Shown: in pieces, positions 1 through 64,000 of the stretch
Layout: every line of letters starts with the position of its first letter
How positions within the stretch are numbered: position 1 is the first letter of the stretch
Origin: Burkholderiaceae bacterium
GTDB taxonomy: Bacteria; Pseudomonadota; Gammaproteobacteria; Burkholderiales; Burkholderiaceae_C
Assembly (NCBI GenBank): GCA_026125795.1
Contig: JAHCKM010000001.1
Coordinates: forward strand, 868,001 to 932,000
Direction of reading: 5' to 3'
Length of the DNA: 64,000 nt
Translations under genes and position numbers: made by a program
Notes under the pieces: model-generated
The model's database searches: none
Told to the model about the DNA's origin: nothing
Seen by the model: only the letters and a program-made list of their open reading frames with translations

Positions 1-1567
<1,567 letters not shown>

Positions 1568-1571
<4 letters not shown>

Positions 1572-2713
1572 ACGAACCGATCTACTTCAGTGACGAACAC
1601 CGCCAGTTCCGCGGCAACCTGCGCCGCTTCCTCGAGCAGGAGGTGGTGCCGAAGGCCAATGCCTGGGAGGAGGCCGGCCTGGTGCCGCGCGAGGTGCTGC
1701 GCCAGCTGGGCGGCCTCGGCTACCTCGGCATCCGCTATCCCGAGAAGTACGGCGGCGCCGAACTCGACACGGTGTACAGCGCGATCCTCGCCGAGGAACT
1801 CGGCCGCACCACCTTCGGCGGGTTCGCGGTCACGGTCACGGTGCACACCGACATGGCCTCGCCGCACCTGGCCAACTTCGGCAACCCGGAGCAGCTGCAG
1901 CGCTGGCTCCCACCGATCAACCGCGGCGAACAGGTCTGCGCGGTGGCGGTGACCGAGCCCGACGCTGGCTCCGACGTGGCTGGCATTCGCACCCGTGCGG
2001 TTCGCGACGGCGACCACTGGGTGATCAACGGCAGCAAGATGTTCATCACGAACGGCGTGCACGCCAACGTCTATTTCGTCGGCGCCAAGACCGACCCGAA
2101 CGCGAAGGGCTCGCGCGGTATCTCGATCTTCGTCGTCGAGAAGGGCACGCCGGGGTTTCACGTCGGGCGCGCGCTGAAGAAGAGCGGCTGGCTGTGCAGC
2201 GACACCGCAGAGCTGGTGTTCGAGAACTGCCGCGTGCCGGCGGGCCACCTGCTCGGGCAGGAGAACAAGGGCTTCTACCAGATCATGCGCAACTTCCAGA
2301 ACGAGCGCATGGTGATCGGCGCCGCCGCGATGGGCGAGGCGGCGCGCGCGATCGAGCTGACGGTGGCCTACGTGCGCGACCGCAAGGCCTTCGGCGCGAC
2401 GCTCTGGGACAAGCAGGCGATCCGCCAGCGCCTGGCGATGCGCGCAGCGCAGGTGGAGGCCGGTCGCGCGCTCGTCTACCACGCCGCCTGGCTCGACGCG
2501 CAGGGCAAGGACTGCGTCAAGGAGGTCTCGATGGTCAAGGCGCTGTGCGGCGAGCTGGTCAACGACGTGCTCTACGACTGCCAGCAGTTCCACGGCGGCT
2601 TCGGCTACATGCGCGAGTCAGCGATCGAGCGCATGGTGCGCGACGCCCGCGTCGAGGCCATCGGCGGCGGCGCGACCGAGGTGATGCTCGAGGAGATCGC
2701 CAAGAGGATGTGA
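1568..2713 (+). CDS. Acyl-CoA dehydrogenase (isovaleryl/long-chain type base position)
   Basis: A 381-residue flavoprotein of normal family length. It has the ACAD N-terminal helical domain, the FAD/substrate signature AVTEPDAGSDVAGIRTRA and a C-terminal four-helix bundle. The usual medium-chain base motif YEGT is replaced by AIGGGATEV, while NERMVIG in helix G keeps a glutamate where isovaleryl-CoA and long-chain ACADs have their catalytic base; this points to a branched or terpenoid acyl-CoA substrate (inference). The ATG overlaps the stop of the carboxylase gene by four bases, suggesting the two act on one pathway, oxidation followed by carboxylation as in leucine or citronellol breakdown. 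Electrons would go to ETF, which is not encoded here. Confidence 0.93.
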
Positions 2714-2813
2714 TCGGCCGCGGGGCCAGACGGCCTCGCGCCGAGATTGATGAAACCCGGGTCGGGTGACGCTCTTGTCGGAACCCGCCCATTCTCGAAA
2801 AGTGGAGAACCGC

Positions 2814-3305
2814 ATGTCGGATCCGGGCCAAGCGGACGATTCACTGGTACGGAAGTGGCAACAGATCACGGTGATTTCGGCCTACAGCCGCGAACTGGGG
2901 CTGCGCCCGCACTCTGTCCGGCCCGACTGGTGCGTGATCAGGGCCCCCTCCGATCCGCGCATGATCGGCAACCCGGAGACCGGCGTGGTCCACGGGGGCG
3001 TGATCACGGCGTTGCTGGACAGCTGCTACGGCCTGGCCATCTTCGTGCGCATGAACAAGCTGCGCGCGATGGCCACTCTGGACCTGCGCATCGACTATCT
3101 CAAGCCCGCCACGCCGGGCCGCGACATTCTCGGCGGCGCCGTTTGCTACAAGCTCGGCCACGAACTGGCGTTCGTGCGTGGCGCCGCCTACCACGACAGC
3201 GCCGAGGATCCGATCGCCACGTCGGCGGCAATCTTCATGTTCACCGGCGGGCCCGCCATGTCGCTCGAGGCGGCGGTCAAAGCCCTGGAGGGTCTGAAGC
3301 CATGA
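2814..3305 (+). CDS. PaaI-family hotdog thioesterase
   Basis: A 163-residue single hotdog-fold protein. The central motif NPETGVVHGGVITALLD matches the NxxxxxxHGG...LxD pattern of PaaI/YigI acyl-CoA thioesterases, in which the loop-helix after HGG builds the active site. The start at 2814 is preceded by GTGGAG; a longer in-frame start at 2766 exists but has no better ribosome site. It overlaps the next hotdog gene by four bases (ATGA), so the pair probably forms a hetero-oligomer or two related activities. The 100-base gap before it contains no convincing promoter. Likely role: releasing CoA from dead-end or toxic acyl-CoA esters of the pathway (inference). Confidence 0.85.
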   Translation: MSDPGQADDSLVRKWQQITVISAYSRELGLRPHSVRPDWCVIRAPSDPRMIGNPETGVVHGGVITALLDSCYGLAIFVRMNKLRAMATLDLRIDYLKPATPGRDILGGAVCYKLGHELAFVRGAAYHDSAEDPIATSAAIFMFTGGPAMSLEAAVKALEGLKP

Positions 3306-3760
3306 ACCTGACCGAACTGATCCGATCGGCGCGCGATACGCGCGACTGGGCTCCGCTGATCGAACTGGTGCCTTATGCGAAGTTTCTGGACATGCGGCTG
3401 GACATCAAGGGCGACCAGTTCACTGCCTGCCTGCCTTTCGATCGCAAGCTGATCGGCAACCCGGTATTGCCCGCGCTGCACGGTGGCGCGATCGGCGGCT
3501 TCATCGAGTGCGCCGGCATGTTCTACCTGCTATTGCACATGGAAAGCGCGGATCTGCCCAAGACGATCAACTTCAACTTCGCGTACCTGCGTTCCGGCCG
3601 GCCCGAAGACACCTACGCCAACGTCTTCATGGTCAAGCAGGGGCAGCGTGTCGCCCACCTCCGCGTTGAGGCCTGGCAGTCCGGCCCCGACAAACCCATC
3701 GCCATCGGGCATGGCAACTTCATGCTCAAACCACTGACTGACATCACAGCCCAGCCATGA
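3302..3760 (+). CDS. PaaI-family hotdog thioesterase, second copy
   Basis: A 152-residue hotdog protein with NPVLPALHGGAIGGFIE, the same HGG-type active-site segment as its upstream neighbour but with glutamate in place of the neighbour's LLD aspartate position. Sequence similarity between the two is limited, so this looks like an old paralogue pair rather than a recent tandem duplication. Start ATG overlaps the upstream stop and its own stop overlaps the following SDR start (ATGA both times), showing tight translational coupling. Hydrolysis of an acyl-CoA thioester is the family function; the substrate is unknown. Confidence 0.83.
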   Translation: MNLTELIRSARDTRDWAPLIELVPYAKFLDMRLDIKGDQFTACLPFDRKLIGNPVLPALHGGAIGGFIECAGMFYLLLHMESADLPKTINFNFAYLRSGRPEDTYANVFMVKQGQRVAHLRVEAWQSGPDKPIAIGHGNFMLKPLTDITAQP

Positions 3761-4644
3761 CCACCCCTGCGTATCGCTCCATCTACCGCTCTGGACTGTT
3801 TGCCGGCCAGACCGTCATCGTCACCGGTGGCGGCAGCGGCATCGGCCGCTGCATCGCGCACGAGCTGGCGAGCCTGGGCGCGACGCTCGCGCTGGTGGGC
3901 CGCAAGCTCGAAAAGCTCGAGGCCGTGCGGGCCGAGATCGCACAGGCCGCGCCGGACTGCAAGCTCAGCCTCCACTCGTGCGACATCCGCGACGAAGCCG
4001 GCGTGAAGCAGATGATCGCCGACGTGCTGGCCGCGCACGGCCGCATCGACGGCCTCGTCAACAACGCCGGCGGCCAGTACCCGCAGCCGGCGCGCGACAT
4101 CACGCTCAAGGGCTGGGACGCTGTCGTGCGCAACAACCTGCACGGCGGCTTCCTGGTTTCGCGCGAGGCCTACACGCAGTGGATGGAAGGCCGCGGCGGC
4201 GCGATCGTCAACATCATCGCCGACATGTGGATGGGCATGCCCGGCATGGCGCACAGCGGCGCCGCGCGCGCCGGCATGTTGTCGTTCACCGAGACGGCGG
4301 CCTGCGAATGGGGCCACGCGGGCGTGCGCGTGAACGCGGTCGCGCCGGGTTTCGTCGCCAGCAGCGGCTTCGACACCTACGGCCCGGAGATGAAGGCCAA
4401 GTTCCGCAGCCTGATGAAGACCTCGCCGCTGCAGCGCTACGGCACCGAGGCCGAGGTTTCGTCGGCGGTGGTCTACCTGCTGTCCGAGGGCGCGGCCTAC
4501 ATCACCGGATCGTTCATCCGCGTCGACGGCGGCGTGCCCAACGCGCGCCAGACCTGGAAGCTCGAGGAACACAGCCGCAACCAGCCCTACGAGGGTTTCC
4601 CGCTGGCCCGGATGCCCGAATGCCTGAAACCCGGCGCGCAGTGA
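3757..4644 (+). CDS. SDR oxidoreductase, enoyl/2,4-dienoyl-CoA reductase-like
   Basis: A 295-residue Rossmann protein with the cofactor motif TGGGSGIG near residues 22-29 and NNAGG at about residue 100. The usual YxxxK catalytic pair is absent: the region reads MAHSGAARAG, as in peroxisomal trans-2-enoyl-CoA reductases and 2,4-dienoyl-CoA reductases, where tyrosine is not conserved. It is therefore better read as an NADP-dependent enoyl/dienoyl-CoA reductase than as a hydroxyacyl dehydrogenase (inference from family behaviour). A double-bond reductase fits beta-oxidation of unsaturated or terpenoid acids. Overlaps the thioesterase upstream; 41 bases separate it from the MaoC-like gene. Confidence 0.85.
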   Translation: MTTPAYRSIYRSGLFAGQTVIVTGGGSGIGRCIAHELASLGATLALVGRKLEKLEAVRAEIAQAAPDCKLSLHSCDIRDEAGVKQMIADVLAAHGRIDGLVNNAGGQYPQPARDITLKGWDAVVRNNLHGGFLVSREAYTQWMEGRGGAIVNIIADMWMGMPGMAHSGAARAGMLSFTETAACEWGHAGVRVNAVAPGFVASSGFDTYGPEMKAKFRSLMKTSPLQRYGTEAEVSSAVVYLLSEGAAYITGSFIRVDGGVPNARQTWKLEEHSRNQPYEGFPLARMPECLKPGAQ

Positions 4645-4685
4645 GCGCGGCCGGCGCGCAGTCCCACCCAACGGAGTCACAGCCC

Positions 4686-5177
4686 ATGAGCACCGAAGCC
4701 CCTGCCGGCGCGCGCGTCGTGCCCTTCAAGACGCACAACCGCACGATCACTGAGGCCGACATCGTCACCTTCGTCAACGTGGTCGGCCTGCACGAGCCCT
4801 TCTTCATCGACATGGAGTACATCAAGGCCAACATGTCGGGCAGGCACCGCAACCGCTTCGCGCCCGGGCCGATGATCATCTCGGTCGGCATGGGACTGCT
4901 CGCGCCGACCGTCACCGGCGTGATCGACAAGGTGCTCGAGGGCACCGAGCACGGACCCTTCGGCGGCATGACCGGCGTGCAGGCGCGCGTGAAGGGCGCG
5001 CTGTTCCCGAACGACACGATCCACGTCGAGGGCGAGGCGTGGCTGCGCCCGCCCACGTCGCGCGGCTACACGCTGATGGACCTGCGCCACCGCGTCGTCA
5101 ACCAGAACGGCGAGGTGCTGGTCGACTTCACCGAGACGATCACCTTCCTGCCCAAGGGCGCCGTCGAGGCCGATTGA
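4686..5177 (+). CDS. MaoC-like hotdog protein lacking the hydratase dyad
   Basis: A 163-residue MaoC-like domain protein. Active R-specific enoyl-CoA hydratases carry SGDxNPxH, with Asp and His as catalytic dyad. Here the aligned segment is VGLHEPFF (about residues 33-40), so Asp has become Leu35 and His has become Phe40, and the following HG of the family is PG (FAPGPM). It is unlikely to hydrate by the known mechanism. It may be a non-catalytic partner of another hotdog protein, or a thioesterase or binding protein. The second MaoC-like protein at 28289 carries the same kind of replacement. Start ATG at 4686 follows GGAGTCAC. Confidence 0.82.
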   Translation: MSTEAPAGARVVPFKTHNRTITEADIVTFVNVVGLHEPFFIDMEYIKANMSGRHRNRFAPGPMIISVGMGLLAPTVTGVIDKVLEGTEHGPFGGMTGVQARVKGALFPNDTIHVEGEAWLRPPTSRGYTLMDLRHRVVNQNGEVLVDFTETITFLPKGAVEAD

Positions 5178-5179
5178 AC

Positions 5180-5977
5180 GTGGCCGCCGCTGCTCGCCGT
5201 TTCGAAGACCGGGTCGCGATCGTCACCGCAGCCGGCTCGGGGATCGGCGCGGCGACGGCGCGGCGGCTCGCGACCGAAGGCGCGCGCGTGATCGTCGCGG
5301 ACCTCAGCGCCACCCGCGCGCGGGCCATCGCCGAGGCCATCGGCGCGCCCGCCGACCGGCTCGCCTGGCTCAAGATGGACGCGGCCGAACCGGCCGCCGT
5401 CGAGGCGACGGTCGAACTTGCGCTGTCGCGCTGGGGCCGCCTCGACGTGCTCGTCAACAACGCCGGCTACGGCGAGCCCGCGCTGATCTGCGACACGACG
5501 CTCGCGTCGTGGAACCGCACCGTCGCGGTGACGCTGACGAGCGTGTTCCTGGGCCTCAAGTACGGCCTGCCGCCGATGCGCCGCAGGGGCGGCGGCGTGG
5601 TGGTGAACACCGCGTCGGTCTCGGGTACCGCCGGCGACATCGGCATGGCGGCCTACAACGCGGCCAAGGCCGGCGTCATCAACCTGACGCGGGCCGCGGC
5701 GCTGGAGTGCGCGGCCCAGAACATCCGCGTCAACTGCATCTGCCCGGGCGGCATCGACACCCGCGTGACGCAGGTGCTGGCCGGCGATCGCGCCGACGAG
5801 GTGCGGCGCGCGATGGCGGCCGTGCATCCGCTCAAGCGCATGGGCAGCGCCGACGAGATCGCCGCGGCGATCGCCTTCCTGGCCTCCGACGAGGCCTCGT
5901 TCATCACCGGCGCGGCGCTGGTGGCCGATGGCGGGCTCACCGCCGGCACCGGGCTGCCGCCGTTCGTGCCGCACTGA
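5180..5977 (+). CDS. SDR oxidoreductase (3-hydroxyacyl-CoA dehydrogenase-like)
   Basis: A 265-residue classical SDR: TAAGSGIG cofactor loop near residue 14, NNAGYG, catalytic Ser in NTASVSG and the YNAAK catalytic tyrosine-lysine motif, then the usual CPGGIDT. I chose GTG at 5180 because GAGG lies ten bases upstream; TTG at 5174, overlapping the previous stop, is an alternative. A role in oxidising a hydroxyacyl-CoA or alcohol of the pathway is inferred from position between MaoC-like and ACAD genes. Confidence 0.87.
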   Translation: MAAAARRFEDRVAIVTAAGSGIGAATARRLATEGARVIVADLSATRARAIAEAIGAPADRLAWLKMDAAEPAAVEATVELALSRWGRLDVLVNNAGYGEPALICDTTLASWNRTVAVTLTSVFLGLKYGLPPMRRRGGGVVVNTASVSGTAGDIGMAAYNAAKAGVINLTRAAALECAAQNIRVNCICPGGIDTRVTQVLAGDRADEVRRAMAAVHPLKRMGSADEIAAAIAFLASDEASFITGAALVADGGLTAGTGLPPFVPH

Positions 5978-5999
5978 GCGGCGACACCGAAGGATTGCC

Positions 6000-7157
6000 G
6001 TGCCGATCGATTTTTCGTTCACCGAAGAGCAGAACCTGCTGCGCGACAGCGTGCGCACCATGCTCGACCGCATCGCCACGCCGGAGTACGTGCGCCGCTG
6101 CGACCAGGAGCCGCGCTACCCGACCGAGCTGTACGAGGCCTTCGTCGAGCTGGGCCTCCTGCGCATGCCGTTCCCGGAATCGGTCGGCGGGCTGGGCGGC
6201 GGCGCCATCGACTTCGCGATCATCGCCGAGGAACTCGGGCGCAAGAGCTACGACTTCCTCGGCGCCTACGGCACCTGCGTCTTCAACGGCTTGAACATCC
6301 TCCACAACGGCACCGAGGCGCAGCGCCGGCACTGGCTGCCGCGGCTGCTGGACGGCCGAATCAAGATGTCGATTTCGATGACCGAGCCCGGCGCGGGCTC
6401 GGACGCCGGCGCGATGCGCACCAGCGCCCGCCTCGACGGCGACCACTGGGTCGTCAACGGGCAGAAGGTGTTCTCCACCGGCGCAGGCGCCGATCGCAAC
6501 GTGATCAACCTGTATGCGCGCACCCGCCCCGAGGGCCCGCACCAGGAGGCGCTCTCGCTGCTGCTGGTCGACAAGGACACGCCGGGCATCACCCTGCGCA
6601 AGCTCGACACGCTGGGCCGGCGCGCGCTCGGCACCTACGAGATCTTCTTCGACGACGTGCGCGTGCCGGCCGACCGGCTGGTCGGCGAGGCGCACAAGGG
6701 CTGGAGCTACATGCTCTCGGGCCTGCAGCTCGAGCGGCTGACGACCGCGGCGGGCTACGTCGGCGCGGCGCAGTCCGCGGTCGATCTGGCGCTGGCCTAC
6801 GCCAAGGAGCGCAGGCAGTTCGGCAAGCCGATCGGGACCTTCCAGTCGATCGCCCACATGCTGGCCGACATGCGGACCGCGGTGGAGGCGAGCCGCGCGC
6901 TGCTGTGGCGCGCGGCCTGGCAGCTCGAACGCGGCGAGGACGCGCTGATGGCGATCTCGCAGGCCAAGCTGTTCGGCTCCGAGGCCTACGCCAACATCGC
7001 CAACCAGGGCATGCAGATCATGGGCGGCTACGGCTACATCATGGAGTTCGACATGCAGCGCCACTACCGCGATGCGCGCGCCACCACCATCACCGCGGGC
7101 ACCTCGCAGATGCAGCGCAACCTGATCGCCGGCCTGATGGGGCTGAAGACCAAGTGA
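6000..7157 (+). CDS. Acyl-CoA dehydrogenase
   Basis: A 385-residue ACAD with SMTEPGAGSDAGAMRTSA (FAD/substrate loop), LQLERLTTAAG (helix G glutamate in the isovaleryl-type base position) and the C-terminal ITAGTSQMQRN segment in place of YEGT. GTG start at 6000 is preceded by AAGGA. Ten bases separate it from the next ACAD gene, with which it forms a tandem pair. The two share only family-level similarity, so they probably oxidise different intermediates or form one hetero-oligomer. Confidence 0.92.
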   Translation: MPIDFSFTEEQNLLRDSVRTMLDRIATPEYVRRCDQEPRYPTELYEAFVELGLLRMPFPESVGGLGGGAIDFAIIAEELGRKSYDFLGAYGTCVFNGLNILHNGTEAQRRHWLPRLLDGRIKMSISMTEPGAGSDAGAMRTSARLDGDHWVVNGQKVFSTGAGADRNVINLYARTRPEGPHQEALSLLLVDKDTPGITLRKLDTLGRRALGTYEIFFDDVRVPADRLVGEAHKGWSYMLSGLQLERLTTAAGYVGAAQSAVDLALAYAKERRQFGKPIGTFQSIAHMLADMRTAVEASRALLWRAAWQLERGEDALMAISQAKLFGSEAYANIANQGMQIMGGYGYIMEFDMQRHYRDARATTITAGTSQMQRNLIAGLMGLKTK

Positions 7158-7167
7158 AGGGGGCCGC

Positions 7168-8331
7168 GTGGACTTCGAACTGACCGACGAGCAGCGCCAG
7201 CTGCGCGACGCCGCGCGCAAGCTCGCGCAGAGCGAGTTCCGCGACCGCGCTGCGCGCTGGGACCGCGAGGAACGCTTCCCCGAGGAGAACAAGCATCGGC
7301 TGGCCGAGCTGGGCTACCTCGGCCTGAGCATGGACCGCGAGTACGGCGGCAGCGGCGCCGGCCTCGTCGACACCTACCTCGTGATCGAGGAACTGGCCAA
7401 GGTCGACCTGCTGACGGCGATGATCGTGCACGACCAGAACGTCTCGCCGCGCATCATCGCCAACCACGGCTCGGCCGAGATGAAGCAGCGCCTGCTGCCG
7501 CGCTTCGTCAGCGGCGAGCTCGAGTGCAGCATCGCCTGGACCGAGCCGCAGGCCGGCTCGGACGGTGCCGCGATCCGGACCGCCGCGGTGCGCGACGGCG
7601 ACGAGGTACTGATCAACGGCAGCAAGATATTCACCACGTTCGGCGATCGCGCGGACATGCACCTGGTGTACGCGCGCTTCGGGCCGTCGAACGGGGCGCG
7701 CGGCATCGGAACGATCGTCGTCGAGCGCGACCGGCCGGGCCTCACGGTGCGCAAGCTCGAAGGCAAGATGGGCGTGCGCGGCGCCGCCGAGAACGAGCTG
7801 TTCTTCGACAACGTGCGCGTGCCGGCCGCCAACATCGTCACCGCGGGCGACCCGGCGACGACGGCCGGCTTCGTCAAGCCGCTCACGCTGTACAACGGCA
7901 CCCGCGTCGGCATGGGCGTGATGGCGCTCGGCGTGGCCGAGGGAGCGTTCGACCTCGCGCGCGAGTACATGACGGTGCGCGAGCAGTTCGGCCAGAAGCT
8001 CGCGCAGATGCAGGGCCTGCGCTGGATGATGGCCGACGCGCTGATCGAGATCGAGGCGGCGCGCTGCCTCTGCTACAAGGCGCTCGCGCTGATCGACTCC
8101 GGCAAGCCCGACCCGGCGCTGTGCTCGATCGCCAAGGTCTTCGCCACCGAGATGGCGCAGCGCGTGACGCTGCAGTGCCAGCAGATGTTCGGCGGCTACG
8201 GCTACTTCGGCTCGCTGCCGCTGGAGCGCATGGTGCGCGACGTGCGCATGCTCACGCTCACCGGCGGCACCACGCAGACGCAGAAGAACGCGATCGCGAA
8301 CCACATTTTTTCCGGCCGCGACGGGCACTAG
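7168..8331 (+). CDS. Acyl-CoA dehydrogenase without an obvious glutamate base
   Basis: A 387-residue ACAD with AWTEPQAGSDGAAIRTAA and GSKIFTTFGDRAD. The helix G position reads LYNGTRVGMG (Thr-Arg instead of Glu-Arg) and the C-terminal position reads LTGGTTQTQ instead of YEGTSQIQ, so neither of the two known catalytic glutamate positions is occupied, as judged by eye alignment. It may use another base such as an aspartate, or catalyse a different alpha,beta-oxidation. GTG start at 7168 has GAAGGGGG just upstream. It ends 55 bases before a TRAP receptor gene, with a hairpin in between. Confidence 0.9.
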   Translation: MDFELTDEQRQLRDAARKLAQSEFRDRAARWDREERFPEENKHRLAELGYLGLSMDREYGGSGAGLVDTYLVIEELAKVDLLTAMIVHDQNVSPRIIANHGSAEMKQRLLPRFVSGELECSIAWTEPQAGSDGAAIRTAAVRDGDEVLINGSKIFTTFGDRADMHLVYARFGPSNGARGIGTIVVERDRPGLTVRKLEGKMGVRGAAENELFFDNVRVPAANIVTAGDPATTAGFVKPLTLYNGTRVGMGVMALGVAEGAFDLAREYMTVREQFGQKLAQMQGLRWMMADALIEIEAARCLCYKALALIDSGKPDPALCSIAKVFATEMAQRVTLQCQQMFGGYGYFGSLPLERMVRDVRMLTLTGGTTQTQKNAIANHIFSGRDGH

Positions 8332-8345
8332 CGCGGCCTTCACCC

Positions 8346-8368
8346 GGCGTCCGGCAAGTGCGGACGCC
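8346..8368 (+). terminator. Intercistronic hairpin before TRAP receptor gene
   Basis: Perfect inverted repeat: arm GGCGTCCG at 8346-8353, seven-base loop, arm CGGACGCC at 8361-8368. No U-run follows, and the dctP start is only 18 bases further on, so full rho-independent termination is doubtful. Such hairpins between an operon body and a periplasmic receptor gene often stabilise the receptor mRNA or act as partial terminators (inference). Confidence 0.5.
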
Positions 8369-8386
8369 ACCACCCAGGAGACGACG

Positions 8387-9445
8387 ATGACCCGGCAGAC
8401 GAGACGACGCTTCGCGGCCCTCGCGGCTACGATGCTGATCGGCGCCGCGCCCGCCGCGCGGGGCGCCGATCCCATCCAGCTCGAGTTCGGCAACTGGCTC
8501 GCCAGCACGTCGCCGCAGTCGAAGAACTCGTTCGAGCCGTGGAAGGCGATGGTCGAGCAGAAGACGGGCGGTCGCGTCAAGGTCAACCTGCATCATGGTG
8601 GCGTGCTTGGCGGCTCGCGCGCCGTGCTCAACGACGTGAGGGGCGGCGTCTATCACGTCGGCCTGCTCGTCGATGCCTACTACTACGACACGCCGCTGTT
8701 CAAGCTCTTGATCGGTGAGCTGCCGTTCGCGTTGCCGGGGCCGACCATCGGGACCAAGGTGATGAACGAGTTCCTCGACAAGCACGCCCGCGATGTCTTC
8801 GACGAGCTGAAGGTCAGGAACATGGGGGTGTTCGTCTCCGACGCCTACGTGATGTTCAGCACCAAGCCGATCCGCACGCTCGACGACTTGAAGGGCAAGA
8901 AGATGCGCGCCGCCGGCAAGGCGTGGGTGCAGATCGCCAGGGACTGGGGCGCCGTGCCGGTGCCGATGCAGCCCGAGGAGGCCTACACCGCGCTCGAGCG
9001 CGGCACGATCGACGTCATGCAGTACTCACCCACGGGCGCCTTGGGCTGGAAGTACTACGAGCCGGCGCCCTATGTCATCAAGGTGGAGGCGCCGATCATC
9101 GTCGGCGGCCTGATCATGAACAAGGCCTTCTACGAAAAGCTGCCCGACGACCTGAAGAAGATGTTCGACGGCGAACTCAACCCGGCGCTCGCGAAGATGG
9201 TCGCCGAAAACTACGAGAAGGGTTCCAACGAGGCGCTCGAGAAGATGAGCCAGGCGTTCAAGGCGAGCGGCAAAGGCGAGGTCATCACGCTCTCTCCGCA
9301 GGAGAAGGTCAAGTTCGTCGCGCGCACCGAGCCCGAATGGGGCGCGTGGGTCAAGGAGGCCAACAAGCGCGGCTATCCGGGCGACGCGATGATGGCCGAC
9401 TTCAAGGCCATCCTGAAAAGGAACGGGTTGACGCCGCCGTTCTGA
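8387..9445 (+). CDS. TRAP transporter solute receptor, DctP family (system 1)
   Basis: A 352-residue periplasmic binding protein. The N-terminus has an arginine-rich n-region (RQTRRRFAAL), a hydrophobic core and an AxA-type end (ARGA), so export is by Sec or possibly Tat. The body has the DctP hallmarks: YYYDTPLFKLLIGELPF, the DLKGKKMRAAGKAW substrate-arginine segment and ERGTIDVMQ. It captures a small carboxylate (family knowledge) and delivers it to the membrane pair encoded directly downstream. Preceded by AGGAGACG. Confidence 0.93.
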   Translation: MTRQTRRRFAALAATMLIGAAPAARGADPIQLEFGNWLASTSPQSKNSFEPWKAMVEQKTGGRVKVNLHHGGVLGGSRAVLNDVRGGVYHVGLLVDAYYYDTPLFKLLIGELPFALPGPTIGTKVMNEFLDKHARDVFDELKVRNMGVFVSDAYVMFSTKPIRTLDDLKGKKMRAAGKAWVQIARDWGAVPVPMQPEEAYTALERGTIDVMQYSPTGALGWKYYEPAPYVIKVEAPIIVGGLIMNKAFYEKLPDDLKKMFDGELNPALAKMVAENYEKGSNEALEKMSQAFKASGKGEVITLSPQEKVKFVARTEPEWGAWVKEANKRGYPGDAMMADFKAILKRNGLTPPF

Positions 9446-9456
9446 GGCGAAGCGGG

Positions 9457-9963
9457 ATGCGTGCGTTGAAAAACTGGATCGCCGGCGGATCGGAGCTCTT
9501 CCGCTGGGGAGCCGTGGTCACCATCGCGGCGATGGCGCTGCTGATCACGGCGTCGGTGGCGATGCGCGCGGCCGGCACGCCGCTCGGCGGCGAGCACGAG
9601 CTGGTCGAGCTGATGATGGTCGCGGTCGTGATGCTCGGCCTCGCGCCGACGCACAAGGCACGAGGACATATCTCGATCGGCCTCGTCGTCGATCGCCTGC
9701 CGCCGCACTGGCAGACCGGCTGCGACGTGCTGGCCGCGGTCCTCGTCGCCGCCACGTGCCTCGTCGTCGGCTGGGCCAACCTGCGCAGCGCCTGGGAGTA
9801 CGCAACACAGAGCCCGATGTCCACCGACTTCCTGTCGATCCCTCTGTACCCGTTCAAGGCGCTCGTCGGGCTCGGGTTCTGGCTGTGGGGGCTGCAGGCC
9901 CTGTTCGGCCCCCGCGCGGCCGGCCATGGCGGCGACCACTCGTTGCAACAGGACGGCACATGA
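9457..9963 (+). CDS. TRAP transporter small permease, DctQ family (system 1)
   Basis: A 168-residue membrane protein with four predicted hydrophobic segments, the usual DctQ layout, including GGEHELVELMMVAVVMLGLA and ARGHISIGLVVDRLP, the conserved loop typical of the family. It pairs with the large permease whose ATG overlaps its stop by four bases, and with the receptor 11 bases upstream; the three genes make a complete TRAP system. Confidence 0.9.
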   Translation: MRALKNWIAGGSELFRWGAVVTIAAMALLITASVAMRAAGTPLGGEHELVELMMVAVVMLGLAPTHKARGHISIGLVVDRLPPHWQTGCDVLAAVLVAATCLVVGWANLRSAWEYATQSPMSTDFLSIPLYPFKALVGLGFWLWGLQALFGPRAAGHGGDHSLQQDGT

Positions 9964-11267
9964 ACATTTCGGTCGAGTCCGTCGGTCTGATCGGGCTGGC
10001 TTGCATGTTCGTGCTCATGTTCGCCCGCGTGCCGATCGCCGTGGCGATGGCGCTGCCGGGCATCGTCGGGGCGTGGTACCTGCGCGGCTGGGAGCCGATG
10101 AGTACGGTGCTGGACACCGTGGTCTGGTCGCACAGCGCGCACTACACGCTGTCGACCATCCCGATGTTCGTGCTGATGAGCGAACTGATCTTCGTCTCCG
10201 GCATCAGCAGCGAGCTGTTCGACGTGTTCCGCAACTGGCTGGGCGCGCTCAAGGGCGGGCTGGCGCTGGCGACCGTCGGCGCGTCGGCGATCTTCGCCGC
10301 GGCATCCGGCTCGAGCGTCGCCTCGACGGCAGCGATAGGCATCGTCGCGTCGCAGGAAATGCGGCGCGCCGGCTACTCCGACGCGCTCGGCTCGGGCGCG
10401 GTCGTCGCCGGCGGCACGTTGGGCATCCTCATTCCGCCGAGCACGGCCTTCATCATCTACGGCATGCTGACCGAGGAATCGATCGGCCGTCTGCTGATCG
10501 CCGGCATTTTGCCCGGGATCGTCCTCACGCTGCTGTACATGGTGACGGTCTACACGGTCGTGGTGATCCGCCCGTCCGCGGGGCCGGCAATGACGCGCGC
10601 ATCGTGGCGCGCGCGCTTCGTCGCGCTGCGTTCGATCCTGTGGATCGCGGTGCTGTTCATCGTCGTGATCGGCGGCATGTACGTCGGCCTGTTCAGCCCG
10701 ACCGAGGCCGCGGCCGTGGGTGCCGTCGGCGCGTTCCTGGTGGCGCTGGTGCGCCGGCGCCTCACACGAGCCAACCTGCTGCTGAGCCTGGGCAACACGG
10801 CAAAGGTGACGGCATTCCTGTTCGCCATCATCCTCGGTGCGTTCATCCTCAACTACTTCCTGGCGATCACGCGGCTGCCGGCCAACCTCGCCGAATTCAT
10901 CGGTGGCCTCGGCTGGACCCCTCTGGCGATCATGCTGCTGATCCTGCTGCTCTATCTGGTGCTCGGCGCCATCATGGACGCAATGGCCATGGTCGTCATC
11001 ACCGTCCCGATCCTGCTGCCCACGGTCAAGGCGCTGGGCTTCGATCTCATCTGGTTCGGCGTGATGGTCGTCGTGATGATCGAGATGGCGCTCCTCAGCC
11101 CGCCGGTCGGCATGGGCTGCTTCGTGCTCAAGGGCGTGAACCCACGCCTGAGCATGGGAGACATCTACCGCGGCGCGCTGCTATTCATGCTGCCGATCTG
11201 CGCGCTGCTGGCGCTGCTGCTGGCGTTTCCCGACATTGCACTCTGGATGCCCAGGCTGATGCAGTGA
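9960..11267 (+). CDS. TRAP transporter large permease, DctM family (system 1)
   Basis: A 435-residue polytopic protein of normal DctM length, with about a dozen hydrophobic segments. Hallmarks include SGSSVASTAAIG and GGTLGILIPPSTAFIIYG (inverted-repeat substrate and sodium binding hairpins of the DctM/IT superfamily) and LLSPPVGMGCFV near the C-terminus. It carries out sodium-driven uptake of the ligand held by the receptor at 8387. Start overlaps dctQ. Confidence 0.93.
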   Translation: MNISVESVGLIGLACMFVLMFARVPIAVAMALPGIVGAWYLRGWEPMSTVLDTVVWSHSAHYTLSTIPMFVLMSELIFVSGISSELFDVFRNWLGALKGGLALATVGASAIFAAASGSSVASTAAIGIVASQEMRRAGYSDALGSGAVVAGGTLGILIPPSTAFIIYGMLTEESIGRLLIAGILPGIVLTLLYMVTVYTVVVIRPSAGPAMTRASWRARFVALRSILWIAVLFIVVIGGMYVGLFSPTEAAAVGAVGAFLVALVRRRLTRANLLLSLGNTAKVTAFLFAIILGAFILNYFLAITRLPANLAEFIGGLGWTPLAIMLLILLLYLVLGAIMDAMAMVVITVPILLPTVKALGFDLIWFGVMVVVMIEMALLSPPVGMGCFVLKGVNPRLSMGDIYRGALLFMLPICALLALLLAFPDIALWMPRLMQ

Positions 11268-11301
11268 CGCCGCCCCGTTCATACGACTGGAGTCTCTCGA
11301 A

Positions 11302-12072
11302 ATGACCATACGAATCGAACGTGACGGTGCTGTCGCGCACCTGGTGCTGTCGCGCCCGGACCGCTTGAACGCGCTCACACCCGAGATGATGGAGCAGCTC
11401 GCCGACGCGACGGTGGCGCTGCAGAAGGACCGCGGCGTGCGCGCCGTGCTGCTGCGCGGCCAGGGGCGGGCTTTCTGCGCCGGCGCCGACGTCGGCACGA
11501 TGAAGGGACTGGACGTGCTGGCCGGGCGCCAGCGCATCCAGCGCGCGCACCGCGTGATCGCCGGGCTGGCCAACCTGGACAAGCCGGTGATCGCCGCCGT
11601 GCGCGGCGCCACCGTCGGCGTGGGCTGGAGTCTGGCGCTGGCCTGCGACCTGATCCTGGCCTCCGAGAACGCGAGCTTCAGCCTCGTGTTCAAGAAGATC
11701 GGCCTGGCCCCGGACGGCGCCGCGGCCTACTTCCTCACCCAGTACATCGGCGTTCTGCGCGCCCGCGAGCTGATGATGAGCGCGCGCACGGTGCCGGCCG
11801 CCGAGGGCCTGCAGCTCGGCATGGTCAACGAGGTGCTGCCCGACGACCAGCTCGACGCGCGCGCGCTGGCGCTCGCGCAGGAACTGGCCGAGTCGGCCAC
11901 CTTCGCGCTGGCCAGCGGCAAACGCCTGTTCCGCGGCGCGATGCAGCCGAGCCTCGAGGCCTTCCTCGACCTCGAGTCGCATGTGCAGAACCTCGTGCTG
12001 CAGAGCGACGACCGAAAAGAAGGCGTGGCCGCCTTCCTCGAAAAGCGCAAGCCCAACTTCGTCGGCCATTGA
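11302..12072 (+). CDS. Enoyl-CoA hydratase/isomerase (crotonase family)
   Basis: A 256-residue crotonase. Oxyanion-hole segments GRAFCAGADV and GATVGVGW are present. The two hydratase glutamates are not seen: the helix that would carry them reads KKIGLAPDGAAAYFL, with one acidic residue (Asp), the pattern of PaaG-type isomerases and related C-C bond or double-bond-shifting members. Isomerisation rather than simple hydration is therefore the better guess. ATG at 11302 follows GGAGTC and lies 34 bases after dctM; an ACAD follows at 22 bases. Confidence 0.87.
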   Translation: MTIRIERDGAVAHLVLSRPDRLNALTPEMMEQLADATVALQKDRGVRAVLLRGQGRAFCAGADVGTMKGLDVLAGRQRIQRAHRVIAGLANLDKPVIAAVRGATVGVGWSLALACDLILASENASFSLVFKKIGLAPDGAAAYFLTQYIGVLRARELMMSARTVPAAEGLQLGMVNEVLPDDQLDARALALAQELAESATFALASGKRLFRGAMQPSLEAFLDLESHVQNLVLQSDDRKEGVAAFLEKRKPNFVGH

Positions 12073-12094
12073 CCGGCCCCACCGGACGCCCCTC

Positions 12095-13267
12095 ATGTTC
12101 CAGCTCGATCCCGACCTCGAATCGTTCCGCCAGGAGATCCGCAAGACGGCCGAACGCGCCTTTGCCGCCAAGGCCGCGCACTGGGACGACAAGGAGGAGT
12201 TCCCGGCCGAGAACCGCGACCTGCTCGCCCGGCTCGGCTACCTAGGGATGGTGATTCCCGAGGCCTACGGCGGCTCCGGCGCGCCGATCATCCAGGGCAC
12301 GATCCTGCTGGAAGAAGTGGCGCGGGTGTGCTTCAACACGGCGCTGGTGGCGCAGCTCGCGCTCAACGGGCCGTCGCGCGCGATCGCGATCATGGCCAGC
12401 GACGAGCAGAAGCGGCGCTGGTTGCCCGGCTGCGTCAGCGGCGAGCACAACTTCGCGATCGGCATCAGCGAGCCGGGCGCCGGCTCTGCGATGACCGACA
12501 TGGTGACCTCGGCCACACCCGACGGCGACCACGTGGTGCTGCACGGCCAGAAGGCCTACTGCACCGGCGGCCACCTCGCCACTCACATCTTCGTGTTCGC
12601 GCGCTGGGGCAAGACGCAGGGGCCCAAGGGCATCGGCGCGCTGGTGGTCGATCGCGGCACGCCCGGCTTCGAAGTCGGCCACCCCGAACCCAAGATGGGC
12701 GGGCGCGGCATGCCCGAGGTCGAGCTCCACTTCGACCGCTGCCGCGTGCCGCGCGAGAACGTCATCATGCCGGGCGATCCGGAGTCCACGCGCAGCTTCA
12801 AGCGCCTGATGAGCTCGTTCGGCCCGGAGCGCGTCGGCAACGCGGCGATGTGCCTGGGCGTGGCGCAGGCGGCCTACGAGGCGGCGAAGGCGTATTCGCA
12901 GCAGCGCGAGCAGTTCGGCCGCCCGATCTGCGAGTTCCAGGGCCTGCAGTGGAAGATCGCCGACATGGCGGTGCAGATCCACGCCGCGCGGCTGATGATC
13001 TACCGGGCCGCGACGAATCTGGTCGACGGTTTCCCCGATCCGCTCGAGGCGGCGATGGCCAAGCTCTACGCCAACGAGATGGTCCACCGCGTCACCAACG
13101 AGGCGCTGCAGATGCACGGCCACGCCGGGTTCACGCGCGCGCTGCCGCTCGAGCGCATGGTGCGCGACTCGCGCGGCTTCGCGCTCGGCGGCGGCACCAC
13201 CGAGATCCTGCGCAACACCATCGCCTCGATGGTCTATGGGCGGGCGTTCGACCAGCGGCGTGGGTGA
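12095..13267 (+). CDS. Acyl-CoA dehydrogenase
   Basis: A 390-residue ACAD starting MFQLDPDLESFRQEIRK. It has GISEPGAGSAMTDMVTSA in the FAD loop, SSFGPERVGNAAM with the helix G glutamate and ALGGGTTEILRN at the C-terminus, which is again the isovaleryl/AtuD-like arrangement rather than YEGT. It sits between an isomerase gene and a Bug receptor gene in the same long set of plus-strand genes. Confidence 0.92.
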   Translation: MFQLDPDLESFRQEIRKTAERAFAAKAAHWDDKEEFPAENRDLLARLGYLGMVIPEAYGGSGAPIIQGTILLEEVARVCFNTALVAQLALNGPSRAIAIMASDEQKRRWLPGCVSGEHNFAIGISEPGAGSAMTDMVTSATPDGDHVVLHGQKAYCTGGHLATHIFVFARWGKTQGPKGIGALVVDRGTPGFEVGHPEPKMGGRGMPEVELHFDRCRVPRENVIMPGDPESTRSFKRLMSSFGPERVGNAAMCLGVAQAAYEAAKAYSQQREQFGRPICEFQGLQWKIADMAVQIHAARLMIYRAATNLVDGFPDPLEAAMAKLYANEMVHRVTNEALQMHGHAGFTRALPLERMVRDSRGFALGGGTTEILRNTIASMVYGRAFDQRRG

Positions 13268-13309
13268 CCTGCCGCCCCCTCGAAACCAAGGAAGAAAGGA
13301 AGAACACTC

Positions 13310-14287
13310 ATGAATCACACCCTTGTCCTGCGGGCCCTGCGCGTCGCCGCCGTGGCCGCGGCGTTCGTCGCCGCACCCTGGGCATCCGCTGCGGAGCCCT
13401 ATCCGTCCAAGCCCGTGCGCATCATCGTGCCCTTCGGCGCCGGCGGCACCACCGACGTGGTGGCGAGACTGGTGGCGGGCAAGCTGTCGGAATCGCTCAA
13501 GCAGACCGTCATCATCGACCCCAAGCCCGGCGCCAACGGCCTCATCGGCACCGACGCGGTCGCCAAGGCCGCACCCGACGGCTACACGCTGCTGATGACC
13601 GTGGCCAGCGCGCAGACGCTGACCACGATCCTCTACAAGGCGGCCTACGATCCGGTCAAGGACTTCGCGCCGATCTCGCTCGTCGCCAACCCGGGCGGCG
13701 TGTTCGTCGTCAACGCCGCGCTGCCGGCGCGCACGATGCAGGAGTTCGCCGCCGAGGCGCGGTCGCGTCCCGGGCGCTTCAGCTACGGCGCCGGCACGGC
13801 GCTGCTGCGCCTGATCGGCGAGCAGCTGAAGGCGGAGCTGAAGGCCGACATCACGATGGTGCCGTACAAGGGCACCGGGCCGCAGCTGGCGGCCGTCGTC
13901 GGGGGCGAGGTCGACGCGGTGGTCGATCCCTTCGTCGGCATGGCTCACATCAAGTCGGGCAAGCTCCGGCCGCTGGCGGTGCTGCTGCCCAAGCGTTCGC
14001 CGCTGCTGCCCGACGTGCCCACGCTCGAGGAGACGGGCATCAAGGGGATCACCCTGGACTCCTGGGTCGCCATGCTGGCGCCTGCCGGCACGCCGGCGGA
14101 GATCGTGACGCGCCTGTCGACCGAGGTGGCTCGCATCGTGGCACTGCCCGACGTGCGTGAGCGCCTGGCGGCGCTCAACTACGAGCCGATCGGCAGCTCG
14201 CCCGCGCAACTGGCGGCAACCATCGACGCCGACCTCGCGAAATGGCGGCGCATCGTCCGGGAAACGAACTACAAGCCCGAGGAGTGA
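13310..14287 (+). CDS. Bug/TctC-family periplasmic receptor
   Basis: A 325-residue protein with a clear Sec signal (hydrophobic residues 5-22, ending ASA) and the Bug family signature YPSKPVRIIVPFGAGGTTDVVAR, KPGANGLIGTDAVAKAAPDGYTLL and LLAPAGTP. Bug proteins bind small carboxylates or aromatics. No tctA/tctB permease genes occur in the window, so it is an orphan receptor, as most Bug proteins in Burkholderiales are. The strong ribosome site AGGAAGAAAGGAAG lies just upstream. Confidence 0.93.
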   Translation: MNHTLVLRALRVAAVAAAFVAAPWASAAEPYPSKPVRIIVPFGAGGTTDVVARLVAGKLSESLKQTVIIDPKPGANGLIGTDAVAKAAPDGYTLLMTVASAQTLTTILYKAAYDPVKDFAPISLVANPGGVFVVNAALPARTMQEFAAEARSRPGRFSYGAGTALLRLIGEQLKAELKADITMVPYKGTGPQLAAVVGGEVDAVVDPFVGMAHIKSGKLRPLAVLLPKRSPLLPDVPTLEETGIKGITLDSWVAMLAPAGTPAEIVTRLSTEVARIVALPDVRERLAALNYEPIGSSPAQLAATIDADLAKWRRIVRETNYKPEE

Positions 14288-14293
14288 GCAAAG

Positions 14294-16438
14294 GTGTCCG
14301 ATGCAACTTCCTCGCCGACCGCGTCTGGTGCGCGACCCTCTCTCGGCCCGCTGTTCGAGCCGCGGGCGATCGCGGTGTACGGCGCGTCGTCGGATCCCAC
14401 CAAGATCGGCGGGCGGCCGCTCGACTTCCTGAAGGCCAGCGGCTTTGACGGGCCGCTGTACCCGATCAACCCGAAGTCGGACCGCATCCAGGACCTGCCG
14501 GCCTTCGCGAACGTCGCCTCGGTGCCCGGGTCGGTCGACCTGGCGATCATCGCCGTGCCGGCGCCCGGCGTGCTGGCGGCGCTGGAGGACTGCGCGGCCA
14601 GCGGCGTGCGGGGCGCGGTCGTGCTCAGCTCCGGCTTCGCCGAGGTCGGCGGCGCTGGCATCGCCATGCAGCAGGCGATCACATCGCTGGCGCGGCGCAC
14701 CGGCATGCGGGTGGTCGGCCCCAACTGCATGGGGCTGATCAACGTGCGGCGCCGCCTGCTGGGCACCTTCACGCCCAGCGCCGCCGGCTTCGGCCTCCTG
14801 CCTGGGCGCATCAGCCTGGTCAGCCAGAGCGGCGCGTTCGGCGGCTACTGCCTGTCGCTGATCCGCCAGCGCGGCCTTGGGCTCAACCTGTGGGTGACAA
14901 CCGGCAACCAGAGCGACGTCGACTTCGCCGACTGCGTCGAACACTTCGCGCAGGACGACGCCACGCAGGTGATCGTCGGCTACCTCGAAGCCGCCAACGA
15001 CCGGCAGCGCCTGTTCGATGCGCTGGAACTGGCGCGCACGCGCGGCAAGCGCGTGGTCGTGATGAAGGTCGGGCGCTCCGAAGCGGGCGCGCAGGCGGCC
15101 GCTTCGCACACGGCCTCGCTGGCCGGCTCCGACCAGGTCTACGACGGCGTGTTCCGCCAGTTCGGCGTGCTGCGCGCGCGCAGCATCGACGAGCTGTTCG
15201 ACATCGCCTACGCGGCGTCGTCGAATATGCCGCTGCCGCGCGGCCGCCGCGTCGGCCTGCTCACGGTGTCGGGCGGCGTGGGCGCCCTCATGGCCGACGT
15301 GGCCGACGAGGCGGGCCTCGACGTCGCGCCGATGCCCGAGGAGGCGCAGCGCCGACTGAAGGAGCTGCTGCCCTTCTGCGGGCCGCGCAACCCGGTGGAC
15401 ATGACAGCGCAGCTCGTCAACGACCTCTCGCTGTTCGAGCGCAATTTCCAGCTCATGCTCGAGGAGGGCGGCTACGACACCATCGTGGCCTTCCTGTCGA
15501 GCGTCGGCCAGGTGCTGGAGCTGAGCCGCGCGCTGCTCGGGCAGCTGCAGTCCGTGCTGCAGCGCTTCCCCGACCGCACGGTGATCATGTCGTCGCTGGC
15601 CTCGCCCGAAGTGCGCAAGCTCTACGAGGCGGCCGGCGTGATCCTGTTCGACGAGCCGACGCGCGCGGTGCGCGCGGCCGCGGCGCTCGTCCATTACGGG
15701 CTGAGGGCCGCCGCCGCGGCAGCGGACGCGCCGCCGCCGCTGCCCGCCGGCGCGCTGCCGCCGCCGACGCATGCCGCCAACGAGGTGCACGCCAAGGCCG
15801 TGCTCGCCAGCGCCGGCATTCCGGTGGTGCGCGAGCGCCTGGCCGGCGACGCCGATTCCACCGTGCGCGCGGCGGCCGAACTGGGCTGGCCGGTGGTGCT
15901 GAAGATCGCCTCGGCCGACATCGCCCACAAGAGCGAGATCGGCGGCGTCATCGTCGGCCTGCGCGACGAAGCGCAGGTGCGCGCGGCATTCGCGACCTTG
16001 CTCGAGCGTGCGCGCAGCAGGGCCCCGCAGGCGCGGATCGATGGCGTCGTCGTCGCGCAGATGGCTGGCGAGGGTGTCGAGACGGTGCTCGGCGTCGCGC
16101 GCGACCCCGTCTTCGGCGCGGTCGTCATGTTCGGCATCGGCGGCGTCTTCGTCGAGGCTTTCAAGGACGTCGCCTTCCGCGTCGCGCCCTTCGGCGTCGA
16201 CCAGGCGCGCGCGATGATCGAGGAGGTCAAGGGCCGCGTGCTGCTCGACGGCCTGCGCGGCCAGCCGGCCGCGGACGTGGAGGCGCTCGCCGCTGCCATC
16301 GCCGCGCTGTCGGTGTACGCAGCCCGGCACGCCGAGGCGATCGACAGCATCGACATCAATCCGCTGCTGGTGCTGCCGCACGGGCAGGGCGTGCTGGCGC
16401 TGGACGGTCTGATCGTCCCGGCCGAGGGCGGCGCGTGA
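14294..16438 (+). CDS. NDP-forming acyl-CoA synthetase (acetyl-CoA synthetase ADP-forming superfamily)
   Basis: A 714-residue single-chain ligase. Domains in order: CoA-binding Rossmann (AVYGASSDPTKIGGRPLDFL, about residues 28-130), succinyl-CoA-ligase-like domain with the phosphorylated-histidine segment AASHTASLAGSDQVY (about 270), second ligase domain with GGVGALMADV, and a C-terminal ATP-grasp domain (about 490-714, HKSEIGGVIVGL and GIGGVFVEAFKDV). It joins a carboxylic acid to CoA with ATP or GTP via a histidine phosphate. It is the only recognisable CoA ligase in the window and could activate whatever the adjacent transporters import. GTG start at 14294; its stop overlaps the next dctQ (GTGA). 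Confidence 0.9.
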   Translation: MSDATSSPTASGARPSLGPLFEPRAIAVYGASSDPTKIGGRPLDFLKASGFDGPLYPINPKSDRIQDLPAFANVASVPGSVDLAIIAVPAPGVLAALEDCAASGVRGAVVLSSGFAEVGGAGIAMQQAITSLARRTGMRVVGPNCMGLINVRRRLLGTFTPSAAGFGLLPGRISLVSQSGAFGGYCLSLIRQRGLGLNLWVTTGNQSDVDFADCVEHFAQDDATQVIVGYLEAANDRQRLFDALELARTRGKRVVVMKVGRSEAGAQAAASHTASLAGSDQVYDGVFRQFGVLRARSIDELFDIAYAASSNMPLPRGRRVGLLTVSGGVGALMADVADEAGLDVAPMPEEAQRRLKELLPFCGPRNPVDMTAQLVNDLSLFERNFQLMLEEGGYDTIVAFLSSVGQVLELSRALLGQLQSVLQRFPDRTVIMSSLASPEVRKLYEAAGVILFDEPTRAVRAAAALVHYGLRAAAAAADAPPPLPAGALPPPTHAANEVHAKAVLASAGIPVVRERLAGDADSTVRAAAELGWPVVLKIASADIAHKSEIGGVIVGLRDEAQVRAAFATLLERARSRAPQARIDGVVVAQMAGEGVETVLGVARDPVFGAVVMFGIGGVFVEAFKDVAFRVAPFGVDQARAMIEEVKGRVLLDGLRGQPAADVEALAAAIAALSVYAARHAEAIDSIDINPLLVLPHGQGVLALDGLIVPAEGGA

Positions 16439-16989
16439 GGCGGGTCCACGCCCTGCTGCGCCGCGTGCTGGACGGGCTCGACGGCGCGCTCGTGGCCGTG
16501 GGCAGCCTGATGCTGTTCGCGCTGATGTGCCTGGTGGTCGCGGACGTCTCGATGCGCTACCTCTTCAACGCGCCGCTGCAGTGGTCCTACGAGGTGATCT
16601 CGAACTACCTGCTGCCCGGTTCGTTCTTCCTGGCCGTGTCGCACACGCTGCGGTCGCATTCGCACGTCGCCGTGGACATCGTGCACAACCACGTCGGGCG
16701 GCGCACGCGCTACGCGTTCGAATCCGTCGCGTCGGTCCTGGCCGTTCCCGCGTTCGCGATCTGCGCCTGGATGTCCGCGGGCGCGACCCTCGACCACCTG
16801 CAGACCGCCGCGACCGCCAGCAGCGGCATGGCCGTGCCCACCTGGACGGTGAGCGTGTTCCTGCCGCTCGGATTCGGCCTGCTCACAATCCGACTCCTGC
16901 TCAACGCCATCGGCTACCTCCTGTCGCTGGCCACCGGCGACGAGGCGCTCGGGTTGCCGCCCATCTCCGGCGCGGAGGGCGCGCCATGA
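16435..16989 (+). CDS. TRAP transporter small permease, DctQ family (system 2)
   Basis: A 184-residue DctQ protein with four hydrophobic segments. The YLFNAPLQWSYEVISNYLLPG stretch and SHVAVDIV loop match the family. GTG at 16435 overlaps the ligase stop by four bases, linking acid activation to uptake. The order here is dctQ-dctM-dctP, different from system 1 (dctP-dctQ-dctM), so the two were acquired or rearranged independently. Confidence 0.88.
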   Translation: MRRVHALLRRVLDGLDGALVAVGSLMLFALMCLVVADVSMRYLFNAPLQWSYEVISNYLLPGSFFLAVSHTLRSHSHVAVDIVHNHVGRRTRYAFESVASVLAVPAFAICAWMSAGATLDHLQTAATASSGMAVPTWTVSVFLPLGFGLLTIRLLLNAIGYLLSLATGDEALGLPPISGAEGAP

Positions 16990-17051
16990 GCTCCGCCCGG
17001 CCGTCGGAAGGGGCGCGCACCGCAGTGCGAAGCACGAAGGTACTCGAGTGA
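16986..17051 (+). other. Possible 21-codon linking ORF between dctQ and dctM
   Basis: An ATG at 16986 overlaps the dctQ stop (ATGA), and the 21-codon frame runs to a TGA at 17049-17051 that overlaps the GTG start of dctM (GTGA). The peptide has no recognisable feature. It would keep ribosomes moving across the 58-base gap between the two permease genes, coupling their translation. It may equally be chance; only the double stop-start overlap argues for it. Confidence 0.2.
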
Positions 17052-18337
17052 GCACCTTGCTCGTCACGGCCCTGCTGATCGTGCTGCTCGCCATCGGCAT
17101 GCCGGTCGCCTTCGCGCTGGTGGTCACGGGCAGCCTGGGCCTGTACATCGTCGGCGGCTGGAACGCCGTCGTCGGCGTGCTCGCCACCACGCCGCTGTCG
17201 AGCGCGGGATCGTACGAGCTGATCTCGGTGCCGCTGTTCATCCTGATGGCGGAGTTCGTGATCCTCTCGGGTGTCGCGGACAACCTGTTCAAGTGCGCCG
17301 CCGCCTGGGTCGGCCGCGTGCCCGGCGGGCTCGGCATCGCCACGGCGCTGGCGGGCGCGGGTTTCGGCGCGATCTCGGGCTCGAGCACCGCGTCGGCGGC
17401 GACGCTCTCGTCCACCACCATGCCCGCGATGCTCAAGCAGGGCTACGAGCCCAAGCTCGCCGGCGGCGTCGTCGCGATCTCGGGCACGCTCGCGATGCTG
17501 ATCCCGCCTTCCATCGCGCTGGTCCTGTACGGGATCATCGCCGACGTCAGCATCGGCGCGCTGCTGGTCGGCGGCGTGATCCCGGGCCTGCTGGTCATGC
17601 TGACGATCATGGGCACCGTGTGGGTGCTGGTGACAATGGACCCCAAGCGCGCCCCGCGCGGACGCAGCTACACGCTGAAGGAGAAGTTCGCCTCGCTGAA
17701 GGTGGTCGGGCCGATGGTGTTCCTCTTCATGGCGGTGACCGGCGTCATCTACACCGGCATCGCGACGCCCACGGAGGCCTCGGGCCTGGGCGCCTTCGGC
17801 GCCTTCCTCATCGCGCTGAAGGAGCGCAAGGTAGCCTTCAAGAGCGTGTCGCAGGCGCTGGTGCGCGCCTTGCATGCGAGCTGCATGATCATCATGATCG
17901 TGGTCTGCGCCAAGGTCTTCGGCTACTACTTCACCCTCACGCAGAGCACCCAGGCCATCGTGCAGTGGGTCGCCGACCTGCACGTTCACCGGATGTGGGT
18001 GATGGCCTTCATCCTGTTCGGCTACCTCGTGCTCGGCTGCCTGATGGATCAGGTCGCGATCCTGATCCTCACGGTGCCCATCGTGCTGCCGCTGGTGAAG
18101 GCGCTCGGCTTCGACCCCGTGTGGTTCGGCGTGGTGGTGATCGTGATCGCCGAAGTCGGCCTCGTCACGCCGCCCGTCGGGTTGAACGTGTTCGTCGTCG
18201 CGCGCTACGCCAAGCGGCCGCTGGCCGAGATCTTCGGCGGCATCTGGCCGCACGTCTTCAGCCACCTGATGCTCCTTGCCGTCATGGTGGCGTTCCCCTC
18301 GATCATCCTGTGGCTGCCGTCGAAGATGGCGCCTTGA
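17048..18337 (+). CDS. TRAP transporter large permease, DctM family (system 2)
   Basis: A 429-residue DctM protein with the conserved ISGSSTASAATLSS and ISGTLAMLIPPSIALVLYG hairpins and VTPPVGLNVFVV near the end. The usual multi-helix layout is complete. GTG start at 17048 is reached by stop-start overlap from a tiny upstream frame; no strong Shine-Dalgarno is present, which supports coupling. The receptor gene follows 32 bases downstream. Confidence 0.92.
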   Translation: MSTLLVTALLIVLLAIGMPVAFALVVTGSLGLYIVGGWNAVVGVLATTPLSSAGSYELISVPLFILMAEFVILSGVADNLFKCAAAWVGRVPGGLGIATALAGAGFGAISGSSTASAATLSSTTMPAMLKQGYEPKLAGGVVAISGTLAMLIPPSIALVLYGIIADVSIGALLVGGVIPGLLVMLTIMGTVWVLVTMDPKRAPRGRSYTLKEKFASLKVVGPMVFLFMAVTGVIYTGIATPTEASGLGAFGAFLIALKERKVAFKSVSQALVRALHASCMIIMIVVCAKVFGYYFTLTQSTQAIVQWVADLHVHRMWVMAFILFGYLVLGCLMDQVAILILTVPIVLPLVKALGFDPVWFGVVVIVIAEVGLVTPPVGLNVFVVARYAKRPLAEIFGGIWPHVFSHLMLLAVMVAFPSIILWLPSKMAP

Positions 18338-18369
18338 TCGCAACCCCGCCCGCCAAAAGGAGGAGACCC

Positions 18370-19380
18370 ATGAAACTGCTCGCCACTTCTCTCGCGCTCG
18401 CCGCGTGCGCGCTCGCCGCAGGACCCGCTGCCGCGCAGACCAAGATCAAGATCGCCGACTCGTTCCCGGTCGGGCATTACCTGCCCCGGTACTTCACGCT
18501 GCCGATGATGGAACGCCTGAAGGCCAACCCGGCGGCCAAGGGCTACGAGTTCGAGTACTACCCGGCCGAGCAGCTGGGCAAGGCGAAGGACCTGCTGCAG
18601 CTGACCCAGTCGGGCGTGATCGACCTCGCCTATGTCGCGCCGGGCTTCGTCTCCGACAAGATGCCGCTGTCGGTCGTGGCCGAGCTGCCGCTGCCGTACA
18701 CCGGCTCGTGCCCCGCGACCCTGGCGTTCTACAACCTCGCCAAGCCGGGTGGGTTGCTGGACAAGAAGGAGTTCGCGCCCAACGGCGTGCGGCTGATCTT
18801 CGCCATCGTGCTGCCGCCGTACCAGGTCATCACGCGCAAGCCGTTCGCCAGCCTCAAGGATCTCGATGGGATGAAGATCCGCGCCTCGGGCTCGGCCAAG
18901 GAGCTGGTGCTCAAGAAGATCAAGGCCGTGCCGGTGCTGATGGCGACGCCGGAGGTCTACGAATCGCTCTCGCGCGGCACGATCGACGGTGTGCTGTTCC
19001 CTTTCAACAGCCTCGCGCCTTACGACATCGACAAGCTGTCGAAGACCGGGACGGTCGGCGAGAACTTCGGCTCGTTCGTGGCCACCTGGGTGATCAACGA
19101 GAAACGCTTCCAGTCGTTGCCGCCCCAGCTGCAGAACGATCTGACGGCGATGGGCGAGGAGCTCACCCGCAAGACCTGCGCCCAGGTCGAGAAGGACGAG
19201 AGCGGCGACATCGACAAGCTGAAGGCGCTTGGCGTGAAGCTGACCCCGCTTTCACCTGCCGACCATGCCGCGCTGGAGGCCGTGTCGCACGAGGTTGCCA
19301 CCGAATGGGCGCAGAACCTCGATCGCCGCGGCAAGGGCGGCACCGAAGTGCTCAACGCCCTCAAGGCGGGCCTGAAGTAG
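18370..19380 (+). CDS. TRAP transporter solute receptor, DctP family (system 2)
   Basis: A 336-residue periplasmic receptor with a Sec signal (MKLLATSLALAACALAAG, cleavage after AAA). The mature part begins TKIKIADSFPVGHYLPRY and has LKDLDGMKIRASGSAKE (substrate-arginine region) and SRGTIDGVLFPFNS. The very strong ribosome site AAAGGAGGAG precedes the ATG at 18370, giving high receptor output at the end of the transporter genes. Ligand unknown; carboxylate is usual. Confidence 0.92.
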   Translation: MKLLATSLALAACALAAGPAAAQTKIKIADSFPVGHYLPRYFTLPMMERLKANPAAKGYEFEYYPAEQLGKAKDLLQLTQSGVIDLAYVAPGFVSDKMPLSVVAELPLPYTGSCPATLAFYNLAKPGGLLDKKEFAPNGVRLIFAIVLPPYQVITRKPFASLKDLDGMKIRASGSAKELVLKKIKAVPVLMATPEVYESLSRGTIDGVLFPFNSLAPYDIDKLSKTGTVGENFGSFVATWVINEKRFQSLPPQLQNDLTAMGEELTRKTCAQVEKDESGDIDKLKALGVKLTPLSPADHAALEAVSHEVATEWAQNLDRRGKGGTEVLNALKAGLK

Positions 19381-19443
19381 GCGCGGCGCGATGCCGTGGC
19401 CGCTGTCCGCTCGTCCAACCATTCCCACCGAGAGAACCTTGCC

Positions 19444-20259
19444 ATGACAGCACAGGCGTTGCCGACCTACCCTGCCGCGCAGCCTTATATCCTCGTCGAG
19501 CGGCGCGATGGCGTGGCCATCGTCACGCTGAACCGGCCGCAGGAGCGCAACCCACTCGGGCTCGGCTTTCCCGACGAGATCCTGGCCATCCTCCAGGAGC
19601 TGGAGGACGACCTCAGCCTGCACGCCGTCGTGCTTACCGGCGCCGGCAGCGTGTTCTGCGCCGGCGCGGAGCTGGGCAAGGTGGTCCACCCGGACGGCAT
19701 CGACCCCGAGGTCCAGTTCCGCTTCATCCGCGGCCTGCACAAGGTGGTGCAACGCATACGCGACCTCGAGCTGCCGGTCATCGCCGCGGTCAACGGCGCT
19801 GCGGTGGGCGGCGGCGCGGCGCTGGCGATGGCCTGCGACGTGGCGGTCGCGTCGGAGCGGGCGAAGTACTTCTTCGCCTTCGGCCGCCTTGGCGCCTCGG
19901 CCTGCGACATGGGCTGCTCGTACCTGCTGCCGAAGATCGTCGGCACGATCCGCGCCAAGCACTGGCTGCTCACCGGCGCGACCGTCGAGGCGGCCGAGGG
20001 CAAGGCGTCCGGGCTGTTCGTCGACGTGGTGCCGGGCGATCGCCTGCTGGCGGCCGCGCTGGAAATCGCCGCGGCGATCAAGGCCGCGACGCCGCGCCGG
20101 GCCGCCGCGGCCAGCAAGCTGGCGATCGTCCGCGGCGAGGATGCCGGTCTGCAGACCAGCATCACCTACGAGACCTACATGCAGAACTACCTGTTCTTCA
20201 CCGAGGACCACAAGAGCCGCTTGCGCGAGCTGATGAACGGCATCAAGCCCGGGCGCTGA
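19444..20259 (+). CDS. Enoyl-CoA hydratase/isomerase (crotonase family)
   Basis: A 271-residue crotonase with oxyanion segments GSVFCAGAELG and NGAAVGGGAALAMACD. The helix that carries hydratase glutamates reads GRLGASACDMGCSYLLP, lacking both, so the reaction is uncertain: isomerase, C-C hydrolase or another crotonase activity. ATG at 19444 is preceded by GAGAGAACC. It is the last gene of the long plus-strand series and is followed immediately by a strong hairpin facing a convergent CoA-transferase gene. Confidence 0.87.
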   Translation: MTAQALPTYPAAQPYILVERRDGVAIVTLNRPQERNPLGLGFPDEILAILQELEDDLSLHAVVLTGAGSVFCAGAELGKVVHPDGIDPEVQFRFIRGLHKVVQRIRDLELPVIAAVNGAAVGGGAALAMACDVAVASERAKYFFAFGRLGASACDMGCSYLLPKIVGTIRAKHWLLTGATVEAAEGKASGLFVDVVPGDRLLAAALEIAAAIKAATPRRAAAASKLAIVRGEDAGLQTSITYETYMQNYLFFTEDHKSRLRELMNGIKPGR

Positions 20260-20281
20260 GCTGCGCGGCGCCGGCGCAGCT
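20259..20281. terminator. Bidirectional hairpin terminator between convergent genes
   Basis: Arms AGCTGCGC (20259-20266) and GCGCAGCT (20274-20281) are perfectly complementary around a seven-base GC-rich loop that is itself nearly self-complementary. It fills the whole 22-base gap between the crotonase gene (+) and the CoA-transferase gene (-) and reaches both stop codons. No clear U-run is present, as is common in high-GC genomes. Confidence 0.6.
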
Positions 20282-21517
20282 TCACGCGCCGCGCAACGGC
20301 CGCGTGACGGTCCCGTCGCTGAACAGCGCTTCGGCGGCGGCGGCGTCGAAGCCCAGCTCCGCGAGCAGCGCTCCGGCGTGCTCGCTCAGCCGCGGCGGCA
20401 GGCTGGCCACGCGGCCCGGCGTGGCGCCGAGCTTGACCGGCACGCCGAGGTGCCGGTGCCCGTCGGCCTCGACGGCCATCGCGCGGTGCAGCGCATGTGG
20501 CTGCGTCAGCGCCTGCGCAACGTCGTTCACCGGCCCGGCCGGCACGCCGCGGCGCATCAGCGCGTCGCACAGGGGGGCCGCGGAGAGCCCGGCCAGCGTG
20601 CGCTCGATCTCGGCGCGCAACGCGTCGCGGTGCTGCAGGCGCAGGGAAGGGTTCGCGAAACGCGGGTCGGCGGCAAGGTCCGGGCGCTCGACGCACTCGC
20701 AGAAGCGCCGAAACTGGCCGTCGTTGACGACACCGAGGAAGAGCTCGCCGTCAGCGGCCGCGTAGCGGTCGTACGGCGCGATGTTGGGGTGCGAGCTGCC
20801 CATGCGCTGCGGCACGCGGCCCGAGTAGTACCAGTTCGACGCATGCGGCATCTGCAGCGCCAGTCCGCTGTCGAACAGCGTGGCCTCGACGCGCTGGCCG
20901 CGGCCGGTGGTGCCGCGCGCGGCCAGCGCGAGCAGCACGCCGACCATCGCGTTGTAGCCGGTCAGGTAGTCGACCACCGGCACGCCGAGCCTCAGCGGGC
21001 CGGACTCGGGCGTGCCGTTGGTGCTCATCAGGCCGCAGATCGCCTGCGCCACCGCGTCGTAGCCGGGCAGCCCGCCGAGCGGGCCGTCGGCGCCGAAGCC
21101 GCTCACGCTGCAGTAGATGAGCCGCGGATGGCGCGCCGCGAGGGTGCTCTCGTAGCCCAGCCCCCACTTCTCCATCGTGCCGGGCAGGAAGTTCTCGACC
21201 AGCACGTCGGCGCCGACGAGCAGCCGTTCGAGCAGGCCACGGCCGGTCGGCCGCGAGAGGTCGACGGCAATCGAGCGCTTGCCGCGGTTGAGCGCGCCGA
21301 AGTAGGCCACCTCGCCGCGCTCGTCCAGCGGCGGGCCGAAGCGGCGCGACTCGTCACCGTCGGGCGGCTCGACCTTGATCACCGACGCGCCGTGGTCGGC
21401 GAGCATCTGCGCGCACAGCGGGCCGGCGAGCACGCGAGAGATGTCGAGCACGCGCAGGCCCTCGAGCGCACGCGGCACCGCAGCAGCGGGCGCGGCAAAC
21501 GTTGCGGGATCAGCCAT
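20282..21517 (-). CDS. Class III CoA-transferase (CaiB/BaiF family)
   Basis: A 411-residue CaiB/BaiF protein. Motifs: LEGLRVLDISRVLAGPLCAQMLADHGA at the N-terminus, VIKVEPPDGDESR, NRGKRSIAVDL, and LPGYDAVAQA with the aspartate that forms the acyl anhydride in this family. It moves CoA between a donor such as succinyl-CoA and a free acid. The start overlaps the stop of the upstream thioesterase gene by eight bases; the minus-strand order is Bug receptor, thioesterase, double hotdog, CoA-transferase. Confidence 0.92.
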   Translation of the reverse strand: MADPATFAAPAAAVPRALEGLRVLDISRVLAGPLCAQMLADHGASVIKVEPPDGDESRRFGPPLDERGEVAYFGALNRGKRSIAVDLSRPTGRGLLERLLVGADVLVENFLPGTMEKWGLGYESTLAARHPRLIYCSVSGFGADGPLGGLPGYDAVAQAICGLMSTNGTPESGPLRLGVPVVDYLTGYNAMVGVLLALAARGTTGRGQRVEATLFDSGLALQMPHASNWYYSGRVPQRMGSSHPNIAPYDRYAAADGELFLGVVNDGQFRRFCECVERPDLAADPRFANPSLRLQHRDALRAEIERTLAGLSAAPLCDALMRRGVPAGPVNDVAQALTQPHALHRAMAVEADGHRHLGVPVKLGATPGRVASLPPRLSEHAGALLAELGFDAAAAEALFSDGTVTRPLRGA

Positions 21518-22409
21518 GCGCGACCAGGTGCTCGGCCTGGGCGCGGATCGCCGCCGGTATCGCGATCGACTTGCGGGCCTTCAGATCGAAGAACAGCGCC
21601 GCCACGACGATCGTCGTCAGCGGTTTCGCGTCGGCCGCGTCCACGATGTGGTGAACGACGTGGAATACCTTCTCGCCGACCGCCAGCACCCCGCTGCGCA
21701 CGTCGATGGCGTGGCCGGCGCGCACCGGGCGGTGGTAGGTGATGTCGTAGTCGAGCGCCGCCGAGCCGGTGCCGCCGGCCTTCAGCGCGCCGCGGTCGAT
21801 CTTCATGGCGCGGAACAGGTGCGTGATCGCGTCGTTGAAGCGGGCGATGTGGGCGCGCGGCGGCGCCACGCCGTCGGCATCGCACTCCCAGGCTTCGACC
21901 GAGCTGCGGCAGGTGAGCAGCAGCCCGCCGGCATCGCCCGGCGCGGGCGATGCCACGGCCATCGGTGCCGGCGGCGCGATGCCGGGCAGGTCGCCCGCCA
22001 GGGCCAGCGCGGCTTCACGCACCTCGGCTGGCCAGGGGGTGGCATGGCCGCCGGCGTCGACCAGGCGCAGGCGCGTCTCGAAGGCTGCCGCCTCGACGCC
22101 GGTGTCCTGGTTGATCATGCGGCTGGCGATGTCGAGCGTGCCGTCTGCGCCGACCGCGCGGATGCCGCCGTTCACGACGTAGATGTCGCCCGCGCGCAGC
22201 TCGCGCCGGAACAGCACGCGGTCGGCGAACGGGCGCAGCGAGCAGCCCAGCGCACGCAGCCGCGACGGCGCGAGCGCGATGCGCGCCGCCAGGTGCGCCT
22301 GCGCGTCGCTTGCCTTGGCCAGGTAGAACTGCACGTTCATGTGGCCCCACTGGTCGCAGTCCCAGGGGTTGACCGCGCCGCGGCCGACGACGCAGACCCG
22401 CTCGTTCAT
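21510..22409 (-). CDS. Double-hotdog 4HBT thioesterase
   Basis: A 299-residue protein made of two 4HBT-type hotdog domains. The first carries DCDQWGHMNVQFYLAKASDA near residue 17, which has the catalytic D-x3-GHxN type of 4-hydroxybenzoyl-CoA thioesterases; the second has ECDADGVAPPRAHIARFNDA near residue 170, where the GHxN part has been replaced. The first domain closely resembles the neighbouring single-domain thioesterase, so it likely arose by duplication and fusion. Ribosome site GAGGAG lies eight bases before the ATG. It overlaps both neighbours. Confidence 0.85.
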   Translation of the reverse strand: MNERVCVVGRGAVNPWDCDQWGHMNVQFYLAKASDAQAHLAARIALAPSRLRALGCSLRPFADRVLFRRELRAGDIYVVNGGIRAVGADGTLDIASRMINQDTGVEAAAFETRLRLVDAGGHATPWPAEVREAALALAGDLPGIAPPAPMAVASPAPGDAGGLLLTCRSSVEAWECDADGVAPPRAHIARFNDAITHLFRAMKIDRGALKAGGTGSAALDYDITYHRPVRAGHAIDVRSGVLAVGEKVFHVVHHIVDAADAKPLTTIVVAALFFDLKARKSIAIPAAIRAQAEHLVAHG

Positions 22410-22834
22410 CGCGCAGGCTCCTCGGCCAGGCGGCGCTCGAGCGCGCGCGCCAGCACGGCCGTGTCCAGCGGCGTCGAGCGGCGCTGGTCCAGATCCATGT
22501 TGACGGTGAACACCTTGCTCGTCATCGCGACCTGCCCGGTCTCGACCTTGACGAGCCGGTGGTAGAAGGTCAGCTTGCGTTCGCTCGCCTCGAGCACGCC
22601 GCTGTCCATGCGGATCAGGTCGCCCGCCAGCAGTTCCTTCAGGTACGCGATCTCCTGGCGCACGGCGGCGGGCGCCTGGCGTCGCTCGCGGATGAAGGCC
22701 GGCGTGATGCCGATCGAGGCCATCACGTGCCAGGCGGCGTCGGACACCTTGGCGACATAGAACTGCACGTTCATGTGGCCGAGGTGGTCGCACTCCGAAG
22801 GCGCGACGCGGCCGAGGTGGGTTTCGACGAGCAA
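22406..22834 (-). CDS. 4HBT-family acyl-CoA thioesterase
   Basis: A 142-residue YbgC/FadM-like hotdog protein with ECDHLGHMNVQFYVAKVSDA (residues 14-33), the catalytic aspartate and GHMN loop being intact. It starts at TTG 22834, chosen because GGAGGA sits at ideal distance and no ATG precedes the catalytic motif. It overlaps the next gene by ATGA. Probable cytoplasmic hydrolase of acyl-CoA made by the surrounding pathway. Confidence 0.85.
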   Translation of the reverse strand: MLVETHLGRVAPSECDHLGHMNVQFYVAKVSDAAWHVMASIGITPAFIRERRQAPAAVRQEIAYLKELLAGDLIRMDSGVLEASERKLTFYHRLVKVETGQVAMTSKVFTVNMDLDQRRSTPLDTAVLARALERRLAEEPAR

Positions 22835-22853
22835 GCAGGGTCCTCCGCGCGAT

Positions 22854-23825
22854 TCACTCGGCCTTGATGCCGGCGGCCTTCACCGTGGCGCCGACCGTGG
22901 TCAGCTCGGCGCGCTGCAGCGCTGCCAGCGCCTCGGCGTCGCCGGGCCGCGGGTCGAAGCCGATCGTGCGGATCTTCTCGGCGACCGCCGGATCGCGCGC
23001 GATCGCGAGCAACTCGGTCGAGAGCCGGCTGGCGATGTCGCGCGGCGTGCCGGCCGGCGCGTAGAACCCGAGCCAGGCCGAGTAGGCCATGCCGGGCGCG
23101 CCGGCTTCGGCGACCGTCTCGAGCTCGGGTGCCAGGGACGACCGCTGCGCGCCGGTCTGGGCGAGCGCGCGCAGCCGGCCCGCCTTGACGTTGGGCATGC
23201 TGGATGACAGAGGTTCACAGATGACGTCGAGCAGCCCGCCGATCAAGTCGGTGAGGCCCTGCGCCGAGGACTTGTAGGGAACCTTGACGAGGTTGATTTG
23301 TGCATTCGTCTTCAGCAGTTCCGTGCACAGCAAGGCGGAGCTGGTGCCCGAGCCGTAGTTCAGCTTGCCGGGCGCGGCCTTGGCTGCGGCCAGGAGATCG
23401 CGCAGCGACTTGAACGGCGAGGCGGCCGGCACGACGAACGCGAACGGTGCATCGGCGGCCAGCGCGAGCGGGACGAAGTCCTTCAGCGGATCGAACGGCA
23501 GGTTGGCGTACAGGAAGGTGTTCGCTGCCATCGTGGTGTTCGAGCCGAGCAGCAGCGTGTAGCCGTCGGCGGGTGCCTTGGCCGCAGCGCTGACACCGAG
23601 CACTCCGCCCGCGCCGGCCTTGTTGTCGACGACCACCGTCTGGCCGATCCGCCCGCCGAGCGCCTGCGCGATGAGCCTGGCGAGGGCGTCGGTGCTTCCG
23701 CCCGCACCTTGCGGAACGATCATTGTCAGCGGCCGGGAGGGCCAGGCCTGGGCCTGCGCAGGCGGCGCGGCGAGGGCGGTGCAGGCGGCCAGCAGGCCGG
23801 CCGCGGCGAGTTCGATGAGCTTCAT
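22854..23825 (-). CDS. Bug/TctC-family periplasmic receptor
   Basis: A 323-residue receptor with Sec signal (hydrophobic residues 4-18, ending AQA) followed by WPSRPLTMIVPQGAGGSTDALAR and NKAGAGGVLGVSAAAKAPADGYTLL, the Bug signature. I chose the ATG at 23825, 12 codons inside the longest frame, because GGAGG precedes it and the signal peptide begins there. It is the first gene of a minus-strand operon whose promoter region contains the 24-bp palindrome at 23857. Confidence 0.92.
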   Translation of the reverse strand: MKLIELAAAGLLAACTALAAPPAQAQAWPSRPLTMIVPQGAGGSTDALARLIAQALGGRIGQTVVVDNKAGAGGVLGVSAAAKAPADGYTLLLGSNTTMAANTFLYANLPFDPLKDFVPLALAADAPFAFVVPAASPFKSLRDLLAAAKAAPGKLNYGSGTSSALLCTELLKTNAQINLVKVPYKSSAQGLTDLIGGLLDVICEPLSSSMPNVKAGRLRALAQTGAQRSSLAPELETVAEAGAPGMAYSAWLGFYAPAGTPRDIASRLSTELLAIARDPAVAEKIRTIGFDPRPGDAEALAALQRAELTTVGATVKAAGIKAE

Positions 23826-23856
23826 GTTTGCCTCCGGAACGAGGGGCTTGATGGAC

Positions 23857-23880
23857 GGCACCGAACGTGCGTTCGGTGCC
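23857..23880. promoter_or_regulatory. Operator A: perfect TetR-type inverted repeat in divergent promoter
   Basis: Eleven-base arms GGCACCGAACG and CGTTCGGTGCC with a two-base centre, lying between the divergent Bug gene (23825, -) and crotonase gene (23924, +). TAGAAT, five of six matches to a -10 box, begins at the next base (23881) for the plus-strand gene. Size, symmetry and promoter overlap are typical of TetR-family repressor sites. Related but less symmetric sequences occur at 29545, 46515 and 28239. Likely bound by an acyl-CoA-responsive repressor not encoded in the window. Confidence 0.72.
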
Positions 23881-23923
23881 TAGAATCCCGGCAGCTTGCA
23901 ACCGACCTACCGAGGAAGAAGAC

Positions 23924-24706
23924 ATGAGCAGCGACGCCGTGCTCGTCAGCCGCCGCGATCTCGTCTGCGAGATCACCCTGAACCGCCCTGAGCAGCGAAA
24001 CGCGATGGCGCCCGAACTGCTCGGTGCGTTTCAGCAGGTCATCGACAGCGTCAAGCTGGACCGCGAGATCCGCTGCGTGATCATCACCGGAACGGGCGCA
24101 AACTTCTGCTCGGGCGCTGACTTCCGCAGCAGCATCCTGGACCGCGGCAACGAGTTGCCGCACGAGGCCTCGTTCGGCATCTACCGTCCGTTCCTGACCA
24201 TCCTCGACGTCGGCGTACCGGTGATCGCGGCGATGAACGGGCACGCGATCGGCGGCGGCTTCGGCCTGGGCCTGGTGTGCGACCTGCGGGTGGCCAATCG
24301 CGAAGCGCGCTACGGCGCCAACTTCGCGCGCCTGGGGCTGCACTCCGGGATGGCGATCAGCTATCTGCTGCCGCGCATCGCCGGCGTGCCGCGTGCCGCC
24401 GAGCTGCTGTTCACCGGACGCATCTTCTCGGGCGCGCAGGCGGCCGAGATGGGCATCGCCAACCACGCCGTCGAGCCCGGCGAAGTGCTCGCGCGCGCGC
24501 GCAGCCTGGCCGACGAGATCGCTGCTTGCGCCCCCGTGGCGGTGCGCATGCTCAAGCGGTCGCTGTACCGCGGGCTCGGCTGGGACCCGCGCTCGGCCGG
24601 CGAGATCGAGGCGCTGCTGCAGTCGCGCACCATCGAGATGGAGGACGCGAAGGAGGGCGTGGCCGCGTTGCTGGAAAAGCGTGCTCCGCGCTTTCGCGGC
24701 GTCTAG
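23924..24706 (+). CDS. Enoyl-CoA hydratase/isomerase (crotonase family)
   Basis: A 260-residue crotonase: LNRPEQRNAMAPEL, oxyanion segments GANFCSGADFR and NGHAIGGGFGLGLVCD. The glutamate-bearing helix reads ARLGLHSGMAISYLLP, without the two hydratase glutamates, so activity may differ from simple hydration. It is driven by a promoter overlapped by operator A and stands alone on the plus strand, facing a convergent CoA-transferase gene 38 bases away; no clear terminator is visible in that gap. Confidence 0.88.
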   Translation: MSSDAVLVSRRDLVCEITLNRPEQRNAMAPELLGAFQQVIDSVKLDREIRCVIITGTGANFCSGADFRSSILDRGNELPHEASFGIYRPFLTILDVGVPVIAAMNGHAIGGGFGLGLVCDLRVANREARYGANFARLGLHSGMAISYLLPRIAGVPRAAELLFTGRIFSGAQAAEMGIANHAVEPGEVLARARSLADEIAACAPVAVRMLKRSLYRGLGWDPRSAGEIEALLQSRTIEMEDAKEGVAALLEKRAPRFRGV

Positions 24707-24744
24707 GAGCTTGCGCGGCGCTGGCCTGTTAGCGTCGTGCATGG

Positions 24745-25956
24745 CTATCGGGGGCGAGCCGCCGGCGACGACGTGGTGGCGCCGCTTTCGAGCAGCGCCG
24801 CGATCTCCTCGCGTGTGTAGCCCACCTCGGCCAGCAGTTCTTCGCTGTGCTCTCCCAGGTGCGGGGCGAGGCACCGTACCTCGGACGGCGTGCGCGACCA
24901 GCGCGAGGGCGGGCGCAGCGTGAGCACCGTGCCGTCCGTCGGGTGCTTGCGCGGTTCGAAGAAGCCCACCGCATGCAGGTGCGGATCGTCGAGCAGCGAT
25001 TCGAGCGTGTGCAGCGGGCCGGCGGGCACGTCGGCGGCGGACAGGATGTCCAGCCATTCGGCCGTGGTGCGCGTGCGCAACGTCGCGTCCAGCCACGCGT
25101 AGACCTCGCCCGAGTGGTCGGTGCGCGCCTGCAGGCTGGCGAAGCGCGGGTCCTGCATGCGCTCTGCTTCGCCGATCCGCTCGAGCACCGAACGCCACTG
25201 GCGGTCGGTGATGAGGAACGCGCACAGGTAGCCGTCCAGCGTGCGGAAAGGGCGCCGGTCGCGGCTCAGGTGGCGCGCGTAGCCTGGCGGACCCAGCGGC
25301 GGATCGAAGGAACGACCCATCAGATGGTCGCCGAGCACGCCTTGCGCGAGCGTCTCGAACATCGGCACCTCTATTGCCTGGCCTTCGCCCGTGCGCAGCT
25401 TGTGCACCAGCGCGCCGAGCACGGCGTTCACCAGCGCGATGCCGGTGTAGCGGTCGGCCATGGCCATCGGGATGTAGCGCGGCTCGCCGCCGCCGGCGCG
25501 TTCGAACAGGCTCGGGATCGCCGCCATGCCCTGCATCAGGTCGTCGAGCGCGGGCTTGGCGGCGTAGGGGCCGTCCTGCCCGAAGCCGACCGCGCCGACG
25601 TAGACGATGCCAGGGTTGACCGCCGCCAGCGCCTCGTAGGCCAGGCCGAGCCGCGCCATCGCCAGCGGCCGCACGTTGTAGACGAAGACGTCGGCCTTCG
25701 CGGCCAGGCGCAGCAGCGCGTCGCGTGCGGCGGGCTGCTTGAGGTCGAGCACGATGCTGCGCTTGTTGCGGTTGTTCTGTTGGAAGATGCCGCCCATGCC
25801 GGGGCTGGGCGCCGGTCCGATGCTGCGCACGACGTCGCCCTCGGGCGGCTCGACCTTTACGATGTCGGCGCCCATGTCGCCGAGCAGCTGCGTGGCGAAG
25901 GGGCCGAGCAGGTAGGAGGTCAGGTCGAGGATGCGGATGCCTTGAAGGGCGCTCAT
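24745..25956 (-). CDS. Class III CoA-transferase (CaiB/BaiF family)
   Basis: A 403-residue CaiB/BaiF protein: LQGIRILDLTSYLLGPFATQLLGDMGADIVKVEPP at the N-terminus, NNRNKRSIVLDL and KPALDDLMQGMAA with the expected anhydride-forming aspartate. It follows the two-gene alpha/beta ACAD pair on the minus strand after 12 bases, so transcription from the 28.2 kb promoter likely covers ACAD, ACAD, CoA-transferase. Role: loading CoA onto, or removing it from, the acid that the ACAD pair works on (inference). Confidence 0.92.
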   Translation of the reverse strand: MSALQGIRILDLTSYLLGPFATQLLGDMGADIVKVEPPEGDVVRSIGPAPSPGMGGIFQQNNRNKRSIVLDLKQPAARDALLRLAAKADVFVYNVRPLAMARLGLAYEALAAVNPGIVYVGAVGFGQDGPYAAKPALDDLMQGMAAIPSLFERAGGGEPRYIPMAMADRYTGIALVNAVLGALVHKLRTGEGQAIEVPMFETLAQGVLGDHLMGRSFDPPLGPPGYARHLSRDRRPFRTLDGYLCAFLITDRQWRSVLERIGEAERMQDPRFASLQARTDHSGEVYAWLDATLRTRTTAEWLDILSAADVPAGPLHTLESLLDDPHLHAVGFFEPRKHPTDGTVLTLRPPSRWSRTPSEVRCLAPHLGEHSEELLAEVGYTREEIAALLESGATTSSPAARPR

Positions 25957-25968
25957 GGTTTTGATCCT

Positions 25969-27042
25969 TCAGCTCGAACTGCACTCGACGACGGCCTGCC
26001 AGGCCGAGCGCAAGCCACGTTCGCGCAGGTCCTGCACCAGCGCGCGCGCCCAGGCCGCTTCCGCGCCATGCTCGTCCCGCCAGGCCTGCAGGCGCAACGT
26101 GCTGCGGTGCAGGGTGTGCTCGGCCGTCACGCCGATGGCGCCGTGCAGCTGGTGGCCGATGCGAGCGGCTAGACCCGCCGCTTCGCCGGCGCGCAGTTTG
26201 GCTACGGCCGCGGCGGCGGTGAACCAGGCCGTGCCCTCGCTGCATGCGGCCGCCTGCACCGCCACCCGCGCTGCGGCGGCCTCCTCGGCCAGCTGCGCGA
26301 GCTGGTGCTGGACCGCCTGGAACTGGCCGATCGCGCGGCCGAACTGCACGCGCTCGGCGGTGTAGGCGAGCGACAGGTTGAGTACGCGTCCGAGCGCGCC
26401 GGCGATCTCGGCGGCGGTGAGCAGCGCGGCGCGCGCGCGCACATCGGCCGCGCGCACGCCGGGAAGGCGCACGCACGCGGCGCCCGTCGGCGCCAGCGCC
26501 ACGTCGCGGCAGACGAGGCGGCTGGCGGGATCGACATGGCCCGGCGCGGTGGCGGGCTGCAGCTCGCAGCTCGGGCGCGGCAGCCAGGCCATCCAGGCGT
26601 CGCCATCCGCAGCACAGCCGACCAGCACGATGTGGCCGGCCTGCGCCGCCCACGGAACATCCAGCTCGTCCAGGCTCAGCGTGCCCAGCGCAGCGGCGCG
26701 TTCGAGATTCGCCGTCGTGAAGGCGAAGGCCACCGGGTCCGGCGCCGGCCCTTCGAGCCCGGCGCGCGGGCGCAGCCAGCCGCACAGGACCGACTCGGCC
26801 ACCGGCAGCGGAACGCCGAACGCGCCGGCCTGCTCGAGCAGCGCGACGGCATCGCGCCAGTCGCCGCCGGCGCCGCCTGCCGCCTCGGGAACCAGGAGCT
26901 GGCCCGCGCCGAGATCGGCGACGGCGTCCCAGAACGCTTGCTGCCACTGCCCGGCGTCGGCGGCAGCGACGACCGCCGGCGTGCAACTCGCCGCGAACAG
27001 GCGTTCGGCCGCTTCGGCCAGGGGGCGGGCGAGATCGCTCAT
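25969..27042 (-). CDS. Acyl-CoA dehydrogenase, small alpha-like subunit
   Basis: A 357-residue, diverged ACAD. The N-terminal domain, AGALGRVLNLSLAYTAERVQFGRAIGQFQAVQHQLA helix and GAIGVTAEHTLHR are recognisable, but the FAD/substrate loop (TEPxAGSD) is missing and helix G has no glutamate-arginine pair at the usual place. It overlaps by ATGA the upstream ACAD, which has those parts. This matches alpha2beta2 ACADs of steroid and related side-chain degradation, in which two dissimilar subunits share the active site. Hence probably inactive alone. Confidence 0.85.
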   Translation of the reverse strand: MSDLARPLAEAAERLFAASCTPAVVAAADAGQWQQAFWDAVADLGAGQLLVPEAAGGAGGDWRDAVALLEQAGAFGVPLPVAESVLCGWLRPRAGLEGPAPDPVAFAFTTANLERAAALGTLSLDELDVPWAAQAGHIVLVGCAADGDAWMAWLPRPSCELQPATAPGHVDPASRLVCRDVALAPTGAACVRLPGVRAADVRARAALLTAAEIAGALGRVLNLSLAYTAERVQFGRAIGQFQAVQHQLAQLAEEAAAARVAVQAAACSEGTAWFTAAAAVAKLRAGEAAGLAARIGHQLHGAIGVTAEHTLHRSTLRLQAWRDEHGAEAAWARALVQDLRERGLRSAWQAVVECSSS

Positions 27043-28199
27043 CGTGCCTGCAGATGCTTCGCGATCATGTTGCGCAGGACCTCGTTCGTGCCGCCGCGCA
27101 GGTTGTAGGTGGGCGCGAGCGGGAAGGCCCCCGCCAGCAGCGCGGCGAGCGCGGCGTCGCCAGCCAGCCGTTCGTCGGCGACGAGGGCCTCGCGCACGAT
27201 CTCGAGCGAGTCGCGCTCGAAGTTCGTGCCCAGGTCCTTGACCATCGCCGCCTCGATCACCGGCGAGCCGCCCGATTCGAGCGCGCCCCAGATGCCGAGG
27301 CTCATGTTGCGCAGCGTCAGCAGGCGGGCGAGCAGCCGGCCCGCGGCCACGTCGCCCGCCGAAGGTGCCGCCTCGAGCACGAGACGCAGGCAGCGCTCGA
27401 CGACCGGCATCGTGCTGAGGAAGCGCTCCGGCCCGCTGCGCTCGTAGGCCAGCTCGCTGGTCACCTGCTTCCAGCCTTCGCCGGCCTCGCCGACCAGCCG
27501 CGCGGCGGGAAGCTCGACGCGGTCGAACACGACCTCGTTGAAGTGGTGGCTGCCGTCGAGCATGCGGATCGGGCGGATCGTGACGCCGGGCGCTTTCAGG
27601 TCGACGATGAACTGGCTCAGGCCGGTGTGGCGCGCCTTCGGGTCCAGCGGCGCGGTGCGGCACAGCACGATCGCGTAGTGTGCGATGTGCGCGCCGCTGG
27701 TCCACACCTTGCGACCATCGAGCACCCAGCCGGCGCCTGCGCGCTCGGCACGGGTGCGCACCGAAGCCAGGTCGGAGCCGACGTCGGGCTCGCTCATGCC
27801 GATGGCGAAATACGTGGTGCCCGAGGCGATTCGGGGCAGGAATTCGCGCCGCTGGGCCTCGTTGCCGAAGCGCAGCAGCAGCGGCGCGCTCTGGCGTGCC
27901 GCGATCCAGTGCGCGCCCACCGGTGCGCCGGCGGCAAGCAGTTCCTCGTTGATCGTCAACGTGTCGAAGGCGCTGCCGCCCTGTCCGCCGTAGGCTTGCG
28001 GCCAGTGGTAGCCGATCCAGCCGCGCGCGCCGAGGCGTTGGCTGAAGGTGCCGTCAAGGCCTTCGGTCCAGGAATTGACGCGCGGTGCGAAGCCGCCGCT
28101 GCGGACTTCCTCGGCGATGAAGGCGCGCACCTCGCGGCGCAGATCGGCGGTCGCAGATCCGACCGAGGGCAAGGCAAAGCCGGGATCGAGAAACAACAT
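27039..28199 (-). CDS. Acyl-CoA dehydrogenase, catalytic partner subunit
   Basis: A 386-residue ACAD with GMSEPDVGSDLASVRTRAE (FAD loop), DGRKVWTSGAHIAHYAIVLCRT, LAYERSGPERF with a candidate catalytic glutamate, and GGTNEVLRNMIAKHL at the C-terminus. This is the FadE26/FadE17-like pattern. I place the start at ATG 28199; a longer start at 28268 would run through the divergent promoter. It partners the overlapping alpha-like ACAD downstream. The operator-like dyad at 28239 lies between this gene and the divergent MaoC-like gene. Confidence 0.9.
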   Translation of the reverse strand: MLFLDPGFALPSVGSATADLRREVRAFIAEEVRSGGFAPRVNSWTEGLDGTFSQRLGARGWIGYHWPQAYGGQGGSAFDTLTINEELLAAGAPVGAHWIAARQSAPLLLRFGNEAQRREFLPRIASGTTYFAIGMSEPDVGSDLASVRTRAERAGAGWVLDGRKVWTSGAHIAHYAIVLCRTAPLDPKARHTGLSQFIVDLKAPGVTIRPIRMLDGSHHFNEVVFDRVELPAARLVGEAGEGWKQVTSELAYERSGPERFLSTMPVVERCLRLVLEAAPSAGDVAAGRLLARLLTLRNMSLGIWGALESGGSPVIEAAMVKDLGTNFERDSLEIVREALVADERLAGDAALAALLAGAFPLAPTYNLRGGTNEVLRNMIAKHLQAR

Positions 28200-28238
28200 G
28201 GTGGGGGCTGGCACGGGGCCGGCACTTGAGAGTATTCT

Positions 28239-28256
28239 ATCAACCGTTAGTTTGCT
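28239..28256. promoter_or_regulatory. Operator D: weak copy of the TetR-type site
   Basis: ATCAACCGTTAGTTTGCT reads as two half-sites, ATCAACCGT and (reverse strand) AGCAAACTA, each matching ACCRAACRW at seven of nine positions. It lies in the 89-base divergent region between the ACAD pair (-) and the MaoC-like gene (+). Weak on its own; its support is the resemblance to operators A-C and its position. Confidence 0.4.
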
Positions 28257-28288
28257 TGCCTGGGCCAAACCCGTACTGTTAAGACACC

Positions 28289-28747
28289 ATGTCCAACCGC
28301 TCCCTCGACGACCTGAACCCCGGCGACGTGTTCAAGAGCTACGGCCGCACCGTCACCGAAACCGACATCGTGCTGTTCACCAGCCTGGCCGGGCTGAAGC
28401 TGCCGATCTTCATCAACGAGGAGTTCGCGAAGAAGCACACCAGCTTCGGCGGGCGCATCTGCCCGGGGCTGCTCACCGCGACGATCGCCGCCGGCATGAT
28501 GGAGGAGATCCTCGGCCCGGCGACGATCGCTGCGCTCGAACTCACTGACTTCAAGTTCACGGTGCCGGTACGCCCGGGCGATACGCTGCGCGCCGAGATC
28601 ACCGTCGAGGGCAAGAAGAATCTCTCGGACGGCAAGCGCGGCATCATGCAAGGCAGGGTGCGCTTGTTCAACCAGCGCGCCGAGCAGGTCTTCGAGTTCA
28701 GCGAGAAGCTGATGATGCGGCGCGGGCGCGTCGACGATCTGGTCTGA
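28289..28747 (+). CDS. MaoC-like hotdog protein lacking the hydratase dyad
   Basis: A 152-residue MaoC-like protein. Where active enoyl-CoA hydratases have GDxNPxH, this one has GLKLPIF (residues 35-41): Leu36 replaces the catalytic Asp and Phe41 the His; the following HG is PG (RICPGLL). The protein at 4686 shows the same change, so the two belong to one sub-family with a different role, perhaps the structural half of a heteromeric hydratase or a thioester-binding protein. It ends against a GC palindrome before a convergent SDR gene. Confidence 0.82.
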   Translation: MSNRSLDDLNPGDVFKSYGRTVTETDIVLFTSLAGLKLPIFINEEFAKKHTSFGGRICPGLLTATIAAGMMEEILGPATIAALELTDFKFTVPVRPGDTLRAEITVEGKKNLSDGKRGIMQGRVRLFNQRAEQVFEFSEKLMMRRGRVDDLV

Positions 28748-28750
28748 AAC

Positions 28751-28764
28751 GCGGCGCGCGCCGC
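28751..28764. terminator. GC palindrome between convergent genes
   Basis: GCGGCGCGCGCCGC is a perfect 14-base palindrome in the 23-base gap between the MaoC-like gene (+) and the SDR gene (-). It could fold as a five-pair stem with a four-base loop and end transcription from both sides. No U-run. Confidence 0.4.
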
Positions 28765-28770
28765 TGGCCG

Positions 28771-29529
28771 TCAGTGGATCGACATGCCGCCGTCGGCGCC
28801 GATCAGTTGGCCGGTGACGTAGCTCGCGCCTTCCGAGGCGAGGAACACCCACACCGGGGCGATCTCGTCGGGCTCGGCCCAGCGGCCCAGCGGCACGCGC
28901 GCGAGGTAGGTTTCCTTGAAGCGCGGATCGGTGCGGATGGTCTCGGTCATCGGCGTGGCCGCGCCCGGCGCGACGCAGTTGACGACGATGCTGTAGCGCG
29001 CCAGTTCGCGTGCTGCCGACTTGGTGAAGCCGATCAGGCCGGCCTTCGCCGAGCCGTAGTTGATCTGTCCGATGGTGCCGAGAATGCCCGCGGTCGAGAT
29101 CGTGTTGATGATCCAGCCGCGCTGGCGTTCCATCATGCCGCCGACCACCGCCTGCAGGCAGTGGAAGCTGCCGCTCAGGTGCACGTCGATCACCTGCTGC
29201 CACTGGTGCGACGTCATCTTGTGCAGCATCGCGGTGCGCGTGATGCCGGCGTTGTTGACGAGCACGTCCACCGGCCCGAGCTTGCCCGTCACGGCAACGA
29301 CCATAGCGTCCACCGCGGCCCGGTCAGCCACGTCGCACTTGAAGGCATCGGCCTGACCGCCGGCGGCGCGGATGGCCTGCGCCACCTGCTCGGCCGTCTC
29401 CAGGTTCCAGTCCACCACCGCCACCTTGGCCGACTGGGCCGCGTAGGCCCGTGCGATCGCTGCCCCGATGCCCTGGCCCGCGCCGGTGACGATGGCCACC
29501 TTGCCGCCGAGTGCCTTGCCGTCGAACAT
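28771..29529 (-). CDS. SDR oxidoreductase, FabG-like 3-hydroxyacyl-CoA dehydrogenase
   Basis: A 252-residue classical SDR: TGAGQGIG near residues 14-21, NNAGITR, catalytic serine in NTISTAG and the YGSAK tyrosine-lysine motif, C-terminal TGQLIGADGGMSIH. It has FabG/PhaB-like length and pattern, and would oxidise a hydroxyacyl-CoA in this context. Its ATG is preceded by AGGAG, and operator B lies 16 bases upstream of the start, suggesting direct repression. Confidence 0.88.
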   Translation of the reverse strand: MFDGKALGGKVAIVTGAGQGIGAAIARAYAAQSAKVAVVDWNLETAEQVAQAIRAAGGQADAFKCDVADRAAVDAMVVAVTGKLGPVDVLVNNAGITRTAMLHKMTSHQWQQVIDVHLSGSFHCLQAVVGGMMERQRGWIINTISTAGILGTIGQINYGSAKAGLIGFTKSAARELARYSIVVNCVAPGAATPMTETIRTDPRFKETYLARVPLGRWAEPDEIAPVWVFLASEGASYVTGQLIGADGGMSIH

Positions 29530-29544
29530 GCCTTTCTCCTGTTG

Positions 29545-29562
29545 GCCGAACGTTTGTTTGGT
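29545..29562. promoter_or_regulatory. Operator B: TetR-type imperfect inverted repeat
   Basis: GCCGAACGTTTGTTTGGT matches the centre of operator A at 14 of 18 positions. Half-sites are GCCGAACGT and (reverse strand) ACCAAACAA. It lies between the divergent SDR gene (29529, -) and fused ACAD gene (29671, +), where it could control both. Confidence 0.62.
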
Positions 29563-29670
29563 AGACTGGAGCTTGCCACAGGTCGACCCCGAGCGCCAGT
29601 GGTGAGCACGTCAGGCGCGCGTGGCTGCTCCGGTGCCATGGCGCAACTCGGGTTGCGATGCGAGACCACG

Positions 29671-31968
29671 ATGATCAACCTGACTGCCCGGCTCGACGAG
29701 CCCAGCGAAGTCCAACGCATGCTCCGCGAAGCGGCGGCCGACTTCTTCGCGACCGATGGCGAGGGCCAGCGGTTGCGTGAATGGCGCGGCCGGCTGCCCG
29801 GACACGACGGTGAGCGCTGGCGCCGCATGGCCGAACTGGGCTGGACGGGCCTTTGCATCCCCGAGGCGCTCGGCGGCAGCGGTCTCGGCTTGGCGGAAGC
29901 GGCGGTGCTGGCCGAGCAGTTCGGTCGCGCACTCGCACCCGAGCCGCTGGTGGCCGGTGCGCTGCTGCCCGCCTGGGCCTTGCTCCACGGCGAGTCGCAG
30001 GCGCTGCGCGAGCGCTGGCTGCCGCGGCTCGCGCGCGGCGAGGTGCAGATCGCGCTGGCCGGCGGCGGGGTTGGCCCGGGCGAAGAGGCGCTTCGTGCCG
30101 GTGCACGCGACGGCGCTTTCGTGCTCGCCGGACGCCGCTCCTGCTTCGCCGCGGCGGCGGGCGCCGATGCGTTCATCGTCGCGGCGCAGGGGCCGCAGGG
30201 GCCGCTGCTGCTGCTCGTCGAAGCTGGGCAACCGGGGCTCACCGTCGCCACGCAGCAGCGTGTGGACGGCGGCTTCTGGGGCGAACTGCACTTCGACGAT
30301 GCCGAGGTCGGCGCGGGACAGGTGATCGCGGGGCCAGCGCATGCGGCGTCGGTCGTCGAACGCGCGCTCGACCTTGCGCGCATCGCCTCGTCGGCCGAGT
30401 TGCTGGGCACGATGGCCAAGGCGCTCGAAACCAGCGTGGCCTACATCTCGGTGCGCGAGCAGTTCGGGCGGCCGGTCGGCAGCTTCCAGGCGCTGCAGCA
30501 CCGCGCCGCCGATCTGCTGATCCAGGTCGAGCTGACGCGCTCGGTGGTGTTGCAGTCTGCCGCGGCTGCCGACGCGCACGGCAGCGACGCGCAGCGGCTC
30601 GCCGCCGCTGCCAGCCAGGCCAAGGCGCGCGCGTCTGCCGCCGCGCTGGAAGTGACCAAGGGCTGCATCCAGCTGCACGGGGGCATCGGCTACACCGACG
30701 AATGCGCCATCGGCCTGTACCTGAAGAAGGCGATGTTCGGCGCGGCCTGGCTGGGCAGTGCGGCGGTGCACCGGCGCCGCTACGGCGAACTTGCCGTCGC
30801 GGGCGGCGACGCGGCGGCGCCCGAGGTCATCGCCCAGGGCGATCCGCCGATCCGCCGCGACGAGCTGCGCCGCTGGCTCGCCGACAACTTCCCGCCCGAA
30901 TGGCGTTTTCCGCCGAGCCGGATGAGCCAGCGCGAGACGCTCGCCTGGCACGCCAAGCTGCATGCCAGGGGATATGTCGCGCCGAACTGGCCGAAGGAGC
31001 ATGGCGGCATGGGCCTGAGCGCCTACGAGCAGGTGGCGCTGCAGTCGGAGTTCGACCGCCACGGCATCAACATCGCGCCCAACATGGCGGTGGTGATGCT
31101 CGGGCCGCTGATCATCCGCTACGGCACCGAGGCGCAGCGGCGCGACATCCTGCCGCGCATCCTCTCCGGCGAGGTGCGCTGGTGCCAGGGCTATTCGGAG
31201 CCGTCGGCGGGTTCGGACCTCGCCAGCATCCGCACCACCGCGGTGGTCGACGGCGACGACTTCGTCGTCAACGGGCAGAAGATCTGGACCTCGTTCGCGC
31301 ACGAGGCCGACTGGATCTTCATGCTCGTGCGCACCGATCCCAAGGCGAAGAAGCAGGAGGGCATCAGCTTCCTGCTGGCCGACATGCGCTCGCCCGGCAT
31401 CACCGTCAAGCGCATCCGCAACCTCGGCGGCGGCGCCGAGTTCTGCGAGACCTTCTTCGACAACGTGCGCGTGCCGCGCGCCAACCTGGTGGGCGGGCTC
31501 AACCAGGGCTGGACGATGGCCAAGTCGCTGCTCGGCTCCGAGCGCATCATGATCGGCAATCCGCGTGGCGCGCGCGCGCCGCTGGCGCGGCTGCTCGAGT
31601 TGGCGCGCGCCGGCGGCCTCGACGGCGATGCGGCCTGGCGCGCGCGCTACGACCAGCTGCGCCTGGACGTCGACGACCTGGAGGCGCTGTTCGTGCGCTG
31701 CGTCGAGGTGCTGCGGCGCGGCCGCGAGCTGGGTCCCGAGGTGTCGATGCTGAAGATCTGGATCACCGAGGCGCAGCAGCGCGTGGCCGACCTCATGCTC
31801 GAGACCGCCGGTGCGGCCGGCGTCGCCGATGCGACGCTCGATCTGCCGGGCGGTGCGCTGCACGTGGCCAACGTCTTTTTCTCGTCGCGGCCGGCCAGCA
31901 TCTACGGTGGCAGCAACGAAATCCAGCGCAACATCCTGGCCAAGGCCGTGCTCGAACTGCCGGGCTGA
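29671..31968 (+). CDS. Fused double acyl-CoA dehydrogenase
   Basis: A 765-residue protein, twice normal ACAD length. Domain 1 (about 1-370) is alpha-like: it has the helical N-domain and REQFGRPVGSFQALQHRAADL but no TEPxAGSD loop and no helix G Glu-Arg. Domain 2 (about 385-765) is complete: GYSEPSAGSDLASIRTTA, NGQKIWTSFAHEADW, LLGSERIMIG with a candidate base and GGSNEIQRNILAKAVLE at the end. It is thus the one-chain counterpart of the two-gene pair at 25969-28199; mycobacterial FadE34 is, to my knowledge, a comparable fusion. ATG 29671 is chosen; in-frame starts at 29638 and 29602 are possible. Confidence 0.9.
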   Translation: MINLTARLDEPSEVQRMLREAAADFFATDGEGQRLREWRGRLPGHDGERWRRMAELGWTGLCIPEALGGSGLGLAEAAVLAEQFGRALAPEPLVAGALLPAWALLHGESQALRERWLPRLARGEVQIALAGGGVGPGEEALRAGARDGAFVLAGRRSCFAAAAGADAFIVAAQGPQGPLLLLVEAGQPGLTVATQQRVDGGFWGELHFDDAEVGAGQVIAGPAHAASVVERALDLARIASSAELLGTMAKALETSVAYISVREQFGRPVGSFQALQHRAADLLIQVELTRSVVLQSAAAADAHGSDAQRLAAAASQAKARASAAALEVTKGCIQLHGGIGYTDECAIGLYLKKAMFGAAWLGSAAVHRRRYGELAVAGGDAAAPEVIAQGDPPIRRDELRRWLADNFPPEWRFPPSRMSQRETLAWHAKLHARGYVAPNWPKEHGGMGLSAYEQVALQSEFDRHGINIAPNMAVVMLGPLIIRYGTEAQRRDILPRILSGEVRWCQGYSEPSAGSDLASIRTTAVVDGDDFVVNGQKIWTSFAHEADWIFMLVRTDPKAKKQEGISFLLADMRSPGITVKRIRNLGGGAEFCETFFDNVRVPRANLVGGLNQGWTMAKSLLGSERIMIGNPRGARAPLARLLELARAGGLDGDAAWRARYDQLRLDVDDLEALFVRCVEVLRRGRELGPEVSMLKIWITEAQQRVADLMLETAGAAGVADATLDLPGGALHVANVFFSSRPASIYGGSNEIQRNILAKAVLELPG

Positions 31969-31986
31969 ACCAAGGGAGCCGATGTC

Positions 31987-32415
31987 ATGACCGAACCCGA
32001 ACGCGCTGCCTGGACCACCGGCCCGGGCCCCGAGGCCGTCTTCGCGCAGCGCCTGGCGGCTGGCGAGTTCCGCATCCAGCGTTGCGCAGCCTGCGAGCGC
32101 CACGTGTTCTACCCGCGTCTGGCCTGCAGCCACTGCGGCAGCGTCGAGCTGGCCTGGGTGGAGCCGAGCGGGCGCGGGGTGGTGCATGCGGTGAGCATCG
32201 TCAACCGCAGCGCGGAGAAGGGCGGGCCGTACAACGTGGTGCTCGTCGACCTGGCCGAGGGCCCGCGCATGATGGGGCGCGTCGACGGTGTGGCCAACGA
32301 TGCGATCCGCATCGGGCAGGCCGTGAAGGCCCGTCTGGGGACCGGCGCGGCCGGCGAGCCGTGCGTGGTATTCGACGTCGATGCCGCTGCCGGCGGCGCA
32401 GGGAGCGCGCGATGA
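31987..32415 (+). CDS. DUF35 Zn-ribbon/OB-fold protein
   Basis: A 142-residue protein with a rubredoxin-like zinc ribbon (Cys33, Cys36, Cys47, Cys50) followed by an OB fold (GRGVVHAVSIVNRS to VVFDVD). DUF35 proteins are accessory subunits that bind and orient acyl-CoA for thiolase-fold or MaoC-fold partners; examples are archaeal HMG-CoA synthase/thiolase complexes and the Ltp2-ChsH2 steroid aldolase. The next gene, overlapping by ATGA, is just such a thiolase-fold protein, so the two almost certainly form a complex. Confidence 0.9.
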   Translation: MTEPERAAWTTGPGPEAVFAQRLAAGEFRIQRCAACERHVFYPRLACSHCGSVELAWVEPSGRGVVHAVSIVNRSAEKGGPYNVVLVDLAEGPRMMGRVDGVANDAIRIGQAVKARLGTGAAGEPCVVFDVDAAAGGAGSAR

Positions 32416-33572
32416 GCGGCAGCAGCATCCGCGGCAGCGCCGCGATCGCCGGCGCCGCGCTCGCGGGCCTGGGCGAGGCGCCGGGCCGCAGCTCGGAGGA
32501 GATCGCCATCGAGGCCAGCGTCAAGGCGCTCGCCGAGGCGGGGCTGACCACGCGCCACGTCGATGCGGTGTTCGGCTCGCTGCCCGGCAATGCGAATCCG
32601 CTGTCGGGCCTGCTGATCGCCGAGATGCTCGGTATCCAGCCGAAATTCACCGACAACAACCGCACCGGCGGCTCGACCTTCCTGTCGTACACGCTGATGG
32701 CGGCGATGGCGCTGAAGGAAGGCCTGTGCGACACCGCACTGATCTTCTACGGCAGCAACCAGCGCACCGCCTCGGGAAAGCTGATTTCGTCCGTCAAGCC
32801 GTTCGCTTACGAGGCGCCGTACGCGCCGATCTTTCCGGCCACGTCGTACGCGCTCGCCGCGTCGCGCCACATGCACGAGTACGGCACCACGCGCGAGCAG
32901 CTGGCGGCCGTGGCGGTGGCGGCGCGCGCCTGGGCGAACCTGAACCCCGAGGCCTTCATGCACGGCCCGCTCACGGTGGCCGACGTGCTCGCCTCGCGCA
33001 TGGTGTCGAGCCCGCTGACGGTACGCGACTGCTGCCTCGTCACTGATGGCGGCGCGGCCATCGTGATGACGCGCGCCGACCGCGCCCGCCACCTGCCGAA
33101 GAAGCCCGTCTACCTGCTCGGCGCCGCGGCGGCGACGACGCACATGAACATCGTCGCGATGGCCGATCTCACGCGCACCGCGGCCATCGATTCCGGGCAG
33201 CGGGCCTTCGCGATGGCCGGCGTGGGCCCGCGCGACATCGACGTGGTCGAGCTGTACGACGCGTTCACGATCAACACCCTCCTGTTCCTCGAGGATCTCG
33301 GTTTCTGCGCCAAGGGCGAGGGCGGCCCGTTCGTCGCAAGCGGCGCGATCGCACCCGGCGGCGCGCTGCCGGTCAACACCAACGGCGGCGGGCTCTCGTG
33401 CGTGCATCCCGGCATGTACGGCATGTTCACGCTCGTCGAGGCGGTGCGGCAGCTGCGCGGCGAAGGCGGGCAGCGGCAGGTGGCCGGCGCCGAGTTGGCG
33501 CTGTGCCACGGCAACGGCGGCGTGCTCTCGAGCCAGATCACCAACGTGCTCGGCACCGACGCGACGCTCTGA
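32412..33572 (+). CDS. Thiolase-fold protein without nucleophilic cysteine (Ltp2/SCP-x-like, possible aldolase)
   Basis: A 386-residue thiolase-superfamily protein. Recognisable parts are DVVELYDAFTINTLLFLEDLGFC, NTNGGGLSCVHPGMYGMF and CHGNGGVLS. At the position of the acyl-carrying cysteine the sequence is NRTGGSTFL (residues 83-91), so there is no nucleophile and classical thiolysis is not possible. Ltp2-type side-chain-cleaving aldolases of steroid catabolism lost the cysteine in the same way and need a DUF35 partner, which is encoded by the overlapping upstream gene. A retro-aldol C-C cleavage of a hydroxyacyl-CoA is the best reading (inference). Confidence 0.87.
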   Translation: MSGSSIRGSAAIAGAALAGLGEAPGRSSEEIAIEASVKALAEAGLTTRHVDAVFGSLPGNANPLSGLLIAEMLGIQPKFTDNNRTGGSTFLSYTLMAAMALKEGLCDTALIFYGSNQRTASGKLISSVKPFAYEAPYAPIFPATSYALAASRHMHEYGTTREQLAAVAVAARAWANLNPEAFMHGPLTVADVLASRMVSSPLTVRDCCLVTDGGAAIVMTRADRARHLPKKPVYLLGAAAATTHMNIVAMADLTRTAAIDSGQRAFAMAGVGPRDIDVVELYDAFTINTLLFLEDLGFCAKGEGGPFVASGAIAPGGALPVNTNGGGLSCVHPGMYGMFTLVEAVRQLRGEGGQRQVAGAELALCHGNGGVLSSQITNVLGTDATL

Positions 33573-33583
33573 CATCCGAAGAC

Positions 33584-34480
33584 GTGCACGACATCCGGCC
33601 CGAGACCTTCTTTCCCGACCTGAAGTTCGAGACGGTCGAGGTCGCCGGCGTGAAGGCGCTGCGCGTCGGCAGCGGCCCCACGCTGTTGCTGCTGCATGGC
33701 GGCACCGGCTCCTGGACGCACTGGGTACGCAACATCGAGCCGCTGTCCAGGCATTTCCACCTCGTCGTGCCGGACCTGCCGGGCATGGGCGAATCGCTCG
33801 ACGTGCCGAACGATGCCGACCTCGACGGCTACGGCGCGTACCTGCTCGCGGCCGTCACCGGCGGCCTCGTGCCGGCCGACGCGCGCTTCGCCGTGGCGGG
33901 TTTCTCATGGGGCGGGGTGATGACGGCTTGGCTCTCGGCGCATCTGCCCGAGCGCGTGTTCGTGGCCGGCCTGCTGGCGCCGGGAGGGTTTCCGCCGGGA
34001 GGCTGGCACCGCCCGCCGTTGCGGCCGGTGCCCGAAGGCGCGAGCGACGCCGAGGCGAACGCGATCCACCGCGGCAATCTCGAGATGATGATGATCGGCG
34101 ACCCGTCCCGCATCGACGACCTCACGGTGGCCATGCAGCGCCGCAACCACGGCATGACGCGCTTCAAGTCGCGTTTCCTCGGCTACCGCGACACGCTCGG
34201 TCCGAGCCTGGCGCGGGTGCGCTGCCCGGTCCTGGCGATCCTGCCCGAGCGCGACCCGCTGCCGCAGCCCGACACGGCGGCGCGTGCCGACTATCTGCGC
34301 CGGACGGCGCCGCACATCGAGTGCGCGACGGTGCCGGACGCTAGCCACTGGGTGGCGTTCGAGGCGCCGGACGCGGTCAACCGCCTTCTCGTCGAGTTCG
34401 TCGGCCGGCACGCCGACTCCGGCCGCGGCGGCACCGGCAGTCGTAGAGCATTGGCGGCCGCGCGCTCGTCATCGGCATGA
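33584..34480 (+). CDS. Alpha/beta hydrolase
   Basis: A 298-residue alpha/beta hydrolase: oxyanion segment LLLLHGGTGSWTHW, nucleophile elbow GFSWGG (Ser108), acid region LAILPERDPLPQP and catalytic His255 in DASHW. It resembles C-C bond and ester hydrolases of aromatic and terpenoid catabolism. GTG start at 33584, 11 bases after the thiolase-like gene, so it is probably the last gene of that operon. Its 3' third is duplicated, in broken form, at 42418. Confidence 0.85.
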   Translation: MHDIRPETFFPDLKFETVEVAGVKALRVGSGPTLLLLHGGTGSWTHWVRNIEPLSRHFHLVVPDLPGMGESLDVPNDADLDGYGAYLLAAVTGGLVPADARFAVAGFSWGGVMTAWLSAHLPERVFVAGLLAPGGFPPGGWHRPPLRPVPEGASDAEANAIHRGNLEMMMIGDPSRIDDLTVAMQRRNHGMTRFKSRFLGYRDTLGPSLARVRCPVLAILPERDPLPQPDTAARADYLRRTAPHIECATVPDASHWVAFEAPDAVNRLLVEFVGRHADSGRGGTGSRRALAAARSSSA

Positions 34481-34558
34481 GGGCCCGTGCCTCCCCAGTG
34501 CGCCGACACCGTCGGCACAGCCGCCGAGGGGCCGCCGACCTCCGCGGTAACGGCATGC
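34196..34558 (+). repeat. Copy 1 of a duplicated segment (hydrolase 3' end plus flank)
   Basis: This segment covers the last 95 or so codons of the hydrolase gene and about 80 bases of downstream DNA. It is repeated in direct orientation at 42418-42778 with roughly nine in ten bases matching by eye. Here the catalytic histidine is intact, so this is the source copy. Confidence 0.85.
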
Positions 34559-34611
34559 AGCTCGCCGCCGGCCCAAGCCCCTGGCTCAAGATTGAGTCGG
34601 CACGGTGGCTC

Positions 34612-34845
34612 AGAAATTCAATCGGCGCGGACAACTTGTTCGGCACGCGCGCAAGCTGCTCGCGCCTCGTGGCCAACCAGTAACGGCTGCTGCTGTCCGC
34701 GCAGGCCTACACGCTGATGGTGTGCTTGCGCCAGTTCGCGCTGCAGGCCACGGAACTCGAACGCGCCTCGGCCGCGACGATGCGCTGCCGGCTGCTCAAG
34801 ATCGGCGCGGCTGTGCGCGCGCGCCGGACCGCGCGGTCGATCACT
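34612..34845 (+). pseudogene. IS1380-like transposase C-terminal remnant
   Basis: One frame reads NLFGTRASCSRLVANQ, stop (TAA at 34681), RLLLSAQAYTLMVCLRQFAL, then ELERASAATMRCRLLKIGAAVR. This matches the end of IS1380-family DDE transposases (usual form: DRTSCHRFWANQFRLLL...YVLMQALRR...LRLKLLKIGA). The in-frame stop and absence of the rest of the gene mark it as debris. No intact inverted repeats seen. It fills the gap between the hydrolase and the TetR gene; bases 34559-34611 show nothing further. Confidence 0.7.
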
Positions 34846-34855
34846 CCGCGACGCC

Positions 34856-35485
34856 CTAGCCCGCAGCGCCGGGCCGGCTCAACCCGGCCAGCAACTGCAG
34901 CACCGCGCTGCGGCCGACGCGCTTCAGGTCGAAGGCCTCGCGGTCGAGCATCCAGTTGGTGATCAGGCCGTCGACCAGCGCATGCACGGCGCGCGCCGCG
35001 GCCTTCGGCGACACACCCGGCGCCAACTGGCCCGCGGCCGCCGCCAGGCGCAGCAGCCCCTCGAAGCGCTGCAGCGCCTGCGTGGCCACCTGCAGATGGC
35101 GCTGGCGGATCGCATCCAGCTCGCCGACGTATTCGACCTTCAGCGTGGAGATGGCGATCACGCGCTGCAGCCGCGCATCGCCGGCGATCTGGCGCAGGAT
35201 GTCGAGCAGCAGCTCGCGCAGCCGGCGCAGCGGGTCGTCGCCATCGTCGGCGCCGGTCACCAGCCAGTGCTGCTCGAGGGGCAGCACTGCGCGGTCCATC
35301 ATCGCGTTGTACAGGTCGGCCTTGTCGCGGAAATGCCAGTAGACCGCGCCGCGCGTCACGCCCGCCGCCTCGGCCACCTCCTGCAGCGAGGTCGCCGACA
35401 CGCCGCGCCGCGCGAACACGCCTTCAGCGGCGTCGAGCAGCGCATGGCGGGTCTGCTGGGCTTCTTGCTTGGTGCGGCGGGCCAT
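34856..35485 (-). CDS. TetR-family repressor of the RND pump (AcrR/TtgR-like)
   Basis: A 209-residue regulator: ARRTKQEAQQTRHALLDAAEGVFARRG, then the HTH VAEAAGVTRGAVYWHFRDKADL (AcrR/TtgR consensus GVTRGAIYWHFKNK), and a helical ligand domain. It is divergent from the pump operon across 113 bases that hold an AcrR-like operator, so it should repress the pump and itself until a hydrophobic effector binds. ATG 35485 chosen because the family usually begins M-x-RxTK; a 20-codon longer frame would include the operator. Confidence 0.93.
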   Translation of the reverse strand: MARRTKQEAQQTRHALLDAAEGVFARRGVSATSLQEVAEAAGVTRGAVYWHFRDKADLYNAMMDRAVLPLEQHWLVTGADDGDDPLRRLRELLLDILRQIAGDARLQRVIAISTLKVEYVGELDAIRQRHLQVATQALQRFEGLLRLAAAAGQLAPGVSPKAAARAVHALVDGLITNWMLDREAFDLKRVGRSAVLQLLAGLSRPGAAG

Positions 35486-35512
35486 GGTGTCGAGGGCCGG
35501 GCCGGGGCCTTC

Positions 35513-35534
35513 ACATACGTTTACGAATGTATGT
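35513..35534. promoter_or_regulatory. AcrR/TtgR-like operator
   Basis: A 22-base dyad with outer arms ACATAC and GTATGT and eight of eleven matching positions per half. It closely resembles the E. coli AcrR site built on ACATACATT and its complement. A -10-like TATACT at 35536-35541 follows directly for the pump operon. It lies between the divergent TetR and adaptor genes. Confidence 0.75.
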
Positions 35535-35598
35535 TTATACTGCAATCAGTGGCGTGCGGATCGTGCGCTCGCTGATTCAGCGTAAGGAACAACAAGTG

Positions 35599-36795
35599 AT
35601 GCAATGCAGTCCGAGGGCGCGCATGCTCGGCGCGGCCCTGCCGGCGCTGCTGCTGGCCGCCTGTGGCGGCGGCAGCGAGTCCAAGTCCGCCGCGCCCGCC
35701 GGCGGCGGCGCACCGCCGCCGGCCGAGGTAGCGGCGATCACGGTGCAGGCCGGCAGCGCACCGCTGGTGACCGAGCTGCCGGGCCGCGTCGAGGCCTCGC
35801 GCGTGGCGCAGGTGCGCGCGCGCGTCAACGGCATCGTGCAGAAGCGCCTGTTCCGCGAAGGCAGCGAGGTCAAGGTCGGCCAACTGCTGTTCCAGATCGA
35901 CCCGGCGCCGTACCAGGCGGCGGTGGACAGCGCGAAAGCGACGCTGGCAAAGGCGCAGGCCAACCTGGTGCAGGCCAAGGAGCTGGCGACGCGCTACAAG
36001 CCGCTGGCCGAGGCGCGCGCGATCAGCTCGCAGGACCTGATCAACGCGCAGGCCGCGCAGGGGCAGGCCGAGGCCGACATCGCGGCTGCTCAGGCGGCGC
36101 TGCGCACCGCGCAGCTGAACCTTGGCTACGCCAGCGTCACGGCGCCGATCTCCGGCCGCATCGGCCGCGCCTTCGTCACCGAGGGCGCGCTGGTGTCGGC
36201 GGCCGAGGCCACGCAGCTGGCGCTGATCCAGCAGATCGACCCGGTGTACGTCAACTCCACGCAGGCGGTGGCCGAGGTGGCGCGGCTGCGCAAGGCGACC
36301 AGCGCGGCTCCGAAGGATCTGTCGGCGGTGCGGATCGTGCTCGACGACGGCACCGAGCTGCCGCAGCGCGGCCGGCTGCTGTTCGCCGACCTGTCGGTGG
36401 ACCCGACCTCGGCGCAGATGACGCTGCGCACCGAGGTCGCCAACCCGCAGGGGCTGCTGCTGCCCGGCATGTACGTGCGCACGCGGCTGGTGCAGGGGCA
36501 GATCGAAGGCGCGATGCTGGTGCCGCAGCAGGCGGTGACGCGCGGTCCGCAGGGCGACAGCGTGCTGGTCGTCGGCGAGGGCGGCAAGCCGGCGACGCGC
36601 AACGTGCAGATCGGCGGTGCCTCCCGCTCCAACTGGATCGTGCTCGACGGGCTGAAGCCCGGCGAGCAGGTCATCGTCGAAGGCTTCCAGAAGATGCGCC
36701 CGGGCGCGCCGGTGAAGCCGGTGCCCTGGACGGGCGCGGCGGCGCGCCCCGCGCCGGCCGCCGCCAGCGGGTCCGCCCCGGCGGCCAGCCGCTGA
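35599..36795 (+). CDS. RND efflux periplasmic adaptor (AcrA/MexA family)
   Basis: A 398-residue lipoprotein: signal with lipobox LLAAC (Cys about residue 24), so it is lipid-anchored to the inner membrane facing the periplasm. Then comes a barrel-sandwich part (LPGRVEASRVAQVRARVNGIV), an alpha-helical hairpin rich in Ala/Gln (about 110-180), the second lipoyl half (ASVTAPISGRIGRAFVTEGALV), beta-barrel and membrane-proximal domains. It joins the RND pump to the outer-membrane channel. Ribosome site AAGGA; GTG 35596 is an alternative start. Confidence 0.95.
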   Translation: MQCSPRARMLGAALPALLLAACGGGSESKSAAPAGGGAPPPAEVAAITVQAGSAPLVTELPGRVEASRVAQVRARVNGIVQKRLFREGSEVKVGQLLFQIDPAPYQAAVDSAKATLAKAQANLVQAKELATRYKPLAEARAISSQDLINAQAAQGQAEADIAAAQAALRTAQLNLGYASVTAPISGRIGRAFVTEGALVSAAEATQLALIQQIDPVYVNSTQAVAEVARLRKATSAAPKDLSAVRIVLDDGTELPQRGRLLFADLSVDPTSAQMTLRTEVANPQGLLLPGMYVRTRLVQGQIEGAMLVPQQAVTRGPQGDSVLVVGEGGKPATRNVQIGGASRSNWIVLDGLKPGEQVIVEGFQKMRPGAPVKPVPWTGAAARPAPAAASGSAPAASR

Positions 36796-36806
36796 GGGCG
36801 GGCAGC

Positions 36807-39800
36807 ATGGCCAAGTTCTTCATCGACCGGCCCATCTTCGCGTGGGTCATCGCGCTGTTCATCATCGTCGGCGGCGCGGTCTCGATTACGCAGTTGCCGG
36901 TGGCGCAGTACCCGACGGTGGCGCCGCCGGCGATCGTCGTCACCGTCACCTACCCGGGCGCGTCGGCCAAGACGCTGGAGGACAGCGTCCTCACTGTCAT
37001 CGAGCAGGAGATGAACGGCTCGCCCGGCCTGGCCTACATGGAAGCGGTGGCCCAGGCCAACGGCAGCGGCACGCTGACGCTGACCTTCTCGCCCAATAGC
37101 AACCCCGACCTGGCGCAGGTGGACGTGCAGAACCGCCTGAGCCGCGCGACGCCGCGGCTGCCGGCGGCGGTGACGCAGCAGGGCGTGCGCGTCGACAAGT
37201 CGCGCTCGAACTTCCTGCTGTTCACGATCCTCACCTCCACCAACCCGGCCTACGACCTCGTGGCGCTGGGCGATTATGCGTCGCGCAACGTGCTGCCCGA
37301 GATCCAGCGCATCCCCGGCGTGGGCCAGGCGCAGCTGTTCGGCACCGAGCGCGCCATGCGCATCTGGATCGACCCGGCCCAACTGGTCGGCTTCGGGCTG
37401 TCGGTGGCCGACGTGAACGGCGCGATCCGCGCGCAGAACGCGCAGGTGTCGTCGGGCACGTTGGGCGACCTGCCGAACGTGGCCGAGCAGACGATCTTCG
37501 CGACCATCGTGGTGGACGGCCAGCTGTCCAACGTCGAGCAGTTCGGCAGCATCGTGCTGCGCGCCAATGCCGACGGCTCGACGGTGCGAATGCGCGACGT
37601 GGCGCGCATCGAGCTGGGCGCGCAGACCTACGCCACCTCGGCGCGGCTGAACGGCAAGCCGTCCGCCGGCATCGGCGTCCAGCTGACGCCCACCGGCAAC
37701 GCGCTGGACACGGCCCGGGCGGTGCGCGCGCGCATGGAGGAGCTGCAGCGCTACTTCCCGGCGGGCATGAGCTACGCGATCCCCTACGACACCTCGCGCT
37801 TCGTGCAGATCTCGATCGGCAAGGTGGTGGAGACGCTGCTCGAGGCGGTGGCGCTGGTGTTCCTGGTGATGTTCCTGTTCCTGCAGAACTGGCGCTACAC
37901 CATCATCCCGACCATCGTCGTGCCGGTGGCGCTGCTCGGCACCTTCACGGTGCTGCTGGCGCTCGGCTACTCGATCAACGTGCTGACGATGTTCGGCATG
38001 GTGCTGGTGGTGGGCATCGTCGTCGACGACGCGATCGTCGTGGTCGAGAACGTCGAGCGCATCATGAGCGAGGAGGGGCTGCCGCCGCGCGAGGCCACGC
38101 GCAAAGCGATGGGCCAGATCCAGGGCGCGATCGTCGGCGTCACCGTGGTGCTGATCTCGGTGTTCGTGCCGCTGGCCTTCTTCACCGGCGCGGTGGGCAA
38201 CATCTACCGCCAGTTCTCGGTGGTGATGGCCTCGTCGATCAGCTTCTCGGCCTTCCTCGCGTTGTCGCTGACGCCGGCGCTGTGCGCGACGCTGCTCAAG
38301 CCGGTCGATGCCGGCCATCATCACGCGAAGGGCGGCTTCTTCGGCTGGTTCAACCGCGGCTTCTCCGCTACCGCCAGGCGTTACGAAGGCCTGCTGGCGA
38401 AGCTGCTGAGCCGCAGCCTGCGCATGATGGGGGTGTACCTGGCGATCATCGCCGGTGTAGTCTGGCTGGTGCTGCGGCTGCCGACCTCGTTCCTGCCCAA
38501 CGAGGACCAGGGCTACATCATCGTCAACGTGCAGCTGCCGCCGGGCGCCACCGCGAACCGCGCGCTGGCGGTGATAGAGCAGGTCGAGGGCTTCATCCTG
38601 AAGCAGCCCGAGGTCAGGAGCATGGTCAGCGTGCTCGGCTTCAGCTTCTCCGGCCAGGGGCAGAACGCGGCGCTGGCCTTCGTGACGCTGAAGGACTGGG
38701 ACGAGCGCCGCGCGCCCGGGCAGTCGGCGCAGGCGCTGGCCGGCCGCACCTTCGGCGCGATGATGGGCGTGAAGGACGCGTTCATCTTCCCGTTGAGCCC
38801 GCCGCCGATTCCCGAACTGGGCAGTGCGACCGGCTTCAACTTCCGCCTGCAGGACCGCGGCGGCAACGGCCACGACGCGCTGGTGGCGGCACGCAACCAG
38901 CTGCTCGGCCTGGCTTCGCAGAGCAAGCTGCTGGCCGGCGTGCGCCCCGACGGGCTGGAGGACGCGCCGCAGCTGCGCATCGACATCGACCGCGACAAGG
39001 CCGCTGCGCTGGGCGTGGGCTTCGACGCGATCAACAACGTCATCTCCACCGCCTTCGGCTCGACCTACGTCAACGACTTCGAAAGCCAAGGCCGGCTGCA
39101 GCGCGTGGTGGTGCAGGCCGATGCCGCAGAGCGCATGCAGGGCGACGACATCCTGCAGCTGCGCGCCATCAACAACCGCGGCCAGCTGGTGCCGCTGTCG
39201 GCCTTTGCGAGCACGCGCTGGATGACCGGGCCGATGCAGTTGATCCGCTACAACGGCTACCCGACGATGCGCCTGGCCGGCGACGCCGCACCCGGCGTCA
39301 GCAGCGGCGAGGCGATGGCCGAGATGGAGCGGCTGGCGGCGCAGCTGCCGGCCGGCTTCGGCTTCGAGTGGACCGGGCAGTCGCGCGAGGAGCGGCTGGC
39401 CGGCGCCACCGCGCTGTACCTGTTCGGCTTCTCGCTGCTGGCGGTGTTCCTGTGCCTGGCGGCGCTGTACGAGAGCTGGTCGATCCCGTTCTCGGTGCTG
39501 CTGGTGGTGCCGCTGGGCGTGCTCGGCGTCGTGCTCGGCACCGAGGCGCGCGGCTACAGCAACGACGTGTACTTCAAGATCGGCCTGATCACCATCATCG
39601 GCCTGTCGGCGAAGAACGCGGTGCTGATCATCGAGTTCGCGAAGGACCTGCAGGCGCAGGGCAAGAGCGCGCTGGACGCGGTGCTGCAGGCCGCGCACCT
39701 GCGCTTCCGGCCGATCGTCATGACTTCGCTGGCCTTCGTGATGGGCGTGCTGCCATTGGCGGTCGCCACCGGCGCCGGTTCGGCCAGCCAGCGTTCGATC

Positions 39801-39962
39801 GGCACCGGCGTGATGGGCGGCATGGTCAGCGCGGTGCTGCTGTCGGTGCTGTTCGTGCCGGTGTTCTACGTGGTGGTGCGGCGCTGGTTCAAGGGCAGCG
39901 AGCGTCAGCGCAAGCTTTATGCGCACGAGGTGGATGGGCCTGCCACGGAGGGACGGTCATGA
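36807..39962 (+). CDS. RND multidrug efflux transporter (AcrB/MexB, HAE1 family)
   Basis: A 1051-residue inner-membrane pump of normal HAE1 length. It begins AKFFIDRPIFAWVIALFI, has the proton-relay Asp pair in GIVVDDAIVVVENVERI (TM4), two large periplasmic loops and the second-half motif GLSAKNAVLIIEFAKDL with the TM10 lysine. It extrudes hydrophobic drugs, solvents or detergents using the proton gradient. Starts 11 bases after the adaptor and overlaps the channel gene by ATGA. Confidence 0.97.
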   Translation: MAKFFIDRPIFAWVIALFIIVGGAVSITQLPVAQYPTVAPPAIVVTVTYPGASAKTLEDSVLTVIEQEMNGSPGLAYMEAVAQANGSGTLTLTFSPNSNPDLAQVDVQNRLSRATPRLPAAVTQQGVRVDKSRSNFLLFTILTSTNPAYDLVALGDYASRNVLPEIQRIPGVGQAQLFGTERAMRIWIDPAQLVGFGLSVADVNGAIRAQNAQVSSGTLGDLPNVAEQTIFATIVVDGQLSNVEQFGSIVLRANADGSTVRMRDVARIELGAQTYATSARLNGKPSAGIGVQLTPTGNALDTARAVRARMEELQRYFPAGMSYAIPYDTSRFVQISIGKVVETLLEAVALVFLVMFLFLQNWRYTIIPTIVVPVALLGTFTVLLALGYSINVLTMFGMVLVVGIVVDDAIVVVENVERIMSEEGLPPREATRKAMGQIQGAIVGVTVVLISVFVPLAFFTGAVGNIYRQFSVVMASSISFSAFLALSLTPALCATLLKPVDAGHHHAKGGFFGWFNRGFSATARRYEGLLAKLLSRSLRMMGVYLAIIAGVVWLVLRLPTSFLPNEDQGYIIVNVQLPPGATANRALAVIEQVEGFILKQPEVRSMVSVLGFSFSGQGQNAALAFVTLKDWDERRAPGQSAQALAGRTFGAMMGVKDAFIFPLSPPPIPELGSATGFNFRLQDRGGNGHDALVAARNQLLGLASQSKLLAGVRPDGLEDAPQLRIDIDRDKAAALGVGFDAINNVISTAFGSTYVNDFESQGRLQRVVVQADAAERMQGDDILQLRAINNRGQLVPLSAFASTRWMTGPMQLIRYNGYPTMRLAGDAAPGVSSGEAMAEMERLAAQLPAGFGFEWTGQSREERLAGATALYLFGFSLLAVFLCLAALYESWSIPFSVLLVVPLGVLGVVLGTEARGYSNDVYFKIGLITIIGLSAKNAVLIIEFAKDLQAQGKSALDAVLQAAHLRFRPIVMTSLAFVMGVLPLAVATGAGSASQRSIGTGVMGGMVSAVLLSVLFVPVFYVVVRRWFKGSERQRKLYAHEVDGPATEGRS

Positions 39963-41353
39963 AGCGGCTCGGTCTGATGAGCCTGGCACTGCTAGTGGGC
40001 GGCTGCGCATCGATGGCGCCGCCGTACGAGCGGCCGTCGGCGCCGGTGGCATCGAGCTTCCCCGAGGCCGCGCAGGCGGCCGCCGCGGGCGCGTCGACCA
40101 CGCAGCCGGCGGCCGACATCGATTGGCAGCAGTTCTTCACCGACCCGCGGCTGAAGAAGCTGATCGAGCTGTCGCTGCAGAACAACCGCGACCTGCGCGT
40201 GGCGGTGCTGAACGTCGAGCGCGTACGCGCGCAGTACCAGATCCAGCGCTCGGAGCAGTTCCCCACGCTGTTCCTGGGCGCCACGGGTCTGTTCCAGCCC
40301 AATGCCGACGGCCGGGGCAACAACAGCTACTACACCGCGGGGCTGAATGTCACCGGCTACGAGCTCGACCTGTTCGGCCGCGTGCGCAGCCTCACCGACG
40401 CCGCGCTGCAGCAGTACTTCGCCAGCGAAGAGGGGCGCAAGGCCGCTCAGATCAGCCTGGTCGCGGCGATGGCCAACACCTACCTGACGCTGCTGGCCGA
40501 CGATGCGCAGCTCGATGTAGCACGCCGCACGCTGGACACGCGCGAGCAGGGCTACCGGCTGCTGAAACTGAAGTTCGACAACGGCGCACTGTCGGAGTAC
40601 GACCTGACGCAGGCGGTGACGCTGGTCGAGGGTGCGAAGGCGGCGGTGGCGCTGCTGGCGCGCCAGCGCATGCAAAGCGAGAACGCGCTGACGCTGCTGG
40701 TCGGGCAGCCGCTGCCTCAGGATCTGCCGCCGCCGCTGGCGCTGGACCGGCAGGGGCTGCTGGCCGATCTGCCGGCCGGGCTGCCCTCGGCGCTGCTGGA
40801 GCGCCGGCCCGACGTGCGCCAGGCCGAACGCCTGTTGCGGGCGGCCAATGCGAACATCGGCGCGGCCCGGGCGGCGTTCTTCCCGCGCATCACGCTGACC
40901 GGCAGCGTGGGCGTGGCCAGCGACGATCTGGGCGGGCTGTTCGACAACCGCGTCTGGCAGTTCGCGCCGCGCATCGCGCTGCCGATCTTCGACGCCGGGG
41001 CCAACCAGGCAAACCTGGAGGTCAGCGAGGCCAACCGCGATATCGCCGTCGAGCAGTACCAGCGTTCGATCCAGGTGGCCTTCCGCGAGGTGGCCGATGC
41101 GCTGGCCGGGCGCGCCACCTACGGCGAGCAGCTGCGCGCGCAGCAGGCGCAGACCGCCGCCGAACAGAAGCGCTCGGACCTGGCGGAGCTGCGCTTTCGC
41201 AACGGCATCGCCAGCTTCCTGGATGTGCTCGATGCCCAGCGCGCGCTGTTCCAGACGCAGCAGGCGACGATCATCGTGCAGGCCGCCCAGCAGCAAAACC
41301 TCGTCACCCTGTACAAGGCGCTCGGCGGCGGGTGGAAGGACGGCGCCATCTGA
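39959..41353 (+). CDS. Outer-membrane efflux channel lipoprotein (OprM/NodT family)
   Basis: A 464-residue lipoprotein with lipobox LVGGC (Cys16) and the OprM-like N-terminus APPYERPSAPV, followed by two repeats of the TolC-type helical/beta-strand unit (first around WQQFFTDPRLKKLIELSLQNN, second from ERRPDVRQAERLLRAANANIG). It forms the outer-membrane exit duct for the pump. Its stop is followed by AcrR-like half-sites and then transposon debris, so the operon ends at a rearrangement point. Confidence 0.95.
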   Translation: MKRLGLMSLALLVGGCASMAPPYERPSAPVASSFPEAAQAAAAGASTTQPAADIDWQQFFTDPRLKKLIELSLQNNRDLRVAVLNVERVRAQYQIQRSEQFPTLFLGATGLFQPNADGRGNNSYYTAGLNVTGYELDLFGRVRSLTDAALQQYFASEEGRKAAQISLVAAMANTYLTLLADDAQLDVARRTLDTREQGYRLLKLKFDNGALSEYDLTQAVTLVEGAKAAVALLARQRMQSENALTLLVGQPLPQDLPPPLALDRQGLLADLPAGLPSALLERRPDVRQAERLLRAANANIGAARAAFFPRITLTGSVGVASDDLGGLFDNRVWQFAPRIALPIFDAGANQANLEVSEANRDIAVEQYQRSIQVAFREVADALAGRATYGEQLRAQQAQTAAEQKRSDLAELRFRNGIASFLDVLDAQRALFQTQQATIIVQAAQQQNLVTLYKALGGGWKDGAI

Positions 41354-41355
41354 CT

Positions 41356-41368
41356 ACATACATACATT
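41356..41368 (+). repeat. ACATACATACATT element after the pump operon
   Basis: Two overlapping copies of ACATACAT, the half-site of the pump operator, lie three bases after the channel gene's stop. A full dyad is not completed on the right, where the sequence changes to transposon-derived DNA. It may be half of a former AcrR-like operator cut by the insertion, or chance. Bases 41369-41599 show no gene I can recognise. Confidence 0.35.
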
Positions 41369-41599
41369 GCGCCGATGCCCACGTCGCTGCCCGAGTGCCT
41401 GAAATCCCGCGACGGCCTGCAGCTGCAAGCACTGGCCGGGCACGGCGGCACGCAGCGTGCTCATCGTGCAGGGGATAGTAGTTTCAAACGCCCTCGGACT
41501 CGCGGCAGCAGAACACCCTGACCCAGAAGCTTCCGGCGCAGGGGATGTGGATCCCCGAATGCGTCGTCTGGGAGCCGCTGGGCGCCGCCAATGTCCCGG

Positions 41600-42417
41600 G
41601 CCACCCGTGGCGCGGCGTGCCCATGAACTCGAGCGGGCTGATCACCAAGTGGGTGGTCCCGTCGCGCCACGGTATCTGATGAACCTGAGCTCCACCTGCC
41701 CGGTGGCGTTGAGCTGCACGCGTTCGTCGGACAGCGCCGGCCGCGTGATGTAGCGGCATAGTTGCTCCAGCCGCTTGCGGTCGTGGGCTTGCACCCGCAC
41801 CGCCGCGTGCAAGCCGAAGCCGTCGATGTCGGCACAAAGCGGCTGGAGCGGCCAAGCCTCGCACGGCATAGCGCCTCTCGGGGTGAGCACATTCTGCCCG
41901 GCGCGGGCCCGAAGGCGATGCGTTGAGTGATGGCCGCGGCCTGCGATGGTCGCAGCGTGCGCGACTCCTCGCCGTCGGCATCCGGCTCGGCCGGCCAAGT
42001 CTGGCCCATGTCCTCGACCAGCACGCCCTGGCGCGTGAGCATCTTCATCAGCCGGGCGATGACGTTCTGCAGCAGCGCGTGCAGCTCGTCGTCGGTGGGC
42101 GCGCTCGCCTCGACGAAGACTTGCGCGCCATCAGCGCCGCACCGATACACCCCGTCCAGCACCAGGCAGTGCAGGTGGATGGTGGATGTCGAGGTTCGCC
42201 GCGGACCCGAAGTGCTGGATCAACGCGACGGCGCCACCGCAGCCTTCATCGGCCTCGAGCTGGGCGCCGGCCAGCAGATGGCCTGTGACCGCGCGCTGCA
42301 CCACCTGCGGCACCGGCGTGACCAGCTCGGGCTGCGCGGCCAGCAGCACGCGCAGCGGGATCGGCAGCGATAGAACCCACCGGCGGACCGGCACGTGCGG
42401 AATGACGTGGTCGCGCT
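41600..42417 (-). pseudogene. IS91-family transposase remnant
   Basis: Read on the minus strand from 42417: DHVIPHVPVRRWVLSLPIPLR, AAQPELVTPV, GGAVALIQHFGSAANLDIH, frameshift, LVLDGVYRCGADGAQVFVEA, LRPSQAAAITQRIAFG, frameshift, LCADIDGFGLHAAV, LEQLCRYITRPALSDERVQ, frameshift, WRDGTTHLVISPLEFM. These are consecutive blocks of the IS91/IS801-type (Y2 HUH) transposase of proteobacteria. At least three frameshifts are present, and the zinc-binding N-terminus and the C-terminus are missing, so it is dead. Its 5' end abuts exactly the duplicated hydrolase fragment. Confidence 0.8.
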
Positions 42418-42778
42418 CTCGGTCCGAGCCTGGCGCGGGTGCGCTGCCCGGTGCTGGCGATCCTGTCCGAGCGTGACCCGCTGCCGCAGCCCGGCACGGC
42501 GCCGCGCACCGACCATCTGCGCCGGACGGCGCCGCACATCGAGTGCGCGAGGGTCCCGGACGCCAGCCCCTGGGTGGCGTCCGAGGCGCCGGACGCGGTC
42601 AACCGCCTGCTCGTCGAGTTCGTCGGCTGGCACGCCGACCCCGGCCGCGTCGGCACCGGCAGTCCTAGAGCATTGGCGGCCGCGCGCTCGTCATCGGCAG
42701 AAGGCCGGTGCCTCCCAGTGCGCCGGCACCGCCGGCACAGCCGCCGACGGGCCGCCGACCTCCGCGGTAACGGCATGC
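42418..42778 (+). pseudogene. Copy 2 of the hydrolase 3' end (broken duplicate)
   Basis: Direct repeat of 34196-34558. It still reads MRCPVLAILSERDPLPQPGT and APDAVNRLLVEFVGWHAD, but the catalytic histidine of DASHW has become proline (DASPW) and the first two thirds of the gene, including the nucleophile serine, are absent. It joins the IS91 remnant at CTCGGTCCGAG. Bases 42779-42897 up to the AraC gene hold nothing recognisable. Confidence 0.82.
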
Positions 42779-42897
42779 GGCGAGCGCGCGAGCCCGGCCA
42801 TCTGCGCGCGCATCTCGTCCATGCGTGGGCAGGGGCCGCCGCCGCGAGGGATGCGGTAAGTGGGCAGGCGCGTCGGGGGCTGCGGTCGGGGTGATCT

Positions 42898-43866
42898 TCA
42901 GGCGCCGTGGAAGCGGTACGGGTGCTTGCGCTCGCCAGCGTCCCGGCGGCGGAACTCCTTCGGCGACACGCCCAATGTGCGCTTGAACACCTTCGAGAAG
43001 CCGAATGCGTCCTGGTAGCCGACCGCTCTTGCGATCGCCTCCAGCCGCCGGTCGGTGTCTGCCAGCAGCCGAGACGCACGCTGCATGCGCAGGGTGCGCA
43101 GGTGGTTCAGCGGCGTGTCGCCCATCGCGTCGCGGAAGCGCCCGGCCAGCGCGGTACGAGACAGGCCGGCACGCTGCGCCAGTTCGTCGAGCGTCCACGG
43201 ATGCGCGGCATTCTCGTGCATCAGCGCGATCGCGCGCCGGACATGAGGGTCGCGCACGGCCTGGCTCCAGCCGGAGCGCGCCTGCGCGCACTGCGCGCTC
43301 ACCGCGCGCAAGGCGAGCGCGAAGATCACGTCCAGCAGGCCGTGCACGACGACCGTGCGGCCGGGCTCGCGGCTGCGCAGTTCGGCCTCGATCAGCGCGG
43401 TGCTGAGCGCGATCGGCCCGAGCCGCGGCATCTCGGACGCGCGCAGCACCGACCAGGGCGGCATCTCGGCGAAGAAGGGATGCAGCGGCGTGCTCCACAT
43501 CTGATACGCGCCGCTGATCACGTCGCTGGCCTGCGTCGCCGGCATGCCGCCTGCCGGCAACTCGGCGTCGATGGATTCGACCCGCTGGCCTTCCAGGCCG
43601 GGCCGCGTGCTCAACACATGGTCGCAGCCGCGCGCCATGACGGCGATGTCGCCGCTGCTCAGCGCCAGTGCATCGGCCATGCCCGGCGCGTGCAGGTGCA
43701 TCGTCCCGCGCGCCACCAGGTGCAGGCCGATGCTGCGATCGCACGGGAAGCGCAGCGCGACATCGGGCGAGAGCTCGCGCAAGTCGAGCACGCGCCTCGA
43801 CAGGCAGGTGTCGCGCAGCACGTCGGTGAGCAGATCGCCATCCACGAACGCGAGTGTGCCAGACAT
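42898..43866 (-). CDS. AraC-family transcriptional regulator with cupin domain
   Basis: A 322-residue regulator. The N-terminal part (about 1-180) is an AraC-type cupin (LHLVARGTMHLHAP, LSSGDIAVMARGCDHVL); the C-terminal 100 residues carry two HTH motifs (WTLDELAQRAGLSRTALAGRFRD and IARAVGYQDAFGFSKVFKRTLGVSPKEFRR). The ATG at 43866 is preferred; a start at 43908 adds 14 residues. It is divergent from a quinone-reductase-like gene 97 bases away, the usual arrangement for an AraC regulator controlling a single NmrA-type oxidoreductase. Confidence 0.92.
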   Translation of the reverse strand: MSGTLAFVDGDLLTDVLRDTCLSRRVLDLRELSPDVALRFPCDRSIGLHLVARGTMHLHAPGMADALALSSGDIAVMARGCDHVLSTRPGLEGQRVESIDAELPAGGMPATQASDVISGAYQMWSTPLHPFFAEMPPWSVLRASEMPRLGPIALSTALIEAELRSREPGRTVVVHGLLDVIFALALRAVSAQCAQARSGWSQAVRDPHVRRAIALMHENAAHPWTLDELAQRAGLSRTALAGRFRDAMGDTPLNHLRTLRMQRASRLLADTDRRLEAIARAVGYQDAFGFSKVFKRTLGVSPKEFRRRDAGERKHPYRFHGA

Positions 43867-43963
43867 GCCGGACGAGCAGACATGTAATGCGGACGGAAAT
43901 CCATTCAAAGTCCCGATGGGGAGGCCTATCGTGAACGCCTTCCACCGCTCTCAGGAGTTCAGG

Positions 43964-44827
<864 letters not shown>

Positions 44828-44993
44828 GTGCCCCCGGGGCTTGGCTGCGAGCCGCCCGTTCCACGCTCGGGCCAACAAGCCCAGCCGCCTCGACAGGCGT
44901 GTGGCCGTCCGCAGGGACACGTCCGGGCTCGTTCCTTGGGGATCCAGGGATCCAGAAGGTTCGGGGCGGGCTCGCGTTCGCTTGTGGGCCGCG

Positions 44994-46493
44994 CTACATC
45001 CGGAACGCGCCGTAGGCGGTCGGCACGGCCGGGCAGCGCCCGGCGACGTCGAGCAGCTGCGCCAGTGCGGCGCGCGTCTGCTCGGGCTCGACGATCGCAT
45101 CGCACCAGAGCTGGCGCGCCCAGTTCAGCGCGCCGGCTTCTTCTTCGGGCGCGCCCGCAGCGGCCGACGCGCGTGCGCCCGGCCACATCAGCAAGGCATT
45201 GGGCTTGAAGGCGCGCCCGCACAGCGCGTGGTAGGCGGCGCCGTGCGCACGCCCGGTGATGATGCTGAACTTCGGCACGTCGGCGTTGGCTGCTGCGTTG
45301 AGCAGCTTCGCACCGTGCTTGCCCACCGTCTGCTGGCCGGCGTGATCGCTGGCGGCGAAGCCCGGCGAGTCGATCAGGAACACGAGCGGGATGTCGCGTT
45401 GGCCGCACAGCTCGATGAAGTGCGCGCCCTTGGCGCCGGCCTGCGCCGTGAGCTCGCCGTTGCCGGCGACGATGCCGACCTCGAAGCCCTCGATGCGGGC
45501 GAAGCCGCACACCAGCGTCTCGCCGTGCAGCTGCTTGAACTCCTGGAAGCGGCTGCCGTCCACGAGCCGGGCCAGGATCTCGCGGCAGTCGGCGCCGTCG
45601 ACCTCGCCGGCCCCGGCCAAGCCGACCAGCTCGCCGGGATCGCGGCGGGGCGCCTCGACCGCGGCGCGCGTCCAGCGCAGCCGGGGCGGCTCGCCCAGGT
45701 GCTCGACGATGCGCCGCGTGATCTCGAGCGCGTGCGCGTCGTCTTCGGCGAGATGGTCGGTGACGCCGCTCAGGCGGCTGTGCATCTCGGCGCCGCCGAG
45801 CGGCTCGATGTCGATCACCTCGCCGGTCGCGGCGAACACCAGCTGGGGACTGCCCAGGAACATCGCGCCCTGGTTGCGGATGATCACCACCTCGTCGCAC
45901 AGCGCCGGGATGTACGCGCCGCCGGCCGTCGACGGCCCGTGGACGAGCGCAATCTGCGCGATGCCTTCCGCCGACATCTTCACTTGGTTGTACATGATCG
46001 AACCCGCCTGCCCCTCGTCGGGAAAGATGTTCGCGAGGTCGGGCAGGAAGCCGCCGCCGGACTGGACCATCGTGATGCACGGCAGGCGGTGCTGCCAGGC
46101 GAACAGCTGCGCCCGCGTGTGCCGCTTGGTGGTCATGCCGAACATCGTGCCGCCCTTCACCGTGGCGTCGTTGACGAGCAGCATGCACCAGCGCCCGCTG
46201 ACCTTGCCGACGCCGGTGATCATCGTGGCGCCGGGTGGAACCCCGTCGTACATGTCGGCGCCGGCGAGCTGGCCGATCTCGAAGAACGGCGAGCCGGCGT
46301 CGAGCAGCGCCTCGACGCGCTCGCGGGGCAGCATCTGGCCGCGGCTCTTGTGCAGCTTGCGCGCCTTCTCGTGGCCCCCGAGCAGGGCTTCTTGGCGTCG
46401 CGTGCCGAGCGCGTCGAGCAGGCGGCGGTTGGCGTCGCGGCGAAGCGCGACCTGCGGGTCGCTCGTGCCGATGTCGGTTCCGATGGGTGTCAT
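44994..46493 (-). CDS. Acyl-CoA carboxylase beta subunit (carboxyltransferase)
   Basis: A 499-residue carboxyltransferase with two crotonase-fold halves: MITGVGKVSGRWCMLLVNDATVKGG and HGPSTAGGAYIPALCDE in the N-half, and FLIDSPGFAASDHAG with RAHGAAYHALCGRAFKPN in the C-half, the glycine-rich segments that hold the acyl-CoA and biotin carbonyls. It transfers CO2 from carboxybiotin to an acyl-CoA. ATG 46493 is chosen over 46523 because the longer form would include operator C. Divergent from a second carboxyltransferase gene. Confidence 0.92.
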   Translation of the reverse strand: MTPIGTDIGTSDPQVALRRDANRRLLDALGTRRQEALLGGHEKARKLHKSRGQMLPRERVEALLDAGSPFFEIGQLAGADMYDGVPPGATMITGVGKVSGRWCMLLVNDATVKGGTMFGMTTKRHTRAQLFAWQHRLPCITMVQSGGGFLPDLANIFPDEGQAGSIMYNQVKMSAEGIAQIALVHGPSTAGGAYIPALCDEVVIIRNQGAMFLGSPQLVFAATGEVIDIEPLGGAEMHSRLSGVTDHLAEDDAHALEITRRIVEHLGEPPRLRWTRAAVEAPRRDPGELVGLAGAGEVDGADCREILARLVDGSRFQEFKQLHGETLVCGFARIEGFEVGIVAGNGELTAQAGAKGAHFIELCGQRDIPLVFLIDSPGFAASDHAGQQTVGKHGAKLLNAAANADVPKFSIITGRAHGAAYHALCGRAFKPNALLMWPGARASAAAGAPEEEAGALNWARQLWCDAIVEPEQTRAALAQLLDVAGRCPAVPTAYGAFRM

Positions 46494-46514
46494 GGCGGTC
46501 GCCCCGGCTTTTGT

Positions 46515-46532
46515 ATCTAACAAATGTTTGGT
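46515..46532. promoter_or_regulatory. Operator C: TetR-type imperfect inverted repeat
   Basis: ATCTAACAAATGTTTGGT: half-sites ATCTAACAA and (reverse strand) ACCAAACAT, the latter a good fit to ACCRAACRW. Twelve of 18 positions match operator B. It sits in the middle of the 81-base divergent region between the two carboxyltransferase genes. Confidence 0.55.
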
Positions 46533-46574
46533 ATCTTAGCGGCGAGCCGCCGGCCCCCGCAACTGACCACCACC

Positions 46575-48146
46575 ATGAGCGTCCTTGCTTCCGCGATCAC
46601 CGCCAGTGCCGAAGAACTGGCGACCAACCGACGCGCCTACGACGCCCGCGTCGACGACCTGCGCGCGCGCCGTGCTGCGGCGGTGGCGGCCGGTTCGCCA
46701 GCGGCGCGACAGAAGCAGCGCGAAGCCGGCCAGATGCTGGTGCGCGAGCGCATCAGCGCACTGGTCGATCCCGGCTCGCCGTTCCTCGAGCTGTGCCAGC
46801 TGGCCGGCGAGGGGCTGTACGGCGACGACCCGCCGGGCGCAGGCCTGGTGGCCGGCGTCGGCATGGTCGCCGGGCGGCCGTGCATGCTGATCGCGAGCGA
46901 CCCGACGGTGAACGACGGTGCCTACAACGCGCACACGGCCAAGAAGCACGTACGCGCGCTGCGCTTCGCCCGGCAGCACCGGCTGCCTTGCGTGACGATG
47001 CTGCAGCCGGGCGTCGAAGCGCCCGGCGCCAAGCCCGGCGTGTTTGCCGACGAAGGCCAGTTCGGCTCCATCCTCTACTGCCAGACGCGCATGTCGCGCG
47101 AAGGCATCGCCCAGATCGCCAGCGTGCACGGGCCGGTGGCCGACAGCGCTGCGTTCGTGGCCGCGCTGTGCGACGAGGTCGTGGTCGTGCGCGACCGAGG
47201 CGCGCTTGCCTTCGGCACCGCAACGCCGAACCCGGCGGACACCGAGCGCGCAAACCGCCAGGACGGCGTGGCCGACCGCTTGGCCGAGAACGACGCGCAT
47301 GCGATCGCGATCCTGCGCGACCTGGTCGGCCACCTCGGCGACGTGCCCAGGCAGCGGCGCGACGTGGCCGTGCCCACGGAGCCGCTGCACGACCCGGCCG
47401 AGATCCACGGCCTGGTCAGCGCCGACCCGCGCATCCCGACGAACAACCGCGAGATCCTGCTGCGCCTCATCGACGGCAGCGACCTCCACGAGTTCAAGCC
47501 CGAGCACGGGGACACGCTGATCACCGGCTTCGCGCGCATCAAGGGCTTCGACATCGGCATCCTGTGCAACAACGGCGTGCTGTTCTCGGAAAGCGCGATG
47601 AAGGCCACGCAGTTCATCGACCTGTGCTGCAAGCGTGACATCCCGCTGCTGTTCATGGCCGACATCAACGGCTTCATGGTCGGCCGCGAGGCCGAGGAGG
47701 GCGGCATCGCCAAGCACGGCGCGAAGATGATCACCGCGATGACCTGCGCCAACGTGCCCAAGTACACGCTGATCATCGGCGGCTCCTATGGCGCCGGCTA
47801 TCTGGCGATGTGCGGCCGGGCGTTCAAGCCCAACGCGATGATCATGTGGCCCAACGGCCGCGCCGCCATCATGGGCCCCGAGCAGGCGGCGACCACGCTG
47901 GCGATGGTCAAGGACGACCAGCACAAGCGCGACGGCACGAGCTGGACCGACGCCGAGCGCGAGGCCTACAAGGCGCCGGTGCGCAAGACCTTCGAGGACT
48001 TCGCCAACGCCTACAACTTCGCGCGCCACACCTGGTGCGACCTGATCGTCTCGCCGACCGAGACGCGCGACACGATGGCGCTGCTGCTCGATCTTGCCGG
48101 CCGCGTGCCGGCGGTGCCGTCGCGCTTCGGCGTGTTCCGCATGTGA
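46575..48146 (+). CDS. Acyl-CoA carboxylase beta subunit (carboxyltransferase), second type
   Basis: A 523-residue carboxyltransferase of the methylcrotonyl/geranyl/propionyl-CoA carboxylase class: SALVDPGSPFLELCQLAGEG, GVGMVAGRPCMLIASDPTV, then ITGFARIKGFDIGILCNNG, FMVGREAEEGGIAKHGAKM and IIGGSYGAGYLAMCGRAF. The AAYNFARHTW-type end and MWPNGRAAIMGPEQAA are as in MccB/AtuC. ATG 46575 chosen since the alignment with the family starts there; the frame is open from 46524. The next gene, 17 bases on, is its former biotin carboxylase partner, now broken. Confidence 0.92.
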   Translation: MSVLASAITASAEELATNRRAYDARVDDLRARRAAAVAAGSPAARQKQREAGQMLVRERISALVDPGSPFLELCQLAGEGLYGDDPPGAGLVAGVGMVAGRPCMLIASDPTVNDGAYNAHTAKKHVRALRFARQHRLPCVTMLQPGVEAPGAKPGVFADEGQFGSILYCQTRMSREGIAQIASVHGPVADSAAFVAALCDEVVVVRDRGALAFGTATPNPADTERANRQDGVADRLAENDAHAIAILRDLVGHLGDVPRQRRDVAVPTEPLHDPAEIHGLVSADPRIPTNNREILLRLIDGSDLHEFKPEHGDTLITGFARIKGFDIGILCNNGVLFSESAMKATQFIDLCCKRDIPLLFMADINGFMVGREAEEGGIAKHGAKMITAMTCANVPKYTLIIGGSYGAGYLAMCGRAFKPNAMIMWPNGRAAIMGPEQAATTLAMVKDDQHKRDGTSWTDAEREAYKAPVRKTFEDFANAYNFARHTWCDLIVSPTETRDTMALLLDLAGRVPAVPSRFGVFRM

Positions 48147-48163
48147 CACGGGGACTGTCAACC

Positions 48164-49995
48164 TTGTTCAGCAAGATCCTGATCGCCAACCGCGGCGAAA
48201 TCGCCTGCCGCATCGCGCGCACCTGCCGGCGCCTGGGCGTGGCCGCCGCGGGCGTGCACTCGGCCGCCGACCGCGACGCGCTGCACGTGCGCGAGATCGG
48301 CGAATCGGTCGAGATCGGCGGCGCGGCAGCCGCCGAGAGCTACCTGCGCATCGACGCGGTGATCGCCGCGGCGAAGTCGGTCGGCGCGCAGGCCATCCAT
48401 CCGGGCTTCGGCTTCCTGGCCGAGAACGCCGCGTTCGCCCGCGCGGTCGAGGCGGCTGGCCTCGTCTTCATCGGCCCCACGCCCGATGTCATCGAGCGGC
48501 TCGGCGACAAGGCGGCGGCCAAGCGCGAGGCCGACGCCGCCGGCGTGCCGATCGTGCCGGGCAGCCAGACGCCGAGCACCGATCCCGAGGAGATCGCAGC
48601 CACCGTGCGCCGCATCGGCCTGCCGGTGATGCTCAAGGCGGCGGCCGGCGGCGGCGGCAAGGGCATGCGCGGCATCGAGTCGATGGACGGCCTGGCGCAG
48701 GAGATCGAGTCGGCGATGCGCGAGGCGAAGAACTCGTTCGGCGACGCCGGGCTGATCGTCGAGAAGCTGATCCGCCGCGGCCGCCACATCGAGATCCAGA
48801 TCGCCGGCGACGGGCGGGGCAAGGTGATCCATCTGTACGAGCGCGAGTGCACGCTGCAGCGCCGCCACCAGAAGGTGATCGAGGAGGCGCCGGCCGCCAA
48901 CCTGGGCGCGGCGATGCGCGACCGCATGGCGGCCGACGCGGTGCGCCTGGGCGAGCGGCTGAAGTACCGCGGCGTCGGCACCGTGGAGTTCATCGTCGGC
49001 GAGACGGACTCTGCGCCGAAGACGCCGCCGCCGGCTTCCGGCCGTCGACCGGCCGCCTGTCGCTGGTGCGTTTTCCGGGCGACGGGGTGCGCATCGAGAC
49101 CGGCATCGAGTCGGGCATGGAGGTCACGCCGTTCTACGACTCGATGCTGGCCAAGCTGATCACCCATGCACCGACGCGCGACGAGGCGCTCGACCGCCTC
49201 GCGCGCGCGCTCGACGACACGGCGGTGTTCGGCGTCACCGGCAACATCGGCTTCCTGCGCCACCTGATCGACCTGCCCGAGACGCGCGCGGCGAGCTTCC
49301 ACACGCGGCTCATCGACGAGCAGATCGGCGGCTGGGCGCTCGCGCACGTGCGCCATGACGAACGCACGCTGGCGACCGCGGCGGCGCACTGGCTGCGCGG
49401 GCGGCGCGCGGCCGACGGGCGCAGCCCCTGGTCCGCCTGGGACCGCAGCGGCTGGCAGCTCGCCAACGGCGACGGCGGGCTGGCGCCTGTGCCCAGCCTG
49501 CACGTCGAGACCGCCGACGGGGTCAGCGCGGAGATCCGCTTCGGCCCGGTGGTTGCCGCCGGCGGCCTGCTCGTCGGCGTGAACGACGCACGCGTGCCGA
49601 TCCATCTGGGCGCGGCCGGCGCCGATGGGCGCTGCCTGAGCGTGGTGGACGGCCGCCGCGAGACGGTGCTCGTGCACGAGGACGGCGACACCCTGTACGT
49701 GCAGGATCGCCGCGGCACGCACGAGCTGAAGGCCATTCCGTACCTGTCCTACATCAGCGCGTCGACGCAGGCCAGCGGCGACGTGAAGGCGCCGATGATG
49801 GGGCTGATCCTCAAGGTCAGCGTCGCGCCGGGCGACCGTGTCGAGAAGGGCAGCGTCGTCGCCATCCTCGAGTCGATGAAGATGGAGATGCGCATCTGCG
49901 CCGAATGCGCCGGCACGGTGGCGACCGTGGCTTGCACGCCGGGGCAGACCGTCGAGCGCAGCGCGATCGTGGCGACGATCGAGCCGGACGGATGA
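48164..49995 (+). pseudogene. Acyl-CoA carboxylase alpha subunit with catalytic-core deletion and frameshift
   Basis: TTG start at 48164 gives FSKILIANRGEIACRIARTC and an intact N-terminal half up to GTVEFIVGETD (about 49008). The next recognisable residues, LCAEDAAAGFRPSTGRLSLV, are in another frame. About 57 codons are missing compared with the homologue at 1-1571, including EMNTRLQVEHPVTE, which provides the biotin carboxylase catalytic residues. From there the second frame is intact to the biotin motif ESMKME and stop 49995. With the core lost and the frame broken this cannot be a working biotin carboxylase. The same lesion occurs in the duplicate at 58030. Confidence 0.85.
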
Positions 49996-50516
49996 TGCCT
50001 GCTCCGAACCGTTGGGACCGGTTCGAATCCGGTTTCGTGCTGAACCTCGGTGCCCTGCTGTTCGCCGCCGCGACGCTGGTGATGCTGTCCGAGGGGTTCA
50101 ATCGGTCTTTCCGCGGCCTGAGCTTCTTCTGGGCCGAGGAGTCGGTGCGCTTTCTGATGATCTGGGCGTTCTTCCTGACGCTGGGCATCACCGGGCGCAG
50201 CGGACACCACATTCGTACCGAGCTGCTGGTGGACCGCATGCCACCGAAGCTGCGCCGCGCGATGCACGCCGTCGCGGTGGCGGCAGGGCTGCTGTTCGCG
50301 GCCGTGCTGTTCGGTTCGTCGCTGCCGCAACTGTGGCGCTACTACACGATGGGCATGATGTCCGAGTCCGACCTGGACCTTCCCCAATGGGTCGTGTTCC
50401 TGGCGATGCCGATCGGCGCGGCGCTGTACTTCGGCTACTACCTGCGCTCGCTGCTGACGCTGCTGCGCGGCGGCGACCCCTTCGCATCCAGCGGGCCCAC
50501 GGGCTCGGAACTGTAG
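49992..50516 (+). CDS. TRAP transporter small permease, DctQ family (system 3)
   Basis: A 174-residue DctQ protein with four hydrophobic segments and the family loop GRSGHHIRTELLVDRMPPKLRR. Its ATG overlaps the stop of the broken carboxylase (ATGA), so it relies on translation across that gene's second frame or on its own initiation; a second ATG follows at once at 49995. The large permease follows 10 bases downstream. Confidence 0.88.
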   Translation: MMPAPNRWDRFESGFVLNLGALLFAAATLVMLSEGFNRSFRGLSFFWAEESVRFLMIWAFFLTLGITGRSGHHIRTELLVDRMPPKLRRAMHAVAVAAGLLFAAVLFGSSLPQLWRYYTMGMMSESDLDLPQWVVFLAMPIGAALYFGYYLRSLLTLLRGGDPFASSGPTGSEL

Positions 50517-50526
50517 TCGGCAGCCC

Positions 50527-51795
50527 GTGCTGCTCGTTGCCGCGATCGTCCTGCTGCTGCTGCTGCTGGCCATCGGCTCGCATGTCGCGGTTGCCATGGG
50601 CCTGGTGACCACCGGCCTGATCCTGATGCTGGACGGCGTTCCGGCGACGGTGATCGCGCAGACGGCCTTCAAGTCGGTCAACAGCTACCCGCTGATGGCG
50701 ATCCCGATGTTCGTGCTGGCCGGCAACCTGATGATGCGCGGCAACATCGCCGGGCTGATGATCGAGCTGATCGGCAGCATCGTGCGCGCGGTGCGCGGCG
50801 GCCTGGCCCTGACGGTGTTGATCGCCTGCGTGTTCTTCGCCGCCATCTCGGGCTCGAGCGTCGGCTCGGCGGCGGCCATCGGCGCGGCCACCGTCGACGG
50901 GCTCAGGCGCGAGGAGTATCCGGCGCGCTTCTCGGCCGGCATCGTCGCCGTCGGGGGAACGCTCGGACTGATGATTCCGCCCTCGCTGGGTTTCATCCTG
51001 ATCGGCGCCATCGTCGGCCTGCCGGTCGACAAGCTGTTCGTCGCCGGCATCGTGCCGGGTCTGCTGGAGGCGGCGCTGCTGATGGGCGCCGTGGTCTACC
51101 TGTCGCGCCGCCACGGCTACGGCACCACCACGCGCCGCGCGGACCTGGCCGGCTTCGTGCGGCGCACGCCCAAGGCCCTGCCGGCGCTGGTCATGCCGGT
51201 GCTGATCATGGGCAGCATCTACACCGGGTACCTGACGCCCACCGAAGTGTCGGCCTTCGCCGCGGCCTATGCCGCGCTGCTGTGCCTGCTGGTGTATCGC
51301 AGCGTCGATCCGGCCGGCGTGTGGAGCGCGGTGCGCGACTCGCTGCTGCAGACGACGATGATCTTCGCCGTCGTGATGGGCGGCAGCCTGATCGGCTTCG
51401 TGCTCGCGCGCATGGGCGTGTCGGCGCAGCTCGTGGCCGGCATCGACGCGCTGGAAATGTCGGCCTGGCAGTTCCTGCTGCTGGCCAACGTCATCCTGCT
51501 GGTGCTGGGCATGTTCCTTGACGGCGTGGCAATGATCGTGCTGACCGCGCCGCTGCTGTTTCCGATGGCGACCGCGCTGGGCATCAACCCGATCCACTTC
51601 GCGGTGATCATGGTCGCGAACGTGGAGATCGCGACACTCACCCCGCCGGTCGGCCTGAACCTGTTCGTGATGAGCGGCATCGCCAAGCTGCCGGTCCACG
51701 AAGTCGTGCGCGGCGTCGCCCCCTTCTACGGCGTGCGCCTGACGGCGCTCATGCTCATCACCTACGTGCCGGCGATCGCCCTGCTGCTCGTGTAG
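50527..51795 (+). CDS. TRAP transporter large permease, DctM family (system 3)
   Basis: A 422-residue DctM protein: ISGSSVGSAAAIGAATVDGL, VGGTLGLMIPPSLGFILIG and LTPPVGLNLFVMSGI are the conserved segments. GTG start at 50527. It converges on the receptor gene at 51828, so in this system the receptor is transcribed separately from the opposite strand. Confidence 0.92.
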   Translation: MLLVAAIVLLLLLLAIGSHVAVAMGLVTTGLILMLDGVPATVIAQTAFKSVNSYPLMAIPMFVLAGNLMMRGNIAGLMIELIGSIVRAVRGGLALTVLIACVFFAAISGSSVGSAAAIGAATVDGLRREEYPARFSAGIVAVGGTLGLMIPPSLGFILIGAIVGLPVDKLFVAGIVPGLLEAALLMGAVVYLSRRHGYGTTTRRADLAGFVRRTPKALPALVMPVLIMGSIYTGYLTPTEVSAFAAAYAALLCLLVYRSVDPAGVWSAVRDSLLQTTMIFAVVMGGSLIGFVLARMGVSAQLVAGIDALEMSAWQFLLLANVILLVLGMFLDGVAMIVLTAPLLFPMATALGINPIHFAVIMVANVEIATLTPPVGLNLFVMSGIAKLPVHEVVRGVAPFYGVRLTALMLITYVPAIALLLV

Positions 51796-51798
51796 GGC

Positions 51799-51817
51799 CG
51801 CCCGGCGGGGGCGGGCG
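51799..51817. terminator. Candidate bidirectional hairpin
   Basis: CGCCCG and CGGGCG six-base arms around a seven-base loop in the 32-base gap between convergent dctM (+) and dctP (-). GC-rich, no U-run, so only a candidate. Confidence 0.35.
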
Positions 51818-51827
51818 CCAGGCCGCG

Positions 51828-52850
51828 CTATTTCTTGCCGGCGCAAGACGCCTGCAGTGCAGCCAGGCTGCGCGCCGTGTCGGGGTACTTGTCGGTGAAG
51901 CTCTTGTTCACCGCAGCCGCCCGCTCCTTCCAGCGCGCGATTTCCGCGGGCGACGCCGAGCGATGGACGGCCCCCATGCCGATCATCTTCTCGACCAGCT
52001 GGCGGTCGGCCTCGATGGCCTCGCGCCACTGGCGCTGCGCGATCTCGTCGATGGTGTCGCTGATCGCCTTGCGCTGATCGGCGGGCAGCTTGGCGAACCA
52101 GGTCTGGTCCACCACCACCGCATAGGTGCCGATCGACATCCCCGGCACGTACCACGCGTGCTTGGCGGTGATGCCGATCATCTCGGCCCAGCCCGCGGGC
52201 GACGTGAACACGCCGTCGACCGAGCCCTGCGACAGCGCGGTGCTCATCTCGGAGGCGGGCAGCGAGACCGGGCTCGCGTCCATCGAGCGCACCATGTCCT
52301 GGAAGATCTTGCCGCCGGTGACGCGCACCTTGGCGCCCTTCAGATCCTCGAGCTTCTGCACGTCGCGGTTCTTGAATACGAACATCAGATCGGCCGTGCG
52401 CAGCAGCCCCAGCACTTCGAGCTTGCGCCCCTCGACGTAGGACGACAGCAGCTTGGAGGCACCGCCGGCGAAGCAGCGGTTCTCCATCAGCTCGTCGGTG
52501 AGCGTGAACGGCAGGTTGACGATGCCGGCGCGTGGATCGAGCGTCTCCAGCCGCACCGACAGCGGCCACACCATGTGGACGGCACCGGTGCCCAGGGCCG
52601 CCATGGCGTCCTGGTCGTTGTAGAGCTGCCCGGCGGGGAAGACCTTCACGATCAGCGCACCGTTGGTGCGCTTCTTCACCTGGTCGGCGAACTCGTTCAT
52701 GTAGCGCGTCTTCCAGTGCGTCACCGCGATCTCGCTGGGCAGCACCATCTCGGCTGCCCGTGCCGAGGCCGGGGCGACCCACGTGGCGGCGGACAGGACG
52801 GCCGCCAGCAACACGCGCGCCAGCAGATGCTGATCGGGTCGGTTCTTCAT
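51828..52850 (-). CDS. TRAP transporter solute receptor, DctP family (system 3)
   Basis: A 340-residue receptor with Sec signal (residues about 10-32, ending ARA) and mature start AEMVLPSEIAVTHWKTRYMNEFAD. It has LEDLKGAKVRVTGGKIFQDM (substrate-arginine region) and SQGSVDGVFTSPAGW. Convergent with its permease genes, and divergent from the GntR regulator with a palindrome between them, so its expression may be controlled by that regulator together with the mutase operon. Confidence 0.92.
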   Translation of the reverse strand: MKNRPDQHLLARVLLAAVLSAATWVAPASARAAEMVLPSEIAVTHWKTRYMNEFADQVKKRTNGALIVKVFPAGQLYNDQDAMAALGTGAVHMVWPLSVRLETLDPRAGIVNLPFTLTDELMENRCFAGGASKLLSSYVEGRKLEVLGLLRTADLMFVFKNRDVQKLEDLKGAKVRVTGGKIFQDMVRSMDASPVSLPASEMSTALSQGSVDGVFTSPAGWAEMIGITAKHAWYVPGMSIGTYAVVVDQTWFAKLPADQRKAISDTIDEIAQRQWREAIEADRQLVEKMIGMGAVHRSASPAEIARWKERAAAVNKSFTDKYPDTARSLAALQASCAGKK

Positions 52851-52898
52851 GGTTCGGACTCCGTGGCTGTTGGGCTGGAGGTTGCGATTCAACCCTAA

Positions 52899-52908
52899 TG
52901 TCATGACA
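52899..52908. promoter_or_regulatory. TGTCATGACA palindrome, candidate GntR operator
   Basis: A perfect 10-base palindrome 48 bases upstream of the dctP start and 71 bases upstream of the GntR gene start. The core GTCATGAC fits the GT-N-TA/AT-N-AC pattern of HutC-subfamily operators. A position between two divergent genes, one encoding the regulator, is typical for such a site. Confidence 0.5.
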
Positions 52909-52979
52909 ATTGCAATCATGGCCCCTGACCTCTGCGACTGCCTCGGCGGCGACCTCGGCAAGATCCGCAGCGCCCCGGC

Positions 52980-53741
52980 GTGAACCTGGCGACCGCTGCG
53001 CCAGCGCCCGCCCGGTCGCGTCACGCGGTCGTCGCGCGCTTGCTCATGGACGGCATCGCCGAGGGCCGCTACGCCGTGGGAGGTCTGCTGCCGTCCGAAG
53101 CCGAGCTGTGCCGGCAGCTGGATGTCTCGCGCACCACGCTGCGCGAGGCCATGCGGGCGCTGCGCGACCGCGGCCTGGTGCTGCCGCGCGCAGGCGTCGG
53201 GACGCTGGTCGTCGCGGCCCGGCCGAAGACGCGCTACGTGCACTCGGTCGACTCGATCTCGGACGTCTTCCAGTACGCCAAGAACTCGCTGCGCCCGCGG
53301 GTGCTGAGCACCACCGAGGTCAGGGCTGACGCCGCCGAGGCCGAACTGCTGCGCTGCCCGGCGGGCGAGCGTTGGCTGCGTGTCGAACTGACGCGCACCT
53401 TCCGCGGCGACCGCGCGCCGATCCTGTGCGCCCGCGTTTACATCCCGCTCGCCTGCGCCTCGATCGCCGAGCGCATCCCGACGCGCAGCGACCCGATCTA
53501 CACACTGCTCGAGAGCGAACTCGGGCTCACTGTGCTGGGCGTCGAGCAGGAGTTCCGGTCCGTCGCGCTCGACGCCGACACCGCCCGGCACCTGGGCACC
53601 GCGGCCGGCGCTCCCGGCCTGAGCGTGGTGCGCCACTACTTCGGCGCCGCCGACCGCCTGCTGCTGGTGACGGCCAGCCTCTATCGAGCCGACCGCTACA
53701 GCTACAAGATGCGGCTGCGCTTCAACCCGCAGCAAGCCTGA
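52980..53741 (+). CDS. GntR-family regulator (HutC/UTRA type)
   Basis: A 253-residue regulator. N-terminal winged helix (residues about 18-85): IAEGRYAVGGLLPSEAELCRQLDVSRTTLREAMRALRDRGLV, then RAGVGTLVVA. The C-terminal 150 residues fit a UTRA-like small-molecule domain. Start GTG 52980 is the first in frame but lacks a strong ribosome site; ATG 53047 would cut into the winged helix. A 26-codon frame starting at 52903 overlaps the GTG (GTGA) and may be a leader or chance. Sixteen bases separate it from the mutase operon, its probable target. Confidence 0.87.
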   Translation: MNLATAAPAPARSRHAVVARLLMDGIAEGRYAVGGLLPSEAELCRQLDVSRTTLREAMRALRDRGLVLPRAGVGTLVVAARPKTRYVHSVDSISDVFQYAKNSLRPRVLSTTEVRADAAEAELLRCPAGERWLRVELTRTFRGDRAPILCARVYIPLACASIAERIPTRSDPIYTLLESELGLTVLGVEQEFRSVALDADTARHLGTAAGAPGLSVVRHYFGAADRLLLVTASLYRADRYSYKMRLRFNPQQA

Positions 53742-53757
53742 GCGCAGTCCGCAAGCC

Positions 53758-55161
53758 ATGCCCGTCACCCTGGCCGTCGACTTCGGCAGCACCTACACCA
53801 AGGTCGCGGCCATCGATTGCGACGACGAGCGGCTCGTCGGCCGGGCACAGTCGCCCACCACGGTGGCCGAAGGCGTGATGGTGGGCCTCGGACGCGCCCT
53901 GGCCCTGCTCGAAGCCACGTGCGGCGTGAAGCGCGACGACATCGGCCAGCGTCTGGCTTCGTCGAGCGCCGCGGGGGGCCTGCGCATGGTGGCCATCGGC
54001 CTGGTTCCCGACCTCACGGCCGAGGCGGCGCGCCGCGCCGCGCTAGGCGCCGGAGCCAAGGTGCAGCGCGTGTTCGCCTACGAACTCTCGGGCGGCGACG
54101 TCGACGAGATCGTGCGCCTCGCGCCGGACCTCATCCTGCTGTGCGGCGGCACCGACGGCGGAGAGCGCAAGACCATCGTCAGGAATGCCGGGGTGCTGGC
54201 CGCCGCGCGCGTCGGTGCGCCCGTCGTCGTGGCCGGCAACCGCAGCGCGGCCGACGAGGTGAAGGCTGTGCTGCAAGACGCCGGCGTCGACTGCGTGGTC
54301 GTCGGCAACGTGCTGCCCGAACTCGACCGGCTCGACGTCGAACCGGCGCGCGCGGCCATCCGTTCGGTGTTCATGGAGCGCATCGCGCACGCCAAGGGGC
54401 TGGACCAGGCCGAGGCCTATGTCGGCCGCATCGTCATGCCCACGCCGATGGCGGTGCTCGAGGGGGCGCGCCTGCTCGCCGCCGAGGGCGGCATGGGCGA
54501 CGCCGTGATCGTCGATGTCGGCGGCGCGACCACCGACATCCACTCCATCGCCAGCGGGCTGCCTAGCACACCGGGACTGGTGCCGCGCGGCTTGCCGGAG
54601 CCGTTCGCCAAGCGCACCGTCGAGGGCGACCTCGGCCTGCGCATCAACGCGCCGACGATCGTCGAGGCGGCCGGTGCGGCGCGCGTGGCTGCGCTGGCGG
54701 GCCTGGGCTGGACGGCGCAGGCCGTTGCGGACCACGTGCAGCGCCTGGCGCAGGCCGTCGATCACGTGCCCGGCACGGCCGCGGAACACGCGCTCGATGC
54801 CGCGCTTGCGCAGCTGGCCGTCGACGTGGCGCTGGAGCGCCATGCCGGCCAGGTCACAACCAGCTACACGCCGATGGGCGCGGTGCAACTGCTGCACGGC
54901 AAGGATCTCGGCGCGGTGTCCACGGTTGTCGGCACGGGCGGCGTGCTCGTGCACGGGCGACACCCGCGGCGCGTGCTCGAAGCGGCGTGCTATTCGGCGG
55001 GCTCGCCGACCTCGCTGCGTCCGCGCGCGCCGGCGCTGCTGATCGATCGTTCGTACCTCCTGTTCGCCGCCGGTCTGCTCGCGCCGATCGCCCCGCTCGC
55101 CGTCGCGCGCCTGCTGCGACGCCATCTCGTTGCTGCCGAAGAGGCTCCTCATGACACCTGA
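53758..55161 (+). CDS. glmL: B12-mutase reactivase (GlmL/MutL family)
   Basis: A 467-residue ASKHA-fold ATPase: phosphate-binding loop VDFGSTYTK (residues 7-15), [13 protein letters not shown] and second phosphate motif [12 protein letters not shown] (about 250-262). GlmL/MutL proteins restore glutamate mutase whose cobalamin has been damaged or lost, by ATP-driven exchange. It stands first in the operon and overlaps glmS by 11 bases. The symbol denotes family; the mutase it serves may not be a true glutamate mutase (see glmE). Confidence 0.9.
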
Positions 55162-55597
55162 CACCCCGACCAAGGGCACGCTCGTGCTCGGCGTCATCGG
55201 CGCCGACATCCACAACATCGGCATCACCATCCTCGCCTCGGCCTTGCGCAGCGGCGGGTTTCACGTCGTCAACCTCGGCATCCTCGTGTCGCAGGAGGAT
55301 TTCGTGAAGGCCGCGATCGAGACCGCCGCCGACGCGATCCTCGTGTCCTCGCTGTGCGGTCACGGCGAACTCGACTGTCCGGGGCTGCGCGAGAAGTGCG
55401 TCGAGGCAGGGCTCGAAGGCATCCTGCTCTATGCGGGGGGCAACGTGGTGGTCGGCAAGCAGGAGTGGGAGCCGGTGCGTCGGCGCTTCGCCGCCATGGG
55501 CTACGACCGCACCTACCCGCCCGGCACCACGCCGCACGAGGTGATCGACGCGTTGACCGCGGACATCGCCGCCAGGAAGCAGGAGGCCCGCCCATGA
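55151..55597 (+). CDS. glmS: B12-binding small subunit of a glutamate mutase-like enzyme (GlmS/MutS)
   Basis: A 148-residue cobalamin-binding flavodoxin-like domain. The B12 signature GADIHNIG gives D-x-H-x2-G (Asp19, His21, Gly24), His21 being the lower cobalt ligand; [11 protein letters not shown] and [13 protein letters not shown] match the GlmS pattern of serine and GG loops around the nucleotide tail. Length and sequence are close to clostridial GlmS (137 residues). It overlaps glmL and, by ATGA, glmE. Confidence 0.94.
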
Positions 55598-57048
55598 ACA
55601 GCACCCAGGTCGCGTTGTCGATGGCTCGCTGGGACGAAGAGCGCTTCCGGCGCGTGCGCCGCGAGGTGCTCGGCGCCTGGCCCACCGGCGCGCAGGTCGA
55701 CCTCGACGAAGCCTGCGACTTTCACCGCAGCCTGCCCGACGCGCAGAACACGGCCTGGCGGCTGCGCAAGGCGCGCAGCGAGGGCCGCACCCTCGTGCAG
55801 CCGCGCGCCGGCGTGGCCGACATCGAACAGCACATTGCGCTGCTGCAAAGCCTGCGCCGCGCCGGCGCCGACCTGCTGCCGACGACGATCGACTCCTATA
55901 CGCGCGAGTGCCGCTACGCCGACGCCGAACGCGGCTTGGCACAGAGCCGCGAGGCGGGCCGCTCGCTACTGAACGGGCTGCCCGCCGTGAACTACGGCGT
56001 GAACGAATGTCGCCGCATCGCACGCACCGTCGACGCACCGCTGTTCGCGCGCACCGCCTCGCCCGACTGCCGCCTCACGCTCGACATCCTCTACGCCAGC
56101 GGCTACACGTCGTGCACCGCGGGGCCGGTGGTCTTCTCGCTCGGCTATGCGAAGGACTACCCGCTGGCCAAGGCGATCGAATCCTGGCAGTACTCGTATC
56201 GGATGATGGGCGCGATGCACGAACGCGGCGTGACCGTGAGCGTCGAGCACTACCTGCCGATCTCGACCCTGGTGCCGCAGTCGACCTCGATGGCCTGCGT
56301 GATCCTCGACTCGCTCATCGCCGCGGCGCAGGGCGTGCGCGACATCTCGCTGGGCATCGGCCAGCAGTGCCACCTGGCGCAGGACGCGGCGGCCCTGCGC
56401 GCCTACCCCGCGCTGGGGCGCCACTACCTCGACGCCATCGGTTGCAAGGACGTGGCGCTGAGCACCGTGATGTCGCAGTGGATGGGCGGGTTTCCGCCCG
56501 ACGAGGGCCAGGCTTTCGGCGTCATCTGCATGGCGGCGCTCGCCGCTTACCTCGGCGGCGTGACCTACATGATTTCGAAATCGCCGCACGAGGCGATCGG
56601 CGTGCCGACGCCGCAGGCCAATGCCCACGGCCTCACGGCGTCGAAGACGGTGCTGCGCATGCTGGCCGACCAGCAGCTCGCACCGATTGCCGAGATCGCG
56701 GCCGAGCAGGCCATCATCGAAGCCGAGACCCGTGCCATCGTCGACCGCGCGCTCGAACTGGGCGAGGGCGACGCCGCGCTCGGCGCGGTGCGGGCCATCG
56801 AGGCCGGCGTGATCGACGTGCCGTTCTCGCCGAACCGCATGAACGCCAACCGCGCGTTGCCGGCGCGCGACTGCCGCGGCGCGGTGCGGCTGGCGGAATT
56901 CGGCGGCGTCCCCATCCCCAAGGAGATCCGCGCGCACCACGAGGATCAGCTCGCGAAGCGCGCGGCAGGGCGACCCCGGCGCGAGCCGTGGGAGCTGCTG
57001 CTGGCGGACGTCAATGCCATCGCCGACGGGGTCCTGCTGCCGGATTGA
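55594..57048 (+). CDS. glmE: Large subunit of a glutamate mutase-like B12 enzyme with altered substrate site (GlmE-like)
   Basis: A 484-residue TIM-barrel chain colinear with clostridial glutamate mutase E (483 residues): [61 protein letters not shown]. The three substrate-carboxylate arginines are kept (Arg71, Arg104, Arg153, equal to Arg66, Arg100, Arg149). The residue that binds the substrate amino group, Glu171, is Thr175 here; His150 is Thr154 and Tyr177 is Phe181, while Tyr181 is kept as Tyr185. So it probably rearranges a dicarboxylic acid without the amino group. No methylaspartate ammonia-lyase gene is nearby. Strong ribosome site AGGAGG. Confidence 0.92.
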
Positions 57049-57179
57049 CATCGGTCGCCGGTGGTGCCGGTCGGCGTCTCGGGACTGCCTGCTCGTTCAG
57101 GCTTGACTCGGTTGCGAGATGACGCCCCCCAATGCAGATCTCGCTCTTCGCAATCACTGGTTGCGGTGTCTCGGTGGGC

Positions 57180-57660
57180 GCGAATGCGGCCAGCCGTCCG
57201 CTTGATTCCGGCGCTGCGGATGATCTGCTGGTAGCGCGCCCGATCGTAGGACAGGAGCCTGGCGCGACGATCGGCTTGGGCGTGCCGGCAGCCGCGAGCA
57301 CCGCGAACCACAAGCTCGGGTCCATGTTGCGAACGCCTGGCAAGTCAGGGAATGCGGCGAGCCGCTTGCTGCCGTCACCGCCAATGCCTTCAGGCGCCCG
57401 TCTTCGATAATGGGCGCCGACGTGACCGGCACATCGAAGATGAATTGAACCCGTCCGCCGATCAGCTCGGTGAGCAAGGGCGCGGTGCCCGGGTAGGCCA
57501 CGTTCAGCGCCTTGACGCCGTCTTCGGCCATGAACATCTCCGCGACCAGCCTCGTGACGCTGGCACTGCCCACCGAGCCTACGTTTGGCGCGCCGGGGTT
57601 GGGCCTTCGCTAACTCGATGAAGGCGCCCCGGCTCGCCGGCTGCCAGCGGACCGGGCAGC
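57180..57660 (-). pseudogene. Bug/TctC receptor remnant, paralogue of the gene at 59342
   Basis: On the minus strand, blocks of a Bug protein appear in shifting frames: FIELAKAQ, VTRLVAEMFMAEDGVKALNV, YPGTAPLLTELIGGRVQF, PVTSAPIIEDGRLKALAV, GSKRLAAFPDLPG, SLWFAVLAAAGTPKPIV, then, after a deletion of about 50 codons, YDRARYQQIIRSAGIK. Each block matches the intact receptor at 59342-60331. Signal sequence and N-terminal third are missing. The 131 bases between glmE and this remnant show nothing. Confidence 0.82.
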
Positions 57661-57735
57661 CGGCGTGCGGCTCGTCGCTGCCGCCGGCGAGGATGGCAGC
57701 CGAAATGGAACCCATTGCAAAACCCGGCGCTCGGA

Positions 57736-58029
57736 TCACTCCGCGTTCGCGCCGCTGAGCTTGACGATGCGACCCCACTTGGTCGCCTCGGCGCGCAGGT
57801 ACTCCGCGAAGCGGTACGTGCCACCGGTCATCGGCTCCATGCCGAGCTTCGCGAAGAGGTCGCGCAGGTCGGCGCTGGCCGTGATCTCCGTCGTGACCCT
57901 GGCGAGCGTCTGAATCACGTCGGGCGGCGTGCCGGCGGGCGCCAGGAGGCCGTACCACGCATAGAGGTCGAAGCCGGAGAGGCCGAGGTCGGTCATCATC
58001 GGCATTTCGGACTCGAACCGCGAGCGCCG
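57736..58029 (-). pseudogene. C-terminal fragment of another Bug/TctC receptor
   Basis: The minus-strand frame ending at 57736 reads PMMTDLGLSGFDLYAWYGLL, APAGTPPDVIQTLARVTTEI and ATKWGRIVKLSGANAE, the last 95 or so residues of a Bug receptor different from its neighbours. Upstream it is cut off at 58029/58030 by the duplicated carboxylase segment. Bases 57661-57735 are not assignable. Confidence 0.82.
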
Positions 58030-59277
58030 CGCCGGGCTGATCGTCGAGAAGCTGATCCGCCGCGGCCGCCACATCGAGATCCAGATCGCCGGCGACGGGC
58101 GGGGCAAGGTGATCCATCTGTACGAGCGCGAGTGCACGCTGCAGCGCCGCCACCAGAAGGTGATCGAGGAGGCGCCGGCCGCCAACCTGGGCGCGGCGAT
58201 GCGCGACCGCATGGCGGCCGACGCGGTGCGCCTGGGCGAGCGGCTGAAGTACCGCGGCGTCGGCACCGTGGAGTTCATCGTCGGCGAGACGGACTCTGCG
58301 CCGAAGACGCCGCCGCCGGCTTCCGGCCGTCGACCGGCCGCCTGTCGCTGGTGCGTTTTCCGGGCGACGGGGTGCGCATCGAGACCGGCATCGAGTCGGG
58401 CATGGAGGTCACGCCGTTCTACGACTCGATGCTGGCCAAGCTGATCACCCATGCACCGACGCGCGACGAGGCGCTCGACCGCCTCGCGCGCGCGCTCGAC
58501 GACACGGCGGTGTTCGGCGTCACCGGCAACATCGGCTTCCTGCGCCACCTGATCGACCTGCCCGAGACGCGCGCGGCGAGCTTCCACACGCGGCTCATCG
58601 ACGAGCAGATCGGCGGCTGGGCGCTCGCGCACGTGCGCCATGACGAACGCACGCTGGCGACCGCGGCGGCGCACTGGCTGCGCGGGCGGCGCGCGGCCGA
58701 CGGGCGCAGCCCCTGGTCCGCCTGGGACCGCAGCGGCTGGCAGCTCGCCAACGGCGACGGCGGGCTGGCGCCTGTGCCCAGCCTGCACGTCGAGACCGCC
58801 GACGGGGTCAGCGCGGAGATCCGCTTCGGCCCGGTGGTTGCCGCCGGCGGCCTGCTCGTCGGCGTGAACGACGCACGCGTGCCGATCCATCTGGGCGCGG
58901 CCGGCGCCGATGGGCGCTGCCTGAGCGTGGTGGACGGCCGCCGCGAGACGGTGCTCGTGCACGAGGACGGCGACACCCTGTACGTGCAGGATCGCCGCGG
59001 CACGCACGAGCTGAAGGCGATTCCGTACCTGTCCTACATCAGCGCGTCGACGCAGGCCAGCGGCGACGTGAAGGCGCCGATGATGGGGCTGATCCTCAAG
59101 GTCAGCGTCGCGCCGGGCGACCGCGTCGAGAAGGGCAGCGTCGTCGCCATCCTCGAGTCGATGAAGATGGAGATGTGCATCTGCGCCGAATGCGCCGGCA
59201 CCGTGGCGACGGTCAGCTGCAAGCCGGGGCAGACCGTCGAGCGCAGCGCCGTGGTGGTGACGGTCACACCTGCCTGA
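58030..59277 (+). pseudogene. Second copy of the deleted biotin carboxylase gene, 3' two thirds
   Basis: Corresponds to 48745-49995. The first 1.1 kb are almost identical (I noted only two differences before base 59173), including the same catalytic-core deletion and frame change at VEFIVGETD/LCAEDAAAG. The last 100 bases (after MKMEM) are homologous but clearly diverged, ending SCKPGQTVERSAVVVTV. It lacks the start and the first third of the gene and begins inside a Bug fragment on the other strand, so it is not expressed as a carboxylase. Confidence 0.88.
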
Positions 59278-59341
59278 CCCTCGGCCTCCTTCCGAAGCCG
59301 CCGCGCCGAAGGAGGCGATGACCGCGATGCCCGACGCAGGC

Positions 59342-60331
59342 CTACTGCTCGAGCTTGATCCCGGCGCTACGGATGATCTGCTGATAGCGCGCCCGATCAT
59401 CGAACAGCAGTCTGGCGGTCGCCTCCACCGAAGAGGGCCAGGGCTCGAAGAACTGCTGCTCGAGCAGGCCGCGCACCTCCGGCAGTGCGAGCGCGCGATT
59501 GATCTCGGCATTCAGCCTGGCCATGATCGGCTTGGGCGTGCCGGCAGGCGCGAGCACCGCGAACCACAAGCTCAGGTCCATGTTGCGAACGCCCTGTTCG
59601 GCGAAGGTCGGCACGTCGGGGAATGCGGCAAGCCGCTTGCTGCCGGTCACCGCCAGAGCCTTCAGGCGCCCGTCTCTGATAAAGGGCGCCGACGTGACCG
59701 GCGTATCGCAGGTGAATTGAACCCGTCCTCCGATCAGGTCGGTGAGCAGGGGCGCGGTGCCCGGGTAGGCCACGTTGACCGCCTTGATGCCGGCTTCGGC
59801 CATGAACATCTCCGCGACCAGCCTCGTGGCGCCGGCACTGCCCACCGAGCCGACGTTGAGCGCGCCGGGTCGGGCCTTCGCCAGCTCGATGAAGGCGGCC
59901 AAGCCGTTTGCCGGCACCGAGGGGTGGACGACGAGAATCGTCTCGGTCTTGACGAGCGTCGCCACGGGAGTGAAGTCGTCGAGCGGATGGTACGGCAGGC
60001 TCTGCATCAGCAGGCCGTTGATCAGGTGAGTATTGGCGACCAGGCCGATGGTGTAACCGTCAGCCGGCGAGCGAGCGAGCGCCTGCATGCCGATCACGGT
60101 ATTGCCGCCCGCGCGGTTCTCGACCAGCACCGATTGCTTCAACGATTCGGCGACCTTGTCGCCGACGAGGCGCGCAACGAAGCTGGTGCTGCCGCCCGGG
60201 CTGTATGGCACGATGAAACGGATCGGTTTCGTGAACGGGCTGTCCGTTTGCGCGAAGACGCCAGGCGCGGCGGCGCCCGCCACGCTCGCCGCCAGCCCTC
60301 GCAGAATCTCTCTCCGGGTGGTCCTGTCCAT
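59342..60331 (-). CDS. Bug/TctC-family periplasmic receptor
   Basis: A 329-residue receptor. The N-terminus MDRTTRREILRGLAASVAGAA has a twin-arginine-like pattern and ends in VFAQ, so Tat or Sec export is possible. Bug motifs: KPIRFIVPYSPGGSTSFVAR, NRAGGNTVIGMQALARSPADGYT and LAPAGTPKPIM. ATG 60331 is chosen for the GGAGAGAG just upstream; the frame is open to 60382. It is the intact relative of the remnant at 57180. Confidence 0.92.
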   Translation of the reverse strand: MDRTTRREILRGLAASVAGAAAPGVFAQTDSPFTKPIRFIVPYSPGGSTSFVARLVGDKVAESLKQSVLVENRAGGNTVIGMQALARSPADGYTIGLVANTHLINGLLMQSLPYHPLDDFTPVATLVKTETILVVHPSVPANGLAAFIELAKARPGALNVGSVGSAGATRLVAEMFMAEAGIKAVNVAYPGTAPLLTDLIGGRVQFTCDTPVTSAPFIRDGRLKALAVTGSKRLAAFPDVPTFAEQGVRNMDLSLWFAVLAPAGTPKPIMARLNAEINRALALPEVRGLLEQQFFEPWPSSVEATARLLFDDRARYQQIIRSAGIKLEQ

Positions 60332-60377
60332 AGCTCTCTCCATTGAATGGCCGGAAGTCATCGCCGGCCGTGCGGCC

Positions 60378-60504
60378 TTCAACGCCGAAGTCGGCCCGGC
60401 AAGGTACTGCCGATGATGTCGCGCTGAACCTGGTGCGTGCCCTCGATGATCTGCAGAACCTTGGCGTCGCGGAAGTGGCGCAGGCCGATGTTCACCGTTT
60501 CCAT
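60378..60504 (-). pseudogene. C-terminal tail of an acyl-CoA dehydrogenase gene
   Basis: The minus-strand frame reads VNIGLRHFRDAKVLQIIEGT, HQVQRDIIGSTLPGRLRR, stop at 60378. RDAKVLQIIEGTHQVQRDII is the C-terminal ACAD signature, with the medium-chain type glutamate of (I/Y)EGT. Only some 40 codons remain, starting at or near ATG 60504 and running into the Nudix region upstream. It is the leftover of a gene deleted between the Nudix and Bug genes. Confidence 0.75.
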
Positions 60505-60523
60505 GTGTCCTGCGCCGTGACGC

Positions 60524-61327
60524 TCATCTCGCGACCTGGTCCATCAGCGCGGGGGACAGGGCGGGGTAGCCGCTGTCCGCGGGGAGGGCGGGGACGGTCT
60601 TGCCGTCGGCGCGGCGCGCCAGCGTCGGCTGGATGCGCTGCACCGAGCGCGCGCCGGCGGCAGCCATCGCGGCTGACACGTCGGTTGCCTGCGCGAGCAG
60701 TGCCAGGTTGCACAGTGTCGGAAAGATGATCACGCGACGGCGCTGCTCGCACTCGGCCATTGCGTCGGCGGGGCGCACCCAGAACGCATCGACCGCTTCG
60801 CGGCCGTCGTGCACCGCGACCTGGCCGGCCGGCGCTTGTGCGATGAAGAAGTGGGTGTCGAAGCGCTTGGGTGAGACCTCCGGCGTGACCCAATGCGCGA
60901 AGGGGACCAGCAGGTCCAGCGCCAACTCGAGATCCTCTTCGCAGACCATCTCGACGAAGGCGTCGGCCGAGGCCAGAACCCGCGCGTGCCAGCCTCGCCA
61001 CAACGCGGCGCCACTCTCGGCGCCGAGCACCTCCCCGCGCCGGCGGGCGAGCAGCAGGGCGCTCTCCTCGAAGGTCTCCCGGACGGCGGCGATGCGCAGC
61101 GAGCGCTGCAATTCGTCGAGCGCCGCGTCGGCGCAGCGCGTGCGCAGCCGGTCGTCGCGGTCGGCTGCGGCTGCCTTGCCACCGGGAAACACCGCCGCCC
61201 CTCGCGCGAAATCGATCTCGTGGTGCCGCTCCACCATCAGCACTTCCAGCCCACCCGGCCCGTTGCGGATCAGGACGGCGGTGGCGGCCGGAACGGCCGG
61301 CACCGGGCGGCTCGGCTCGGCGCCCAT
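60524..61327 (-). CDS. Nudix hydrolase, NUDT19/acyl-CoA diphosphatase-like
   Basis: A 267-residue Nudix protein. FPGGK (residues 47-51) and RETFEES (83-89) are the two ends of the Nudix box, but about 32 residues lie between GG and RE instead of the usual dozen. Such an insertion is characteristic of the NUDT19-like branch, whose animal members hydrolyse CoA and acyl-CoA to 3',5'-ADP and acyl-phosphopantetheine. ATVFP-type strand and HWVTPEVSPKRFDTHFF are also as in that branch. Its ATG overlaps the stop of the ACAD gene (ATGA). In an acyl-CoA pathway it could manage CoA levels (inference). Confidence 0.85.
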   Translation of the reverse strand: MGAEPSRPVPAVPAATAVLIRNGPGGLEVLMVERHHEIDFARGAAVFPGGKAAAADRDDRLRTRCADAALDELQRSLRIAAVRETFEESALLLARRRGEVLGAESGAALWRGWHARVLASADAFVEMVCEEDLELALDLLVPFAHWVTPEVSPKRFDTHFFIAQAPAGQVAVHDGREAVDAFWVRPADAMAECEQRRRVIIFPTLCNLALLAQATDVSAAMAAAGARSVQRIQPTLARRADGKTVPALPADSGYPALSPALMDQVAR

Positions 61328-62469
61328 CAGACCCGCATCTCCTGCGCGATGATCGTGCGCTGGATCTGCGACGTGCCGCCGCCGATCGTCGACTGCATGC
61401 CCTCGCGGAAATAGCGCTCCATGTCGGCCTCGGGCGTGGTGCCGATGCCGCCCAGGATCTGCATGCCCTGGCGCGAGACGTTCTGCAGCGTCTCGGAGGC
61501 GAACAGCTTGGCCATCGCCACTTCCTTGCGGCAGGGATGTCCGCGTGCGGCGAGTTCGGCGGCGCGGTAGGCGAGCAGCCGCGCAGCGTCGGTCTGCGTC
61601 TGCATGTCGGCGAGCATGTGGCGGATGACCTGGAACTCGAAGATCGGCTTGCCGAACTGCACCCGCTGCTTGGCGTAGGCCAGTGCGTCGTCGACCGCAC
61701 CCTGGGCGTTGCCGACATAGCTGGCCGCCACCGCCACGCGCTCGAGCACGAGGTGCTCGCCGGCGATGATCTTGAAGCCGTCGCCTTCGGCACCCAGCCG
61801 GTTGGCCACAGGCACGCGCACGTCGTCGAGGAAGATCTCGGTGGTCACGACCGAGCGCCGCGCGAGCGTCTGCAGCGGACGGATCGTCAGGCCCGGCAGG
61901 TCGTTGGGCACGATGAGCACCGTCAGGCCGTCGCGCTTGTCCGCCGTCTGCGCGGTGCGCACCAGCATCAGGATCACGGCGCCGCGGTTGCCCGCGCCGC
62001 TGCACCACAGCTTCTGGCCGTTGAGCACGTAGTGGTCGCCCCGGAGTTCGGCGCGCGTCTGCACGTTGGCTACGTCGGAGCCGGCGTTCGGCTCCGACAT
62101 CGAGATCGGGAAGCGGATCTCGCCGCGCATGAACGGTTCGAGGAAGCGCTGCTTCTGGTCGGGCGTGCCGTGCAGCGACAGGTTCATCGCCGTGAAGATG
62201 CCACCGGCAACGGCCACCGAGAAGTCCACGCCGTAGGCCGACAGCGCCTCGCACATCAGCGCGTAGGCGAAGACATCGCCGCCGTCGCCGCCGTCGGCTT
62301 CCGGCACGAGCAGCCGGTGATAGCCGAGCCTGGCTGCCTTCTCATAGGCGTCGTACGGGAAGGCGCGCTCCATGTCGCACTTGCGGATGTACTCGCGCCC
62401 GACATCGCGGTCGACCCAGCGACGCACCGAGTCCTTCCAGGCCTGTTGTTCTTCGGTCAGAAAGTTCAT
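61327..62469 (-). CDS. Acyl-CoA dehydrogenase
   Basis: A 380-residue ACAD: SMSEPNAGSDVANVQTRAE, NGQKLWCSGAGNRGAVIL, LVLERVAVAASYVGNAQ (helix G glutamate-arginine), ILGGIGTTPEADMERYFRE and TIGGGTSQIQRTII at the C-terminus. It belongs to the minus-strand operon crotonase - MmgE/PrpD - ACAD - Nudix. Substrate unknown. Confidence 0.92.
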   Translation of the reverse strand: MNFLTEEQQAWKDSVRRWVDRDVGREYIRKCDMERAFPYDAYEKAARLGYHRLLVPEADGGDGGDVFAYALMCEALSAYGVDFSVAVAGGIFTAMNLSLHGTPDQKQRFLEPFMRGEIRFPISMSEPNAGSDVANVQTRAELRGDHYVLNGQKLWCSGAGNRGAVILMLVRTAQTADKRDGLTVLIVPNDLPGLTIRPLQTLARRSVVTTEIFLDDVRVPVANRLGAEGDGFKIIAGEHLVLERVAVAASYVGNAQGAVDDALAYAKQRVQFGKPIFEFQVIRHMLADMQTQTDAARLLAYRAAELAARGHPCRKEVAMAKLFASETLQNVSRQGMQILGGIGTTPEADMERYFREGMQSTIGGGTSQIQRTIIAQEMRV

Positions 62470-62490
62470 CGCGTGGCATGCCTCCGGCAG

Positions 62491-63894
62491 TCAGTGCACG
62501 GGTCCGCCCGCCAGCAGGCCGGCGAGCGGCGACAGGTCGGGCAGCTCTTCGAGGCGACCGACCAGATCGAGCAGTTCGTCGCAGGCCTGCGTGCCGATGC
62601 GAGGGCCAGCCATCGAGCGGAACTTGTCCGCTAGGCGCCGTTGCTGCGCCGCGAGGTCGCTCGCCGGCACGCCACAGTCGTGCCGACGGCGCAGCCGCGC
62701 CCCGTCGATGGTCTCGATGACCACTTCCGCCTGGGTCAGCGCATCGCAGTGCGAGTGCAGTTCGACGTGCACGCGCTCCCGCAATGTCCTCAACGCCGCG
62801 TCGGCGGTCGCCTGGTCGGTAAAGCTCGACGGGGCCGCGGTGTCCGCGCCGGCCAGCGCCAGTGCGACCGCATGCCGGAGGCTGAACTTGGCCTCCAGGC
62901 CGTTACGCGGGTCCTGGATGTTGCACACCCCTGCGCTGGCGGCCGAGGCATGGACCACGATGCGCCGCAACGCGCCTGCCTGCAGGTCGTGGTGCTCGCG
63001 CAGGTGCCGGGCCGCCTCGATCGCGGCATGGGTGCCGTAGCAGGTGGCGTGGTACTTGAACAGGTTCCCGCGCAGGTGCAGGCCCTGCACGGGCTCGCCC
63101 AGCGCTGCGGCCTGGTCGAAGTCGGGGCCGTGCGTCGCGGCGAAGCCCTGCGCCGCCTCGATCGCGTCGGGGCGGCTGGTGAAGCCCCGCGCGGCGAGTT
63201 GCGCGGCCATCATGCCGTCCGCGCTGGCTCTGCCAGCATGCAGCGGCTTGCACATCGTGCCGAACATCGACTTCAGGCCGGCCGCTTCGGTGGCGGCGAT
63301 GCCGAGTGCAACGGCGGTGTCGTCGGGGTCGAGGCGCAGCAGCCGCGCGCAGGCCGCGGCTGCGCCGAAGGTGCCAATGGTCCCCGTCGCGTGGAAGCCC
63401 GAGGCGTAGTGGCCCGGCGAGACCGCGGCCCCGATGCGGCACATCGTTTCGTAGCCGGCGACGAAGGCGGTCATGAACGCGGCGCCGCCTTCGCCACGGG
63501 CTTCGGCCAGCGCGAGCAGCGCAGGCACGAGCACGACGCTCGGGTGCCCGGTGAAGCTCATGTTCACGTCGTCGAAGTCGAGCGCGTGGGAAGCGGCGCC
63601 GTTGATCAGCGCGGCCTGCCGGCAGCTCGTCGCGAAGCCCTGGCCGATGACGGTGGACTGGGGGCGGCCGCCCTGCTCGCGCGCCTCTTCGGAGAGCATG
63701 CAGGTCAGCGGCTCGTGTGCGCCGGCGAGCGTCACCGCGATCCAGTCGAGCAGGCACTGGCGCACGAGCTCGCGCGCGTCCGAGGGCAGCGCGAGGAAGT
63801 GCCAGGCGGCGTTGCGCTCGGCCAGCGCGCTGGTCAGTTGCAGGGTCGGCGGCACGGACAGTCGTGCAGCGACGGCGGCGGTCTGGACGTTCAT
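62491..63894 (-). CDS. MmgE/PrpD family protein
   Basis: A 467-residue cofactor-independent dehydratase/decarboxylase-fold protein: LDWIAVTLAGAHEPL, INGAASHALDFDDVNMSFTGHPS (the conserved GxxxHxxDFDD...HP block), FHATGTIGTFGAAAACARLL and FKYHATCYGTHAAIEAAR. Family members include 2-methylcitrate dehydratase PrpD and cis-aconitate decarboxylase. Here it lies between crotonase and ACAD genes, suggesting a branched dicarboxylic or tricarboxylic intermediate. Ends 21 bases before the ACAD start. Confidence 0.9.
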   Translation of the reverse strand: MNVQTAAVAARLSVPPTLQLTSALAERNAAWHFLALPSDARELVRQCLLDWIAVTLAGAHEPLTCMLSEEAREQGGRPQSTVIGQGFATSCRQAALINGAASHALDFDDVNMSFTGHPSVVLVPALLALAEARGEGGAAFMTAFVAGYETMCRIGAAVSPGHYASGFHATGTIGTFGAAAACARLLRLDPDDTAVALGIAATEAAGLKSMFGTMCKPLHAGRASADGMMAAQLAARGFTSRPDAIEAAQGFAATHGPDFDQAAALGEPVQGLHLRGNLFKYHATCYGTHAAIEAARHLREHHDLQAGALRRIVVHASAASAGVCNIQDPRNGLEAKFSLRHAVALALAGADTAAPSSFTDQATADAALRTLRERVHVELHSHCDALTQAEVVIETIDGARLRRRHDCGVPASDLAAQQRRLADKFRSMAGPRIGTQACDELLDLVGRLEELPDLSPLAGLLAGGPVH

Positions 63895-63895
63895 C

Positions 63896-64000
63896 TCATT
63901 GGCCCTTCCATTGCGGCTTGCGCTTCTCTCGGAACGCGCGCGGTCCTTCGAGCGCGTCCTCGCTGAGGTAGACGGCGTCGAATGCGCGGTGCGACGCCCG
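63896..64000 (-). CDS. Enoyl-CoA hydratase/isomerase C-terminus (partial)
   Basis: The last 34 codons of a crotonase-family gene: FDAVYLSEDALEGPRAFREK then RKPQWKGQ, stop at 63896. The LSEDxxEGxxAFxEKRxPxWxG tail is diagnostic for the family. The rest lies beyond the window. It ends one base before the MmgE/PrpD start, so the two are co-transcribed. Confidence 0.85.
   Translation of the reverse strand, partial: RASHRAFDAVYLSEDALEGPRAFREKRKPQWKGQ

What the first reader, a model, noticed from the sequence alone, without database searches (positions are those of the whole stretch)
55594..57048. Glutamate mutase-like B12 enzyme that has lost its amino-group recognition: possible new carbon-skeleton mutase
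By hand alignment with clostridial glutamate mutase E, the three carboxylate-binding arginines (66, 100, 149) are kept as Arg71, Arg104 and Arg153, and Tyr181 as Tyr185. Glu171, which holds the substrate ammonium group, is Thr175, His150 is Thr154 and Tyr177 is Phe181. The rest of the chain, the GlmS subunit (D-x-H-x2-G intact) and the GlmL reactivase are well conserved, so the enzyme should be active. A dicarboxylic acid with no amino group (for example a glutarate, methylsuccinate or methyleneglutarate type) would fit the remaining site. The operon sits beside a TRAP carboxylate transporter and a GntR regulator in an acyl-CoA island and lacks methylaspartate ammonia-lyase, which a true methylaspartate pathway would need.
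Basis: partly seen in the sequence, partly recalled or inferred. Interest (0 to 1): 0.87.

Follow-up and report, generated by a model that had tools for sequence, protein, structure and literature searches.

The report
B12 mutase for amino-free dicarboxylates
A few bacteria carry a relative of the vitamin-B12 enzyme glutamate mutase that has lost the residue gripping the amino group, and genes linked to it suggest that it rearranges an amino-free acid, perhaps glutarate into methylsuccinate, which would be a new kind of reaction if an assay confirms it.

Summary
GlmE (55594-57048) is 45% identical to clostridial glutamate mutase; R66, R100, R149 and Y181 are kept, E171, H150 and Y177 are T175, T154 and F181. 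Four orthologues (80-83%, MAGs) share the changes; dN/dS is 0.11-0.33. Of 36 homologues 21 keep Glu171, among them all six with methylaspartate ammonia-lyase (MAL) next door. MAL has no match over cut-off in the five genomes. In L004 the mutase genes lie between MmgE/PrpD and MaoC, acyl-CoA dehydrogenase and CaiB genes, resembling the methylsuccinate cluster of Gonner et al. 2025; the window's TRAP transporter goes with such genes in two other genomes; the dehydrogenase orthologue is in 5 of 5 clade genomes and 19 of 399 of the order. Best reading: a mutase joining a linear and a branched amino-free C5 dicarboxylate, most likely glutarate and (S)-2-methylsuccinate; 2-hydroxyglutarate/3-methylmalate is the main rival. 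Substrate is inferred. Another Burkholderiales GlmE group and one further type also lack Glu171. New variant of a known kind.

The parts
55594..57048 (+). glmE-like catalytic (epsilon) subunit, 484 aa, amine contact Glu171 replaced by Thr175
   Evidence: PF06368 518 bits, TIGR01503 520 bits (cut-off 390), 45% identity to 1cb7_B
55151..55597 (+). glmS-like B12-binding (sigma) subunit, D-x-H-x2-G intact; overlaps glmL and glmE
   Evidence: TIGR01501 185 bits (cut-off 136), PDB 1i9c_A E 5e-51; start ATG read by eye from the ORF
53758..55161 (+). glmL reactivase (MutL ATPase)
   Evidence: NF040745 563 bits (cut-off 475), PF13941; L004's GlmL is 75% to the window and 70-71% to L006/L007
52980..53741 (+). 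GntR/UTRA regulator heading the glmLSE run; orthologues in L004, L006, L007, none seen in L005
   Evidence: PF00392 + PF07702; 59-64% identity to the window's
51828..52850 (-). TRAP solute-binding protein DctP, divergent from the operon (start chosen by eye)
   Evidence: NF037995 132 bits (cut-off 50), TIGR00787 119 bits (under its cut-off 175); nearest solved chain 4mx6, a C4-dicarboxylate DctP; 70% in L006/L007, 59% in L099
50527..51795 (+). TRAP large permease DctM
   Evidence: TIGR00786 345 bits (cut-off 268); 79% in L006/L007, 82% in L100, 75% in L099
49905..50516 (+). TRAP small permease DctQ
   Evidence: 63-69% in L006/L007, 74% over 113 residues in L100, 55% in L099
62491..63894 (-). 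MmgE/PrpD protein 5 kb away, 21 nt from an acyl-CoA dehydrogenase gene; only a possible partner (26-31% to the MmgEs of the module described)
   Evidence: PF03972/PF19305; identities; H103, D106, H117, Y163, H168
61327..62469 (-). acyl-CoA dehydrogenase paired with the above; only a possible partner (35% to the module's dehydrogenase)
   Evidence: PF00441/PF02771/PF02770

Best explanation
An adenosylcobalamin-dependent carbon-skeleton mutase (GlmS+GlmE, kept active by the GlmL reactivase) whose substrate is a five-carbon dicarboxylate without an amino group. The intact arginine claw holds both carboxylates; a neutral pocket (Thr154, Thr175, Phe181) replaces the ammonium site. The enzyme links a linear and a branched C5 dicarboxylate, so that a TRAP-imported or internal acid can pass through a methylsuccinate/itaconate-type module (MmgE/PrpD, CaiB CoA-transferase, acyl-CoA dehydrogenase, MaoC hydratase, CitE-type lyase). 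Most likely pair: glutarate and (S)-2-methylsuccinate. Shown: residues, conservation, gene linkage, co-occurrence. Inferred: activity, substrate, direction.
For: Site: R66/R149/R100 kept, E171T/H150T/Y177F in 5 of 5. Constraint: dN/dS 0.11-0.33. No MAL over cut-off in five genomes; MAL next to glmE in 6 of 7 annotated plasmid loci out of 9 fetched, those six with Glu171. Linkage: L004 order GntR-MmgE-glmL-glmS-glmE-MaoC-ACAD-CaiB-GntR; the window's TRAP orthologues sit in one run with MmgE-ACAD-CaiB-GntR in L099 (MaoC too) and L100. Co-occurrence: ACAD orthologue in the four other clade genomes at 72-81%, besides the query's own, vs 19 of 399 in the order sample; MmgE directly next to it in G000, G893, G894. 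Function of a cluster like this: MmgE/PrpD = (S)-(R)-methylsuccinate isomerase, ACAD = methylsuccinyl-C4-CoA dehydrogenase, CoA-transferase prefers (R) (PMC12290011). Glutamate-mutase geometry applied to glutarate would give (S)-methylsuccinate, the form that needs that isomerase (own CIP reasoning). Of the C5 acids weighed here only methylsuccinate also uses the dehydrogenase.
Against: The migrating group of glutarate would be a plain carboxymethyl radical, less stabilised than glycyl (general chemistry); I know of no B12 mutase that does this. The mutase is directly linked to the CoA-ester genes in only 1 of 5 loci (to the TRAP in 3 of 5). In G000, G893 and G894 only the MmgE-dehydrogenase pair was found: the best MaoC is 57%, 58% and 41% and lies elsewhere; CaiB and lyase were not sought genome-wide. 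The dehydrogenase occurs mostly without this mutase (17 of 19 order genomes). Two of the four co-occurrences (G000, G892) were known before and the other two (G893, G894) are near kin; searches scored only 3-4 candidates per genome, so the background may be low. The module's MmgEs have His where the assayed isomerase has Tyr148 (7 of 7, placed by spacing) and L004's is nearest to cis-aconitate decarboxylase among solved chains (133 bits; IDS epimerase 111). MaoC, CaiB and CitE score under the equivalog cut-offs of named enzymes. In L005 glmL is reduced to a 78-residue match.
Confidence: 0.37

Rival explanations
1. 2-Hydroxyglutarate mutase: (S)-2-hydroxyglutarate to 3-methylmalate, a deaminated copy of the methylaspartate pathway in which an MmgE/PrpD dehydratase would take the place of MAL and give mesaconate.
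For: Two Thr replace Glu and His, fitting a neutral hydroxyl; a glycolyl radical is stabilised; glutamate mutase itself is recalled to turn over L-2-hydroxyglutarate slowly (Roymoulik et al. 2000; recalled, not found); a gene of the isocitrate/isopropylmalate dehydrogenase family, which could act on 3-methylmalate, lies 3 kb from glmE in L005; the module's MmgEs lack the epimerase tyrosine.
Against: Gives no role to the acyl-CoA dehydrogenase that is linked in L004 and present in 5 of 5 clade genomes. 3-Methylmalate was not among the compounds reported for the assayed MmgE isomerase; citramalate and malate were inactive (PMC12290011).
Confidence: 0.23
2. Mutase for another amino-free acid: 2-oxoglutarate (to 3-methyloxaloacetate), 2-methyleneglutarate (to 3-methylitaconate), or a 2-substituted glutarate filling the enlarged pocket.
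For: Carbonyl and methylene migration are chemically easier than carboxymethyl migration (general B12 chemistry); H150T, E171T and Y177F make the pocket larger and neutral.
Against: I saw no gene typical of those routes in the loci read, but the gene lists were read by eye and only part was profiled; the linked module resembles one for C5 branched dicarboxylates.
Confidence: 0.21
3. It is still a glutamate mutase that holds the amine in another way.
For: 45% identity; over the TIGR01503 equivalog cut-off (520 vs 390); full S/L/E set.
Against: Glu171 and His150 are kept in the six MAL-linked enzymes but changed in 5 of 5 here; no MAL over cut-off in five genomes.
Confidence: 0.13
4. A decaying gene set with no function.
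For: Truncated glmL match in L005; 13 residues missing near the C-terminus of L007's GlmE; duplicated carboxylase and Bug fragments beside the window operon.
Against: No stops inside the five glmE matches, dN/dS 0.11-0.33, claw residues invariant.
Confidence: 0.03

Closest known systems
Clostridial glutamate mutase GlmS/GlmE with GlmL (1cb7, 1ccw, 1i9c, 6h9e, 6h9f)
   Same: Sequence over the full length (45%), arginine claw, Lys326/Glu330, GlmS B12 motif, GlmL reactivase
   Different: Glu171, His150, Tyr177 replaced; loop 214-221 changed with one residue lost; no MAL; other neighbours; gene order L-S-E, against S-L-E in five of the six MAL-linked loci
Itaconate/methylsuccinate degradation cluster of Cupriavidus/Pseudomonas (Gonner et al. 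2025, PMC12290011; de Witt et al. 2023, PMC9875883)
   Same: MmgE/PrpD and acyl-CoA dehydrogenase (families named in the papers) with a CoA-transferase, hydratase, lyase and transporter, as found around or with the mutase in relatives
   Different: 'mutase' occurs 0 times in the main text of the 2025 paper. That its transferase, hydratase and lyase belong to the same protein families as ours was not checked; the paper says that Yersinia- and Pseudomonas-type clusters arose convergently. The MmgEs here lack Tyr148
2-Methyleneglutarate mutase (recalled)
   Same: B12 mutase on an amino-free dicarboxylate
   Different: Recalled to differ in subunit make-up; not compared here
Acyl-CoA mutases (methylmalonyl-, 2-hydroxyisobutyryl-CoA)
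   Same: AdoCbl carbon-skeleton rearrangement; a homologue lies near the MmgE-dehydrogenase pair in G000
   Different: Act on CoA esters; another large-subunit family

Membership tests
GlmE protein family (PF06368, TIGR01503) | Profile match over curated cut-off | tested here: met
   518 vs 26.6 bits and 520 vs 390 bits
GlmE protein family (PF06368, TIGR01503) | Partner GlmS with D-x-H-x2-G and GlmL in one operon | tested here: met
   overlapping genes
Functional glutamate mutase (EC 5.4.99.1) | Arginine claw R66, R100, R149 | tested here: met
   R71, R104, R153
Functional glutamate mutase (EC 5.4.99.1) | Glu171 contact to the substrate amine | tested here: not met
   Thr175; Thr in 5 of 5 orthologues
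Functional glutamate mutase in a methylaspartate pathway | Methylaspartate ammonia-lyase in the genome | tested here: not met
   No PF07476 match over cut-off in 5 of 5 genomes, four of them MAGs
Functional glutamate mutase (EC 5.4.99.1) | Glutamate to 3-methylaspartate activity | not testable with these tools
   needs an enzyme assay
Methylsuccinate degradation pathway (Gonner 2025) | MmgE/PrpD gene next to an acyl-CoA dehydrogenase gene | tested here: met
   G000 (L098), G893 (L115), G894 (L116), and the mutase-free L099, L100; in L004 the two are split by glmLSE and MaoC; no MmgE match in L076 of G892
Methylsuccinate degradation pathway (Gonner 2025) | Isomerase catalytic residues including Tyr148 | tested here: not met
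   No Tyr there in 7 of 7 module MmgEs (His at +46 from the His102 equivalent); placed by spacing, not by alignment to the assayed enzyme; two invariant Lys columns and the His/Asp/His are kept
Methylsuccinate degradation pathway (Gonner 2025) | Orthology to the assayed C. necator / P. aeruginosa enzymes | not tested
   their sequences were not obtained

The most novel reading that the evidence does not exclude
A glutarate to (S)-2-methylsuccinate mutase: the first B12 enzyme to shift a plain carboxymethyl group, a biological source of methylsuccinate, and a carbon-saving route from glutarate to acetyl-CoA plus pyruvate. It belongs to a radiation in Burkholderiales in which at least three GlmE types lost Glu171 and took up different substrates.
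Probability: 0.25. Interest if true: 0.88.

Novelty: new variant of a known kind. Interest (0 to 1): 0.7.

Why it matters
Few B12 carbon-skeleton rearrangements are known (recalled). A glutamate-mutase scaffold that keeps its carboxylate claw but drops the amine contact would show how this scaffold changes substrate, and would test whether a migrating group without a stabilising heteroatom can be handled at all. Gonner et al. write that no natural pathway for methylsuccinate was known until itaconate reduction by gut bacteria was reported; a mutase making it from glutarate would add another. The window protein passes the curated methylaspartate mutase model, so pipelines will give it a name that its active site and genome do not support.

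Tried and rejected
Considered and set aside: a true methylaspartate pathway (no MAL over cut-off). Substrate from the TRAP binding protein: nearest solved chains are C4-dicarboxylate and other DctPs at low similarity, not decisive. The window's own MmgE/dehydrogenase pair (61327-63894) as the partner: only 26-31% and 35% to the module's proteins and not seen near the mutase in relatives; kept as a possibility. The MaoC at 57-58% in G000 and G893 lies in another cluster, by eye like leucine/isovalerate breakdown (no profile run), so it was not counted. The dehydrogenase of L004 is nearest to FadE3 (4iv6) among solved chains, which tells no substrate. A first list of clade-specific columns had clade II among the canonical rows and is replaced. 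Overlap of glmE-family genomes with dehydrogenase genomes in the order sample is 4 of 9 (hypergeometric p 4e-4), but three of the four are one genus and clade II, so it is not used as evidence. Rows left out of trees: L009, L011, L016 and these plus L031. Clades I and II join with 94-95% bootstrap and a long-branch warning, so one or two losses of Glu171 cannot be told apart there.

Literature: in the listings of searches I saw no paper on a glutamate-mutase homologue acting on glutarate, methylsuccinate or 2-hydroxyglutarate; most listed papers were not opened, and the library holds only CC-licensed PMC papers. The notebook entry names an IclR gene beside the L066 mutase; that was a guess by eye and is not upheld.

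Full report
What is there. The ORF 55594-57048 (+) encodes a 484-residue protein of the GlmE family (PF06368 518 bits; TIGR01503 520 bits against a cut-off of 390). It is preceded, in overlapping order, by glmS (55151-55597) and glmL (53758-55161), and these by a GntR/UTRA regulator (52980-53741); a TRAP transporter lies upstream (DctQ 49905-50516, DctM 50527-51795, DctP 51828-52850 on the other strand). The own genome (6.57 Mb, 6 contigs, 98.9% complete) gave one PF06368 match.

The active site. Against the clostridial enzyme (1cb7_B, E 1e-135; 45% identity) Arg66, Arg100 and Arg149 are R71, R104 and R153; Tyr181, Lys326 and Glu330 are kept, as are Gly68 and Asn123. Glu171 is T175, His150 T154 and Tyr177 F181; Gly151, Gly172, Pro180 and Pro215 are A, A, G and H, and one residue is lost at 221. 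Gruber et al. 2022 (PMC9545868; abstract and passages) state that the glycyl half is bound by R66, R149 and E171, the last to the amine, that the acrylate half is bound by R100 and Y177, and that the backbone of G68 and N123 holds the adenosine. So the carboxylate grip stays, the amine grip goes, and one hydroxyl to the acrylate half goes too.

How solid is it. A scan of the genome collection (84,980 species by its description) with exact peptide patterns, which finds close kin only, gave four orthologues at 80-83% (L004-L007; titles Betaproteobacteria, Burkholderiaceae, Burkholderiales and Rubrivivax MAGs). All five proteins share the eight changes; 34 of 180 columns invariant in eight canonical GlmEs are changed and fixed in them. 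Pairwise dN/dS is 0.11-0.33. Of 37 aligned rows 36 have a residue at position 171: 21 Glu, 7 Leu, 5 Thr, and one each Asp, Asn, Ser. Nine plasmid loci were fetched; seven are annotated, and in six of these MAL follows glmE; those six have Glu171, His150 and Tyr177. No genome of the clade has a PF07476 match over cut-off; four of the five are MAGs of untold completeness. The clade is rare: in overlapping samples of 150 family, 369 class, 398 phylum and 399 order genomes, a match of 80% or more appears only in the window's genome and in G980, by its coordinates the genome of L005.

The pathway around it. In L004 the mutase genes lie inside one run on one strand: GntR, MmgE/PrpD, glmL, glmS, glmE, MaoC hydratase, acyl-CoA dehydrogenase, CaiB CoA-transferase, second GntR. 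The MaoC is closest to the itaconyl-CoA hydratase model RipB/Ich (210 bits, cut-off 340), the CaiB to succinate-glutarate and succinyl-CoA:mesaconate CoA-transferases (224 and 210 bits, cut-offs 750 and 700), so neither passes as the named enzyme. Gonner et al. 2025 (PMC12290011; abstract, section 6, section 14 part 1 and passages) showed that a Cupriavidus/Pseudomonas cluster degrades methylsuccinate: the MmgE/PrpD protein is an (S)-(R)-methylsuccinate isomerase, the acyl-CoA dehydrogenase oxidises methylsuccinyl-C4-CoA, the CoA-transferase prefers the (R) form (88.0 versus 2.2 in the table passage), and hydratase and lyase give acetyl-CoA and pyruvate. De Witt et al. 2023 (PMC9875883; passages) reached the same by genetics. 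I did not check whether their hydratase, transferase and lyase are of the same protein families as those here.

Three lines tie the window's mutase to such a module. First, L004 itself. Second, the TRAP transporter: the window's DctM is 79% identical in L006/L007, beside the mutase, and 82% and 75% identical in genomes G1176 (L100, a 6-kb contig) and G1190 (L099), where it stands in one run with MmgE, acyl-CoA dehydrogenase (94% and 76% to that of L004), CaiB (84% and 65%) and GntR, with MaoC (74%) too in L099, and where the order search showed no GlmE. Third, co-occurrence: the dehydrogenase is in the four other clade genomes at 72-81% against 19 of 399 order genomes. In G000, G893 and G894 it is next to an MmgE/PrpD gene (85% between G000 and the other two). 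In G892 it is in a MaoC-dehydrogenase-CaiB-lyase run with a glyoxylate-reductase-like gene. Limits: G000 and G892 were known, and G893 and G894 are close kin; searches scored three or four candidates per genome; 17 of the 19 order genomes have the dehydrogenase without a clade-I mutase; in G000, G893 and G894 no MaoC above 58% was found and the CaiB and lyase were not sought genome-wide. The module thus exists without the mutase; the mutase looks like an added way in or out of it.

What it probably does. The known entry compound of such a cluster is a branched C5 dicarboxylate. A glutamate-mutase reaction on glutarate gives 2-methylsuccinate, and the geometry of (2S,3S)-3-methylaspartate gives the (S) form (my CIP reasoning; the priority order at that carbon is the same in both compounds). 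The CoA-transferase of the published cluster wants (R), which would explain an MmgE-type isomerase in the same run as glmLSE. No other C5 acid that I weighed uses the dehydrogenase too. Against it: a carboxymethyl radical lacks the stabilisation of a glycyl radical; the module's MmgEs have no Tyr at the place of Tyr148 of the assayed isomerase (7 of 7 have His by spacing), and L004's is nearest to cis-aconitate decarboxylase among solved chains, so their reaction may differ. 2-Hydroxyglutarate would be chemically easier, fits the two threonines, and MmgE could then be a dehydratase, but the dehydrogenase would have no role. I put 0.37 on the glutarate/methylsuccinate reading and about 0.8 on some amino-free dicarboxylate overall. 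The direction is open.

A wider pattern. The searches also brought a second group in the same order (L033-L037, L042, L058; seven proteins) with R149L, H150T, E171L and E214R; in four of six loci read (L045, L048, L050, L065) an enolase-superfamily gene lies in or near the run, and Tct transporter genes occur. A third type (L059/L066, one protein, from a relative of G893) keeps the claw but has E171N, H150G, Y177F and Y181V, and has its own TRAP genes. The genome of L005 carries both a clade-I and a clade-II enzyme. That the order is Burkholderiales is inferred from the titles and the kinship of G980. So the GlmE scaffold has probably been put to new substrates more than once.

Not in print, as far as seen: the listings of searches showed no report of such an enzyme. 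Structure prediction could not be completed, so the site rests on sequence alignment, which at 45% identity and without gaps between residues 100 and 214 is firm.

Noticed in passing
window 48745-49980 and 58030-59265: A 1,236-nt direct repeat (98.8% identical; reads by eye like the C-terminal part of a biotin carboxylase) flanks the TRAP-GntR-glmLSE block, 9,285 nt apart; a stretch of a Bug-type gene is also repeated (57256-57629 / 59514-59900, 87%). It suggests duplication or insertion by recombination around the mutase block.
   Followed up: partly
window about 48100-49995: The biotin-carboxylase-like reading frame changes frame near 49,000 and by eye lacks a middle stretch; the copy at 58030 shares this. 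Not tested further.
   Followed up: no
L033-L037, L042, L058 (loci L045, L048-L051, L065): A second GlmE group without Glu171: R149L, H150T, E171L, E214R in 7 of 7. Enolase-superfamily (MLE-type) gene in or near the run in 4 of 6 loci read, Tct transporter genes nearby.
   Followed up: partly
L050 12263-14000, L049 12476-15567: Near two clade-II mutases lies a gene like acylating sulfoacetaldehyde dehydrogenase SauS (L050: 789 vs cut-off 600 bits; 68% identical in L049) with an acyl-CoA ligase gene, hinting at a sulfonate link.
   Followed up: no
L059 / L066 6293-9557: A third GlmE type with all three claw arginines but E171N, H150G, Y177F, Y181V, beside a TRAP transporter and acyl-CoA genes.
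   Followed up: partly
L009 / L053 and L031: Outlying GlmEs: L009 has Q66, V149, S171; the Fusobacterium vincentii protein (L031) has Y66, K149, D171, H177. Possibly other substrates.
   Followed up: no
L098 2571-5934, L115 17867-19968, L116 17737-19838, L107 12200-15306: A split acyl-CoA mutase (the one of L098 is closest to 2-hydroxyisobutyryl-CoA mutase among solved chains) lies within about 8 kb of the MmgE-dehydrogenase pair in three clade-I genomes and on a Pseudosulfitobacter plasmid; a MeaB gene follows in L098 and L107.
   Followed up: partly
window 61327-63894: MmgE/PrpD and acyl-CoA dehydrogenase genes 21 nt apart on the minus strand; this MmgE has a tyrosine (Y163) where the module's MmgEs have His.
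   Followed up: partly
L005 2217-2450: glmL beside this clade-I mutase is reduced to a 78-residue match; real truncation or assembly error in a MAG not told apart.
   Followed up: no
L028 5476-7470: A GlmE with Glu171 on a Roseibium plasmid beside an amino acid adenylation-domain protein and an amino acid racemase, so perhaps for peptide biosynthesis.
   Followed up: no
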